NCBI GenBank assembly: GCA_030710605.1
Contig: CP092877.1
Coordinates: 39,842,594-39,906,593, forward strand
Reading direction: 5' to 3'
Length of the DNA stretch: 64,000 bases
From: Cordylochernes scorpioides
Lineage: Eukaryota > Arthropoda > Arachnida > Pseudoscorpiones > Chernetidae
Shown here: positions 1 to 64,000 of the stretch, one piece after another
Layout: each line of letters begins with the position of its first letter
Position numbering within the stretch: the stretch's first letter is position 1
Translations under genes and position numbers: made by a program
Notes under the pieces: model-generated
Told to the model about the DNA's origin: nothing
The model's input: the letters and a program-made list of their open reading frames with translations, nothing else
Databases searched by the model: none

Positions 1-1477
1 AATGATTTTTGCAAAGTTTTGAGCATTTGATTAAGAAATTGGTGTTTTGGTATAAAAATAAGATATTAAGAAAAACAAACAAATAAATTTAGAATTATGA
101 TTCGAGTAATTAAAAAAATAATGATTTTTTTTATGTAAAATTGAAAGTAATGAATTAAAATTTATAAGTTGCTTAAAATGAGGTAAAAATTGATAAATGA
201 GGGTGTAAAAGATTTAAAATTTGAATTTAAATGATATAAAAATGGTAAAAATTGATTTTAAAATGATTACAGTGAAAATAAACATTAAACTTATGGAAAA
301 TCAAGTTGTGAGCATGAAGAGAAAGTTTTTCAAAAACTCACAGTTTTTATGATTGTTCAGTCAGGAGACTTGGTCTTTGGTTGTTGTCCTGCTGATGACG
401 TGGAAGACGCTCCAAGTAGAGCTTGTAGAAGCTTGTAACTTCTGTTTGGTGACGGCGGCATGTCGCCTGGAAGGTGGTTACGTTGTAAGGACGAAGGTGG
501 GGAACTTCTCACCGGCTTATTTTGCGGGATTTTCGGCTGTGTCGTTGGGGGGAAGATTGATTGGTCGTTTCGTTGGACTGGCGGCGGGTTTGTTCCTCCA
601 TCTTGGCTCTTTCTCTCTTTTCTATCTGGACAGTCTTCTTACCTTCTTCACTGTGGTGTCCTTCGTTTGGGTTATCCTGTCGACTCTCTGTAATATGTTG
701 AGGTCTGGTAGCCTCTTGTAGAATCCTGCCGGCTTAGATGTGATGAATAGTTGCTGTCGACTTATCTGTGATGAGATCCTGTCGACTTTGATGTGATAAA
801 GAGTTGCTGTCGACTTATCTCTGATGAGATCCTGTCGACTCTCGCTATAAGCTGTGGTAACCGGTGGTCAAACCTGTAGTAGCCGAGAGGGACAGTCAGG
901 GCGTGGAGAGTTTTCCAGTACCTCTCTGCACTTTGGAAGACCTTTAACAGTTTTCACAGAGTGCAGGCAGTCGTGGTCGAGGCAGAGTGGAAAGCTTGGG
1001 AACCACACACACAAAACGAAGAGACACAGCTGTAGTAGGAAAGTTCCATGAACAGATAGGAGTTGAGCTAAGCAAGATGGAGATAAGAGTTTCTTACTGT
1101 TTTACATGGTCGATGAGGTGGACCTGGCTATAAGCGACAAGGGCTCGCGCCGACGGTGAAGAGACTAACTGCTGACTAACTCCGGCTTAACTATCTATTG
1201 TCGGCTAAAACCGAGGTGTTTATATACCATTCCCGAGGAGGGGGGGGGGGGAGACATCTGCGAATTTGAACTTTGAACGTCTGGGGCATTCTGCACCCTT
1301 TGGACCAGATGGCAACGGGCTGCCGAATTCCTTTTCAGGGTTGTTGGATTTCTCTCTCGATTTTAGACGTTTTTGAACTACTCAATCTTGCTTTAACTTA
1401 GCTCTTAATCTATTACATAGTTTTATTTATTTGTCTTTAGTTTGTACAAAGTACATTACATATGGTGATGCAATGAC
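1..1477 (-). mobile_element. LARD-like LTR element, internal part plus 5' LTR (antisense)
   Basis: Read on the minus strand, the junction at about 689 (LTR end ATATTACA, then a GTCGACAGGATAA block) matches the LTR/internal junction of the element at 55113-60401. The LTR would then run 689-1477, starting TGTCAT and ending TTACA, and positions 1-688 would be internal sequence continuing off the window. The AT-rich block 1-300 resembles the T/A-rich 3' internal part of the same family. No gag or pol is seen. The plus-strand reading frame at 353-721 lies antisense to this and is probably a shadow. The family link is by eye and is an inference. Confidence 0.42.
737..842. repeat. 53-bp tandem repeat, two units
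   Basis: Units 737-789 and 790-842 differ at only a few positions. Each carries GTCGAC sites and the phrase GATGAGATCCTGTCGACT. The repeat lies inside the inferred LTR. Confidence 0.75.
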
Positions 1478-1582
1478 ACAGATTAATCATGCATATAAGT
1501 ATTTATAGATGTGTTTCTATATACAACATGACAATCTTGTTATAAGTAATTATACAATATAGGGTTGTTGGTTTAAATTACC

Positions 1583-3333
1583 ATATATATGTTGTAATGT
1601 GTAGAGCCGACAACACGTCGCAGTAGGCTCCTCATCCAACATGCAGTCATAGGCCAGAGTGGGAGCTCACTAGCCTGAAGATGAATGAATACCACACGTA
1701 TAAGAACATGGTTACCTAGGTTTAGAGGGGGTAGCACCCAATGAGACGAGGTGGACTATGAGAGTCCTGGGGATCACTGGTTAATCTGGCAGCATGGCGA
1801 CCTGGTCTATACCGTGCACCTTGCTATACTCCTTCCTGTGGGCTCAGCAGGAACCCAGCTCATATGTTAATGATGAAGTCAGAGAGGGCGGACCTTTTTA
1901 GGTGTCCGTGTCCAATCAAGGACAGGCATGACCTGTCCACATCCTTCCTGAGTTGCTTTGACTTATCAGTGATCTGTTATCCGATCTTACTGGATAGAAG
2001 TTATTTCTATAAAATATTTTAAAATATTGCACAAAAATATTTTATTTTTAAGAAAAGATTGTTATAAGTATTCATAGGCTTTCCCAATATTAAACGTGGA
2101 CTCTTTAGAACCTTTGTCTGTTTGTTGGTAATTTACTAATTAGCAACTCACGCAGTAAATCATTCTATTCATGGCTTAATATTACGTGTCTCTTTTTAGG
2201 GGGGGGGGGGGAGGGCGGGGAATAGTGAAAAATGGTATTATTCAAGTCTAATAAGGCTACAAAGTTCTAGAGCTTTAGATTGACATAGCTCAAAATATTT
2301 CAAAAGACAAAAAAGTAACCTTTTATTTCAGTATTTTCCAGAAAAGTCCGACAGTCCCCGGAGGGGGGGGGGGAGAGGATCCGATAATCTTCCCCTAAAG
2401 ATGTCATATATATATGATATGAGGTATCCAAATATAGAATCTATATAAATAACATGGGTTAAAGAAAATAAAAATGATACTAATCTAGTATTATTCTCTA
2501 ATGCTTATCATTGAATTAAATAGATTGTTCGTCTTTAGGAATGTATAGGATTACAAATTGATGCAATTTATTGTTAGATAGATCTCAACTGAGGAGTCTG
2601 TTGAAATTGTTTAGTCTTCGCCGCCGGTCATATTGAGAATACGCAGGATCATAAGGAACAGATTGACCATGTCGAGATAGATATTGAGAGCTGCGAAGAT
2701 ATATTCTTCGGGAGAGATGGAGTAAGCATGGCGTCCTGTGAGCATGAGTTGAGTATCATGGATAAGATAGACTGAGAACAGTATCGCTCCAGCCACACAG
2801 TAGATTAAGTGAAGAATCTTAATATGCACAAACATCAGCACAAAACCAGCAAGCAAGAACGCCAAGAGGAATACAATAAGAATTCCATTCATCGTAGTAA
2901 AGTCGATGGAAGTCTGGAAGGCAAAGATGGTTAGAGAAAAACAAAGAATAGCTGTGATTGCTAGTGCAAGAAGGACTAATGCTGGATCAGTTTGGGCAGC
3001 AACGCAGCCAAGAAGGAAAGCTTGAAGTAGAGTGAATGCTCCAAGACAAATGATATTGTTAGGGAAGGTTCTACGAACTTGCTCGCAGCATACAAGAACG
3101 AAGGTGAAGATGATGATAAGGACGAAGGCAATCAGAGGAAGTTCAGGATGCTGCACTACAAACTCCCGCAGGTCTGAGACAAGGGTGAATGCAGCTATGA
3201 TAGCTATGGTCGCGACAATCTGAGCTAGGACGATGGAGTACACCTTGCGGACAAATCCAAGGCGCACCTTAGGACAAGAGAACGATTCTTCAAATGTGTC
3301 GCAAGCCATTTTGTGGTTCGGATTATATGAAGT
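1583..3333. repeat. Duplicated segment, copy A (ends at scaffold gap)
   Basis: This segment is nearly identical to 49395-52256, including non-coding sequence, poly-G tracts and the Lifeguard gene. It stops exactly at the N run. Copy A lacks the 1.1-kb Helitron of copy B: here the sequence reads straight from AAAGATGTCATA into TATATATGATATGAGG. Position at a contig end suggests either a recent duplication or an allelic contig left in the assembly. Confidence 0.93.
2611..3309 (-). CDS. Lifeguard/TMBIM (BAX inhibitor-1 family) protein, copy A
   Basis: A 232-residue intronless frame encodes a seven-helix membrane protein of the BAX-inhibitor-1-like superfamily, Lifeguard branch. Family members sit in Golgi, ER or plasma membranes, act as calcium leak regulators and dampen apoptosis. 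Seen here: a short cytosolic N-terminus, RKVYSIVLAQ leading into helix 1, six more hydrophobic segments, and the C-terminal family signature SISPEEYIFAALNIYLD. D185 (in IHDTQLM) and D213 (in IYLDMVNLF) fit the two-aspartate pH sensor of the family. The ATG at 3307-3309 gives the usual family length, so read-through into the N run was ignored. It differs from copy B at residue 84 (Asn instead of Thr). A polyadenylation signal lies just beyond the stop on the minus strand. Lack of introns suggests retrocopy origin, but that is an inference. Confidence 0.93.
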   Translation of the reverse strand: MACDTFEESFSCPKVRLGFVRKVYSIVLAQIVATIAIIAAFTLVSDLREFVVQHPELPLIAFVLIIIFTFVLVCCEQVRRTFPNNIICLGAFTLLQAFLLGCVAAQTDPALVLLALAITAILCFSLTIFAFQTSIDFTTMNGILIVFLLAFLLAGFVLMFVHIKILHLIYCVAGAILFSVYLIHDTQLMLTGRHAYSISPEEYIFAALNIYLDMVNLFLMILRILNMTGGED

Positions 3334-3433
3334 NNNNNNNNNNNNNNNNNNNNNNNNNNNNNNNNNNNNNNNNNNNNNNNNNNNNNNNNNNNNNNNNNNN
3401 NNNNNNNNNNNNNNNNNNNNNNNNNNNNNNNNN
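3334..3433. other. Scaffold gap (100 N)
   Basis: Exactly 100 Ns, the usual placeholder for an unknown distance. The sequences on either side are therefore not proven neighbours. The upstream exons of ALKBH8 may be missing here. Confidence 0.99.
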
Positions 3434-3497
3434 GAGGCACAAGTTGTCAAGTGGAATCTGTGTTAGAAGGAAATAATTAGGGACAATTAAAAACATG

Positions 3498-3835
3498 AGG
3501 TAACAAGACCAAATCCAAATAAATAAATAGTTTTTCTAAGAAGGAGTAAAAGTTAATAGTGACAAGATTCTCTATTATATATGAAGAATCTCGTTGCTGT
3601 TAGCTTTTATTCCTTCTTAGAAATACTAACCTGCGATTCATCCTCTTGTAAATAAATAGTGTGTGACGTTTCAATTAGTGTTCTTACCATCAAACAAAAG
3701 TACTGACTGAACTTCAATTAATATTTTTGTCTGATGGTGGTAACAATGCTGTTACCAAAATGTCCCACAGTATGTATTTATTTGTATTTGGTCTTGTTAC
3801 CTTATCTTTCTAAACTATAATCCAAATTGTCATAT
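3498..3835. mobile_element. Hammerhead-derived palindromic element, family 3, copy a (decayed)
   Basis: It starts with the family end GGTAACAAGACCAAATCC and finishes with the inverse GTCTTGTTACC plus an ATAATCCAAATTG tail. Inside are inverted copies of a CTGATG-GGTAACA hairpin block. The catalytic GAAA has become AAAA in one arm. A second hairpin (about 3535-3635) is built on AAGAAGGAGTAAAAG and its inverse. Confidence 0.6.
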
Positions 3836-4889
3836 GGTCAATTGAACAAAATTGTTTCTGTTATATGTAAGTTATGCCCGCACTGTATCTGGATGATCAA
3901 ATGAGCATGTAGGATCAATAAGGATCTCTGTTCTATTCCTTTTTATTGGCATTCCAGGCAAACAATGGATGTATACAGTAGTTGACCCTCCCAAGACCTG
4001 TTAACTGCCTCAATGTGGCGAGAGGGTGACCCTGGACGGGACAGGTGAAGTATGTCTGGAGTTCTGAACTCCTGGTACCCAAGGCATGAAGGCTGTCCCA
4101 CTATGTCCAGCTAAATGTTAACAGTCGTATTCCTACCTACAGGTGCCTTAGATGTTCCATCAACAGGAAACGCATCTAAATACTCCAATCTTCTTCTTCC
4201 TTATCTCCACTCAAACATATTAGGGTATCAAGTTGTGACCCTTGATGGTGTCTGTTTGACAACCATCATGACTGGGTGAAGTAGAATGCGCCTGCCTTTG
4301 TCATTAAGACTGGGAGCTCTACTCAGTGGCAGGCCAACTTAGCTCCAAAATAAATGGCTGCCTCTGACATGAGGAACAGACGCCATGTGCAGCTGCTCCT
4401 AACATGGAGTACAAATGCTGCTCCTCCTGTTTCCCTGGATTAGGAGCCCTTACAGGGTACTATCAGCCAGGCCAGCTGACCCCAGGTTTTTTAGCAAGCT
4501 TGTTACTGCTCCCCCTCCTCCTTTTTCATCCGGGCTTGGGACCGGCAAAGTCGGAGTTAAATGCTCCAATGAATTCCTATAACTACCATTGCAAAATTGG
4601 AGAGGAATGAACTTCAGGAATTGGTTTAACCATGGACCACCACCACAGTAGTTGAACTTGACAGGGGCACCATACAGACTGGACGACTACTAGAGACGGA
4701 CTGGTGTCACTTCCTCACGTGTGCACCCCTCCACTCTGCTATTCTTGGTGGACACATGTTCTCAAACAGCTGTCACTGCCAGCTTGTCACCTTGACCATG
4801 CCAATCTTCTTTGGGCATCATCATGGAGATTGGTTAGAAATTGAAGTATTTACTAGATGTATGTTTGACACTACATATAATTGGAAGTA
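3836..4889. repeat. Non-genic stretch with a dispersed repeat (about 4185-4570)
   Basis: 4185-4570 matches 7370-8010 in the same order: a short LINE 3' tail on the minus strand, then a block with CATTAAGACTGGGAGC and GGGTACTATCAGCCAGGCC. This copy has no hammerhead element at the point where the other has one, so it serves as the empty site. Nothing is recognisable in 3836-4184 or 4571-4889, and no upstream ALKBH8 exon was found. Confidence 0.7.
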
Positions 4890-5400
4890 CTGATGGGAAC
4901 TACTGATAATTGGGACTACTGTTAATTGTTCTAGTTGATAATTGAGCCCACAGATAATTGGGACTACTGTTAATTGGGGCTGCTGATAACTGTGACTACA
5001 GATAATTGGGATTGATGAGATATTAATTAGTGATAATTGGGACTACTTCTAATTGGGGCTTCTGGTAATTGAGCCCACAGATAATTGGGATTACTGCTAA
5101 TTGGAGCTGCTGATAACTGTGACTACAGATAATTGTGATTGACGGTACAGTAGAACCTCCATGAGAGGACACTCCCACTAGAGGACACCTCTCTACAAAG
5201 GACAGTTTTCATTTGCAAAATTACCATTTTTACAATTTAGCAACACTCCAGTAAGAAGACACCTCTCCCTAAAGGACACTTTGGCTCTGCAATTAGGTGT
5301 CCTTTACAGAGAGGTTCTACTGTAATAGGAATTAGTGTTAATTAGGACTTCTGTTAATTAGAACTGTTGATATTTGGACTAATACCAACACTTCCCAATT
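4890..5400. repeat. Degenerate minisatellite split by a MITE
   Basis: Loose repeats of GATAATTGGGACTACTG-type units fill 4890-5140 and resume at 5325-5400. The palindromic element 5148-5322 has inserted between them. Confidence 0.7.
5148..5322. mobile_element. Palindromic MITE, CAGTAGAACCTC family
   Basis: Terminal inverted repeats CAGTAGAACCTCC and its complement bound the element, with TA on both sides (5146-5147 and 5323-5324), as for pogo/Tigger-type MITEs. The interior is itself roughly palindromic (AGGACACCTCTC repeated in both directions). Confidence 0.85.
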
Positions 5401-5426
5401 AACAACCATTGACATGACTGTTTCAG

Positions 5427-8400
5427 ACGGCTGTGGGAAGACCCTGAGACACAGACAGGTTCAACATTTCGGCTTTGAATTTGAGTACGGAGCCAACCTT
5501 GTTGACCCCAACCGACCTCTAGAACATCGGCCCATCCCACCGGTATGTCTGACGGTGCTACAGAGGCTGGTGGAGTCCGGACATGTGGACAGACTGTCGG
5601 ACCAGCTCACTGTCAATCGCTACCTCCCTGGACAAGGTATTATCTTCTTCAAACACAAGGTAATAAGACCAAATAAGTAAATAGTGTGTGACGCAGCCTT
5701 GTTGCCATCATCAGACAAAAGTACTGGATGAATGATGTTGGTAACAACGTTGTTACAGTAACCAAACAGGGCTCTGACAACATTTGTAAGTGCAAATTCG
5801 AACTGCTTTTCACAATGTGTAGACATGTGGTGCACTTACAGTAAAAGTAGTCACCTTCTTTTACCCACCATCATTATCATGGCCTGTACCACGTGTACTA
5901 GGGATAAGCAGGAAAAAAAAACTTGTTACAGAAATGTCACACACTATTTATTCATTCGGATTTAGTCTTATTACCTTGTGTTTATAATCTAAAACATTAA
6001 TTTTTGTGAATGAGAACAGTCCTTTGTATAGATGTGTCAGGAGTGTTCTCCTCTCATTGAGATGCTATTGTATTTATAGTCAGAAAAAGATAACAATCTT
6101 GCTACTTTCCAAACATTACATCCCTATTCCAGTTTGATATAGTGCACCTCAATGTGATGTGTGCTCTATCCAGGAATACCACCTCACATTGACTCCCATT
6201 CTTCCTGTGAAGAACAACTGGTCTCACTCAGTCTCTCAGCACAGGTGAGTGACTCTTTCTTTTTCATCTCTATCATGAATTATTGTTGCTATTTATTCTA
6301 TATCTTGGAGGTTGGTGGAAGGATAGTCTAAACCCTTGGTTTTCAATAGCTACGACCGGGTTCGATTGGACACTTTTTTTTTTATTAAAAAAAAAAATGC
6401 TCCAATGGCCCTTGATTTTTGCAAAAATTTAACCCCACCAGCGAGTGCAAGTAACCAAACGGGGCTTTAGCACATTTGTAAGTGAAAAGTTGAACTGCTT
6501 TTCACATGTATAAACATGTGGTGCACTTTCAGTAAAAGCAGTCGCAACTACTACCCACCATGATTATCATGGTCTGTACCTAATGTACTAGGGATAAGCA
6601 AAAAAGAAAAAAAAATTATATCTTTGGAAACCCTTTTTCTCAATACAGTGGAACCTCTCCATAAAGGACACATGTTGCAGAGCCAAAGTGCCTTTTAAGG
6701 AGAGGTGCCCTCTTATCAGGGAGTTATTAATTAGTAAAAATGATAATTTTGGCAAAAAAAAAAACCTCGTTCTTTATAGAGAGGTGTCCTCTAGTGAGAT
6801 TGTTCTTTTAATAAGGTTCTATATAAAATAAAGTTGCAATGAATTTTTGCAAAAGACCAACCCCACCAGAGTGCAAGTAACCAAATGGGGCTCTGGCACA
6901 TTTGTAAGCGCAAAGTCGAACTGCTTTTCACATGTGTAGACATGTGGTGTACTTACAGCAAAAGCAGTCACCTACTCTACCCACCATGATTATCATGACC
7001 CACACCACGTGTACTAGAGATAAGCAAAAAAATATATACAGCAGAACCTCTTTGAAAAGGACACATATTTGCAGAGTCAAAGTGTCCTTTCGGGACTGCT
7101 GACATGGGATTAACACAGCTTATTCAATAACTGAAAGGCTCTACTTTCAAAAAAGTTGAAAACACTTTTATTCACAATTTATTTACAGTATGGGACTCTC
7201 TACCCCAGACACCATCAAATTCAGTTAAAATGGAATGACAATTGAATCAAAAGAATCAACGTTGAGGCTTAGATCATGAAAGTACAAAATGGTTGGTACC
7301 TGAATAGACTCAAAATCACACAAAGGTATGTAATTGGCAGTGACAAGTTTATAAAGGAGAGTTTTAATATTTTCCTCTTCTTCTTCTCTTCTTCTTTCTT
7401 ATCTCCACTCAACAACCATATTAGGGTATCAAGCCTATAGAACTTGAGATTTTTGATGGTGTCTTCTGGAGATGAGCTCATCAAAAGAGATTTGACAACC
7501 ATAATGATTGGGTGAGGTAGAATGCATCTGCTTTTAAAGGAAAATAAGACCTAATCCAAATAATTTTTTTCGTGTGTGACGTTTCGCCAACAACGTCACC
7601 ATCATCAGACTAAAGAATAATCCATTTATTCTTTTGTCTGATGATGGTGACAACGTTGTTGCCGAAACGTCACACACGAATAAATTATTTGGATTAGGTC
7701 TTATTTTCCTTTATTATAGTCTATAATCCAAATTGTGCTTTACCGCATCTGCTTTTGTCATTAAGACTGGGAGCACTACTCAGTAACAGGCCGACTTAGC
7801 TCCAATATGAAATGGCTGCCTCTGACATGAGGAACAGATGCCATGTGCAGCCTCTCCCAACATGGAGTACAGACTCATTCTGTATCCCTGGATCAGGAAC
7901 CCTCACAGGGTACTATCAGCCAGGCCAGCTGAGCCTAGGTTTTTTAGTGAGCTTGTTATTGCTCCCCCTCCTTTTTAATCTGGGTTTAGGACCAGCAAAG
8001 ACAGAGTTAATATTTTCCTGATAGAAGGAAGTACCTTATCATTATCTTTATGTATGGACTCTGTATGTATTTGCAAGATCCCTGTATCAGGACTTAAGAT
8101 TGTGATCACAGGTTGTGATGGACTTCCGACATGCCACCACTGGACAACAGAGGTCCATGGTAGTTCCACGGAGGTCTGTACTCATCATGTCAGGAGACTC
8201 CCGGTATATCTGGACCCACGGGTGAGTTACACACTCCCAGATGCCAGAGATGTAAAGTCCATGGTGGTGGTTGTGTCAGGATTGCTCCCAGAAAGTCGGA
8301 TGTAGTCCCAGTGACGGACCACAATGGACACCAATGTCTCACTCTGCAGCGCCGGGACATCAGAACTTCCTTCACTTTCCGCACCCTGCGGCAGACTCCA

Positions 8401-11400
8401 TGTAGATGTAGTGAGTGCCTCTCCAGTACTGTTTCAGAGTAATTTTCCCAGCCACCTTCATATTGGTATTTCTCTGGATCTCACTAAAATTGATGTACTG
8501 ATGAATGCTTGAAATCATGGTTTCTCATTACTGTGTAATGCCATCTCAGTCCTATCTTACTCCATTCTGTTAATAAAAAAATTTAGATTATAGATTACAC
8601 AAGGTAATATAAGACTAAATTCAAATATATAGTGTGTGACGTTTCAGTAACAGCTTTATTATCATCATCAGATAAAAGTCATTCAGTCAAAATGGTCATT
8701 CTGTACTTTTGTCTGATGATGGTAACAAAGCTGTTATAGAAACGTCACACATTTGGATTTGGTCTTACCTTGTGTTTACTCCATTCTCATAATAATTTAG
8801 ACATTTCTTTGAGAGGATCAAACCATTGGCGTACTCTTTCCCTCCTTTTCCAAAGTGTAACCCTCTACTAGGATTCTGTTGATGTTCCAAACATGTGGCT
8901 TGCTTGTTTAGTATTTCTTTAAAGTAGGTGTTTCATGTGACCAATTGAATTATCTGTCTCTGCACTGATAGTGTAGAAAGGCGCACTGGTTAATATTCTT
9001 TCACCAGGCTATATTCCTATTGTAGATGAGATAAAGTGGCTCGAAATTTTAAAAGAAAGTCAATTTGCAATTCACACTTTTACCTCAGTCAGTATGCTAA
9101 TGCTTTGGCAAAATACAAGATATTTAAACAAAAAATAAAAAAAGATCAAATATGTGAAATAAACTCTTGAGAGAATAATTACAAAAACTATAACAAGACT
9201 CAGAACAAAACACTATAAAGAAATGACAATACATCCAGATGGCACAAGAACCTACAGGACATGCAACAACTGTCCTGGTGTGGAACTAACACCTACCCAC
9301 ATATTCACATGCCCAGCAATGGCCGCAGCCTTGCAGAAAATTGACATGGACCCAGAGCAGCAGCTTTACACACCCAAGATAGTGGACATTGCTGCTTCTG
9401 TGATAGAGATGTATGGAGACTTCTGAGGCTCTTCATTGGACACGACAACAACAACCTCAATATCATGATGAAATGGAAAATTTATTTGGTACTTTAGTAT
9501 TTTTAATTCTATCCAAGATTGATAGATGTAAGATATTTTCAGTTAGTAATAACGAAAAACTTAACTTTGGATACTTCTGGTTAAATTTTAATTTTGCTTT
9601 CGTACAAAAACAGAGAACATCTATCTCCCATCAGACAAAGATATTTTGATGAAGGGTATTTCCAAAGGATAAATAAAAGTGAAAATTTTCTATTGCTGTT
9701 TAATTTCTTATTGTTATTAAAGAATAGAATTGGCAATGTTTTTGGTGGTCTCTTAAAGGATGTTCTACTGTACCTGATTTACCTTGTGGCCTTCCCATTT
9801 CTAACACTGGTTGTTTGCTGTTCCAGAATATCCAGCTCACTGTGATTCCCAACTTCAAAAGTAAGTGAGCTGCTGTCATTTCTCACCTTGTTGTTATAAA
9901 CTAGACCAGGTGTGTGTGTGTGTGTGCATGATAATCTTCTTCTTTCTTATCTCCACTCAATCATATCAAAGTATCAAGCTTGTAAAGCTTGTTGATGGTT
10001 TCTGTCGGGGATGAGTAGAGCACATCAATGGATAAGTCAATACAGTCAATAATGTGTTTTGGGGTTGCAGGTTGAGAATTGCACTTAGTACATAGTGGGA
10101 AAACCTTGAAACCATTCTGGAAAGTCATTGTCCATAGATGACCAGACTTAAGTCTGGAAATCAAAGACTGTTGTTCTCTTGGGAAGACAGAACCAGTGAT
10201 TGTCCCTCCTGCTCTGTACCAGTCATGTGCAGCATTAGATTTCCATTCCTGCAGGCATTGGGTCTTGATGGTATGGAGGAGGTCTCTTTCATCTAGTTGG
10301 GTGGTAGATTCCCTGGCTTCAGCTAGGCCAAGAGCTCCAGCCTTTGCCAGAGAGTCTGCCAGCTCATTTCCTGAAATTTCAACGTGAGCTGGAAGCCATT
10401 ACACTGTGACAGAGCTGTTGGCGGAGAGTCAGTTTACAGACTTAGCAATGCTCTTGAGGAGAGGTTCTTGACTGGAGAAGCAGCTTTGAAGGGTATAAAT
10501 GGCTGCTCTTGAGTTGGAGTAGATTATTATATTGCTAGGTGAGTTTATGTTGATGTCTTTTAGAGCTGTATCTATTGCGGTTGTCATTAATGAAGGTGCT
10601 GAGGATAGAGCCCTCAGTGTTGTTGAGGGAACAGCCCCAAGATTGATGCTTGCTGTTGAAGTCACCAAGAATGGGTATATTGGGGTCAAGTAGGTGTGCA
10701 ATCAAGTCCAGTTCTGGGCCTAGTTTTTGGAATGGGTGATACGTGTTCACAATTGTTAGGGGTCTTTGATTAGGTAGGTGTATTTTGAAGGCCTGTAGTG
10801 CATGATAATGATGTGTAATGATAAAGAACACATTTGGAAGAGCACTAAACCCTGATGTCATACTGAAAAAAACTCCCTCTTTATCCTTATCACTCTTTGG
10901 GGTATTCTTAAATATACCCATTATATATATATAACTCTCTCATTTGTTTATAACATTTACTATATCTTCTATATATATAAAAATGAATGTTTGTATGTTT
11001 GTTGGTATGTCCGGTATACAAATTCGCAGTAGTTCACTAATTCAAACCAAAATTTCCATACATAGGTAAAAAAAAACGAGGATGACGATAGGCTATTTTA
11101 AAAAATATATAAATCATTTATTAAAACTATATATTCAAATTATTCAACTTAGCTCACGAGCAGCGCCCTCTATCAATTACTAAAAGGTTATAAATACGTT
11201 TAAAATCTAAATCTTCTCAATATTTTATTAATAATAGTTCGCTTAATAATAATATTTATATAATAACTGCTTTAATTTGAAATATTTGGTAGGTTTTATT
11301 TATTTATATATTTTCATTTTTAGATATAACTGATCTAATTCGCCGTTTAAAATAGTTCGCTTAATAACACATATAATATAAATATTTATATAATAACTGC

Positions 11401-14400
11401 TCTAATTTGAAATATATGGTAGGTTTTATTTATTTATATATTTTAATTTTTAGATATAACTGATCTAATTCGTCGTTTAAAATAGTTTGCTTAATAACAC
11501 ATATAATATAAATATTTATATAATAACTGCTCTAATTTGAAATATTTGGTAGGTTTTATTTATTTCTATATTTTCATTTTTAGATATAACTGATCTAATT
11601 CGCCGTTTAAAATAACTGCTCTAATTCGAAATATTTGGTATGTTTTATTTGTGTTCACTCTATTTCTATTTATTTGAAGTATTATAATTTCCATGTTTCA
11701 AAAACCTATTTCAAAAGGGTTGTTAGAAATATGTAAGGCCTGAAATAGCTTTACATGCGAACATTTATAATGCCAAGCGTAGCTTAATGGTTAGGTGTGC
11801 GGCTTCGTATTTCCGCAACCTTGGTTCGAAATTTAGCCTGGGTGTTTTTTTTTTATATTATTGAAGCAAAGTTTTTTTTACAGTACCAAAATTTCCATAC
11901 ATAGGTAAAAAAAATACGAGGAAAACGATAGGCTATTTTAAATTATATATAAATTAAATATTAAAACTATATATTCAAATTATTCTGTTTAGCTCACGCA
12001 CAGCGCCCTCTATCAAGGTTATAAATACGTTTAAAATCGATATCTTCTCAAATTTTATTAATAATATTTCGCTTAATAATTAGAATACTTGATCTAAATC
12101 GAAATATTTATAGACGCTCGCTCGATTTGAAGATTTACACATGTGTATATCGTAACTAATCTGACTGTAAAGTTTGGAGCGGGACGTTTCACAAAAGTGA
12201 CGTCCACGGTGCCAATTTATAATTGTAACGAATAGTATTTGAATAAAAACATTTAATCGGGTAAAACCCGGGCGTTGCCCGGGTCATTCGTCTAGTTATC
12301 TAAATAATTTACTGACCTTAAAATATATCTCATTTAAAGAAACTACCATGTAGCTATAAGAAAATAACACTTAACCCAAATAAATTAATAGTATCTGACG
12401 TTTTAGTAACAACGCTGTTGCCGAAACGCAACACTCTATTACTTTATTTAGATTGTTATTTTCTTGTAACTATAATCTAAAATGTGATTTACCAAACTAC
12501 CATGTAAATCCCTTGCCAGAGCTGACTGCTATAAGGCCCCTGGTGGTGGATAGAGGAGTGACCTTCAGATATGAAGACCAGCTGTGAAACAAGCAGAATA
12601 ACTCTGCCAAATAAGCAGTCACGGACCACACACACACACACAACAGCAGCATTGTTAGAAGAGGAGTAGACCTCTTTAAAAATCCTGACTTCCACTGTCC
12701 AGGTTGATGGACTTCAGCAAGGGTCCCTCTTCAGGGACACGGAGGAGCTGAGTGTATTCATGTTAGAGTCGGCAGCAAAGGCGTCTGCTTCCATGTTAGG
12801 AACAGCCTCAAATTACAGGCAAAGTCAGAATTTCACCAAAGTGTGCCTGGATCATGGTGCCATGACAACAAAATCTGCACCCCTACATCCCATTCCATGA
12901 TATCACATGGAATTCGTGTAATCTTTATACAAGGGGATAAGAAACAACACCATGTAAATTCAGTTATATCTCCCTACATCTCATCTATAACACTGAGTGT
13001 TTGCCAGAACTCCATTGCTGACTGCTGACATCAAAGAAGGGGATGCTGAGGTACTGGAGAAAACTTATGTCCACAAGGTAACTGCATCTCACTTTGGCCC
13101 ACTAACTTGGCAGACTTTAGTTGAAAACCTATGAAAATTCTATGTGCTGCCTTTTAATTGAAACTCCTTGTGGAAATTAAAAAATTAGTCCCAATATATA
13201 CATTGTTATTTTAATCTTTTTGGTTTCCCATAGAGTCACAATTATGGAATTATATATACAGTTAAACCTGTCTATAGCGCCCCCTCTTGGGACTCACCAA
13301 AATAGGGTGCTATAGAGAGGGGGTGCTATAGACAGGTCACTTTTAATGTATATCTCGTATCGTACTACGTATTTAAAATCGGGCGCTATAGAGAGGAAGG
13401 CACTATTTAGAGGGGGCGCTATAGACAGGTTTAACTGTATATATATTTTTTGAATGATTAACTCTTATTTTGGATCAAAAATATTTATTATAACTTCCAA
13501 TATTTCAATGAGGGCTGTTCGCCTATCTTTCTCGGGGATTCAATTTCACATATATATATATGTGAAGAAATATTAGGAAAAAAAAAACTAATAAAAAGGT
13601 CAGGTGTTGATATTAAAAACAAAGAAGGCATATCTTGACCAGGAGCACATGTTCTTTTTAGATGGCAGAGCGCCATCTAGTGGAACAGAAATCGACTAAA
13701 CGTTGATTTAGCCTGTTCCCTGATATTTGACCAACCCAATTTCTTGATAAATAAAGAAAAGCCATCCACAAACACATTTTGGGCTGTTGGCCCTCATCAG
13801 CATGGAGCAGGCTGTACCACTGCGACCAAAATCTTTTGTTTCAGAGGCTTCCTGAGAAATCTTTGTTGGAAGAGAAAATTTCAAGAATAATAACCCCTAA
13901 AAATGTGATGACCTATTAAAATCTAACTATATTATGTAAGAAAGGGTGAAATGTTTCTTTTTAATAGAGGACTGTTATTATATATAGGCTTTTGGACCTC
14001 ACAGTTCTTTGTAAATTGTAAACTTTGTAATTTATAAAAATTTAAAACAAAAAAGTTTGAAATTTGTGCCGGTCAGAGGACAATGAAGGTAAGGAAGCTA
14101 GGACACCTAATTGCAGAGCCAAAGTGTCCTTTAGGGAGAGGTGTCCTCTTACTGGAGAGTTACTAAATTGTAAAAATGGTAATTTTTCAAATGAAAACTG
14201 TCCTTTGTAGAGAGGTGTCCTCTAGCGCGAGTGTCCTCTCATGGAGTTTCTACTGTATCCATGAGATAAAGAAACACTGCACACTGATTGGCGAATAAAG
14301 CCATATGACAATGATCAGCCAATCAGTTCATTGTCTTCTCAATCAGCCAATGAGAAGGTGGTGGATACCTTTATATAATGACATGATGACATTGCTGTGT

Positions 14401-17400
14401 GTACAGGTGTACGAGGACATAGCAAGCCACTTCAGTGAGACCCGCCACAGCCCATGGCCCCAGGTTGCCCAGTTCCTCCAGTCTCTGCCCACAGGATCCG
14501 TGGTGCTGGATGCCGGCTGTGGCAATGGCAAATATCTGGCTGCTTATGGAACATCACATCTTGTCATGGTGAGTCCACGCTTCACCTCCAGTGTGTAGGC
14601 CTTTAACAAGGGGGTCGGTGGAAGGATGATCTAAACCGTTGGTTTTCGACCGCTACGATCCGGGTTGGATTCCTGCATTGGGCACTTTTTTTTTATTTAA
14701 AAAAATAAATAAATAAATAAATGCTCCATTGGCCTTCGATTATTTCAAAAGTCCAACCCCACCAGCGAGTGCAAGTAACCAAACGGGGCTCTGGCACATT
14801 TGTAAGTGCAAAGTCGAACTGCTTTTCACATGTGTAGACATGTGCTGCACTTACAGTAAAAGCAGTTGCCTACTTCTACTCACCATGATTATCATGGCCT
14901 GTACCACATGTACTTGGAATAAGCCAAAAATATATATAATAATTTTCATGAATTATGAATTGGCTTGGTTTTTGACGGTTTATATGGCTTAGTACCCATA
15001 TCAGGGTTGAGAGGACCTATGTTAAGTCTATTGCATACAGCTAAAAGTAACTACCCTCTGTTGATGATAAAAATGTTTGAATTTTAACAGATAGTGAAAG
15101 TTGTTCCCACAACACCCTATATTTACTTATTATATCAACTCCTGGGGTCGGTGGAAGAGTGATCTAAACCACTGCTTTTTGACCGCTACAAAAAGGTTCG
15201 ATTCCTGCATTGAACACTTTTTTTCTGATAAAAAAAAAATGGTCCAATGGCCCTCGATTTTACAAAAGTCCAACCCCACCAGCGAGTGCAAGTAACCAAA
15301 CGAGGCTCTGGTACATTTGTAAGTGCAATGTTGAACTGCTTTTCACATGTTTAGATATGTGGTACATTTACAGTAAAAGCAGTTGCCTACTTCTACCCAC
15401 CATTATTATTATGGCCTATAACACGTGTTCTAGGGATAAGCAAAAAAAAAAAAAAATTCTCTGTTGATGATAAAAATGTTTGAAATTTTGCATATAGATG
15501 GCTTTGTGTTTGTTCTGAACACCCACATCAACTCCTACAAGAAATGGTGACTACACAGAGAGTGTTGTGTGTGTAGACGGGATGTGACACCAGCATTGGA
15601 CTCCTCCACATCTGCCGCAGCAAGGGCCAGGATGTGGTGGTGGCTGACACTACGGCCTTGCCCCACCGTAGCGACAGTGTAGATGCTTGTATTAGCATCG
15701 CAGTACTGCACCATCTGGCCACCCAGGTGAGTTGGTCTACTACTTGTTTCTAGAAAATCTGTTTTTAGAGACCCTTTGTCTCTCCTGGAGATGGTCTCTT
15801 ATTGGAGTTTATGTCAGTCATTGATTTTACAGAGGTGGAATCTCACCAGTTGGTTGCTCATAGGGGCTTACTTGTAAAAACACAAGACCATATCCAAGTA
15901 AATAAATTCTAGGTGACTTTGTTTGTTAACAACCACCTCATGTTAAATTCAAGTTGTAGACTCCTTCAACTTAAAAAAAAAAAGTTTATTGTTCTTGACG
16001 TTTTGGCGACTTACTTTTGCTCTTTTTCAAGTGATGGAAGCTTATTAGTGAAGTCGAAACTTCAAGAACAATAAACTATCTTTTAAAAAAGATTGATGGA
16101 GCCTGAAACTTGAATCGATCAAAATTCAACTTACAATTTTGGTATTCTCTATACCTTTGTTAAAATAAAGTCGTAATATAATTGATATACAGTAGAACCT
16201 CCCTGTAAAGGACACCTAATTACAGAGCCAGAGTGTCCTTTAGGGAGAGGTGTCCTTTTACCGGGGAGTTGCTAAATAGTTAAAAATGGTAATTTTGCAA
16301 ATGAAACTGTCCTTTGTGGAGAAGTGACCGCTAAAGGGAGGTTCTACTGTACTTGGATTTGGTCTTGTTACCCTCTCTTTCTTATATGCAGTAAAACACA
16401 GCTAAAACAATATTTGGATATAGCGAACCTTCCTTCATAATAAACAGCAAATAATTCCCATTTTTATTTTACAGGGTCCATTATGAAAGAAATGAGCATT
16501 TACTGGCAAAATACATTTATTGATCGTAATTTGTGCAAATGTTCAATATTCTTCAAAATACATTCCTCCTGCATCAATACACTTGCGGAGACGCGTTTGC
16601 CACGCCTGAAAGGCATCCTGAAACTCCTCGACAGGAATGCTTCTCAGGAACGTTGTAACATGGTGTTGGATGTTTTCCACGGTTTCCCAATGTTTTCCTT
16701 TCATCTCTCTCTTGAGTCGCGGAAACAAAAAGAAGTCACATGGAGCTAAGTCGGGACTGTAAGAGGGGTGAGAGATCACCGGGGTTTTGCTCCGGGCCAG
16801 GAAGTTGAAAATGGTGAAGGCTGTGTGGCTTGTGGCATTGTCATGGTGGAGCTTGACCGTCTCTTCAATGTCAGTCCTCACTCGTGCGATCCGGCGTTTC
16901 AATCTCCTGAGCACCTCCAGGTAAAAGACTGAGTTTACAGTTTGTCCCTGCGGCACAAACTCACAATGGACTATTCCTCGGATGTCAAAGAAGACAATGA
17001 TAATCTTTTTGATGCGCGACTTGCTCATTCGCGCTTTCTTGGGGCGTGGGGATGATTTTGTGTGCCATGCACAGCTCTGCCTTTTCGACTCTGGCTCGTA
17101 TTCAAACATCCAGGATTCGTCTCCGGTTACTACAGAGTTCAGAAAGTCCGGTTCATTTTGAATCAAATCCAACAATTCTTGACAGCGCAAAACTCTAAGT
17201 TCTTTCTGGTCTTGCTTCAACACTTTCGGCACAAGCTTCGCACAGACCTTACGCATTTGCAGATCCTCGGTCACTATCCCATGTACCACAAATGTGGACA
17301 TGTGTAATGTGTCAGCAATTTGCTGGATGCTTAATCGATGGTCGGTACGCAAAACTTCGAGCACACGATCCACCTTCTCGTCAGTTCTGGCCGTTGTTGG

Positions 17401-19164
17401 GCGTCCTGAACGGGGTTCGTCGGCGACCTCCTCCCGGCCCTCCTTGAACGCCTTGTGCCACTACCCAAACTGTGATCTTGAAATGCAATCATCCTTGAAG
17501 GCTTTTTGCAGCATCTGGAATGTATCGGTTGCATTTTTTCCAAGCCTCACGCAAAACTTTATGGCGTATCGTTGTTCAAGCGAACGCTCCATCGCGCTAT
17601 GTTACAAAAGTTGAAAACACACTTCAAGCGGAGGCATGTATCTCCCCTCACACTGCTTGAACTCAACTGATGACCGGATTTATTGAAAGGGCATATCCCT
17701 CCACCACATTACCCACGGTTTTACCATGCTGCCATTTATCGTCATGTCACAATAACATTTTGCTCATTACTTTCAAAATGGACCCTGTATAATACAGTGG
17801 ACTATTGCTATAATGAACCATGGCTATAGTGAACCACGGGTTCAGTCCCATTGGAGTATGCTATAGAGGGGTTTTACTGTATAATCCAAATTGCACCTTA
17901 GTGTGTAAAATCTTCAATTTGGATATCTTGATACTTTGTGGCTTGTGTTGCACTGTAGATCCTCCTGAATTGCATAGGTCCCTCCTGGATGTGGTCTCTC
18001 ATTTATACTTAAATTATTTCTGATGTTACAAAGGGGAACTCTCAGGGATGTAGTGCTCCATCCCATGTTTCATAAAGGATTTACTGTTCTGCCCTGGTAT
18101 AATAATGGGGGTAGGGGGTCGGTGGAAGGATGGTCTAAACTGTTGGTTTGCAACTGTTATGACCCGGGTTCGTTTCTCGCATTGGGCGCTTTTTTCTGAT
18201 TTAAAAAAAAATGCTCCAATGGCCCCCGATTCTTGCAAAAATCCAACCCCACCAGCGAGTCCAAGTAACCAAACGAAGTTCTGGCACATTTGTAAGTGCA
18301 AAGTTGAACTGCTTTTCACATGTGTAGACATGTGGTGCACTTACAGTAAAAGCAGTCGCCAACTTCTACCCATCATGATTATCATGGCCTGTACCACGTG
18401 TACTAGGGATAATAATAATTAAAAAAAAAAAACGATTCATTGTTGGCAAGAAAAAATTTTGTGGCTCTTTTAAAACTTTCAAATTTTGTAAATTGTGTAA
18501 TTTTTTACTCTTTCGACTCAAAAGGTTACTGACCCCTGGCCTAGGTCCCTCTTGGATGTGATCTCTCATTTAAAGTTAGGTTATGTATCAAGTCAAGGTA
18601 TTTTTGATGTCACAAAGGTGGTCTCTCAAGGAGTTAGTGCTCCATTTCATGGAGGATTTACTGTCCTGCCCTGGTATTGATGGGGGATGATAGCTGAAGC
18701 AAAATCTAGGTTTACATCAGGTCTCTGCTGATGACAGGACAGTTGTACATGACTTGATGTTTGTGGGGTTGTAGAAACGGAGACTACAGGCTCTACAGGA
18801 ATTAGCAAGGGTCCTACGGCCTGGAGGTTTGGCCTTAGTGTATGTCTGGGCCTTGGAACAAGATGGCCCGGATGGCCCCTCTAAGTATCTCAAGCCACAA
18901 TCCATAGCCGACCCCTCTCAACCTGCCAGCAACACCATTCTTCCCATCCACACCAACCGCACACGTTTCCAGTCACAGGACCTCTTTGTTCCTTGGAAAT
19001 CTAAGGATGGACTTACAGTACATCACAGGTTCTACCATGTCTTCACACAAGGAGAACTGGAATCCTTGGTGGAACAGCTACCGTCAGACTTCAAGATTGT
19101 CAGGAATTTCTACGACAGCGGGAATTGGTGTGTGGTAGTGGAGAAATTACCTTCAACACAATGA
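5427..19164 (+). CDS. ALKBH8: ALKBH8 tRNA wobble-uridine hydroxylase/methyltransferase (3' nine coding exons)
   Basis: Exons 5427-5636, 6174-6244, 8112-8221, 8280-8410, 9827-9860, 13008-13077, 14407-14568, 15577-15726 and 18775-19164 all have GT/AG borders and matching phase, giving 441 codons to a TGA. Exons 1-4 form the Fe(II)/2-oxoglutarate AlkB domain: HxD in PPHIDSHS, distal His in WTHGIAPRKSD, 2OG arginines in RTSFTFR. Exons 6-9 form the Trm9-like methyltransferase: SAM motif [11 protein letters not shown], then [14 protein letters not shown] and LRPGG; the end [10 protein letters not shown] matches the family. In animals ALKBH8 with TRMT112 makes mcm5U and its hydroxylated form at U34 of certain tRNAs. 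The N-terminal RRM and start of the AlkB domain are not found between the gap and 5427, so the gene is 5'-incomplete here. The last exon is compact, lacking the long insert of the human protein. Introns are loaded with transposons. Confidence 0.95.
5655..5985. mobile_element. Hammerhead-derived element, family 3, copy b, interrupted by a SINE
   Basis: The family ends (GTAATAAGACCAAAT and AGTCTTATTACCTTG) flank an inverted CTGATGA hairpin block. The GAAA of the minus-strand core is lost. A truncated SINE sits inside, flanked by TTGTTACAG at 5750-5758 and 5923-5931. Confidence 0.7.
5759..5922 (+). mobile_element. 5'-truncated tRNA-derived SINE with 9-bp target duplication
   Basis: Carries the 3' half of the SINE family (ACATTTGTAAGTGCAAA through GTACTAGGGATAAGCA plus an A run). 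The 9-bp direct repeat on each side shows LINE-type insertion after the host element was in place. Confidence 0.85.
6311..6615 (+). mobile_element. tRNA-derived SINE, full length
   Basis: The head has a tRNA-like box B (GGGTTCGATT). The body holds AACCCCACCAGCGAGTGCAAG and a conserved GTGCACTTACAG-like block. The 3' end is TACTAGGGATAAGC with an A-rich tail. The same family recurs at 14613, 15145, 18116 and 31351. Confidence 0.85.
6646..6820. mobile_element. Palindromic MITE, CAGTAGAACCTC family (decayed right end)
   Basis: Left end CAGTGGAACCTCTCC after a TA. The right end AAGGTTCTATATAA is eroded. Confidence 0.7.
6840..7032 (+). mobile_element. SINE, 5'-truncated copy, followed by a MITE fragment
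   Basis: SINE body and 3' end (ACTAGAGATAAGC plus A run). A half-MITE (GCAGAACCTCTTTGAAAAGG) follows at 7038-7100. Confidence 0.75.
7269..8010 (-). repeat. LINE 3' tail and dispersed repeat, second copy
   Basis: A minus-strand frame here ends [17 protein letters not shown], close to the LINE C-terminus KLYKLDTLI at 9961. The rest matches 4185-4570. The hammerhead element 7536-7744 interrupts it. Confidence 0.65.
7536..7744. mobile_element. Hammerhead-derived palindromic element, family 3, copy c, with 12-bp target duplication
   Basis: Flanked by GCATCTGCTTTT at 7524-7535 and 7745-7756; the related site near 4290 reads through without an insert. Inside are two hammerhead-type cores facing each other. 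The plus-strand core has CTGATGA at 7638-7644, a long stem II hairpin, GAAA at 7664-7667, then the self-complementary ACGT and cleavage-type C at 7671. The minus-strand partner at about 7575-7612 keeps CTGATGA and GAAACGTC. Confidence 0.8.
8600..8780. mobile_element. Hammerhead-derived element, family 3, copy d
   Basis: Same ends and inverted arrangement. Both arms keep CTGATGA and GAAACGTC. The plus-strand stem II has five clean pairs around an AAGC loop. Confidence 0.7.
9223..9426 (+). pseudogene. LINE C-terminal fragment (zinc-binding tail)
   Basis: The frame contains [20 protein letters not shown], the C..C...H...C tail of arthropod I/Jockey-type LINE polyproteins. No reverse transcriptase is attached. 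It lies in an ALKBH8 intron. Confidence 0.6.
9946..10925 (-). pseudogene. Non-LTR retrotransposon relic (endonuclease joined to RNase H)
   Basis: Reading on the minus strand: an endonuclease piece with [14 protein letters not shown] (near 10640), then in another frame an RNase H piece ([28 protein letters not shown]), then a zinc-binding tail ([17 protein letters not shown]) ending KLDTLI. The reverse transcriptase between endonuclease and RNase H is deleted, so the copy is dead. The RNase H plus zinc tail is typical of I/LOA-type arthropod LINEs. It lies antisense in ALKBH8 intron 5. Confidence 0.85.
11236..11612. repeat. About 117-131-bp tandem repeat, three units, inside the Helitron
   Basis: Three units start with AGTTCGCTTAATAA (or AGTTTGC) at about 11236, 11353 and 11484, each running to GATCTAATTCGCCGTTTAAAAT. 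A partial fourth follows at 11613. Confidence 0.8.
11774..11842 (+). pseudogene. tRNA-like sequence inside a Helitron
   Basis: A box A-like TAGCTTAATGGTTAGG, a hairpin with TGCGG/CCGCA arms, and a box B-like GGTTCGAAATT appear in tRNA order, followed by a T8-9 run. The 10-nt anticodon loop and poor acceptor stem argue against a working tRNA. It could still serve as a pol III promoter. Confidence 0.5.
12359..12487. mobile_element. Hammerhead-derived element, family 3, copy e (shrunken)
   Basis: Has the family flanks around TCTGACGTTTTAGTAACAAC and GTTGCCGAAACGC. The two arms have collapsed onto each other and the CTGATGA motif is gone. Confidence 0.55.
13259..13437. mobile_element. Palindromic MITE, CAGTTAAACCTGTCTATAGCG family
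   Basis: Long inverted ends, TA on each side, and a GCGCTATAGAGAGG interior. A half copy lies at about 29264-29300. Confidence 0.85.
13588..13830 (-). mobile_element. Small retroelement with hammerhead, family 2, copy 1
   Basis: Shares with 29985-30262 the block AGGTCAGGTGTTGATATTAAAAA and the hammerhead, in opposite orientation. It also carries GATGGCAGAGCGCCATCTAGTGG, shared with 54287-54575. Confidence 0.7.
13764..13806 (-). ncRNA. Hammerhead ribozyme, family 2, decayed copy
   Basis: Minus strand: stem I TCCATG pairs with TGTGGA (including two wobble pairs), core CTGATGA, stem II GGGC/GCCC with loop CAACA. The GAAA has become AAAA (G12 to A), which should abolish or badly impair cleavage. 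Stem III ATGTGT stands where the other copy has ACGCGT. Confidence 0.65.
14098..14256. mobile_element. Palindromic MITE, CAGTAGAACCTC family, left end lost
   Basis: The interior and right end GAGTTTCTACTGTA are kept. Confidence 0.7.
14613..14932 (+). mobile_element. tRNA-derived SINE
   Basis: Full-length copy beginning GGTCGGTGGAAGG, just inside the ALKBH8 intron after exon 7. Confidence 0.85.
15145..15457 (+). mobile_element. tRNA-derived SINE
   Basis: Full-length copy from GGGGTCGGTGGAAG to TCTAGGGATAAGC plus A14. A short shared block (TGTTGATGATAAAAATG) lies upstream of it and downstream of its tail. Confidence 0.85.
15880..16385. mobile_element. Palindromic hammerhead-like element, family 4, split by a MITE
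   Basis: The ends ACAAGACCATATCCAAGTAA and TACTTGGATTTGGTCTTGT are inverse. Inner arms GTTTATTGTTCTTGACG and CTTCAAGAACAATAAAC flank decayed core-like blocks (AGTGATGG, TCGAAAC). The MITE 16200-16349 sits inside the right part. Confidence 0.5.
16200..16349. mobile_element. Palindromic MITE, CAGTAGAACCTC family
   Basis: CAGTAGAACCTCCC and its inverse, TA on each side. Confidence 0.85.
16472..17787 (-). mobile_element. mariner transposon
   Basis: Inverted ends CAGGGTCCATTATGAAAG and its imperfect complement lie next to TA on both sides (16470-16471 and 17788-17789). The 1316-bp length is usual for mariner. Confidence 0.92.
16543..17592 (-). pseudogene. mariner transposase with one in-frame stop
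   Basis: Counting from the ATG at 17592 the frame is about 349 codons, the normal mariner length. Catalytic DD34D context is visible: [16 protein letters not shown] and [14 protein letters not shown]. An N-terminal helix-turn-helix region and the linker [10 protein letters not shown] are present. A TAG near 17463 falls where the family has a residue between F-G and WHKAFKEG. The downstream 276-residue frame is otherwise open. With one nonsense change and intact ends it could still be mobilised in trans. Confidence 0.9.
18116..18432 (+). mobile_element. tRNA-derived SINE
   Basis: Full-length copy from GGGGGTCGGTGGAAGG to ACTAGGGATAATAATAATT plus A12. It lies in the last ALKBH8 intron. Confidence 0.85.
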
Positions 19165-19296
19165 TCTCCCACTATTGCTATCTTTATTGTTGAACCTTCT
19201 CTGATCACATGTTTTATATAATGGAAGTTTTGTTGTGATGTATAGACATTTGTTAAAATATGTAATATATTCTTGTATGATGGTATTTTACACTCT

Positions 19297-19302
19297 AATA
19301 AA
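19297..19302 (+). terminator. ALKBH8: ALKBH8 polyadenylation signal
   Basis: AATAAA 133 bases after the ALKBH8 stop, the first such hexamer in the 3' flank. Confidence 0.7.
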
Positions 19303-19511
19303 CATTTCCCCACTTAGTTTATTGTCATGTGTGAAGACAATTTAAAAATGATGAAAATTGTATTTTGAAAACTGACCAAAAGTAAGAAAAATGAGCAACC
19401 TACTAGATGAACCTACCCAAGATAACTCTTTTATAAAATGACATGGATCCAAACTCCAATGAAAGACCACCTCCAGGAGAGACCAGGATGCTTCTGTGGT
19501 GCCTCCTACTA

Positions 19512-19872
19512 CAGTAGAATCTGCATGAGAGGACACTCGCACTAGAGGACAGTTTTTATTTGCAAAATTACAATTTTTACTATTTAGCAACTCTCCGGTA
19601 AGAAGACACCTCTCCTTAAAGGACACTTTAGCTCTGTAATTAGGTGTTCTTTATAGGGAAGTTCTACTGTATATCTATAATTAATTTTTTACTGTTAAAT
19701 TTTAAAATATATTTCATTTTCTAAGTAGAAAAAAATTCCATGATAGGACACTCTTTCTAAAAGACACCTCTTTAAAGAGGACAGTTTTCACCAAAATGAC
19801 CATTTTCACTATTTTGCAACTCTCCAGTAAGAGGAGACCCCTCTCTCTCAAGGTCACTTTGTCTCTGTAACT
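19512..19872. mobile_element. Two palindromic MITEs, CAGTAGAACCTC family
   Basis: An intact copy at 19512-19669 (CAGTAGAATCTGC to GAAGTTCTACTG) is followed by a decayed relative at 19733-19872 that has lost its ends. Confidence 0.8.
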
Positions 19873-20630
19873 GGAAATAATTTCTTCTGATTAATATGGC
19901 ATAGCGAATGCTTTTTTATTTGTTTCAAATTATAAAGAAATTTGAAGGCTTTTGTAGCCTTTGTAACACAAAGAGTGTAGTAGGTTAAATTGTGGTAAAT
20001 ATTATTTCTCAATGCTATTTTGGCTAATTAAGGATGCCAAGTCTGGCCTGTCATCATGGTCACTAAAGACACACATTTAGCAGTCGCTTGTACCTGGTTG
20101 GGGTCACTCTCTTGCATCAAAGAGCTTCAACATAGTGACACTCGGTGACAAATTGTTCGGTGCTATGCACATCCCTTGGTAAAGCTCCTCAGCTATCCCT
20201 CTCATCAGATGGGATATTTAATCTTCCTCATTCCTTTGAGGATCTACCTCTTTGCAGAGGGGCAGAATGTCTTGGATGTAAAATTCTGTACCTTTTAGTG
20301 TTTTCTCAGCTCATAGCCTCGAGTTTCTTTTTTTTTTTTCAGAAAACTGATTCTAATTGTGACATGAACTCCGTCCAGGTCAGGATGCTCTCCTCATTGT
20401 TATCAAACCATTTGAGGGCAGTGCCAGTCAGAACATCGAGGGGTTTCTAGGTAGATGTTGTACAAAAAATGAGCCTACCTGAGTTGTTGCTTCTTTCTTG
20501 ATGTTCATGGTTGCTTCTTCTTGCTCAACAGAAACAATTTTTAGTTTTTTCTGAAAGGATATCTGTCCAGCTCTCCACCAGTTTTAGCATAGAAATCAAG
20601 CCTCGTTGTAAATCTTAATATATAAAAGTA
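19873..20630. other. Intergenic, no feature recognised
   Basis: AT-rich sequence with no convincing reading frame or repeat end. Confidence 0.5.
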
Positions 20631-20772
20631 CAGTAGAGCCTCCATAAGATGACACTCGCACTCTCTACAAAGGACAGTTTTCATTTGCAAAATTACAATT
20701 TTACTATTTAGCAATCTCCGGTAAGAGGACACTGCTGTGCAATTAGATGTCCTTTACAGGGAGGTTATACTG
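20631..20772. mobile_element. Palindromic MITE, CAGTAGAACCTC family
   Basis: CAGTAGAGCCTCC to GGAGGTTATACTG, with TA on each side. Confidence 0.8.
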
Positions 20773-21029
20773 TATATATTGATGACCTCAGCAAGACTAG
20801 TCGACAATTATCAACAAGAACTATCTACAGTTAGAGAGAGATATTTATATCCCAGGTTCATGGAGCACAGCTAGAGAATATTGAATAAGTAAAGATTTCA
20901 TAAATATAGCGTAATATTCTGCTAAGTATTTTCAATTTCTTTGCCAATATATCATAAAGTGTTTTATTTCAAGCATTATTCATAGGGCAAGCATTCACTT
21001 GGGGAGATCTTGAGTGAAGGAGAGTCATA

Positions 21030-21143
21030 ATTTATAATTGTAACGAATAGTAGTTGAATAAAAACACATTTTTTGAATACATACACACTCGAGGGGAAAT
21101 GCTCTCTGGTAAAACCCAGGCATTGCCTGGGTCATTCGGCTAG
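21030..21143 (+). mobile_element. Helitron 3' terminus
   Basis: Shares the tail TTTATAATTGTAACGAATAG with the Helitron at 10965 and ends in an ACCCAGGC/GCCTGGGT hairpin, then CATTCGGCTAG before T. The 5' end was not located. Confidence 0.7.
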
Positions 21144-21321
21144 TATTACAATAAAATTATGCAATAATTGAAATTTTGCATTACTGAAAACGGCCATTAT
21201 TTTCACCCCAACCTAATATATAATTATATTAGTTATTAATTTTAGTAAATATTTTTGACTTTGGTTTGTTTGAAGAAATAAAACCTTTAACTTTTGATTT
21301 ATTTATTTTTATTTGGTTGTA

Positions 21322-21495
21322 CAGTAGAACCTCCATGAGAGGATACTTGCGCTAGAGGACACCTCTCTACAAAGAACAGTTTTCATTTACAAAATTACCA
21401 TTTTTACTATTTAACTCTCTCCAGTAAGAGGACACCTCTCCTTGAAGGACACTTTGGCTCTGTAATTAGGTGTCCTTTACAAGGAGGTTCTACTG
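21322..21495. mobile_element. Palindromic MITE, CAGTAGAACCTC family
   Basis: Complete ends with TA on each side. It abuts the tandem tRNA-Gly-like array. Confidence 0.85.
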
Positions 21496-21560
21496 TATTA
21501 ATATATACAGTTATCAGCGTAATGCACAATTCTTTCTTAATTTTGTCACCGTTTGCTTTT

Positions 21561-21623
21561 GGTTCAGTGGTAGAATGCTCGCCTGCCACGAGGGCGCCCC
21601 AGGTTCGATTCCCGGCCGATGCA
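21561..21623 (+). pseudogene. tRNA-Gly(GCC)-like, 5' acceptor strand lost
   Basis: From the D arm onward this reads as tRNA-Gly(GCC): GGTTCAGTGGTAGAAT, loop CTGCCAC, box B GGTTCGATTCC, and 3' acceptor CCGATGC. The 5' acceptor partner GCATCGG is replaced by TTTGCTT, so no acceptor stem can form. The anticodon stem also has a mismatch. Confidence 0.85.
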
Positions 21624-22041
21624 TTTTTTTTTTTTTTTTACAATTTCAAAAATCATTTATATTAAAATATATGTGCTTTTCCTGTCTATGTACAGATTTA
21701 TGGTCTATGTACACAATTATACAAGTATGTATACAAGTTATTTGCAAATTGCGTGGCAAATTTGCCCTTTCGCTCGCAAGCAGCGCCTCTAGCGGTGAAG
21801 ATAGGAGGTAATATCAGCCGACCTAATGGACATGTAAAACATGTTTTAACAGGACATAGAGAAAAATCTGGAAAATATATTTTTCGGATTTTTAGTCAAA
21901 AAAAAATAAATTGACAGGTTCTGGGGAAAAGTAGTTGTTTTTTATTCAGAAAATGATGATGACAATATTGCTGTATCATTAATATATACAATTATCAGCG
22001 TCATGCACAATTCTTTCTTAATTCTGTCACCGTTTGCTTTT

Positions 22042-22104
22042 GGTTCAGTGGTAGAATGCTCGCCTGCCACGCGGGCGCCCCGGGTTCGATTCCCGGCCGA
22101 TGCA
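22042..22104 (+). pseudogene. tRNA-Gly(GCC)-like, 5' acceptor strand lost
   Basis: Same structure as the first unit, with an intact anticodon stem (CTCGC/GCGGG) and T arm. The 5' acceptor strand is again absent. Confidence 0.85.
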
Positions 22105-22516
22105 TTTTTTTTACAATTTTAAAAATCATTTATATTATTAAAATATATGTGCTTTTCCTGTCTATGTACAGATTTATGGTCTATGTACACAAGTATACAA
22201 GTATGTATACAAGTTATTTGCAAATTGCGTGGCAAATTTGCCCTTTCACTCACAAGCAGCGCCTCTAGCGGTGAAGATGGGAGGTAATATCAGCTGACCC
22301 AATGGACATGTAAAACGTGTTTTAACAGGACATAGAGAAAATCTGGAAAATATATTTTTCGGATTTTTAGTCAAGAAAAATAAATTGACAGGTTCTGGGA
22401 AAAAAGTAATTTTTTAATCAGAAAATGATGATGACAATAATGCTGTATCATTAAAATATACAAGTATTATCAGCGTCATGCACAATTCTTTCTTAATTCT
22501 GTCACCGTTTGCTTTT

Positions 22517-22579
22517 GGTTCAGTGGTAGAATGCTCGCCTGCCACGCGGGCGCCCCGGGTTCGATTCCCGGCCGATGCA
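22517..22579 (+). pseudogene. tRNA-Gly(GCC)-like, 5' acceptor strand lost
   Basis: Same as the second unit, followed by a T18 run. Confidence 0.85.
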
Positions 22580-23100
22580 TTTTTTTTTTTTTTTTTACAA
22601 TTTTTAAAACTCATTTATGTTATTAAAATATATGTGCTTTTCCTGTCTATTTACAGATTTATGGTCTATATACACAAGTATACAAGTATGTATACAAGTT
22701 ATTTGCAAATTGCGTTGCAAATTTGCCCTTTCGCTCGCAAGCAGCGCCTCTAGCGGTGAAGATGGGAGGTAATATCAGCTGACCTAATGGACATGTAAAA
22801 CGTGTTTTAACATAGAGAAAAATCTGGAAAAGATATTTTTCGGATTTTTAGTCAAGAAAAATAAATTGACAGGTTCTGGAAAAAAAGTAGTTGTTTTTTA
22901 TTCAGAAAATGATGATGACAATATTGCTGTATCATATTTGATTATCAAATACAAAATTATATCTGGAAAAATTCCAAAAAGCAGGGACCACCTGTGAAGC
23001 CAGTTCATTTTTAGTATGCAGGAACAAAATTCTAACAGAAAAACATTCATTCGAGCAGAAGACACAAAGCCAGATCATCTCTTTATAAAAATATCGCTTC

Positions 23101-23501
23101 TCAGACACAAAGTTTGGAGCGGGACGTTTCACAAGAATGACATCCACGGCGCCAATTTATAATTGTAACGAATAGTATTTGAATAAAAGCATTTAATCGG
23201 GTAAAACCCGGGCATTGCCCTTTCTTAATCAATTCTGTCACCGTTTGCTTTTGTGAATGGAATAAATACCCAAATATGGCCATTTCTCATAACCATCGGT
23301 GGTTCAGTGGTAGAATGCTCGCCTGCCACGCAGGCGGCCCGGGTTCGATTCCCGGCCGATGCATTTTTTTTTTTTTTTTTTACAATTTTTAAAACTCATT
23401 CATATATTATACAAGAATGACATCCACGGTGTAACAAATAGTATTTGAATAAAAGCATTTAATCGGGTAAACCCCGGGCGTTGCCCGGGTCATTCGGCTA
23501 G
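23101..23501 (+). mobile_element. Helitron 3' tails around the fourth tRNA-Gly-like copy
   Basis: A truncated tail (AACCCGGGCATTGCCC) at about 23199-23221 runs directly into the tRNA-Gly unit. A complete tail with CCCGGGCGTTGCCCGGG and CATTCGGCTAG ends at 23501 before a T. Confidence 0.7.
23293..23363 (+). pseudogene. tRNA-Gly(GCC)-like, nearly complete copy
   Basis: 71 nt, the normal length. The acceptor stem pairs at six of seven positions (first pair is C:C). The anticodon stem has one C:A mismatch, and the T arm and box B are perfect. The upstream flank keeps about 46 bp (from GTGAATGGAATAAATACC) that units 1-3 have lost, so this represents the ancestral arrangement. Probably not a working tRNA. 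Confidence 0.7.
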
Positions 23502-23766
23502 TTACATATATTCTACAGTTCTCAAGACTTATGATGATAATTTACTTAAATAACTTCACCAAGATATCCACCAGTGTCGGATACATAAATAGACAAGCCC
23601 AATACAACATAATAGAGCCGTATAGAAAATTAAACTGGTGAAACACAGCTGGGATGGTTCATTAATGATTTGCCAGGCCCTCCTAATATTTTATCAATAT
23701 GAAAGGACAAAATTTAATTGAATTATTCATTAAATAAAACTGTGCTAAATACTTTAAATATATATA

Positions 23767-23925
23767 CAGTAGAACTACCTCCCTGTAAAGGACTCCTGCA
23801 AAGCCAAACTGTCCTTTAGAAAGAGGTGTCCTCTTACCGGAGAGTTACTAAATTGTAAAAATGATAATTTTACAAATGAAAACTGTCCTTTATAGAGAGG
23901 TGTTTGCTAAAGGGAGGTTCTACTG
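23767..23925. mobile_element. Palindromic MITE, CAGTAGAACCTC family
   Basis: CAGTAGAACTACCTCCC to GGAGGTTCTACTG, TA flanks. Confidence 0.8.
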
Positions 23926-24426
23926 TATATTTTTATTCTCTTATTCCTCTTTAGCTTTAGTTGAGTTTCTGTTGAGCAAGTAAGACTCGAATAGGAGAGC
24001 GCATAAAGTTGGTGGTAGTAAAGTTGAATATTTTATTAATGGCATTCAGATATGGAATCTTGGTTTTATTTTATTCACTTACTACGTTTGTAAAAGTTTG
24101 GCTTATTTGGCAGTAGGATTTATTGAGGAAGAGGGCTGCTTCTGGACCTTGGTTATGATGAAGAAGATGGCTTCTTCTGGCGATAGATTTTATTGATGAA
24201 GGTGTCTGCTCCTTATAATAGGTAATATTGAGGGAAAAGGCTCTCTATTTTGATTAAAATTTGGCTTTTAAAATATAGATGGTATATATGACAATTTGAC
24301 AATTAAACATCTCTATTGACATCTCGTCAATCTTTACACTCAAAGGGAGTTATAAGGTAATAATAATGGTAGGAATGAAGAGAGATATATACAATCGACG
24401 TAGCCCTCTCCGAGGGCACGTCCGGA

Positions 24427-24873
24427 TCAGGAGCTTAAAGCCGCCTTGAATCTAGACAGATCCCTGCCATTTGGGGAGTTCATGTTCAGAACATGTTTGA
24501 TGATAATGTCGAAGAATTTGTCGAGAAGAATCTTGTCTTCAGGTGTGAGTAGCCCGAGGAGGTGCTCCGTTTCTTCTTCGTAATAGACCGTGAGTATGAT
24601 ATCCATCCTGACCACATTATTCTTGTTATATATGGAGTGCAGGAATTCTCGATCCTTCAATCGGATGAGTAACTTTTCTATGTCCACATCGCCCTCAGGA
24701 GTGAGAGCTATAAGGGGTGCAGGAGCGGTCAGGAGCTCATGGGTCATCGGGGTAAGTATTAGTAGCGGTGTAGTAGATGGTATATATGGTCCTAAGACAA
24801 TATATAGAAAAATAATCAGCCATCTTGCAGTAGACGTTTCGCTGTTTAAATTGTGAAAGAGGAAGACGGCCAT
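24427..24873 (-). CDS. Hypothetical reading frame, possibly a 3' exon
   Basis: The last about 105 residues (from MTHELLTAPAP) look protein-like: acidic, with DVDIEKLLIRLKDREFLHS and an amphipathic LLDKFFDIIIKHVL stretch, ending KAALSS. I do not recognise a family. It lies directly downstream, on the same strand, of the minisatellite, whose frames run into this one only out of phase. The plus strand has a strong donor-like GGGTAAGTATT in the middle, so the strand is not certain. Confidence 0.25.
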   Translation of the reverse strand: MAVFLFHNLNSETSTARWLIIFLYIVLGPYIPSTTPLLILTPMTHELLTAPAPLIALTPEGDVDIEKLLIRLKDREFLHSIYNKNNVVRMDIILTVYYEEETEHLLGLLTPEDKILLDKFFDIIIKHVLNMNSPNGRDLSRFKAALSS

Positions 24874-26345
24874 GTTGCGGCAAATATTTCAATGCCTGAA
24901 TGGTAAAGGAATAGCAGCTATTTTGCGGCAGATATTTTTCTGCTTTCGGTGGTGGTGATGGAGAAGCAGCCATGTTATGGCAGATGTTTCGCCGCTTAGG
25001 TGGAGGAAGAGCAGCCATGTTGTGGCAGATGTTTCGCCGATTAGATGGTGGAGGAGGAGCAGCCATGTTGCAGCAGATGTTTCGCCGCTTGGGTGGTGGT
25101 GGAGGAGGAGCAGCCATGTTGCGGCAGATGTTTCGCCGCTTGGGTGGTGGTGGAGGAGGAGCAGCCATGTTGCGGCAGATGTTTCGCCGCTTGGGTGGTG
25201 GTGGAGGAGGAGCAGCCAAGTTGCGGCAGATGTTTCGCGGCTTGGGTGGTGGTGGAGGAGGAGCCATGTTGCGGCAGATGTTTCGCCGCTTCGGTGGTAA
25301 TGATGGAGGAGCAGCCATGTCACGGCAGATGTTTCGCCGCTTAGGTGGTGGTGGAGGAGGAGGAGCCATGTTGCGGCAGATGTTTCGCCGCTTAGATGGT
25401 GGAGGAGTATCAGCCATGTTGCGGCAGATGTTTCGCCGCTTGGGTGGTGGTGGAGGAGGAGCAGCCATGTTGCGGCAGATGTTTCGCCGCTTGGGTGGTG
25501 GTGATGAAGGAGCAGCCATGTTACGGCAGATGTTTCGCCGCTTCGGTGGAGGAGGAGCAGCCATGTTGCGGCAGATGCTTCGCCGCTTGGGTGGTGGTGA
25601 TGAAGGAGCAGCCATGTTACGGCAGATGTTTCGCCGCTTAGGTGGAGGAGGAGCAGCCATGTTGCGGAAGATGTTTCGCCGCTTAGGTGGAGGAGGAGCA
25701 GCCATGTTGGGGCAGATGTTTTGCCGCTTAAATGGTGGAGGAGGAGCAGCCATGTTGCGGCAGATATTTCGCCGCTTAGGTGGTGGTGATGAAGGAGCAA
25801 CCATATTACGGCAGATGTTTCGCCGCTTAGGTGGTAAATGGGGGAGGAGCAGCCATGTCACGGCAGATGTTTCGCCGCTTAGGTGGTGGTGGAGGAGGAG
25901 CAGCCATGTTGCGGCAGATGTTTCGCCGCTTGGGTGGTGGTGGAGGAGGAGCAGCCATGTTGCGGCAGATGTTTCGCGCATTAGTGGTGGAGGAGGAGCC
26001 ATGTTGCGGCAGATGTTTCGCCGCCTTAGGTGGTGGAGGAGGAGCAGCCATATTTGCGGCAGATGTTTCGCCGCCTTAGGTGGTGGAGGAGGAGCAGTCA
26101 TATTTGCGGCAGATATTTCGCCGCCTTAGTGGAGGAGCAGCCATGTTGCGGCAGATGTTTCGCCGCCTTAGGTGGTGGAGGAGGAAAGCCATATTTGCGG
26201 CAGATGTTTCGCCGCCTTAGTGGAGGAGGAGGAGCAGCCATGTTGCGGCGGATGTTTCGCCGCCTAGGTGGGGGAGGAGCAGCCATGTTGCTGCAAATGT
26301 TTCGCTGCTTAGGTGGTGGAGAAGGAGGAGCAGCCTGGTTGTCGC
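24812..26345. repeat. GC-rich minisatellite, about 33 units of 39-51 bp
   Basis: Units follow GCAGCCATGTTGCGGCAGATG, then TTTCGCCGCTT, then a variable run of GGT/GGA triplets. Up to about 26000 unit lengths change by threes, so several frames stay open for 300-450 residues on both strands; after that single-base changes (GCCGCCTTAG, CATATTTGCGG) appear. Degenerate units extend to the left edge. Confidence 0.9.
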
Positions 26346-26947
26346 AAGTTATTTGCGTCCTTGATAAAGTCATAATTGATGATTGTGGTCACATCCAGTT
26401 TTGTTGTCAAATTCGGTGGTTGATGTCACAGTCGGTTGGAATGTCACGATTGCTGTTTCCGTAGCCAATAGTTCTGGGCGAGGTTATGGCTCTAATTTGC
26501 CATAATAATCTGCCACAGGCTCTTCTTGGGCGGCTCCCTGAGCCTGAAACAACCAAGATTTGTTTATTAAATAAATTCTTCCGATTATATATTAATTTAT
26601 GAAGACGTTGGATAAGCCTACTTCCGCCGGGGAGGTCTTACTCACCACTACGTCACGACCAGCCAATCACCGAGCTGCCCAGGGGGCAGTCCATCCTCCC
26701 TTCCCCATTAGTCTAAATAAAGGAGCTTAACACTTGCCTGTTGTTCGCGTCGACTCCGCGTGCTTCTAATCTATCCATTTCAATCGGCAGATGTAGTGGG
26801 ATAATTGACTACTTCCATTATTATATCATCTAGTCCAGCTTCAACTTATAGCCCAACAATTTACCTATTACATTTTAATATATATTAGGTTGTATCTGCC
26901 AAAGTGAACTTTCCTTGATCTCATTAGTTGAGAGATAAATATAAATA
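26346..26947. promoter_or_regulatory. Non-genic stretch with promoter-like block at 26590-26790
   Basis: A GC-rich block contains ACGTCA, CCAATCA and a TATA-like CTAAATAAAGG about 60 bases later, then GTTGTTCGCGTCGACTCC. It could be a promoter or an LTR piece. No downstream gene is recognised on the plus strand. Confidence 0.2.
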
Positions 26948-27122
26948 CAGTAAAACCTCTCAATAAAGGACACTTAGTTGCAGAGCTAAAGTGTCCTTCA
27001 GGGAGAGGTGTCCTCTTACCGGAGAGTTGCTAAATAGTAAAAATGGTAATTTTGGAAATGAGAACTGTCCTCTATAGAGAGGTGTCTTCTAGCACGAGTG
27101 TCCTCTCATGGAGATTCTACTA
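26948..27122. mobile_element. Palindromic MITE, CAGTAGAACCTC family
   Basis: CAGTAAAACCTCTC to GAGATTCTACTATA. Confidence 0.8.
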
Positions 27123-27256
27123 TAATTTCAAACTAATTTTCCATTCGGATTGAAATTTAAAAAAAATCAACACATTTAGTTTTACCATAAAATATTCTTA
27201 ACACATACTACCGTTTTTTTTTTCTTAATTATTATTATTAACTGGGGAGCTACATA

Positions 27257-28675
27257 CACTGCGTGACATTGAAAATGGAACACCAAGAAATAGTGACCAG
27301 AAAGTGATGAAACTCGGCAGACAGAGAGAGACAGGGACGAACAATAAGTGATCTTTATTTCAAAATGATAGTCATAATACAGAGCGAGAACGGCGTCGGC
27401 TTAGTAGCAAGTAGGACCACCGCGGACGGCGATGCACGCAGCAACACGTCTAGGTAGAGAGTCAATCGGAGTATGGATGGCGTCCTGAGGGATGGCTCTC
27501 CATTCCCTCTCAACCATTTGCCACAGTTCGTCTTCTGAACGCGGCTGTGGCAAGGCATGCAAACAGCGTCCAATGATGTCCCAGACGTGCTCGATTGGTG
27601 AGAGATCAGGAGAGTACGGTGGCCAGGGAAGCATCTGTACATCTTGCAGAGCTTGTTGGCTAATGCGAGCAGTGTGCGGTCGGGCGTTATCCTGCTGATA
27701 AAGGGCATTGGGTACCCCCTGAAGGTAGGGGAGTGTCACCGGTCGCAGCACATCATCAACGTATCGTTGGGCCGTCATAGTGCCCTGAATACGAAGTAAA
27801 GGTGACCTGGAATCATACGCGATTGCGCCCCAAACCATGATTCCACGTTGTCGCACGGTGAGGCGTTCCACAATTGCTGCCGGATTGGACCTTTCTCCAC
27901 GTCGACGCCACACGCGTACACGGCGACTATCACTGGACAAGCAGAAACGCGACTCATCTGAGAACACGACCCTGTGCCATTCCGTCATCCACGTCGATCT
28001 AGCCCGGCACCATTCCAAACGTTGGCGCCTATTCGGTGGGGTCAATGGCAGTCTTCTTAGCGGACGGCATGAGTGCAAGCCATTAGCAACCAATCGAAGG
28101 GAAATGGTTCTGGTCGAGATGGAATGATCTAGGGTGTCTTGCACATGTTGCAGGATGGCGGTACAAGTGGCTTGTGGGGCCGCCACTGCTTGTCGAAGGA
28201 TACGCCGATCCACACGTGCTGACGTCACTCTGGTTGCACCGACATTCCTATAAATTGCCACATTTCCTTGTTCCAACCATCTTCTCCACAGTCGGTGCAC
28301 CGTGGACGCACCAAGGTGTGTATCAGCTGCGATTTGACGTATGGACCAACCTGCCCTTTTCAGTCCGATCACCATGCCCCTCGTAAAAGCGTCTGTCTGC
28401 TTGAACTGCCTCCGTTTACGATGACCTGGCATTCTCTGTTATTACACGTGTCTTTTGACACAAGAACAAAATTTCTACAATGATTTTCCTTGAAGAAATA
28501 ACGACACGAATACTGTCCTTTCTGCAAGTTCCTTCCCTTATATCTTACTCCATGTGCGCACGAGAGCTGCGCATTTTACATCATTTGCATAACTCGGTTA
28601 GGCGCGTCTACCCTGAAATTTGCATAATTTTCTGGCCACTATTTCTTGGTGTTCCATTTTCAATGTCACGCAGTG
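27257..28675 (-). mobile_element. Tc1-like transposon, apparently complete
   Basis: Inverted ends of about 45 bp begin CACTGCGTGACATTGAAAAT and are nearly perfect. TA lies on both sides (27255-27256 and 28676-28677). Total 1419 bp with one uninterrupted transposase frame. Confidence 0.95.
27401..28432 (-). CDS. Tc1-family transposase, DD34E, intact
   Basis: 343 residues with no break. The N-terminal third holds paired helix-turn-helix DNA-binding domains (WSIRQIAADTHLGASTVHRLW). The catalytic domain shows FSDESRF (first Asp), YQQDNARPHTA (second Asp) and YSPDLSPIEHVWD (Glu, spaced for DD34E). It cuts and pastes the element at TA sites by binding the terminal repeats. The start ATG at 28432 gives the family's usual length. 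The element sits between two MITEs with no host gene near. Whether it is active cannot be told from sequence alone. Confidence 0.95.
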   Translation of the reverse strand: MPGHRKRRQFKQTDAFTRGMVIGLKRAGWSIRQIAADTHLGASTVHRLWRRWLEQGNVAIYRNVGATRVTSARVDRRILRQAVAAPQATCTAILQHVQDTLDHSISTRTISLRLVANGLHSCRPLRRLPLTPPNRRQRLEWCRARSTWMTEWHRVVFSDESRFCLSSDSRRVRVWRRRGERSNPAAIVERLTVRQRGIMVWGAIAYDSRSPLLRIQGTMTAQRYVDDVLRPVTLPYLQGVPNALYQQDNARPHTARISQQALQDVQMLPWPPYSPDLSPIEHVWDIIGRCLHALPQPRSEDELWQMVEREWRAIPQDAIHTPIDSLPRRVAACIAVRGGPTCY

Positions 28676-28764
28676 TATTAGAGACCTTCAAATAATCATT
28701 TTTAATTTTTTTCTAGTTTCAATAAAGAAAATCTTTCTTTATAAATCCAAAATATTAGGAAGTA

Positions 28765-28938
28765 CAGTAGAACCTCCCTGTAAAAGACACCTAATTGCAG
28801 AGCCAAATGGCCTTTAGGGAGAGGTGTCCTCTTACCGGAGAGTTGCTAAATTGTAAAAATGGTAATTTCGCAAATGAAAACTGTCCTTTGTGGAGAGGTG
28901 TCCACTAGCGGGGTGTCCACTAAAGGGAGATTCTACTG
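28765..28938. mobile_element. Palindromic MITE, CAGTAGAACCTC family
   Basis: CAGTAGAACCTCCC to GGGAGATTCTACTG, TA flanks. Confidence 0.85.
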
Positions 28939-29330
28939 TAATATTTGACCAATATTCTTTCGTTTCTCCTTCAAGAGCCTAAATTCACAGGATCCTAAAT
29001 TTAACATTTATTATTGTCCAATCACTTTAAATTTCACATACACAGAACCTCTAAAGATAGATCATTTACAAAAATATGTACATAGCACTCGCTAGAAAAT
29101 TCTCTTTTGCAAAAGACTTTCGGTTATTTTACAAAGATGAGATCGCTATTAAAGGTGGTTATTCATCAATTGTGTCACTGATGGAAGGTTTAGCTGTAGA
29201 TATATTTGTGGATTTGTTTAATTTGGGAAGAAGATTTTAAAACTTACATTTTAATGTTTAAAATCGGGCGCTATAGAGAGAAAGGCGCTATTTAGAGGGG
29301 GGGATCTAACACGGGGTCTAATGGAATCTT

Positions 29331-29573
29331 GACACCTCTTTGACAGATTGTCAAGATTCCATTAGATCCCGTGTGGATCTCATAGAATAAAGTCCGCCCT
29401 AGACTGACGAGTGTCATTAGCCCGAAACCATGGTCTCTAGGTGGACGCTTTTCAGTTTGCCAAAGCTGGTGTTGTGGCTTTGTCACCGACCCGAGGCTGC
29501 TAGTTGCGGCGACGGTCAATAGATGGCGTCTGGTTTTAGACGTCTATTTTGACGGGAGAGACGACCCTTGTCT
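29331..29573 (+). mobile_element. Retrozyme fragment, family 1 (single partial unit)
   Basis: Matches the minus-strand reading of the 319-bp tandem at 48621-49258 over about 240 bases with scattered changes. It ends at CCCTTGTCTCTTTA in a TA microsatellite. An inverted piece of the unit lies just upstream (29310-29330). Confidence 0.85.
29392..29446 (+). ncRNA. Hammerhead ribozyme, family 1, diverged copy
   Basis: Stem I CCTAGA (29398-29403) pairs with TCTAGG (29436-29441), extended by GTCC with GGAC. Core CTGACGA at 29404-29410, GAAA at 29424-29427, stem III ACC/GGT, cleavage C at 29435. Relative to the copy at 48750, one stem I pair has changed on both sides (G-C to A-T). Stem II (GTGT/GCCC) is weakened. 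Confidence 0.85.
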
Positions 29574-29897
29574 CTTTATATATATATATATATATGTCAT
29601 AATATATGCTCTTCCAGGATAATAAAACAATCCAACAGCCAACGAGAGAGAGATGGGCAGCTAAAGCTAAGAAAACTAACTTACGACCATTTTTTGGTCA
29701 CATTCCTGAGGGGGGCGTCACCACCTGGCGCTTATCTTTTGTTAGCCCCGCTTGTGTACACAGGGAAAAACAGTCGTTCAGTAGATAACGTCTCACTCGC
29801 CACCTTTTTCTCTCTCGGCTGGCTGCCTGGATGATTGCTCTAACAGCTCGTCGTGTGATTATTTCTCACCTCACCACATCATTTACCACTATATTGT

Positions 29898-29934
<37 letters not shown>

Positions 29935-29984
29935 TAGTATATATATAAGCGACTATACATATGTATATTACGCAAATAAAATTC

Positions 29985-30262
29985 TCCTCAATGCCTGACC
30001 TTTTCTATGACCCAGCTAACTTCGAACATCCTTTGATTAAAAAAGCCTGCACCACGTTGACGAGGGCCAACAGCCCGAAACGCGTTCGTGTTTAGCTTTT
30101 GGTTTCCATCTAGAAAACGCTAATGTTAGTGGTCAGGATATGCCTAATTTTCTGGCTTTCAGTCACCACCTTGCATTTCTTGGGTCCTTTATCTTTAGTA
30201 ATGCGATAAGACAAATATGCCTAATTTGTTTTTAATATCAACACCTGACCTTTTTATTTATT
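29985..30262 (+). mobile_element. Small retroelement with hammerhead, family 2, copy 2
   Basis: Counterpart of 13588-13830 in the opposite orientation, ending AATATCAACACCTGACCTTTT. It lies about 40 bases downstream of a long TA microsatellite (29901-29947). Confidence 0.65.
30053..30090 (+). ncRNA. Hammerhead ribozyme, family 2, second copy
   Basis: Stem I CACG (30053-30056) pairs with CGTG (30087-30090). The core reads TTGACGA, so C3 is changed. Stem II GGGC/GCCC with loop CAACA is perfect, GAAA is at 30077-30080, and stem III ACGCGT is self-complementary. The C3 change probably weakens or abolishes activity. Confidence 0.7.
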
Positions 30263-30310
30263 ATTATTTTTTTCCACATTAAAAATATATTTAGTTATTT
30301 TTATAAGTAA

Positions 30311-30789
30311 CTAGCCGAGTAAAGGTTTGTTTAACGAATCTCTCGATAAAGTGAACATTTTTTTCCCGGTCCCTTGAAAAATACTCGATAAGTTGAATAA
30401 AATCAATATTAATTGGTTCCCTCGGTAATTGGAAGTTAAAGGAATAGTATCTTGCCTTTGAATTGTATCATTATTCTTGTCTCAAATAAATTGCCGTGTC
30501 ATCCTGAATTTTGTCTTTCCTAATTTTCTACATTACAAAATCATCGTATCATCATGATAATATTTAGAGCAGATTGTTGAATTATAACAGATAAATTAGA
30601 ATATTTATCTTGATTATTTCTAGGCGAAAAGTTATTTCAAAAATTTTATTTGCTAGAAACCTTCCCAGTACTATACTAAATAACTTCCCAAAGTTTCATG
30701 GCGATCCAATGAGTGGTTTGGTCAGGCATAAAGGACAAACAAACAAACAAACAGACACACACACATACATTCATTTATATATATATAGA
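30311..30789 (-). mobile_element. Short non-autonomous Helitron
   Basis: On the minus strand it runs from TCTATATATATATAAATG to CTAG between A and T. 479 bp. The interior matches the split Helitron at 54624-60411 closely. Confidence 0.8.
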
Positions 30790-31222
30790 TATGATGATAT
30801 AATACTATGATAAGAAGGGCTTTTAGAATCCAATCTAGATTAAGGTAATGCCTATAAAACATTATCAAATTTGGGATCAAGTGTTTCTTTAAAATTGAAT
30901 AAATTTCTTTAACCAAACTTTTGAAAATTCGAAAAAAATTGAAATGACCACAATTTTACTTGCCATAGAGTTTTTTCTTATACGAAAAGAGGAGAAAATT
31001 GAGGGATATTTATAAATAATATTTAATTTTAAAAGTCTTTATTAATCATTTTAGGGAGTTTTCATGTATGTTTTATAATTGTTGACAAATCTCTATCGAA
31101 AAATCTATGGGTGACTATCGGTATTAAATAATTGATGTTTTATGATATATAATGATAAGGACAGGGATCTCTTTATCTTCAATGTTAGAATAAAAATGTG
31201 ATCTGTGTTTTCTTTATTTTAG

Positions 31223-31287
31223 GAAAGAAATAAAGATTCTAATTACCTTGAGGACTTCTTCGCCTACAACACACAAAGGAACATAAG
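31223..31287 (+). CDS. Candidate orphan exon
   Basis: Bounded by TTTATTTTAG and a GTTAGA donor. The 65-nt frame reads ERNKDSNYLEDFFAYNTQR, which looks like natural protein. I recognise no family and found no partner exon nearby, so this may be chance. Confidence 0.2.
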
Positions 31288-31350
31288 GTTAGAACAAATG
31301 AATAAATTTGCCTGAATGCGAATACAAGAACTTTACTTTCCATAACATGG

Positions 31351-31652
31351 GGATCAGTGGAAGGGTGGTCTAAACCATTGGTTTTTGATCGTTACGACCC
31401 GGGATCGAATCCCACATTGGGCACTTTTTTTCTGATAAAAAAAAAATGCTCAAATGACCCCCGATTCTTGCATAAGTCCAACCCCAGCGAGTGCAAATAA
31501 CCAAACGGGACTCCGGCACATTTGTAAGTGTAAAAGTCGAACTCCTTTTCACATGTGTAGACATGTGGTGCACTTACAGGAAAAACAATCGCCAACTTCT
31601 ACCCACCATGATTATCATGGCCTGTACCACGTGTACTAGGGATAATAATAAT
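31351..31652 (+). mobile_element. tRNA-derived SINE
   Basis: Full-length copy from GGATCAGTGGAAGG to ACTAGGGATAATAATAATA. Confidence 0.85.
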
Positions 31653-33099
31653 AAACTTTCAATATTAGCATCCTATGCTGTTTTGTATATAGATAAGTTG
31701 AATTATTTTATCTCATTTTAGTCACCTTTCTTTATTATAAGTAGAACCAGGATTCAAAATAACCATTCCCCTGTGAAGAGTGACAGCAGGTCAATGAAAT
31801 GTCAGGAGTTAAATATATCATTGGTTGATGTGGCTGTGTTTTTCCAAACTTTCTTTATTAACAGTGATTGTGAAAGCTCTCTAGTTTTAAAATGAAATTC
31901 TGAATAAACATACATTTTAAAAATATAATTGATAAAAATTTATAAATATTTAAACGAACTCTTTCGAAGCTACTTTTTATAATTTAAGACTAGTTCTGGA
32001 GACCTTATACTGCAATGATCTTTTTACTGACACGGGATGGCTGGCTCATCATTGGTGAACCCTTCTAGTGGTTTCGTTTGTTTAATCTCTGGACCGTTCT
32101 ACTATAGTATTGGACTTCAAAATGTGTATCAAGAGGTCTGTGTACTGCATAAAGATACTTTTGATAAAGGGCCCTGCTGCAGGTCTTGCGTTCCTCGATT
32201 GGTGCAACATGAAGTTTCGCCTTTTTACGTATTTTAATCTGATTTTTTCATGATAATACGGTAAACGGTGTTGGTTATTGTGGAAATGTTCCTTTGAGAA
32301 GGTGGATTTGATAACCATTTCCTTTATTTTTCTTTAGGTTGGGGTTGAAGGTTTCTTCAGGCACCTTTTTTTTTTCAGAGGATTTTTTTTTTGCTCAATT
32401 TCACAGATATAATTTTTTTCCCTTTATTATGTGCCTGATTGTGTACTTAGTAATATCAATATATTCTTATCTTTCATAATTTTAATAATTTGGGTAAATG
32501 AGTATTTCTCACCGGAAAGTCTGAAAACGTAACGTTTTACAAAATAACTTATAATTTAAACCATTTAAAATATTTCAAAACAGTTTTTTTTTCATAAAAT
32601 ATAAATCAATGCTCTTTATTTTGAATAAATAAAACATCGCTCGAATCACGCGTTTCTTTCGCGAGATACAGCGTTGAAAAATCATTCTTTAAAAAAAGGA
32701 ACACCCTCTGTATATATATATATATATACAGTATATGTATATATACGTATAATTGTTTCAAATACATATAAAAGGAGATTCTCCTGTAACTTTATGTTGT
32801 ATACTGGTTAGAAAATCGGCCCCTGTTACTTAACCAGCTTAAACATCTTTTTTGGAAAATTATACCGATTTCAGGACTTCTCTTGTAGGATGTTATGAAA
32901 TTGAAGCCACCCTTGTACTGATTTAGGGTCATAGCCATGACATGGTATATATGTTGTTGGCTTTTGTCTGAATTTGTCAAAACTGGTGTTATGGTACATT
33001 CTCCACCACTACCTTCATGTTTTGTTCTGAGGTTATAAACAAAATGCATTGTTTTAGTGCATTTTAAAGAGAGAGGTGCCTCTTTTGTTCATATATATA
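31653..33099. other. Intergenic, no feature recognised
   Basis: AT-rich, with a short TA microsatellite near 32711-32750. No convincing reading frame. Confidence 0.5.
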
Positions 33100-33274
33100 C
33101 AGTAGAACCTCCATGAGAGAACACTCACGCTAGAGGACACCTCTCCACAAAGGACAGTTTTTATTTGCAAAATTACCATTTTTACTATTTAGCAACTCTC
33201 CGGTAAGAGGATACCTCTCTCCAAAGGACACTTTGGCTCTGCAATTAGATGTACTTTACAGGGAGGTTCTAATG
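33100..33274. mobile_element. Palindromic MITE, CAGTAGAACCTC family
   Basis: CAGTAGAACCTCC to GGAGGTTCTAATG, TA flanks. Confidence 0.8.
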
Positions 33275-33640
33275 TATAAAATATATCTTGTATAAATCTT
33301 CTCCCTAGGTAAACATTTTAATATTTTTTAAACAGATCATACTAAGAATTTTTTCCTCTATATATAAATAGATTCTGAAAATTTTATCAAAAGTAAATTA
33401 TGACCATTTAAAATTTTTTGATCATGATAAATTGATATTTTATATTGTATGTTTTTTCGTTTTATTTTTAGCTTGCAGAGCTAGTAAATAATGACTAATG
33501 CACATGCAGGGGGTAATATATTATTATGATTATAGTTTTCACAAACAACACACATTTTTCATCTATAAATAAATATTGATACTATATAAATTTTAAATAT
33601 TAAAATTTACAATAAAAATAGTCGAGAATTTTTAAAGTGG

Positions 33641-35166
33641 TGATGTGTTCCCTGGTTTGGATAGATGAAAAGGGAGGATACACGATGTGACTTATTAAAG
33701 TTTCCTTACTTAAGTATATATATATATAGCAATTTAGGCCAACAACCCCATGTATATAACCCGCAGCAAGACCTTAATGTTGTATAATGGTAAATATGAT
33801 GGAATAACGCACTGAAACACATAAAAGTACAAACATCACTAAAACCTGACAGATAATTACCCTCAAAGTAGCCCTAATAAAGTCGTAATTTTGTAACTGT
33901 TGCTGTGTCAATATATCACAGCAAAGATATAGTACACAACTCTATTTCAACAGAGTCGGTTGTTCTATAATTTGTACACTTTGTGAAATTAAGGTGTGGG
34001 GGGTAGTACCATAAGACAAATTATGTATGAAATAGGTAACAGAGGAAACAAGAAAATTTTTCTAGATATTTATTTAAATATCTTAAAATTTGGGAACATG
34101 TCTATACTGACGAGATATGCTATTTACATAGTAAAATTTTAGATAGAGGTGACCTGAAGTTACTTTATAGCCCTTTAGGGCCCATGCGAAATCTAGGTTG
34201 TCTACTACACAAAAGGGGGGGGAACCTAGATCTCCATCTATTCTAGCGGGACAAAATATACGAACCCTAACACTCCTTTTAAGTCACTTAAAGCCCTTTA
34301 GGGCCCATTCAGAATCTAAATAGATTAGCTTCTGTTCGAAAAAAAAAAAAAAAAAAAGAGGGGGGCTAAGCCATAATGACAAGGGGCTTACCTTCTCTCG
34401 AAAGCGGCGGCAAGGTCTGGTCTCCTCTACGTCTCAGGCCCGTCTAAAAATCGTCCTTCTCACTGAGCGACTCCGATCGAATCCCGCCTTTTGGCAAAGA
34501 ACCTTCTTTTATATCATCTCATTCTCCATTTTCATTCGCCGAAAGAAACACCAATCAAAATGGCCAACGGCTCCAGTATCAATTTCATAGACGCCCCAGG
34601 CCTCTCCCCTTCAAAATAGAACATATAGTATTACCAAAACAAAAAAAATCTAAAGAGAGAAACAACCCCTGCGGTAGTGTAAGATTTCAGACTCCAGCCC
34701 CCCGTCTTTCCACATGGGTTGAAATACAATCCTCCCTTTTTCTCGGGATGGTATATATATCGCCCCCCCGTCTTGGCTAAAATTGACCCAGGCCCTTTTT
34801 ACCTGGACTGTAATGTGATGCTTTCCTTTCTCTGGAAGGATATTTTATAAGTTTCAGTCTTTAGAGATCTTCCTTCTCCATTTTTCTCCTTTTTTTTTTT
34901 TTCTGGTCACCTTTACCTAAATTTTTGGTGAGGGGAATATATGTACATATGAAACAACAGTTTCCAGCTCGGAATGTCTCTGGATGTCTTCTTCTTTACC
35001 AGGCATCAGCTTTCGGCATGGAAGTCTGGTGTCACCAAGTGTCTAAGTTTCTGGGCAAAAAAAAATGGTCTGTAAGTCTATGTGGGAGGGAAGCCATGTA
35101 TCCATTTGATTTGATCATACATACGCCTTCTGTTGGGGTATGGTTACAAAAAAACGTGCCCCAACA
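33641..35166 (-). repeat. gypsy 3' LTR
   Basis: On the minus strand it starts TGTTGGGGCACG and ends GGAACACATCA. Confidence 0.95.
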
Positions 35167-35183
35167 ATCCTCCCCCTGCCAAG
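35167..35183 (-). promoter_or_regulatory. gypsy polypurine tract
   Basis: Minus strand GGCAGGGGGAGGAT directly before the 3' LTR, the expected primer for plus-strand DNA. Confidence 0.8.
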
Positions 35184-38100
35184 TAATGGACAAATGCGTT
35201 TGTGCTATTCATTATTCATCTGCCTTTCATCAGTTACTATGAAAGCAGGCCCATTTCTAGCAAAATGCATTTTCCATTACTAGGTGAAGCCAGATGTACC
35301 GAAACCTATAGGGAAGGTAAGGCTAGTCAAAATGATGGTATGCCATTCTAGATGTTTATTATTCCGAACATTAGTGGGCATTGCGCATCCTGGCAAAGGG
35401 GTTTTTATGTGCTATTATTCTGTCAGAACACTGTTATCAAAATAGTTCATGGGGGACAGTCATATCATATGTATGGAAGTAAGCAAGGTCATCTGTCTTA
35501 CCATTCATGGGTATATATACCACCCTTCCACTTTCTTCTTTGGCCTTGAGGAGTAGACCCTCCTTGTGGTAAGTCCTCTCAACCCCATCCTTGCCTCTTG
35601 TGGTGCTGGATTCATTGCTACCTTCTTTCTGCTAACAATACAGTTAGAACATTTCCCTATTACATATTATATATAAAAATTTGGGCGCCAAGGAGTCGTT
35701 TAGAAATAACTGACTAGTCCAACTCCTAAAACATGCCAGCATCTTTATTTAAGTACCAATCAAGACATTCGTGTGGTATAGTTATACATATACAATCAAA
35801 GGAAAGGATAATTATAGTTAGCTGAAAGAAATATCTTGATACATAATGATTAGCCTATGACATGATGACTTTTGCTAAATAAAAAAAAAAAAGGTTACAG
35901 AAAACAAATTGTGAAAGTAATTATTAAATAAGGCACGAAATATGTAATGATAAAATGAATCCTTCCATGTTATATGATGGGTATAATATATATATTGAAG
36001 AAAACACGTATCATGCAGATAGTGATTAAATATGATAAAAATCATCCCATGATAGATGATAAAGAAAACTACTACAAAATTATATATGATGACAAAATAT
36101 ATATACTTATACAAGTAAGGCGGATAAAAGACAATAAGGATAAAATAGATCATGCCTTAAGGGAAGAATAAGCCATGACAACATGTTAAAAAAAATCGCA
36201 ACATGGCCGGTAAATATTACTAATATCATGAATATCAAAGGAAATAAAATAGTTGAAATGAATAGCATATGATTATAATATAATATATATGATATAAAAT
36301 AATAACATATTCAATTAGAAAATGAAAACACATTATATATATTTGTGCGCTGAAGGTTCAAGGTTTAGTATCTCAGTTAAGTTTTTCAATCTTATTCAGT
36401 CTGGAATCACGAGTTGGTCACTGGGTAATATTCGTCTATCCCGATCCTACTGGAGGGTGTGTTTTCTCTTATGTGTTAGATTCCTCTGTTACAATACTCT
36501 CAACTCAGATGGGTACGTCATTTAGAATCTTGGTCAAATGGAATATATCCCAGACCTCTATTAAACTACACAGTCCATTTAAATCTAGGGTGACAACCGT
36601 ATGAAGAAAGCTCTCTGTTTGACAGAGAAACTAATCAACTTCTCCCATTTTGTTTGTGACTCCGTTTACCTTGTCTCTGGGGTGTGTACAGTTCAGCTAC
36701 CTCCCCCTTCCAAGAAATTCATATTACTTTCATCTACTAATATACCCTCTATTCATTGACCTGAATCCTACAAATCTACATCTTATAAATTTGAATTTTA
36801 TCAATCTGAAATTTTGGTTCTTTTACAAATTCCTTCAGAATTCTACTCCCTGTATAACTGCTCTTAATTCTACTGTCCTCAATACAACACTTCTAAAACT
36901 CTGACTCATTGGCTCGTTCTGGCGTCTCGTTCGCGGTCCTTATAGTTAACTAATACTTTAAAATCTTATCCTATCATGAAACGAGTTTAAACTCGTTGAA
37001 GGTCCTAATAATTACTTATTTTGCCTCTCGAATCGGTCTTATACTCGAATTCATTCCAACAAAACGTATGGCAGGGCGAATCCTTTATTAGAAGAAACTT
37101 CCGCTAGCTATGGGGAATCAAACTGGTACCAAAAAAAATTCAGTAGACGGAAACACTTCGTCTAGAATAACTGGGCAATCTCTGCCTACATGCCAATCTT
37201 ACAGGACCTCCCATCTAGAACACCCTCGCTCCAGCCACGCTAAAAGCGTCGAAACTACGGTGTCAGATCGGTTACCCAAGGTCGCGCCGTTATACCCCAG
37301 GCTATACGGCATGGCAAAACAAATCCCCCATCCTGCATAAAATTCAATCTATACCTCTTCGTTCCCTCTAATGAGGGGAAGTTTTGTGGGTTTCCTGGTC
37401 TGATCATAACCTCCCACAACCTTCCAGTCTGAGAATCAAGATATGATCATTATCTACGACTCTTAAAATTCAAGTTGATATAATGAAATAGAGTAACTGA
37501 TTACCCTAATAAAAGAAATCAATATTTGCACTCCTCTAAAAGGAGACCTAACAAAGTGGAGCGAATATTTTCCTAACAATAGATAGAGTTGTAGTTGTCC
37601 TGTTTGAGGCTTCTCGGTCCTAACAAAATTCGAAATAAAAAGTAAAATAAAATTAAAATCGATCCTATTAAAGTCCTTTAACCCTATTCTAATGTATTTT
37701 GGGCTCACAATATAATAGTTTTTAACCTTTTTCTACATTCATTGCACCAATTCATTCATACACCCTCCCCCCTATCATTCGCGGTACGCATACAAACTAA
37801 GGTTGAAAGCTGCTACAAAGGCCAAAATACTCATTTATCTATATCAATAGATCCTAACAAATGATAACATCTTTCAGGACACAATGTGAAATCAAATAAA
37901 ATAATAAAATTAAAACAAGTTGGGAACTAAAGCCCTAGGTTACTCAAAAGAAAATGCCTCTGTACAAGCTCTATATATACTAATACTTTATACTCGATAA
38001 ATGATTGTTAACAATAATTGTTAACAATTCTAAATAATCTGGAAGCTAACCTACCAAAAAAAAAATCAGTGTAACTTCAAAAACTGCCCTTGCCTCGACA

Positions 38101-38842
38101 CTAAGCGACTTTTCACGACAATTCTATAAAGACATACACAAATATAAGGGCGAATAAAGAACCATTAAACGTGACACCTCATAAAAGCGGATTGAGTCAT
38201 TCCCCTAGCCACCGTGGGTGAAGTCACTTTCTTCTTACTTCCTCGTGCGTCCGCCCCCTTTGCAGTAGTCCGACCTCAGCACTCTATTGAAAGATGGATT
38301 TATAGGGTTTATGATTCACTACCCAACACTAACATTCTCAAGTGCTTTCCAAGGATCAACTACAGTCTGGGCCTACTTAACTTCTACCCCTGGCTTAGGG
38401 TCCCTATACTTCACAACTTTACTCTGAAAGATTGACCTTTCATGTCCTCATTAGAAACCTATTTCAAAGCTACTACCTGAAGGCCAGGGATTATAGGGTT
38501 TCTGAATTACCCAACACAAGCCATAGGATGCCTATTAGGTTTGTTGTTTTAGACATAGCCCCCCCTCTAAGTTGTGATTTCCTACACCTTCCTTCACCTA
38601 TTACTCCTGGTAATAACTAAAATTTCAGATTTACACTAAATAGTTAATTCACAATGGTATACATTATTCTCATTGGTCTTCGAAACTCGGGTTTTAACAA
38701 GAAATAGTTTGTATTAAAAAAAAAAGGAATCCTAATGAAGCTCTACTTTAAAAAAAAAAAAGGTTTAAAAAAAAAAAAGGCTGAAATCTCTAAACTTCTC
38801 ATTCTATCGAGCTGATTCTCCGTACACACTCCAAAATCCTAG
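35184..38842 (-). other. gypsy 3' untranslated region
   Basis: 3.66 kb between integrase and the polypurine tract. Only short frames; no membrane or envelope-type protein recognised. Confidence 0.6.
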
Positions 38843-40378
38843 TTAGAGGCGACAGTCTAAGCAGAATTTACACTGTGTGGGCCTTTTTACCCTTGTAGAC
38901 CTGCGTAAAGTTAAACTGTTCACACTAACTCTGTCAACTTCCCCTCGTCTCATTACTTCTGAGTTCGCTCTGGTTGTCACCCCTTGTGGAACCACTACAT
39001 TAACAGACCTATTAGGGAGATAAGCTGGACCTGTAAGATGAATCCAATGATCTTCATCACTGGAACTTTGACTTGAATTACCATCACTAGTCTCCTCCTC
39101 CTCTGTGGGGAAAATCCTAATTGGTATATGGTATTGTTTTAACCTATCTATATGGTATTTATCCAAATTCCCAGTTTCTAGATTCTTCAAGAGATATACA
39201 GTATCACCAGCTCTTTTTAGTACCTCATATGGACCCCCATACCTTGGCTCAAATTTGTGACGCCCCTTCGTCTCATGCATTCTCTCCACTAGGACTAAGT
39301 CCCCGTTATTGAAAGTTCTCAGCCTTTTGTTTTCGAACTTAATCCTAGCTTCTTCCTGTTCATTCAAGTAGGTTTCCCTTACTACCTCTCTTATCTTCTC
39401 GACCTCCTCTGTTAGTTCCCGCTCGTAGAAGGCTGCCGTTTGAGCAATCAAATCTTCGCTTACAGGACTTTGTCCCGCTTCCTGAAAGGGTTGTGGGAGC
39501 CTCAGCTCATGTCCGAAGACGAGTTTCGCTGGCGTAAATCCTGTACTAGAATGTTCAGTGGTTCTGATAGCTAAAGCTACCATGGGTAAGATGTCATCCC
39601 AATTAGAACCTGCCTCACACCTACGCAAAGATTCAATTACTGTTCTGTTGAGCCTTTCTACAGCGCCATTACTTTGAGGTCTCCAAGCAGTGGTGTTCAC
39701 TGCACTTACCCCCATGGCCTTGCAAATCCCTTTGAAAATACAGCTAATGAATGCCGAACCTCGGTCCGAAAGTATAGTTTTCGGTACTCCAAAGATAGTA
39801 ATTACGCTTTCCAACAGCGCTTTAACCACTGTACTGGCACACTGGTCTCTTGTAGGTATTAAAATAGGGAATTTGGTAAATAAATCGACTATGGTCAGGA
39901 TGCTAGAATGTCCTTTGGAAGTCTTCTCTAAGGGCCCTATGAAGTCTAGAGCAAGATGCTCAAATGGTTTTCCAGGCCTGAAGTGGGGAGCATTACCAGC
40001 CTTGGTTACACCTTGATTTGAGAGCTGGCAACCCTCGCATCTGTATATATAGTTTCGGACCTGTGTCCTCATACCCGGCCAATAATAATCGTCCTTCAGC
40101 CTTCTCATTACCTTCTTGACCCCAAAATGACCTCCCGTCGGAACGTCGTGGTGATATTTAATCACCATCTCCCTAATGTCTGACGGAACCACCTTCACCC
40201 AGATACCCCCACTGTTCTTAGACACGAGGTAACCCTCGTGCATTTTATAATCCTTATTTTTATAAGTTACAGTCTCGGTAGACCGTCTGTCACCTATTAG
40301 TTTCAATAAGGGGGCCCATTTCTTGTCCTTAAGCAAACCTTCCCACGTCCGATCACTATCTATCAAGGGGGGGCCCAC
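38843..40378 (-). CDS. gypsy integrase
   Basis: 511-residue frame. The N-terminal zinc-binding HHCC is visible (HHDVPTGGHFG, then CEGCQLSN). The core DDE residues lie in LALDFIGPL, ILSDRGSAF and PQSNGAVERLNRT. A GPY/F-type module (RYGGPYEVL) follows. It joins the DNA copy to the genome. It overlaps the RT frame by 23 bases in a different frame at a run of seven G on the plus strand (near 40370), so pol is split there by a one-base change or an assembly error. Confidence 0.93.
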   Translation of the reverse strand: MGPPLIDSDRTWEGLLKDKKWAPLLKLIGDRRSTETVTYKNKDYKMHEGYLVSKNSGGIWVKVVPSDIREMVIKYHHDVPTGGHFGVKKVMRRLKDDYYWPGMRTQVRNYIYRCEGCQLSNQGVTKAGNAPHFRPGKPFEHLALDFIGPLEKTSKGHSSILTIVDLFTKFPILIPTRDQCASTVVKALLESVITIFGVPKTILSDRGSAFISCIFKGICKAMGVSAVNTTAWRPQSNGAVERLNRTVIESLRRCEAGSNWDDILPMVALAIRTTEHSSTGFTPAKLVFGHELRLPQPFQEAGQSPVSEDLIAQTAAFYERELTEEVEKIREVVRETYLNEQEEARIKFENKRLRTFNNGDLVLVERMHETKGRHKFEPRYGGPYEVLKRAGDTVYLLKNLETGNLDKYHIDRLKQYHIPIRIFPTEEEETSDGNSSQSSSDEDHWIHLTGPAYLPNRSVNVVVPQGVTTRANSEVMRRGEVDRVSVNSLTLRRSTRVKRPTQCKFCLDCRL

Positions 40379-41963
40379 GATTTTTAATTACTGCGGCCAC
40401 AACTCTCTTATCTCGTGATGGTTCAGGATCATCCTCACACGGGAACCTACTGAGGAAGTCGGCTACCGTGTTTTCTTTCCCCGTGACATACACAAATGTC
40501 ACATTGAAGTCTTGGATGATCTCTGCCCATCTAGACAATCGAGCGTTCTTATAATCAGACCCCTTGTTATAAGTGATCGGTTTGTGATCGGTATGCACCT
40601 CAACCTTACTGCCCGCCAGGAGGTGTTTAAAGTGCTGCAGAGACAACACTACGGCATAAGCCTCCTTTTCGATTGTGGAATAGCGAGTTTCGGGGCCTAT
40701 CAACCGTTTGCTATAGTAAGCTATTGGCTTGACAACCCCGTCTATCTCCTGTTGGAGACAAGCGCCAACCGCTATTCCACTGGCGTCTGTATTGAGGATA
40801 AATGGTCGCCCTATCATTGGATGAGCCAGTAAAGGCTCACTGGTTAGTACTTGTTTTATGGTCTCAAAGGCTGTCTGCTCTATTGTACCCCAAGTGAATC
40901 TTCGCCCCTTTCTCAATAAGTTACTTAGTGGAGCTAGGAGTTCACCTGCGTTGGGTATGAAGCGCCTGTAGTAGTTTACAGTACCCAAAAGACTTCTGAC
41001 CCCCCTGATGTTGTGGGGACGTTTCAAATCCCTGAGAGCCGCGACATTATCCCACATGGGTTTTATCCCATCCTGATCAATTACATGACCGAGGTAATCT
41101 ACAGAGCCCTTGAAGAAATAACTCTTCCCACGCCTAGCCTTTAGATTAAAGCGACTCAGGCGTTCGAGTACAGCGGCAAGGTCCGCCACATGCTGCTCAT
41201 GAGAGTCGCTGTAGACGATGACATCATCGATGTACAAACGAACGCATTTATACAACAAATCCCCTAGGACCAAATTCATGGCCCATTGGAAGATCTGAGC
41301 TGAGTTCTTCGCTCCTTGTGGTAGACGTGTGAAACGATATCTCCCCCAGGGCAGAGAGAAAGTGAAATAATCTCTATCACCCTCCGGGATGCGAATCTGG
41401 AAAAATCCAGAGGTCAAGTCTAATGTGCTGAAGACCTTTGCGCCTGCAAAAGCACGCAGGTTGTCTTCAACGCGAGGTATTGGGAACGGGAAGAATTCTG
41501 TCACCTCATTAATTAATCGCAGGTCCATTGTAATGCGGACGCTGCCGTCTGTTTTAGCAACAGGGAATAGGGGAGAATTCCATAAGGATGTACTCCCCTC
41601 GATAATTCCAGCTTCTTCCAATTCGTCTACTAAGGCCTTCACCTTTGAGACCAGCTTATTTGGGATCGGATACTGACGTCTATAGACTGGCTTTCCAGTC
41701 AGTATCTTTAACTTAGGGGCAATGATGGTTGACCCATCGCCCATATCGGAGATGTCGTCACAGAAACAGTGACTATATGCCCTAAGGACGTCTTCCCCTG
41801 TCCTGATTTTATGTAGAGGTATACTGGGTGGTCTGACAGGCACCTCACTGGCCTGTAACGAGGACAGGAAGGCCGACTTAGTCGGTTCTTCGACCTGCTC
41901 AAAGTCTGATCTGACGCTTCCATCATGGTTGAGAGTGAGTCTTAGAGCCTTGAATCCTGGCAT
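40356..41963 (-). CDS. gypsy reverse transcriptase and RNase H
   Basis: 535-residue frame. RT motifs: LDLTSGFFQI, LPQGAKNSAQIFQ and the catalytic box YIDDVIVYSD. RNase H motifs: ILNTDASGIAVGACL and HTDHKPITY. It copies the element's RNA into DNA and removes the RNA strand. The frame opens with the protease's last part (ILGMPGF at its start), so the true polyprotein begins further upstream. Confidence 0.95.
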   Translation of the reverse strand: MPGFKALRLTLNHDGSVRSDFEQVEEPTKSAFLSSLQASEVPVRPPSIPLHKIRTGEDVLRAYSHCFCDDISDMGDGSTIIAPKLKILTGKPVYRRQYPIPNKLVSKVKALVDELEEAGIIEGSTSLWNSPLFPVAKTDGSVRITMDLRLINEVTEFFPFPIPRVEDNLRAFAGAKVFSTLDLTSGFFQIRIPEGDRDYFTFSLPWGRYRFTRLPQGAKNSAQIFQWAMNLVLGDLLYKCVRLYIDDVIVYSDSHEQHVADLAAVLERLSRFNLKARRGKSYFFKGSVDYLGHVIDQDGIKPMWDNVAALRDLKRPHNIRGVRSLLGTVNYYRRFIPNAGELLAPLSNLLRKGRRFTWGTIEQTAFETIKQVLTSEPLLAHPMIGRPFILNTDASGIAVGACLQQEIDGVVKPIAYYSKRLIGPETRYSTIEKEAYAVVLSLQHFKHLLAGSKVEVHTDHKPITYNKGSDYKNARLSRWAEIIQDFNVTFVYVTGKENTVADFLSRFPCEDDPEPSRDKRVVAAVIKNRGPPLDR

Positions 41964-42370
41964 ACCTAGGATTCCATCAAAGCCTAGCCCACCTAGATGG
42001 CAGTATTCAATGTTGTTTTTACTTCCCTGATGGGGTTTCCCCTGATATAGGCCCTAACCTCTATTAACTCACTCCCCAGTGACCTTAACTCACTCCCACT
42101 AATCCCCTTAAGGAAGGTGGGTTTACCCAAACCTTCAGCGCTAATATCCAAGGAATCTATATTTACAATGTTGGCCTCTGAGCCTGTATCGATAATTAGT
42201 CTGATAGTCCTATTACTCAGAGACCAACCTTTATCTACAAATGTACAAGTGATTACAGGTAGGCCGGCTAGAGTTCCCCCATTCTCTGCTTTGAGGCAAG
42301 CCGGACCTATTTTTTTGTCATGGCTGTGCAAATTCTTGCCATGTGGCCTGTCTCCCCGCATCTGAAGCAC
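41964..42370 (-). pseudogene. gypsy aspartic protease, frameshifted
   Basis: The active site IIDTGSEANIV is in the frame 41993-42370, which stops at a TAG. The flap-side motif GLGFDGILGMPGF continues in another frame just downstream. A single indel near 42000 therefore breaks the protease. The frame overlaps the end of gag, consistent with gag-pol frameshifting in the family. Confidence 0.85.
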
Positions 42371-43287
42371 CTGATGGGTGTCCGCGTTGCTTCGGGGCCC
42401 TCATACCCCCTTGGCGCTCCTCCCTTGGTTGTTGTTGGAGGGCCTTCCTTGCGCTGTTCTTGTGGGGCTCTACCGTTGGGGTTCTGTCGGGGTCTCTCCT
42501 GCCTGGTCCCTTGTATAGTGGGCTGGTTGTTCTGAGCGGAACCTCCTCTCCGCTGGAAACCTCTGGCCTGGTTGGTGTCCCACCTGTTTCCCATATTCAT
42601 CCTGGGTTGCTCCCTGTGGGTCCTCCTCAGGTCCTGGTTTTCCGTCTCCAGGTTCTTTAACTTGGATTCCAGCCGGGCCATCTGGCTCGTCAACTCCCTC
42701 AACTTCCTGGCACTCCCCTCTTCATCTTCCATTTGGCATCTGGAGTACTCGTCATCCCTTTCTTCGATCTGGTGGAGACTGCTCACAACCACCTCCCATG
42801 ACTCGTTCTGGAGTTGGTGGGCTCTCTGCCACAGGTTTGGACAGAGTCCAGTGAGGAAGATATCAGCGACCTCAGTGATGTCGATCCTCAGGCCATCTGA
42901 CTCGGCTTCTGAGGCAAGGCTCCGCACTCTGTTCGCGTATTCCTTAACCTTTTCTCCGGGCCTTTGTCTACAGGAGAAGAACTTCTTCCTGGCTTCTCTC
43001 TTGGGGGCCCTCCTGGAGAATCTCTGTTCCAGGTTTTCCTTTAATTCGTTGTATCCCAGTTTGATCTGGGAGGCCTGGAGGGCGAACTCTCTCGCAGCTC
43101 CTCGAAGGTGATTGTCCAGGAGGATCCTCCTCCTAGAATCATCCAGGGCTTTCACATCGTAGACCAATTCGAAGTCCCGGATGAACTTGTCGAATGGTAT
43201 GAGCCCATTTCCCTCAAACTTCTCCAAATGGTATAGCGCAGACGGCAACGGCGTCTGGCTGGGTGAGGGGTCATCTCCAGGGTGCAT
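42307..43287 (-). CDS. gypsy Gag
   Basis: 326 residues: a retrotransposon Gag capsid region with FFSCRQRPGEKVKEYANRVR, a coiled-coil stretch (LESKLKNLETENQDLRR), a basic Arg/Gly/Pro-rich region, and one CCHC knuckle (CFRCGETGHMARIC) near the end. It forms the particle and packages RNA. Start ATG at 43287. Confidence 0.93.
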   Translation of the reverse strand: MHPGDDPSPSQTPLPSALYHLEKFEGNGLIPFDKFIRDFELVYDVKALDDSRRRILLDNHLRGAAREFALQASQIKLGYNELKENLEQRFSRRAPKREARKKFFSCRQRPGEKVKEYANRVRSLASEAESDGLRIDITEVADIFLTGLCPNLWQRAHQLQNESWEVVVSSLHQIEERDDEYSRCQMEDEEGSARKLRELTSQMARLESKLKNLETENQDLRRTHREQPRMNMGNRWDTNQARGFQRRGGSAQNNQPTIQGTRQERPRQNPNGRAPQEQRKEGPPTTTKGGAPRGYEGPEATRTPIRCFRCGETGHMARICTAMTKK

Positions 43288-45347
43288 GGTTCTCTCTCAG
43301 TCTGCTGTCTGAAATATTCCAGATTAGTAGTGGGGATTGGAGAAGAGAATCTCATGTATTAATGGGGGCAGGGAACCGAGGGGTGAAAGATGGGTTCATG
43401 GCCCAAAAGGGAAAGGAAATGGGAGAGGTACATGTTCATCCATGTGGGTGGATAGTAATCTTAGATCAATGCTCTTTCTGGGTGTATTGAAACTAACTAG
43501 CCATGATGGTAGGGGCGCTGTTCTCACTGCCTCTATTGTACATCAGAATGAACTATAATTATTACTAGTGTATTATTATTCCAACAGCCTATGACCTTTA
43601 AACCTTTATACCTTCATATACACTCGACGGGGTAGTCACCTTGTTAAAAAAAAATCTATAATGTCATAGATCAGCTAGGGGGAGAACATAACAAAATTGT
43701 GCGAATAGTCTGTTTCAACTACTGATTGTAAGCATATTAAACTCGTTCTCTTTAGGTTGGCTCGCTCATTCATCTTCAATCTACTTTCAATAGTCATATT
43801 GAGTTCACATGGATGCTAGATGTAAACTGTATCAAAATAGTGTAGTTTTCTAGTTTCCGAATTATATGACAGTTAGAGAAAGAAACAAACATTCTGGAAA
43901 TATCTCGCACTGGCTACTATTAAAAAAAATTGAATGGGGTACAGCTCTGATCTTACAGGATACCTCATGGCTCATAGAATTGAATCGCTCATTTCTCACT
44001 AAAATATTCACACAGGGTATGGAGGTCTCCAGCGGTTCTATAGCTATTGGTCAACTAAATTAATTAATGGCAGGAATTGAAGCAAGTTTAAATGCTCATG
44101 TGCTGTTTTGTCATGCGTCTTTATGTCATCTGCACAGGAAAGTGTCGCCTCAAGGACCTAATTCTGGGACTAACATCCGCTGCACATTTCAGGAAGGAGT
44201 GGTCGTCCATACAATAGCAAGATATCATTTTGCTGCCAATGTACAATGTTGAGCATTTTCCATGTCGTCATTTTGTCGATCCCCAATCTTCTAGGGTGTT
44301 TCTTTAAGCATTTCACGATGTCATTTAATGCTTCATGCGATCCCGCCCGGCATTCAATAAGTAAGTATTTGATCGTACCACCTCCAGGAGACCATCCCAT
44401 TGCGGCCGAATCATTTCCACCCAACTTATAACGCCGTCCATATCGCGTAATTGAAATTAGTGTAAAACTCAAAGAATAAGACCTTAATCTCTTAATTCTT
44501 TACTAATTTCAGTTGGCTCAACATAAATCTTCTCAATTATTAATTTAGTACAGTGGCGTGACATGTCACACTTCTTCTAGTTCTTTCGCAAGCTCGATTA
44601 ATCCCAGTGGAAACCCGTCCAGGCGTCAATCCCGTGCTAACCCGTCATGCATGACTTCAAATTTGGAAATTATTAGACCTGAATATTTGCAGTGGCATCT
44701 GCTTCCACTGAAAGTATTTAAGACACAAGGCTGCCTCTTTAAATCACTGTCTTTACTCCCACATGCCTGTGTAAACTTTAACCATGACTTTATCAATTCT
44801 CAAAATTCTGCCTATCGAGTATCCTGAGAATCAATGTTCTTCTTGTCTACGGCGGATTATCACAGTAATTGTTCCCTAGAGTTATCTGCGTCGAGTGGTC
44901 AGTCTGTACTACTAATTCTCCACTCTAACTCTAGGACTCTTCTATCTACTCGGGCTGTTCAAAAATTTTCAAGACAGTTGTTCAAATCCCCAATGATAAT
45001 CTGCTAAATTTCGATAATTATTGGAATTCTCATTAAACAGAATAACTACACCTTTCTGACACAGAAATATCCAGCATCAAGATATAGCGCACCGTCCAAT
45101 TTCTTTATTTCAAGACGGTGTCAAATTACAACTGAAGGAACATACTAAGCATATAACTGGTTTAAATTTCATGTAATCTCATCATGCCTTCTGCTGGCAA
45201 ATATTTACTGTAAAATTCAATACTATCAAGATGGTTTTATTTTTCTTCATCCAAAAAAAAATGTTTCAGAAATAGAATCTTGGAAATCTCTACTTGAGGC
45301 AAAAAAAATGCACATTTATCAATTTAAGATAACCTTCCCTTGTCAGA

Positions 45348-45617
45348 GTGTATACAGCTGCCAAGCCAAAATACGCAGGGGAGACAGGAAGGAGAGTCAG
45401 CAATAGAATATATGAACATAGACGCAACGTTATTAATCAAGACAATAGGTCTCTAATTTTCCAATACTGCAAAGGAACAGGTCACACTTTCGCATTAGGA
45501 GAACCTAGAATACATTACAATAACATAAACAGCAAATATCAAAGGCTTATAATTGATTCTCTATTATTCAGAAAATACAATAGCATTAATAGAAATAGAT
45601 TTGCCCGAAACATATAA
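45348..45617 (+). pseudogene. Penelope-like element GIY-YIG endonuclease fragment
   Basis: The frame shows YAGETGRRVSNRIYEHRRN, then KGTGHTFALGEP and QRLIIDSLLFRKYNSINRN, the order seen in Penelope-like GIY-YIG C-termini. The reverse transcriptase is absent, so it is 5'-truncated. It runs opposite to the host gypsy element and must have inserted or been captured there. Confidence 0.8.
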
Positions 45618-45912
45618 CACAATATATCCTAGTACCAGCTAATAATATCAACAATAATATAAGTAACTTATATGTAATAGCCAATAACTATTATAAAACT
45701 ACTTAAATAATAGAATTTCTAACCTATAAGATAATTCATAGAATATAGCAAACAATAGTAGAATATGTGTAATACCTTAATCAAAAAAAAATATGTCTTA
45801 AGAAAAACAAATAATATGCAAAACTTTCTAATGTATATATATATATATGTGCATAGAATCATAATAGTTTTAGCATCAGGCGACGTTATATTTTCTTGAT
45901 ATATTGTATATG

Positions 45913-45955
45913 TTTCTCCTGTAGAAGGGCGGACAAGCTCGAAAGCTCGAGAAGA
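45913..45955 (+). ncRNA. Hammerhead-like motif in Penelope-like tail (variant core)
   Basis: CTGTAGA (consensus CTGANGA with A6 changed), then a four-pair stem II GGGC/GCTC, then GAAA at 45941-45944. A sister motif lies at 52425-52466. Confidence 0.4.
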
Positions 45956-46266
45956 CCAGAATAAAAGATACTCATCCCCATAGACGTTTTTACTTTGATG
46001 TCAGAAATCGATGATAATATTAAGGTTTTGCCACAAACAATGTGAATCGTAAAAGACAGCGGCGAGAGATGCGGTATACACCGCCTCAACATAACTTTCA
46101 TTGCCTGATAAAATGCCCGTGAAACGGAAAGCATAAATTAAAATTCACGATTTATAATAGACTGTTAATCTCAGGATGCGTGGACTACTTCACCAATACT
46201 TAAAAATAGTATGGCTTTTCATTAGGTATATATTTCTAAAGTATAGGGGATGAAACATATACTAAA

Positions 46267-46289
46267 TTCGAGCCCCGCGGCGGGCGACA
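46267..46289 (-). promoter_or_regulatory. gypsy primer-binding site (tRNA-Lys-like)
   Basis: The plus strand next to the 5' LTR reads like a tRNA 3' half: TTCGAGC T-loop, CCCGC stem and GGCGGGC acceptor, then G. The T loop and C-rich stem resemble tRNA-Lys(CTT). The CCA end is altered. Confidence 0.65.
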
Positions 46290-46290
46290 T

Positions 46291-47818
46291 TGATGTGTTC
46301 CCTGGTTTGGATAGATGAAAAGGGAGGATACACGATGTGACTTATTAAAGTTTCCTTACTTAAGTATATATATATATAGCAATTTAGGCCAACAACCCCA
46401 TGTATATAACCCGCAGCAAGACCTTAATGTTGTATAATGGTAAATATGATGGAATAACGCACTGAAACACATAAAAGTACAAACATCACTAAAACCTGAC
46501 AGATAATTACCCTCAAAGTAGCCCTAATAAAGTCGTAATTTTGTAACTGTTGCTGTGTCAATATATCACAGCAAAGATATAGTACACAACTCTATTTCAA
46601 CAGAGTCGGTTGTTCTATAATTTGTACACTTTGTGAAATTAAGGTGTGGGGGGTAGTACCATAAGGCAAATTATGTATGAAATAGGTAACAGAGGAAACA
46701 AGAAAATTTTTCTAGATATTTATTTAAATATCTTAAAATTTGGGAACATGTCTATACTGACGAGATATGCTATTTACATAGTAAAATTTTAGATAGAGGT
46801 GACCTGAAGTTACTTTATAGCCCTTTAGGGCCCATGCGAAATCTAGGTTGTCTACTACACAAAAGGGGGGGGGGGAACCTAGATCTCCATCTATTCTAGC
46901 GGGACAAAATATACGAACCCTAACACTCCTTTTAAGTCACTTAAAGCCCTTTAGGGCCCATTCAGAATCTAAATAGATTAGCTTCTGTTCGAAAAAAAAA
47001 AAAAAAAAAAGAGGGGGGCTAAGCCATAATGACAAGGGGCTTACCTTCTCTCGAAAGCGGCGGCAAGGTCTGGTCTCCTCTACGTCTCAGGCCCGTCTAA
47101 AAATCGTCCTTCTCACTGAGCGACTCCGATCGAATCCCGCCTTTTGGCAAAGAACCTTCTTTTATATCATCTCATTCTCCATTTTCATTCGCCGAAAGAA
47201 ACACCAATCAAAATGGCCAACGGCTCCAGTATCAATTTCATAGACGCCCCAGGCCTCTCCCCTTCAAAATAGAACATATAGTATTACCAAAACAAAAAAA
47301 ATCTAAAGAGAGAAACAACCCCTGCGGTAGTGTAAGATTTCAGACTCCAGCCCCCCGTCTTTCCACATGGGTTGAAATACAATCCTCCCTTTTTCTCGGG
47401 ATGGTATATATATCGCCCCCCCGTCTTGGCTAAAATTGACCCAGGCCCTTTTTACCTGGACTGTAATGTGATGCTTTCCTTTCTCTGGAAGGATATTTTA
47501 TAAGTTTCAGTCTTTAGAGATCTTCCTTCTCCATTTTTCTCCTTTTTTTTTTTTTCTGGTCACCTTTACCTAAATTTTTGGTGAGGGGAATATATGTACA
47601 TATGAAACAACAGTTTCCAGCTCGGATGTCTCTGGATGTCTTCTTCTTTACCAGGCATCAGCTTTCGGCATGGAAGTCTGGTGTCACCAAGTGTCTAAGT
47701 TTCTGGGCAAAAAAAAATGGTCTGTAAGTCTATGTGGGAGGGAAGCCATGTATCCATTTGATATGATTATACATACGCCTTCTGTTGGGGTATGGTTACA
47801 AAAAAACGTGCCCCAACA
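46291..47818 (-). repeat. gypsy 5' LTR
   Basis: Nearly identical to the 3' LTR; differences include a longer G run and a few substitutions. Confidence 0.95.
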
Positions 47819-47822
47819 GTGG

Positions 47823-48581
47823 TAAATCAATTTGTCAATATATAAAAATGAAAATTATTGAAATAATAATTTCTGACCAAAAGATTTTAAAAAATCCTTC
47901 GTTAATTATTTAAAAAAAAATTAATTTGGTAACATTTCAATAAGTATGCCAATCAAATAATAAAATATTATATTTATTCTTTTATAAAACTTGAATTAAA
48001 TTTTTGAATAAGTAAATTCAACAAACTCACTTTGAAGCATTTCTTTAGACGCTTTGGAGCCCATGATCGCAGATATTTACTTTCACTTCTTTGTTTACGA
48101 ATAACCTTTCTTTGATACCATGGAAATAGAATGTTATTTTTTCTTTTTCATTTAAATCAATTAGTGATTATCACATGAACTGAAAATATGAACAACCTAC
48201 AAACCTCTTCTATCTGGTGGAAAATTCTCTGGAACTCTAATAAAAATAGAATTATAACGAGACGATTGGAAAAATCCTTAGGAATATTTACATACTGTCC
48301 GATAAAACATGGCAGGGGTACCAGGTGTGTCCCTTTGGCTCAAAACGGATCAGTCCCTCTGAGACACGATGATTGGCAGACCCCCCTACACAGACCTGCC
48401 TTGACTGGCGTCGCCTTCACTTGCTCTCTCGCCATCTCTGTGGTGACATCCAACATGCCTTGTCCTTTTGCGCAATCTTAAAAACGCCTGAACCCACTCT
48501 GAAAATTATGGCCACCTCGACTGCAACTAACATGCCACACTACAGACATCCTACAGAATAAACTACATTACAATATATACA

Positions 48582-48582
<1 letters not shown>
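47823..48582. other. AT-rich flank with a possible LINE remnant
   Basis: Frames at 48188-48560 (QTCLDWRRLHLLSRHLCGD) vaguely recall a LINE tail, too weak to name. Otherwise nothing. Confidence 0.25.

Positions 48583-48620
<38 letters not shown>
48583..48620. repeat. TA microsatellite at retrozyme insertion
   Basis: About 19 TA units abut the first retrozyme unit; more TA repeats follow at 49388-49402. Confidence 0.9.
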
Positions 48621-48623
<3 letters not shown>

Positions 48624-48749
48624 AGACAAGGGTCGCCTCTCCCGTCAAAATAGACGTCTAAAACAGACGCCATCTATTGACCGTCGCCGCAACTAGCGGC
48701 CTCGGGTCGGTGACAAAGCCACAACACCAGCTTTGGCAAACTGAAAAGC

Positions 48750-48804
48750 GTCCACCTGGAGACCATGGTTTCGGGCTGATGGCCCTCGTCAGTCCAGGGC
48801 GGAC
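48750..48804 (-). ncRNA. Hammerhead ribozyme (type I), consensus core, unit 1
   Basis: Minus strand from 48804: stem I outer GTCC pairs with GGAC, inner CCTGGA with TCCAGG. Core CTGACGA, then stem II GGGC/GCCC with loop CATCA, then GAAA. Stem III is ACC/GGT, so ACCATGGT is self-complementary. The cleavage triplet GTC puts the cut between 48761 and 48760. Every invariant base is present. Confidence 0.92.
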
Positions 48805-49068
48805 TTTATTCCATGAGATCCACACGGGATCTAATGGAATCTTGACAATCTGCCAAAGAGGTGTTTTGCTGGCAAAGTGGCTGGGCCATATCTATGGCCA
48901 AAATATAGATGGAAATTTTGCCGGGAGGAAAATGATCTAAAGAGACAAGGGTCGCCTCTCCCGTCAAAATAGACGTCTAAAACAGACGCCATCTATTGAC
49001 CGTCGCCGCAACTAGCGGCCTCGGGTCGGTGACAAAGCCACAACACCAGCTTTGGCAAACTGAAAAGC

Positions 49069-49123
49069 GTCCACCTGGAGACCATGGTTTCGGGCTGATG
49101 GCCCTCGTCAGTCCAGGGCGGAC
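49069..49123 (-). ncRNA. Hammerhead ribozyme (type I), unit 2
   Basis: Identical to the unit 1 ribozyme, 319 bases further on. Two cuts on one transcript would free an exact 319-nt monomer. Confidence 0.92.
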
Positions 49124-50203
49124 TTTATTCCATGAGATCCACACGGGATCTAATGGAATCTTGACAATCTGCCAAAGAGGTGTTTTGCTGGCAAAGTGGC
49201 TGGGCCATATCTATGGCCAAAATATAGATGGAAATTTTGCCGGGAGGAAAATGATCTAAAGAGACAAGGGTCGACTCTCCCGTCAAAATAGACGTCTAAA
49301 ACAGACGCCATCTATTAGACGTCTATTTTGACGGGAGAGGCGACCCTTGTCTCTTTAGATCATTTTCCTCCCGGCAAAATTTCCATCTATATATATATAT
49401 ATGTTGTAATGTGTAGAGCCGAGCCGACAACACGTCGCAGTAGGCTCCTCATCCAACATGCAGTCATAGGCCAGAGTGGGAGCGCACTAGCCTGAAGATG
49501 AATGAATACCACACGTATAAGAACATGGTTACCTAGGTTTAGAGGGGGTAGCACCCAATGAGACGAGGTGGACTATGAGAGTCCTGGGATCACTGGTTAA
49601 TCTGGCAGCATGGCGACCTGGTCTATACCGTGCACCTTGCTATACTCCTTCCTGTGGGCTCAGCAGGAACCCAGCTCATATGTTAATGATGAAGTCAGAG
49701 AGGGCGGACCTTTTTAGGTGTCCGTGTCCAATCAAGGACAGGCATGACCTGTCCACATCCTTCCTGAGTTGCTTTGACTTATCAGTGATCTGTTATCCGA
49801 TCTTACTGGATAGAAGTTATTTCTATAAAATGTTTTAAAATATTGCACAAAAATATTTTATTTTTAAGAAAAGATTGTTATAAGTATTCATAGGCTTTCC
49901 CAATATTAAACGTGGACTCTTTAGAACCTTTGTATGTTTGTTGGTAATTTACTAATTAGTAACTCACACAGTAAATCATTCTATTCATGGCTTAATATTA
50001 CGTGTCTTTTTTTAGGGGGGGGGGGGGGGGCGGGGAATAGTGAAAAATGGTATTATTCAAGTCTAATAAGGCTACAAAGTTCTAGAGCTTTAGATTGACA
50101 TAGCTCAAAATATTTCAAAAGACAAAAAAGTAACCTTTTATTTCAGTATTTTTCAGAAAAGGGGGGGGAGAGGATTCGATAATCTTCCCCTAAAGATGTC
50201 ATA

Positions 50204-51327
50204 TCTATATATATAAAAATGGATGTTTGTTGGTTGGTCCGTTGGTCCGTCCGTGAGTCCGTCCGTGAGTGATAATCTTCTACATCGCTCAACCAATCGT
50301 GATGAAACTTTGGGAAGATGTTTAGTATACTACAGGGATGGTTTATGGCTAATTACTCTTTAGAAATAACCTTTCGTTGCATTTCTATTTACAATAAAAC
50401 GTAAATTCACTCGCAATCTGCGCCCCTCTCACGGCAGACGGGGGATGGCGGCGCGCGACGATTGGCTGCCGGCGCAGCACGTGACCTCCCTGCCCCCCCC
50501 CGCCCCCCCCCCCCCACCGAGTAAATGAGATCTCCCGGCTGACGGCCGAGCAGCGCCCTCTAGAACGCGTGACGATTTTGACGGCGCGGAGCGCTCCCGG
50601 TTGGACAGTTGCGCGGGGACAGAGTGACCTCGCGGGTGCCCTCCGGGAACTACGTCCATCTTCCATATGTAATATACATTTAATCGTGTAAACCCGGGCG
50701 TTGCCCGGGTCATTCGTCTACAAATTCGCAGTAGTTCACTAATTCAAACCAATATTTCCATACATAGGTAAAAGAATACTGGGAAGACTGACATTTATTA
50801 ATGCAGTGATTATAATCAATGCTTACAATGAAGGGCTATATTGTCTATATATATAAAAATCACCTTCAAATTTTAACGTAACGTTCCATTCTCAATCCCG
50901 TTGGGCTTTAGATCGGCTAAAACATTTTTATAGCAATAATATTTATAGCAATAAATATAGCGAATTTAAGACGTAGTGATTATATTCTGTGTTTGTGCAT
51001 ATATAGATATTTTACAGAAAATGTGAGAACGTTCTATTAGAATATCTCGAAAACAAAAAACAATACATATAAACGAGTTCACTGACATTTATTAATGCAG
51101 TGATTATAATCAATGATTATAATGAAGGGCTATATTATCTATATATATAAAATTCACTTTCAAATTTTAGCGTAACGTTCCATTCTCAATCCCGTAGGGC
51201 TTTAGATCTGCTAAAACATTTTTATCTTTATAAGTGAATATTGACTTTACTGTACTGAATAGTTTAGTATAATGTTAATTTAACATATTACAATTTAGCC
51301 ACAGCAGGGCGTGGCCGGGTCCGCTAG
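50204..51327 (+). mobile_element. Helitron with exact empty site in copy A
   Basis: It runs from TCTATATATATAAAAATGG to the hairpin GCCACAGC/GCGTGGC and GGTCCGCTAG, between A (50203) and T (51328). Copy A has the uninterrupted A-T junction, so there is no target duplication, as Helitrons require. Inside are further head-type starts (TCTATATATATAAAA at about 50844 and 51139) and an internal tail (CCCGGGCGTTGCCCGGG, about 50691), so it is a composite. No Rep/helicase. Confidence 0.92.
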
Positions 51328-51533
51328 TATATATATATGATATGAGGTATCCAAATATAGAATCTATATAAATAACATGGGTTAAAGAAAATAAAAATGA
51401 TACTAATCTAGTATTATTCTCTAATGCTTATCATTGAATTATATAGATTGTTCGTCTTTAGGAATGTATAGGATTACAAATTGATGCAATTTATTGTTAG
51501 ATAGATCTCAACTGAGGAGTCTGTTGAAATTGT

Positions 51534-52232
51534 TTAGTCTTCGCCGCCGGTCATATTGAGAATACGCAGGATCATAAGGAACAGATTGACCATGTCGAGA
51601 TAGATATTGAGAGCTGCGAAGATATATTCTTCGGGAGAGATGGAGTAAGCATGGCGTCCTGTGAGCATGAGTTGAGTATCATGGATAAGATAGACTGAGA
51701 ACAGTATCGCTCCAGCCACACAGTAGATTAAGTGAAGAATCTTAATATGCACAAACATCAGCACAAAACCAGCAAGCAAGAACGCCAAGAGGAATACAAT
51801 AAGAATTCCATTCATCGTAGTAAAGTCGATGGAAGTCTGGAAGGCAAAGATGGTTAGAGAAAAACAAAGAATAGCTGTGATTGCTAGTGCAAGAAGGACT
51901 AATGCTGGATCAGTTTGGGCAGCAACGCAGCCAAGAAGGAAAGCTTGAAGTAGAGTGAATGCTCCAAGACAAATGATATTGGTAGGGAAGGTTCTACGAA
52001 CTTGCTCGCAGCATACAAGAACGAAGGTGAAGATGATGATAAGGACGAAGGCAATCAGAGGAAGTTCAGGATGCTGCACTACAAACTCCCGCAGGTCTGA
52101 GACAAGGGTGAATGCAGCTATGATAGCTATGGTCGCGACAATCTGAGCTAGGACGATGGAGTACACCTTGCGGACAAATCCAAGGCGCACCTTAGGACAA
52201 GAGAACGATTCTTCAAATGTGTCGCAAGCCAT
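51534..52232 (-). CDS. Lifeguard/TMBIM (BAX inhibitor-1 family) protein, copy B
   Basis: 232 residues, one amino acid different from copy A (Thr84). Seven hydrophobic helices, RKVYSIVLAQ at the start, D185 and D213 as the probable di-aspartate sensor, and the family end SISPEEYIFAALNIYLD. Role by family: calcium leak and anti-apoptotic control in Golgi/ER membranes. No introns. A polyadenylation signal (AATAAA on the minus strand) lies at 51490-51495. Unlike copy A the upstream flank is fully sequenced. A Helitron sits 200 bases downstream of the stop, probably beyond the transcript end. Confidence 0.95.
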   Translation of the reverse strand: MACDTFEESFSCPKVRLGFVRKVYSIVLAQIVATIAIIAAFTLVSDLREFVVQHPELPLIAFVLIIIFTFVLVCCEQVRRTFPTNIICLGAFTLLQAFLLGCVAAQTDPALVLLALAITAILCFSLTIFAFQTSIDFTTMNGILIVFLLAFLLAGFVLMFVHIKILHLIYCVAGAILFSVYLIHDTQLMLTGRHAYSISPEEYIFAALNIYLDMVNLFLMILRILNMTGGED

Positions 52233-52424
52233 TTTGTGGTTCGGATTATATGAAGTTTTCGGTTATAATTTTTTTAAAATATGCTGAAACCACCCCATAC
52301 TGGCCATATTCAACAATGACAGCAAATTTAGAGATCAACTGATATCTTTTGAAAAGGAAAAAATTAAAGAATACAACAGGTTTCTGGAGATGAGTTTCTT
52401 TTCAATTTTATTAATGTCATCTCA

Positions 52425-52466
52425 CACACACACAAGCTTTCGGACATCTCTGCCCTTCTACAGGAG
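52425..52466 (-). ncRNA. Hammerhead-like motif, Penelope-type tail (variant core)
   Basis: Minus strand CTGTAGA, stem II GGGC/GTCC around AGAGAT, then GAAAGCTT. Same variant core as 45913-45955 with a different stem II pair. Confidence 0.4.
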
Positions 52467-52716
52467 TACATTAAACGAATAATAACAATAAATGCAGTAT
52501 TATTGTGTTTATAACAAAATTGTCGTTTTGTTAAGATATTATTGGCTGTGATAGGGTTGGCTAACAAATCACAATGCTAAATCTTCCAGCTAAAAAAAGA
52601 ATTATTTTTACCATTTACGATATTATAGTGCTGCCCCTATTTCGAAAGAATCTAAAACTTCATTTGTGATAATATAAAGAACAAAACTATAATTATATTA
52701 TTTAAAGCAAATATAT

Positions 52717-53211
52717 TGTCGCGCGCTGACTCCTCCGGTTCTTCGCGACGACGCCGCTTCTTCCTTCGTGGATCACCTACCCGGACTCCCGTTGCTCTCC
52801 CTTTGCAGCTCTTCCCTGCAGAGCACCCAAGGACCTCCGAGAACCACCACTCAGGTGGAACTCATTTCCTCTGGCAGTATCTCTCGGCTTTACCACTGGT
52901 GGGGGACACGAGAGACTTACCAGAAGAGTAGTGACTGTGGCGATGGCAACAATAGCAACCGGCAACACGACTTCTAACACTCCTCCTTTTTTATTGTCTT
53001 CTTTAAACCATATTTACATATAACTCGAATAACAATTAACGGGTATTTATATTTATTTACACTCCAGAGCCAATATGAACATCTATTTACAACTATTTGC
53101 TCCAGGAAACAGGAAAGTCGGCGATTCCCACACAAGTTGCATACCAGAAATAGGCGAAAGCGCCATCTATTGGGGGAGGTTGTAGGTGTTTTGAGGCCCA
53201 TATACGCGACA
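52717..53211. mobile_element. Solo LTR
   Basis: 495 bp starting TGTCGCGCGCTGACTCC and ending TACGCGACA, with ATAT on both sides. GC-rich 5' part, then AT-rich. No internal region; family not determined. Confidence 0.55.
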
Positions 53212-53505
53212 ATATTTTACAATACACAAAAAAAAAATGCGGAACAGAACTAACTCTACCTTAAAATGAATTGTTTTCTATATTACAAAATGACAAGACG
53301 CTGCAAATCTTTGTTATTAATTGTATAGCGCCATCTATTGGGGGAGGTTGTAGGTGTTTTGAGGCCCATATACGCGACAATATTTTACAATACACAAAAA
53401 AAAAAAAAATGCGGAACAGAACTAACTCTACCTTAAAATGAATTGTTTTCTATATTACACACAAAATGACAAGACGCTGCAAATCTTTGTTATTAATTGT
53501 ATAAA
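53160..53505. repeat. About 169-bp tandem duplication overlapping the LTR end
   Basis: GCGCCATCTATTGGGGG starts at 53160 and again at 53329. Both copies include the last 50 bases of the LTR and its flank, so the duplication came after the insertion. Confidence 0.9.
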
Positions 53506-54005
53506 GTAACTTTCAGGCAAGCTCTTCCTCAGCAAACTAAAACATAAAAAAGGTAATGGAGAGATATTGTATAGAATTTTAAAGATATATCTATGCAAAT
53601 ATAGGACATAAGAATTTAATAATTTAGATGATTGAAAGTTTTTGAAGAACAAACTATGAAAAGGTTGATGAACTTAGTGAATAGAGAAATGGACATATTA
53701 TTGTTATATATATGAATATCAATATACATATATCAAAAGAGGAAGTATTAATATAGAAGGGGATATATTGAGATGGTAGCTGTATACTTTTGTTGATTGT
53801 ATTTGGGTTCTTGATGGTTTCTATTGCTTCAAAGATAAGTCTTTGGGTTATAGTTGTGGCACTTCTATGGAGGATTCTGGTACTATTGAAGTCTGGAGTA
53901 TGGCCTGTTTCATTGATGTGTTTAACTAATAGGGATTTTGGGTTGTGCTTCGAAATATTTCTTTGGTGTTCTTTGATTCTAATGTTTTCAATATGGCTGT
54001 TTTGA
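53505..54005 (-). pseudogene. Penelope-like relic: GIY-YIG C-terminus and tail
   Basis: Minus strand 54005-53765 translates without stops: NIRIKEHQRNISKHN, SLLVKHINETGHTPDF, QRLIFEAIETIKNPNTIN, the same order as the fragment at 45348. Downstream on the same strand (about 53520-53545) the tail holds CTGAGGA and GAAA, a hammerhead-type core with poor stem II. No reverse transcriptase. Confidence 0.7.
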
Positions 54006-54286
54006 GTAACTTGAAATTAAACGAAACCTTCTAATTATACTACGGAAAGTGTTCATAAAATTGATAAATTTAATAATAGGTGAATAGATGAAGTTGCAGT
54101 TTAAAATATAGGCTATTAAAGGCTTATTCAAGTTAAGCCAATACCTAATTTACACTTTTTTTGAGAGAGATATAGATCTTGAAGGAATTCGAACCTATAA
54201 TTTGAAAATAGCTGAATGCTTGCTTATTTTAGGGTTATAAAATGTAATATTAATATTATATGTATTTCTGAATTACGTTTGTTATA

Positions 54287-54575
54287 CATATATTAAAAAT
54301 AAAAAGGCATATCCTGACCAGGAGCACATGTGCTTTTTAGATGGCAGAGCGCTATCTAGTGGAACAGAAATCAACTAAACATTGATTTTAACTGTTCCCT
54401 GATATTTGCCAACCCATTTTCTTGAACCCAAATATAAGGGAACAGTTAAAATCAATATTTAGTTGATTTCTGTTCCACTAGATGGCGCTCTGCCATCTAA
54501 AAAGCACATGTGCTCCTGGTCAGGATATGCCTTTTATTTTTAGTATCAACATTTGACCTTTTATTATTTTTTTCT
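54287..54575. repeat. Large inverted repeat, family 2-related
   Basis: Two arms of about 115 bp (54305-54420 and 54437-54553) share GATGGCAGAGCGCTATC and GGAACAGAAATCAACTAAAC. They lack the hammerhead part. A further copy lies at 63600-63715. Confidence 0.8.
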
Positions 54576-55112
54576 AGTATTTTTTCAAAAATATATATAC
54601 TATAGTGAATTTTTATTTAAAAACTAGCGGACGTACCCGGCTTGGCCCGAGTTTTACCCGAGTAAAGGTTTGTCTAACGAATCTCTCGCTAAAGTGAACA
54701 TTTTTTTCCCGGTCCCTTGAAAAATACTCGATAAGTTGAATAAAATCAATATTAATTGGTTCCCTCGGAAATTGGAAGTTAAAGGAATAGTATCTTGCCT
54801 TGGAATTGTATCATTATTCTTGTCTCAAATAAATTGCCGTGTCATCCTGAATTTTGTCTTTCCTAATTTTCTACATTACAAAATCATCGTATCATCATGA
54901 TAATATTTAGAGCAGATTGTTGAATTATAACAGATAAATTAGAATATTTATCTTGATTATTTCTAGGCGAAAAGTTATTTCAAAAATTTTATTTGCTAGA
55001 AACCTTCCCAGTACTATACTAAATAACTTCCCAAAGTTTCATGGCGTTCCAATGAGTGGTTTGGTCAGGCATAAAGGACAGACACACACACACACATACA
55101 TTCATTTATATA

Positions 55113-56110
55113 TGTCATAATTTGTATATAATTAAATGCAACCCCGACCCACTATGTATGTATCATGTATGATTTTCAAAGATTTAATAAAAGAATAAGG
55201 TAACTGGAGGAAAGAAAGTAACAAAAGACATAGAAAGTAGATCTAGAGGAGAGCATATTTATTAATAACGACGCAGTTAACCTTCTGACCCCAGGTCCCT
55301 GCGAGCTAAGTTTAAACCAACACTTCCTGGAAAAACAGGACGTATCTAGTGACCAGAAGTTATAAATGTTAAAGCTAACACCCAATATTTCCGGCAAAGA
55401 CAGGACGTATCTAATATCCGTCGAAGTTATAAGCGTCAAGCTACCCGACACTTCCTGTCAGGCAGACCATCTTTCATCAAGGAGAGCCGCGGGCCAATCA
55501 GAAGACAGCACCTTAAGTAGGTCAACCAATAGGAAAAGATCATGTGACATCTCTCGACCAATCAGAAGACAGCACCTTAAGTAGGTCAACCAATAGGAAA
55601 AAATCATGTGATATCTCTCGACCAATCAGAGAGAAACTGAGTCTTGGTGTTAAATCGAAAAGCAAGAATGGTCAGTTACGTTTTTTCGCTCTCATAGGAA
55701 CAACACCCACAGTTGTTCAGTGACTCTCGCCGAGTTCGGACAGTTGCTCCTTGGCTTCCAACAAGGTAACATCTACTCTAGAGATCTCTATCTCTCCGCT
55801 CATTTCATCTAAATCCCATCATCACCATGTGATCAACTAATTAATAAGTCAAATCGCTCAACTCTTCTCAAGCTTTCTTCCCTCCAATCCAGTTGCCTTT
55901 TATTTTCAAATCTCATCATGTGTCCTGATTATTCCTAACTGTGTGCTTCACTTACCACTCAACGACTGCGCTTCAACCCAATCTCACCATTCGCATCCAA
56001 CAACAAGAAACCCCGCAACGATATTGCCACAGGACGGTTAAGTCGACAGGATTCTACAACAGTGTAATACATCAAATATTATAGTGTAATAACAATTTCA
56101 TCATATTACA
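55113..56110 (+). repeat. LARD-like 5' LTR
   Basis: 998 bp. Contains a duplicated 75-bp block (GACCAATCAGAAGACAGCAC and neighbours). Confidence 0.92.
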
Positions 56111-59100
56111 CAGAGTCGACAGGATAAAGATTATGGAGCTTAATCAGGATCAAGATGGAAATTAGCCCAGACACCAGCAAATCAAAAGGCAATGACAAAA
56201 CCAGCGGAAAAGAAGCGGACAAGAAGAGAGGCGACCAGGCGCCTTCTAGCGGCCATCATATGGCAAATGACCGTGGCCATCCGACGTGTCAACGCCCCAC
56301 AAAGTGAGACGGAATTCCGGAGCGCCATTCCCCGGGGAGGACGACGGACACAACCCCCGCCAACCCCAGGCGAGTGTCACCAAGGCCGGACACCGACCAC
56401 CGAGGAGTCATCCACCGCCATGCCGTACACAGTCCCCGAAACCAATCCGCGCGATCCGGGACAACCCAAACGATCCCAAAATGATCTTCCAGTACCGGAC
56501 TTCACTTCAATTTCGCGGACGGTGCGAGCAGTCCCGAGCCAAGCCAACCATCCCAAACCAAGACGTTCCAGAGGAGACCTGTTGAACTGAGGTAGGCACC
56601 CAACCTATGGCGTCAAGAAATTGACTTTGGACTCATAGCTAATCCTACCTACCCCTTTTAACCATATCTAACCTTTGTACTCAATGAATGCACGCACGGG
56701 CTAGGCCAAAACCTGTCCGAAAGGACTCGCACTACAATCAAATTTGTCACACAGGACAACCCTTGCCTGCATTCATTGACCCCACTACCATGTTTATCAC
56801 TCAACCCAATTACCAGTACTATATGCTCTCAAATATAAGCCACAACGACTTCAACCCTCACCATGCCCAAAAAACGTGTCAGTACAGCTCACACACTTAC
56901 CACACAAAATCTATGCATGACCATACGTCGCCACACCATAAAAATGTACCTCACAACAGTCCCACAAACGTATTTAGCAACAATCACGACATTCGCGACA
57001 ACAATACACCGACAACATCCATCCAAAGGACGGTTTTCATGCTAACAAACACGCACAACCCGCCCAACAAGCGCGACACTCGCGCCAAAAGACGACAACC
57101 ACCAACAAACGCATGCACCGTCGTTAGTAACAATCATCTCGTCTACCCAAAACACTAAAAAAATGTTCACCTTAAAAGGTGCCATATACACTAACAATAG
57201 AAATTTCGATATGACTTTAATAAATTTATTGTTCATAGTGAGAACAGGTTAAATTTTGTACAAATAAGGACTTCGCGTGACACCTTTTCATTCACAATTT
57301 TTTTTTTCTCGATTCGTGTCACAGGTCACCCCACAAACCTTTTCACTTCAGGCCACAGACGCCTTTCATCACGCCTGTGACACGTCTCCACTCAACACGT
57401 GTTCACGTCGTAAGCCTCATTTTCACTCAATTCCACTCTAATATCACTGAATAGCTTTTTTTTCTAAAGTCACAACGACCATTCGATTTAATAAATGGAT
57501 ACAACATCCGGCTTTTCAAAATACAAATAACGTCGAACTTACACCAACTTATCTCTTCACAATGTATTGGCAGACCATAACACATGGCACAAGACATCGT
57601 CAAACAAGTAAAACCCACAAACAAAACAAAATTTCGTACACCAAACATATCACACACGCAACGCAACCAATGCCAAAAGTAAAAGATTCAATTATAAAAA
57701 ACAAGATCTGAGCCGCACCAAAAATAAATAGGCGGACAGGAAACGTAGTTCCCCCACTCCATGACTCCAATTACGTGCAAATAGTGGGTGGATAAGTTTA
57801 GACCGGACCTCGCGTCCCCGACACGTCCCGCTTCCGGCATCTCATTACAAGGCCCCGCTCATCCAAATTAGGTCACCGCTCTCCCCAGCCACAGATTCCT
57901 CTATGCCACCAATTTTGGATCCCAGTTCCAGCCTGCGTATCGATTTTTACAATGTAGTCAAATCAACTGTCACTCGGAAATCTAAAAAAGGTACAAAACG
58001 TCACACACATTTAAATGAGTTCATACTCCCATCATAATTGATCAAATACCTTACAAACTTTCAAAAAAACGCTACACCTTCCATCTACACATAAATACCA
58101 CAGACCTTAGGATCTCGACAACACATAGAATTCACACACACATTTCTTACACCAAAAACTACTAACATTTTTCACAATACACACAAAGACAAGAAATTTA
58201 TAGGGCAAAATGGAGCAATCTATACATTTATATCAGGGCATGTAGATACCAAAGGGTTCAAACCAATACACCTTATTTTTCATATCAATCATTTTCATTA
58301 TTCTCTCTCAATTAAAATTTAAATATTTAATCAATTTATCAATTTATTCAACTTATTACCACTTTTAATCATTAATTATCATTTTTTTTTTCAATTAGTT
58401 TATATTATCATTTTTATTTATCAATTATCATTCTATTTACCACTTAACTTAAACTGTCACAACTCAATTATCAACGAAAACTCATTGGTTTTCGATTAAA
58501 CTAAAAACATTAAATCACCCTTTGTTGTTGAAACCTTTTTATTTTTAATTTTTCTTTTTTTTCCAAGCACTCAACTTTGATTTCGTTCAACTCTTATATT
58601 TATTTTATTTTTATGTTGATTTCTCAAAAGCCCTAATAAAATTCCCTCGGTTTCCATTCCCAATCTCGAGCTAGAATAATGGTTAGGCATTTTTCCTTTT
58701 TTTTTTCTCACCATTCAACCAAGCACTCAACTTTGATTTCGCTCAAAAAACTTTTATTTTATTTTTATTTTTGATTTCTCAAAAGACCTAATAGAATTCC
58801 TTCGATTTCATTCCCAATCTCGAATAGAATATGGTTAGGCATTTTTCCTTTTTTTTTTTTTTTCGCCATTCAACCAAGCACTCAACTTTGATTTCGCTCA
58901 AAAAACTTTTATTTTATTTTATTTTGATTTCAAAAGACCTTGTGAAATTCCCTCGAATTCTTTTCCAAAATTCAAGCAAAAAGTAACTAGGCATTTTCCC
59001 TTATCACCATGCAACAAAATATTTTTTTTTTCAACCAAAAACATTCAATTTTGATTTCATTCAACTATTTTTATATTATTTTTATTTTGATTTCAAAAGC

Positions 59101-59403
59101 CTTAATAGAACTCCCTCGATCTCCTTTCTTATCTCGAGTAGAATTCGTTTAGGCACATTTTTTTTTTTGCCCACTATGTACCATAACATTCATTGATTTC
59201 TTACAATTAAAAAATTTTTGATTTCTATTAATTATACTCAACCTATATCATCAACACCATTCTATTTTACTTATTATGTCACCAGCAATACTTGTATATA
59301 GACTCAATGCCCACAACTAATTTTCCCACAAAATTATTTTCCACTTTACAGAATTCTCTCAGGCTAACCCCTTCTTGAATTCTTCACATGTAGGGGGCGC
59401 ATC

Positions 59404-60401
59404 TGTCATAATTTGTATATAATTAAATGCAACCCCGACCCACTATGTATGTATCATGTATGATTTTCAAAGATTTAATAAAAGAATAAGGTAACTGGAG
59501 GAAAGAAAGTAACAAAAGACATAGAAAGTAGATCTAGAGGAGAGCATATTTATTAATAACGACGCAGTTAACCTTCTGACCCCAGGTCCCTGCGAGCTAA
59601 GTTTAAACCAACACTTCCTGGAAAAACAGGACGTATCTAGTGACCAGAAGTTATAAATGTTAAAGCTAACACCCAATATTTCCGGCAAAGACAGGACGTA
59701 TCTAATATCCGTCGAAGTTATAAGCGTCAAGCTACCTGACACTTCCTGTCAGGCAGACCATCTTTCATCAAGGAGAGCCGCGGGCCAATCAGAAGACAGC
59801 ACCTTAAGTAGGTCAACCAATAGGAAAAGATCATGTGACATCTCTCGACCAATCAGAAGACAGCACCTTAAGTAGGTCAACCAATAGGAAAAGATCATGT
59901 GATATCTCTCGACCAATCAGAGAGAAACTGAGTCTTGGTGTTAAATCGAAAAGCAAGAATGGTCAGTTACGTTTTTTCGCTCTCATAGGAACAACACCCA
60001 CAGTTGTTCAGTGACTCTCGCCGAGTTCGGACAGTTGCTCCTTGGCTTCCAACAAGGTAACATCTACTCTAGAGATCTCTATCTCTCCGCTCATTTCATC
60101 TAAATCCCATCATCACCATGTGATCAACTAATTAATAAGTCAAATCGCTCAACTCTTCTCAAGCTTTCTTCCCTCCAATCCAGTTGCCTTTTATTTTCAA
60201 ATCTCATCATGTGTCCTGATTATTCCTAACTGTGTGCTTCACTTACCACTCAACGACTGCGCTTCAACCCAATCTCACCATTCGCATCCAACAACAAGAA
60301 ACCCCGCAACGATATTGCCACAGGACGGTTAAGTCGACAGGATTCTACAACAGTGTAATACATCAAATATTGCAGTGTAATAACATTATCATCATATTAC
60401 A
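59404..60401 (+). repeat. LARD-like 3' LTR
   Basis: 998 bp, almost identical to the 5' LTR. Confidence 0.92.
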
Positions 60402-60411
60402 TATATATAGA

Positions 60412-61290
60412 TAATAATACTAGAACATTAGCCTGTTCTACGAACATGTCTAAGAGATTACTGGCACTTGAAAACCTTATTAAAGTTTTGCCCTAATAAA
60501 ACTGAAAAATAAAATAGTGTGAAACTACAGTAGAACTTGGAAAATTCGAAAACGTCTTTAATTCGAATATTTATCTTGGTTCCTAGAATTTCCTATAAAT
60601 GTAAATTCCATTTTTAATTCGAATTTTTGGATAATTCGATTTTTTTCGTCCCTTGGGCTTTGAACTATTCACAAGTTCGACTGTATATATTTTACTAGTG
60701 GATTTCTAATTCACCAAATGTAATTTAATTGGTAAACTGTGATTATCACGATAACTATATTTCTTCTATCTTCACCCAATATATATTATTAAGTATGCCA
60801 CCCAACCTAGCGAAGCGGGATATATTCACTAGTGTATGAATAAACAAATTTATATATATTTGTAAAAATTGTTCAAACCTCTGATGGGGTGAAGAGTTAA
60901 GCATCTGGAAACGTTTTAAAACTGGATTTTGTTAGCTCTATTTATTATTATTATTATTTTTAATTCTGTTAACCGAGGTTTCTGGAGCCACGTACAGAAG
61001 TCGCCAACTACCCAGGCTGTCCTTCTGACACCTAAGTCTTCTTACTTACAATGTCAGTGGAAGTCCAATTTGTGAGGTGGCGCTAAGCAGTTTATTTCTT
61101 GGTTTATTTTCCCAGAGAATGCTTGCTTTCTCAAGCTGTTAAAGGTAAGAGGATGTCAGAAAATATCAAATCAAAATATTTTTGACCAGTGAACCTCGCT
61201 TCCTTGTAGATTAAATAAAGCGTGGTTGGAACTTTTTTAGATCAATAAAAAAAGGGTTCTCAGGAAAGCACCAGAAACTGATGGGCTTGG
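60412..61290. other. Intergenic with a degenerate hammerhead-like hairpin
   Basis: At about 60880-60925: CTGATGG, GGTG paired with CATC, then GGAAACGTT. This resembles a decayed Penelope-type hammerhead, but stem I does not pair. Nothing else recognised. Confidence 0.3.
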
Positions 61291-61560
61291 ACCATTATGT
61301 ATTTTTCCTGGATGGTCAACTCTTCACTCCCTTCTGATAAAGTTATTCAATCTATGACTCCAAACGAACTTCCCCAAATCCTGGAAATATGGCCGCCTCA
61401 TCCTTATTCCGAAACCGAAGAGCTCAGCAAAACTCTACTAGAAAGATTTCGCTTTATCATTCTCCTCAGCGCTATATCAAAGGTATTTGAACTGCTCTGT
61501 TTCCAATTGCTGGCTTACAGATACTATGTTTCTCTACAGACAAATGTATCTATGTATTAG
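61291..61560 (+). pseudogene. LINE reverse transcriptase fragment
   Basis: The frame has IILLSAISKVFELL, resembling the LINE RT block RPISLLSAISKVFERL. Frame breaks upstream (LPQILEIWPPHP) and downstream. No other domain. Confidence 0.5.
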
Positions 61561-62425
61561 ACCCGATCAGCTGAGAATGCTCTGGAAGCCATTAACGGAT
61601 TAGTTGAAAATGGCCTATTGAACTTGAGGAAACCCCTACCACATAAGTCAGACGTCGACCATGAATTTGACAACATGCAAAGAAGTACAATCCCAGAGGG
61701 AAATAAATGACATTATTAATTGTCTCATCAGTGAAAAAAGTGAAGGACTAAATCGCCCGAAGTTAGTTATGAAGACAACCACAACCTTGGAAGACACCCC
61801 ATTTACGACCGAAGACCCGAGTTCAAATGTTACAATACCAAGCTTTCCAGTAGGTACATGTTCTTACTAAACCTAGAAATTGCCAGAATGTCCCACATTA
61901 AAAAAAAATAAGGAGTATTTCCTAGCTATGTATTAATTCTTTGGATCAGTTGAAAATATCTTGGTAGAACGTATAAATTCTATAGATTTCTACAAAAGAG
62001 AACTAAGTACACTCAGATTTTTTAGCAGATGGTAATGCTAGTACAATTTTCCTTTGGAGCACAGAGAGAAAACTCCTAAAGAAACAAGAAAAGAACCAGT
62101 AATTACACATAACACAATCTGCAACTCTAAATACAGATCACAAGGTTACATACAGTCTAAACCAACATTAAGAAAGAATGGATCAGAAAGAAATAGTGAT
62201 AGAAATTTTGGAATGGAGAAACCGAATAATTTCAAGATCTTTAAACCTCGAAAAATAATTGATAAGGTCATATATTTCTGGTCGCTCGTAAAAGGTTTTC
62301 TGTACCATTTCACATCAAAATTTTATTATAAAAAAAAAATAATAATAAAGACAAGATCTTCTAAAGTAGTTCGGCCTGGAGATCATTGTTCAGCATGTAG
62401 AGGGCTACGCCCGGGGTGCCCCGGT
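61561..62425. other. Upstream flank of the allergen-like gene
   Basis: No recognised feature. A plus-strand frame 61661-61870 is probably chance. Confidence 0.4.
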
Positions 62426-63205
62426 ATGGCCCAATTTGTCTTCTGGATTCTCTTTCTTCTTTTCTCCTATCTATTTGGCCGACGCGTACTTCACTCCTGT
62501 GAGTTCACACCGAATCATTTTGAAAGAATCGATCTGAAATCTGATGTTTCAGGGAACCTTACAAGATCTTTCAAAAGAGGCGGGATCCAGTTTGCCAGTT
62601 ACCGTAGGTATTGAAGGTGATGTTATCGAATGATGCATAATGTCTGGATTGTTTCAGTGCTGGGACAAGCTAATCAGGAGAACATCAACTTGATGGTAGA
62701 TCAAGCTCTGAATGGATTACGAGCGGATAAGATATTCACGTCGTTTCTCGAACCGCTAATCATTCCCAATCAATGCTTATATTACGTTACTCTGCAGAAC
62801 ATTCGAGTATGGGGCCTCAAGTCCATGCGGCGACAAGGAGATTGTGTGGTGCTATCTTTGCCCTCAAAACGTACTGTGATTCTTTTCCTCGTTGCCAGAA
62901 ATCTGCGGTTCAGTGCTCGGGGAGAAATGGGAGTCCCAGTTGTCTTCTCAGGATCAATCGACGCCGTGCACTTCAAGGTCTCTGTTGATCTGCTGCAGAA
63001 GATGGTGAAATTGCGTGACGTGCGGATTCTATCGTTACGTAACTTGCAGCTGACAGATCTTAATGTACGGGCTTTGAGAGTGGCCGCTCTGAAACCGATC
63101 AATCTGATTATCCAACGATTGGAGCGACCTGTCAAATACGAGATTCAGAAATCTGTGCGAGAATTCTTGACCAGAGAGCTTGAGCGCTACTTAGGCTCTT
63201 CTTAA
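62426..63205 (+). CDS. Secreted group-7 mite allergen-like protein (two exons)
   Basis: Exons 62426-62603 and 62658-63205, joined in phase across a 54-bp GT/AG intron, give 241 residues. The first exon begins with a signal-peptide-like stretch (FVFWILFLLFSYLFG). The second holds WGLKSMRRQGDCVV, matching the conserved G-L-K-x-M-x-R-Q-G-D block of the mite group-7 allergen family, after LNGLRADKIFTSFLEPL. It ends in a long amphipathic helix (VREFLTRELERYL). Family proteins have a lipid-binding fold like the N-terminal half of bactericidal/permeability-increasing protein; ligand and role are mostly unknown. The start was chosen for the signal peptide; the longer upstream frame has no such start. 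Exon 1 and the very short intron are inferred. Confidence 0.75.
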
Positions 63206-63520
63206 AACCTGCTGACTGCTTGTGTGATCATTTCTTTAGTTATACCCCCCATTGATACAAGTCGAACCTATATCATAATCAAACCTATTCTTTCCTCTTG
63301 AACAACATTACTACCTTTTTTTTAAAACCTACTGACTGCTTGTGTATTATTTCTTTAGTTATACCATTGATATAGTCAAACATAGACTTTTATCTTGAAT
63401 TACATTATTAATTCATTTTCTTAAAACCTGACTGTTGTGATTTTTTCCTTATCATTCTGTTTCATCGCAGTAAGGACAATAGAAGTTTTGATTTATGTGT
63501 AAAATAAACATTCGCATCTT
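63206..63520 (+). terminator. 3' untranslated region with AATAAA
   Basis: Three imperfect repeats of CTGACTGCTTGTGT and TTCTTTAGTTATACC follow the stop. AATAAA lies at 63503-63508. Confidence 0.6.
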
Positions 63521-63599
63521 ATAATGTTTCAAATTGCTATATATGGATGGTGCGTTATTGCTTTATATCAATATATAGTGTAATTTGGGTTGGCCAAAA

Positions 63600-63715
63600 T
63601 CATTGGAACAAGCTAAATCAATGTTTAGTTGATTTTTTTCCACTAGATGACGCTCTGCCATAAAAAATGCTCTTGTGAGCGGTCTGGAAATGCCAATTTT
63701 ATTTTTATATATTGT
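63600..63715. repeat. Family 2-related repeat fragment
   Basis: TCCACTAGATGACGCTCTGCC with a CTCTTGTGAGCGGTCTGG block, decayed relative of 54437-54553. Confidence 0.6.
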
Positions 63716-64000
63716 AATGTATAAATTAGGAAAGACAAATTTCTGGATGACACGGCAATTTATGGCAAGAGAAAATCAATACATAATGGATAAATAATTA
63801 AATGAAGTATTATTATTAATGAAGTATAATATGTATAATTTTCTTAATTTATTAGTAAAACATAGTCTCACTTGGACATATTTATTCTTTAGATTTATTA
63901 ATGAGACACAGAGGACTGGCCCTGATTGTAGACAGGTTTGTTGAATGAGTCATTCTACTATATTTTACAAGTTTTGATTGTTCTAAAATAGAATAATTGC

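Follow-up and report, generated by a model that had tools for sequence, protein, structure and literature searches.

A putative hammerhead retrozyme of Cordylochernes scorpioides with insertion ends resembling those of Penelope-like elements

The window analyzed here, a stretch of 64,000 nucleotides of contig CP092877.1 to which all positions refer, contains a short tandem array of predicted hammerhead ribozymes on its minus strand. As judged from its sequence, the identification of this array as a non-autonomous, non-LTR retrozyme of the metazoan kind is well supported. We consider, with a probability of about 0.6, that the RNA of this retrozyme, either circular or multimeric, was copied by Penelope-type machinery which started internally on its template; the Penelope part of this reading is moderately supported. 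The family is known from the sequence of the window and was unmatched to any named family; to that extent the sequence family is new, and its kind is already known.

Penelope-like elements have been regarded as a strong candidate, and no more, for the mobilization of animal retrozymes (PMC7229834). The question of the mobilizing enzyme becomes concrete when the ends of retrozyme insertions are compared with those of resident Penelope elements. The window lends itself to this comparison, as it holds two insertions with one internal 3′ end, one of them with a tail-like end, together with Penelope-like repeats whose ends are short or long. In the literature that was searched, most of it outside subscription journals and supplements, we found no report linking the ends of retrozyme insertions with the Penelope tail.

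The tandem array and its predicted hammerhead ribozymes

The array is constituted of two head-to-tail units of 319 bp (unit 1, 48621-48939; unit 2, 48940-49258; both minus strand) and of a third, 5′-truncated unit of 58 bp with one mismatch (49259-49316, minus strand). The array amounts to 2.18 units by length, and TRF reported a period of 319, 2.2 copies and 99% matches. The left edge of unit 1 is the 3′ end of the insertion in the RNA sense (site A); its position is ambiguous by 2 bases (TA), common to the edge and to the flank. At the other side, an inverted arm of 78 nt (49315-49392, plus strand) stands head-to-head with the array, with a loop of 15 nt between it and the stretch of the array that it pairs with. 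This arm is 100% complementary to 48903-48980 (78/78) and 99% complementary to 49222-49299, and its outer end (site B) lies past the boundary between units 2 and 3 by 32-37 nt: 37 nt with, and 32 nt without, its last 5 bases, which are common to the arm and to the adjoining (TA)n tract (49388-49402). Another (TA)n tract (48583-48620) adjoins the 3′ end of the array. The preliminary description of this DNA had reported two apparently identical units and a trailing inverted fragment that spans a unit junction, and had proposed a multimeric or circular template. The two units are indeed identical, with 0 differences over 319 bases, and the complement of the arm does extend across the junction. 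As neither edge of the array falls at the cleavage site and the arm crosses from one unit into the next, a multimeric or circular template is well supported.

No ORF of at least 120 aa overlaps the array, which therefore contains no RT or GIY-YIG endonuclease ORF of that size. Neither strand of the unit contained a Pol III B-box, and a single A-box-like match was present on the antisense one. A weak Rfam match to MIR319 covered the 78-nt hairpin of the array.

In both full units the minus strand encodes a type I hammerhead, at 48750-48804 (predicted cut between 48761 and 48760) and at 49069-49123 (predicted cut between 49080 and 49079). The motif reads GUCCGC-CCUGGA-CUGACGA-GGGC-CAUCA-GCCC-GAAA-CCAUGG-UC-UCCAGG-U-GGAC. 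Stem I comprises 6+4 pairs, or 11 when a G-U is counted, with a small internal loop (GC/U), and stem II has 4 pairs and CAUCA as loop 2. Stem III is limited to 2 pairs (A-U, C-G) and is capped by CAUG, a palindromic tetraloop, and the 8 nt found there, ACCAUGGU, are self-complementary throughout. A scan of both strands for the core together with stems I, II and III gave 2 matches in the window, which are these two, and 0 matches on both strands of 100 first-order Markov resamplings. The bare core pattern had 9 matches in the window against 1.66 expected, and for this reason the core alone is weak evidence and it is the full structure that counts. Rfam detected no hammerhead in the array, neither at the gathering threshold nor at E ≤ 10.

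For the isolated 55-mer, the minimum-energy fold was at -24.2 kcal/mol and the catalytic fold at -16.9 kcal/mol, a gap of 7.3 in a model which ignores tertiary contacts; in the circular fold of the unit RNA, the core GAC was paired with GUC. When two 55-mers were cofolded unconstrained, they formed a double hammerhead with a shared stem III of eight pairs. In this modeling, the short palindromic stem III suggests that the hammerheads may act as dimers. Axolotl motifs with a similarly short stem III are described as cleaving far better as dimers (PMC7229834). The unit RNA was also predicted to be unusually stable, both linear (z -6.56; 0/100 shuffles as stable) and circular (z -6.48; 0/200 shuffles), and 67% of the bases were paired vs 61% in shuffles.

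The retrozyme class proposed at the outset, and the complete minus-strand hammerhead on which it was founded, both withstood the analysis: the invariant core, a four-pair stem II and ten stem I pairs are all present in each unit. We retain this class because several features occur together, namely a tandem unit of about 300 bp with a complete type I hammerhead, no ORF of at least 120 aa, a stable unit RNA (z about -6.5) and a dispersed second copy. Metazoan retrozymes are recognized by a type I hammerhead core, by tandem repeats of 150-450 bp (here 319 bp in 2.18 copies) and by dispersed copies, all of which were found. The G+C content of the unit (50.8%) falls marginally outside the low values of animal retrozymes (<50%), which we take as a trend and not as a defining feature. 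A type III hammerhead inside LTRs, which would point to the plant LTR retrozymes, was not found in the array: the hammerhead is of type I, in tandem units without an internal domain.

Hammerhead-like motifs were also seen in two palindromic elements of the window (7535-7713 and 8577-8775), each with a head-to-head pair of motifs resembling CTGATGATGG...GAAACGTC, in which the base after CTGATGA is unable to pair with the base before GAAA. On either side of the element at 8577-8775 lies one copy of an imperfect direct repeat of 20 bp (8557-8576 / 8776-8795, 90%), which may represent a target duplication.

The second copy and the insertion ends

When the window was searched with the unit, a second, 5′-truncated copy was found on the plus strand (29332-29576; 95.9% identical over 245 columns), so that the copies of the family within the window come from two insertions only, the array and this second copy. 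Its 3′ end falls at the same base as that of the array (site A) and is followed by a (TA)n tract (29577-29595). Its 5′ end is not at (TA)n; there, an inverted 5′ piece (29309-29334, minus strand) forms arms of 26 nt that are 96% complementary, with 14 nt between them and without the tail extension. The hammerhead of this copy (29392-29446, plus strand) has an intact core, and its stem II shows one mismatch and one wobble gained. Among the 9 substitutions between the copies, 2 constitute one compensatory change of a stem I pair from G-C to A-U (CCUGGA/UCCAGG to CCUAGA/UCUAGG). A single compensatory pair, from a single comparison, is no more than suggestive.

Three of the four outer ends of the two insertions adjoin (TA)n tracts of at least 12 nt. 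There are 11 tracts of this size in the window, where they make up 0.32% of the length, and 0.24% of the window positions lie within 3 nt of a tract edge. Counted from the predicted cut of the ribozyme, the 3′ end lies 140 nt downstream in both insertions, which implies that the cDNA would have started internally and not at the end of a cleaved monomer. Site A has 2 bases and site B 5 bases in common with the flank; the 5-base overlap of site B with (TA)n could result from microhomology joining. An inverted 5′ copy with a 30-40-bp tail, as in insertions of the Penelope type, was observed in one of the two insertions, where the arm measures 78 nt and the tail 32-37 nt.

The sequence TATATTGTAATGT, with at most 1 mismatch, occurs 4 times in the window vs 0.22 expected: in the left and in the right flank of the first retrozyme copy, beside a Penelope-like repeat near 63 kb, and at 1588. 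The match at 1588 is explained by a duplication, as 49395-50214 and 1583-2420 are duplicates (95.6%). Since the edge of the 1583 duplication coincides with the right junction of the retrozyme, the pre-insertion site is unreadable and we claim no target duplication. The duplicated right flank at 1583 was considered as an empty site and rejected, its left side mismatching the left flank of the retrozyme.

The duplicated segments (1583-3333 and 49395-52256) match at 95.6% over 843 columns and at 99.8% over 928 columns, with about 1.1 kb extra between both matching parts in the second of them (49395-52256), and the duplicated sequence includes a lifeguard (Bax1-I) ORF. The best 120 of 762 relatives of this ORF have at most 55% identity with it, and those named by organism are animals. 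Other direct duplications are found at 33641-35166 / 46291-47818 (99.5%) and at 55110-56110 / 59401-60401 (99.3%). Pfam matched ORFs of the window to transposases, RT, integrase and lifeguard; we take the transposases to be of the mariner and Tc1 types, and the RT and integrase ORFs to be of the Ty3 type. Pfam recognized RT/RNase H and integrase among the LTR-element ORFs at 38843-43296 (minus strand), and an adjacent ORF has a CCHC-like motif. The latter presumably corresponds to gag, and the whole to a Ty3 element. For the ORF at 62621-63205, no homologue was found at E ≤ 0.001. At 24913-26331, a 51-bp repeat is present in about 29 copies, with more than one frame open and with open frames on each strand (e.g., NICRNMAAPPPPPPKRR), and three tandem units of 485 bp are found at 21497-22935. 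In this latter array, tRNA-like sequences at 22036 and 22511 have mismatched acceptor stems; a tRNA at 23293-23363 scores better than these two.

Penelope-like repeats and rival explanations

Two solo repeats with a longer 3′ end, at 13560-13840 (minus strand) and at 30044-30270 (plus strand; middle not alignable), contain a decayed minimal hammerhead-like motif at 13776-13799 and 30058-30081, respectively. At 54290-54587, a related repeat forms a head-to-head palindrome whose plus arm has the longer 3′ end and whose minus arm has the shorter one; one short and one long arm are likewise found in the first retrozyme copy. A further repeat, at 63582-63712 (plus strand), has the shorter 3′ end and runs into TATATTGTAATGT. 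We regard these repeats as probably Penelope-like from their minimal hammerhead, their inverted arrangement and their ends, and not from a coding region that would prove it. In pairwise alignments, the short end common to the 54-kb minus arm and the 63-kb copy reads TTTTTA, followed by a TATA-rich flank. The long ends, which are not sharp, run past this point by 34 nt in the 13-kb/30-kb pair and by 68 nt in the pair formed by the 13-kb repeat and the 54-kb plus arm.

The stem II region of the retrozyme agrees with the repeat at 30058 in 23/24 bases (BLAST E 6e-5; as a pattern, 0 expected), and the copies at 13776 and 30058 differ from each other in 3/24. This shared region had 0 exact matches in collections of viral and genome contigs, neither of which was built for animal elements. 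Behind the hammerhead, both families present CAxTAGATGGCG(C)TCTG, and the CAATAGATGGCG motif is thereby placed at a nearly equal distance past the cut (81 nt in the retrozyme vs 88 nt, the cut of the 13-kb repeat being a presumed one). The score of the motif alone (22) is within the range of shuffles (maximum 24); in the test of co-linearity, 68/5000 shuffles reached the score and 9/5000 did so also at such an offset. TAGATGG and CCATCTA within 150 nt of each other occur at 4 places in the window, all of them in these two families. The retrozyme has CCATCTA, to which TAGATGG is complementary, at the outer end of the arm, that is, at site B. Outside the hammerhead and one short motif, BLAST revealed no similarity between the retrozyme and the Penelope-like repeats. 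Among 10 of the 30 window ORFs of at least 120 aa, Pfam found no Penelope RT. The ORF at 53654-54016, which seemed to us to follow the pattern of a Penelope endonuclease end, was rejected as such: Pfam gave nothing at 0.001, no homologue was found, and the sole Pfam match at E ≤ 10 was FtsX (E 0.015).

The retrozyme could also have been mobilized by the RT of a LINE (non-LTR) element through target-primed reverse transcription, with the inverted piece as a product of twin priming, and we hold this to be unlikely. Twin priming does yield inverted 5′ pieces, and the window contains a LINE-type endonuclease ORF (10535-10939; Pfam E 5e-9), near which the RNase H match in ORF 9961-10398 is very weak (E 0.1, below the Pfam cut-off). 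However, the start on the RNA is internal, at the same base in both copies and at (TA)n, and each inverted piece faces the direct sequence head-to-head and overlaps it, with only 14-15 nt separating the arms, unlike the expected outcome of twin priming. The window also holds Penelope-like repeats whose ends are short or long, one of them arranged head-to-head. LINE-like target duplications of 15 bp are described for repeats of Nematostella (PMC4918200), which speaks for a LINE. A still less probable reading, in which retrozyme and Penelope derivative would be one thing, makes of the array a miniature, deleted Penelope-like element with tandem pseudo-LTRs. The common stem II region, the co-linear motif, the short and long ends and the inverted arm would all fit, but stem I of the hammerhead is full and a stem III is present, unlike in the minimal Penelope form, and no similarity was found beyond the hammerhead and one short motif.

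That the array is a tandem satellite which unequal crossing-over has expanded, and which keeps its hammerhead just as a fossil, appears very improbable to us. Identical tandem units are in keeping with it, and hammerhead satellites are known in newts (PMC7229834); nevertheless, there are only 2.18 units, a dispersed single copy stops at the same 3′ position, the inverted arm and the (TA)n at both ends are marks of an insertion, and no part of the hammerhead is missing, its counterpart in the other copy showing a compensatory change. We give the least credit of all to an assembly artefact as the source of the unit identity or of the inverted arm: the assembly is not gap-free (one 100-N gap at 3334-3433) and the units are identical, yet the third unit has its own mismatch, and the second copy independently shows the same 3′ end with an inverted 5′ piece.

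Proposed mechanism and comparison with known systems

Under copying by Penelope-type machinery, the array would be transcribed, and its hammerheads, probably paired as dimers through ACCAUGGU, would cut the transcript into 319-nt monomers, which a host RNA ligase would close into circles. A Penelope-type RT/endonuclease would then cut TA-rich DNA and start reverse transcription internally, at site A. By making more than 2 turns of the circle, or by following a multimer left uncut, the RT would produce the 2.18 units. The other DNA end would be joined via the short inverted arm, either by a second initiation at site B or by a snap-back of the cDNA. Dual initiation accounts for the tail of 32-37 nt and for the A/B pair of ends; snap-back accounts for the overlap of the arm with the direct sequence and for the shortness of the loops (15 nt in the first copy, 14 nt in the second). 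For the palindromes of the Adineta Penelope elements, which have an inverted pseudo-LTR beside their 5′ end and, on one arm, an optional tail of 31 bp, self-priming is the explanation favored in the published text (PMC3846280).

The Penelope-like element of Anolis, as described in PMC11167929, offers parallels for several of these steps. Its reverse transcription starts internally, at 111-118 into the ORF, and its hammerhead cuts at +26. AT-rich DNA is preferred as target, with both strands cut and extended, and the RT has two internal start sites, the interval between which matches the tail of 30-40 bp. According to the same source, the RT started in an AC-rich stem-loop, with no homology to the DNA, whereas sites A and B of the retrozyme have 2 and 5 bases, respectively, in common with the flank. 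In vitro, hammerhead mutants were without effect on insertion, and unprocessed RNA was the main template; none of these results calls for a circle or helps the mechanism proposed here.

A more specific version can be put forward only tentatively, and we judge it somewhat less probable than its opposite: Penelope proteins would copy the circles of animal retrozymes via the RNA region shared behind the hammerhead, start at A or at B, 32-37 nt away, and use both cut ends of the (TA)n, and the insertion would be a record of rolling-circle copying by such an enzyme.

Among described elements, the metazoan non-LTR retrozymes (PMC7229834) are like the present one in their tandem units of about 170-400 nt with a type I hammerhead, in the highly self-paired RNA predicted for them, and in their coexistence with Penelope-like hammerheads, as in the window. 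The same source reports tandem repeats with type I hammerheads across many phyla of animals, including in crustaceans and insects; for ticks, one example is given by name in a figure legend of PMC4918200. The hammerhead repeats of newt and axolotl share with ours tandem units of similar size (about 330-350 bp) and a short stem III with a tetraloop, and their dimers cleave better (PMC7229834). Stem III has two pairs and a tetraloop in HHR_Amex2, as here; in HHR_Amex1 the tetraloop is palindromic, as here, and stem III has one pair vs two (PMC7229834). The axolotl differs in having about 126,000 hammerhead motifs (PMC7229834). From the set presented in that paper, our retrozyme differs by its G+C content of 50.8%, by a 3′ end that in both copies is internal and lies at (TA)n, and by the inverted 5′ arm with its extension of 32-37 nt; none of the words "inverted", "internal", "microsatellite" and "AT-rich" appears in the main text of PMC7229834.

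The plant LTR retrozymes (PMC4918200) are also non-autonomous retroelements bearing a hammerhead, and a circular RNA template has been proposed for them. However, the published description gives them a type III hammerhead, where ours is of type I, together with LTRs, a PBS and a PPT, target duplications of 4 bp and circles of 600-800 nt. From the Penelope elements as described for Anolis and Adineta (PMC11167929, PMC3846280), ours is distinguished by a 319-bp unit without an ORF of at least 120 aa, by a full-size hammerhead and by a start that is not in an AC-rich stem-loop. With these same elements it has in common the inverted 5′ copy, the optional extension of 30-40 bp on one arm, the AT-rich target, the tandem order, and a start of reverse transcription located past the hammerhead.
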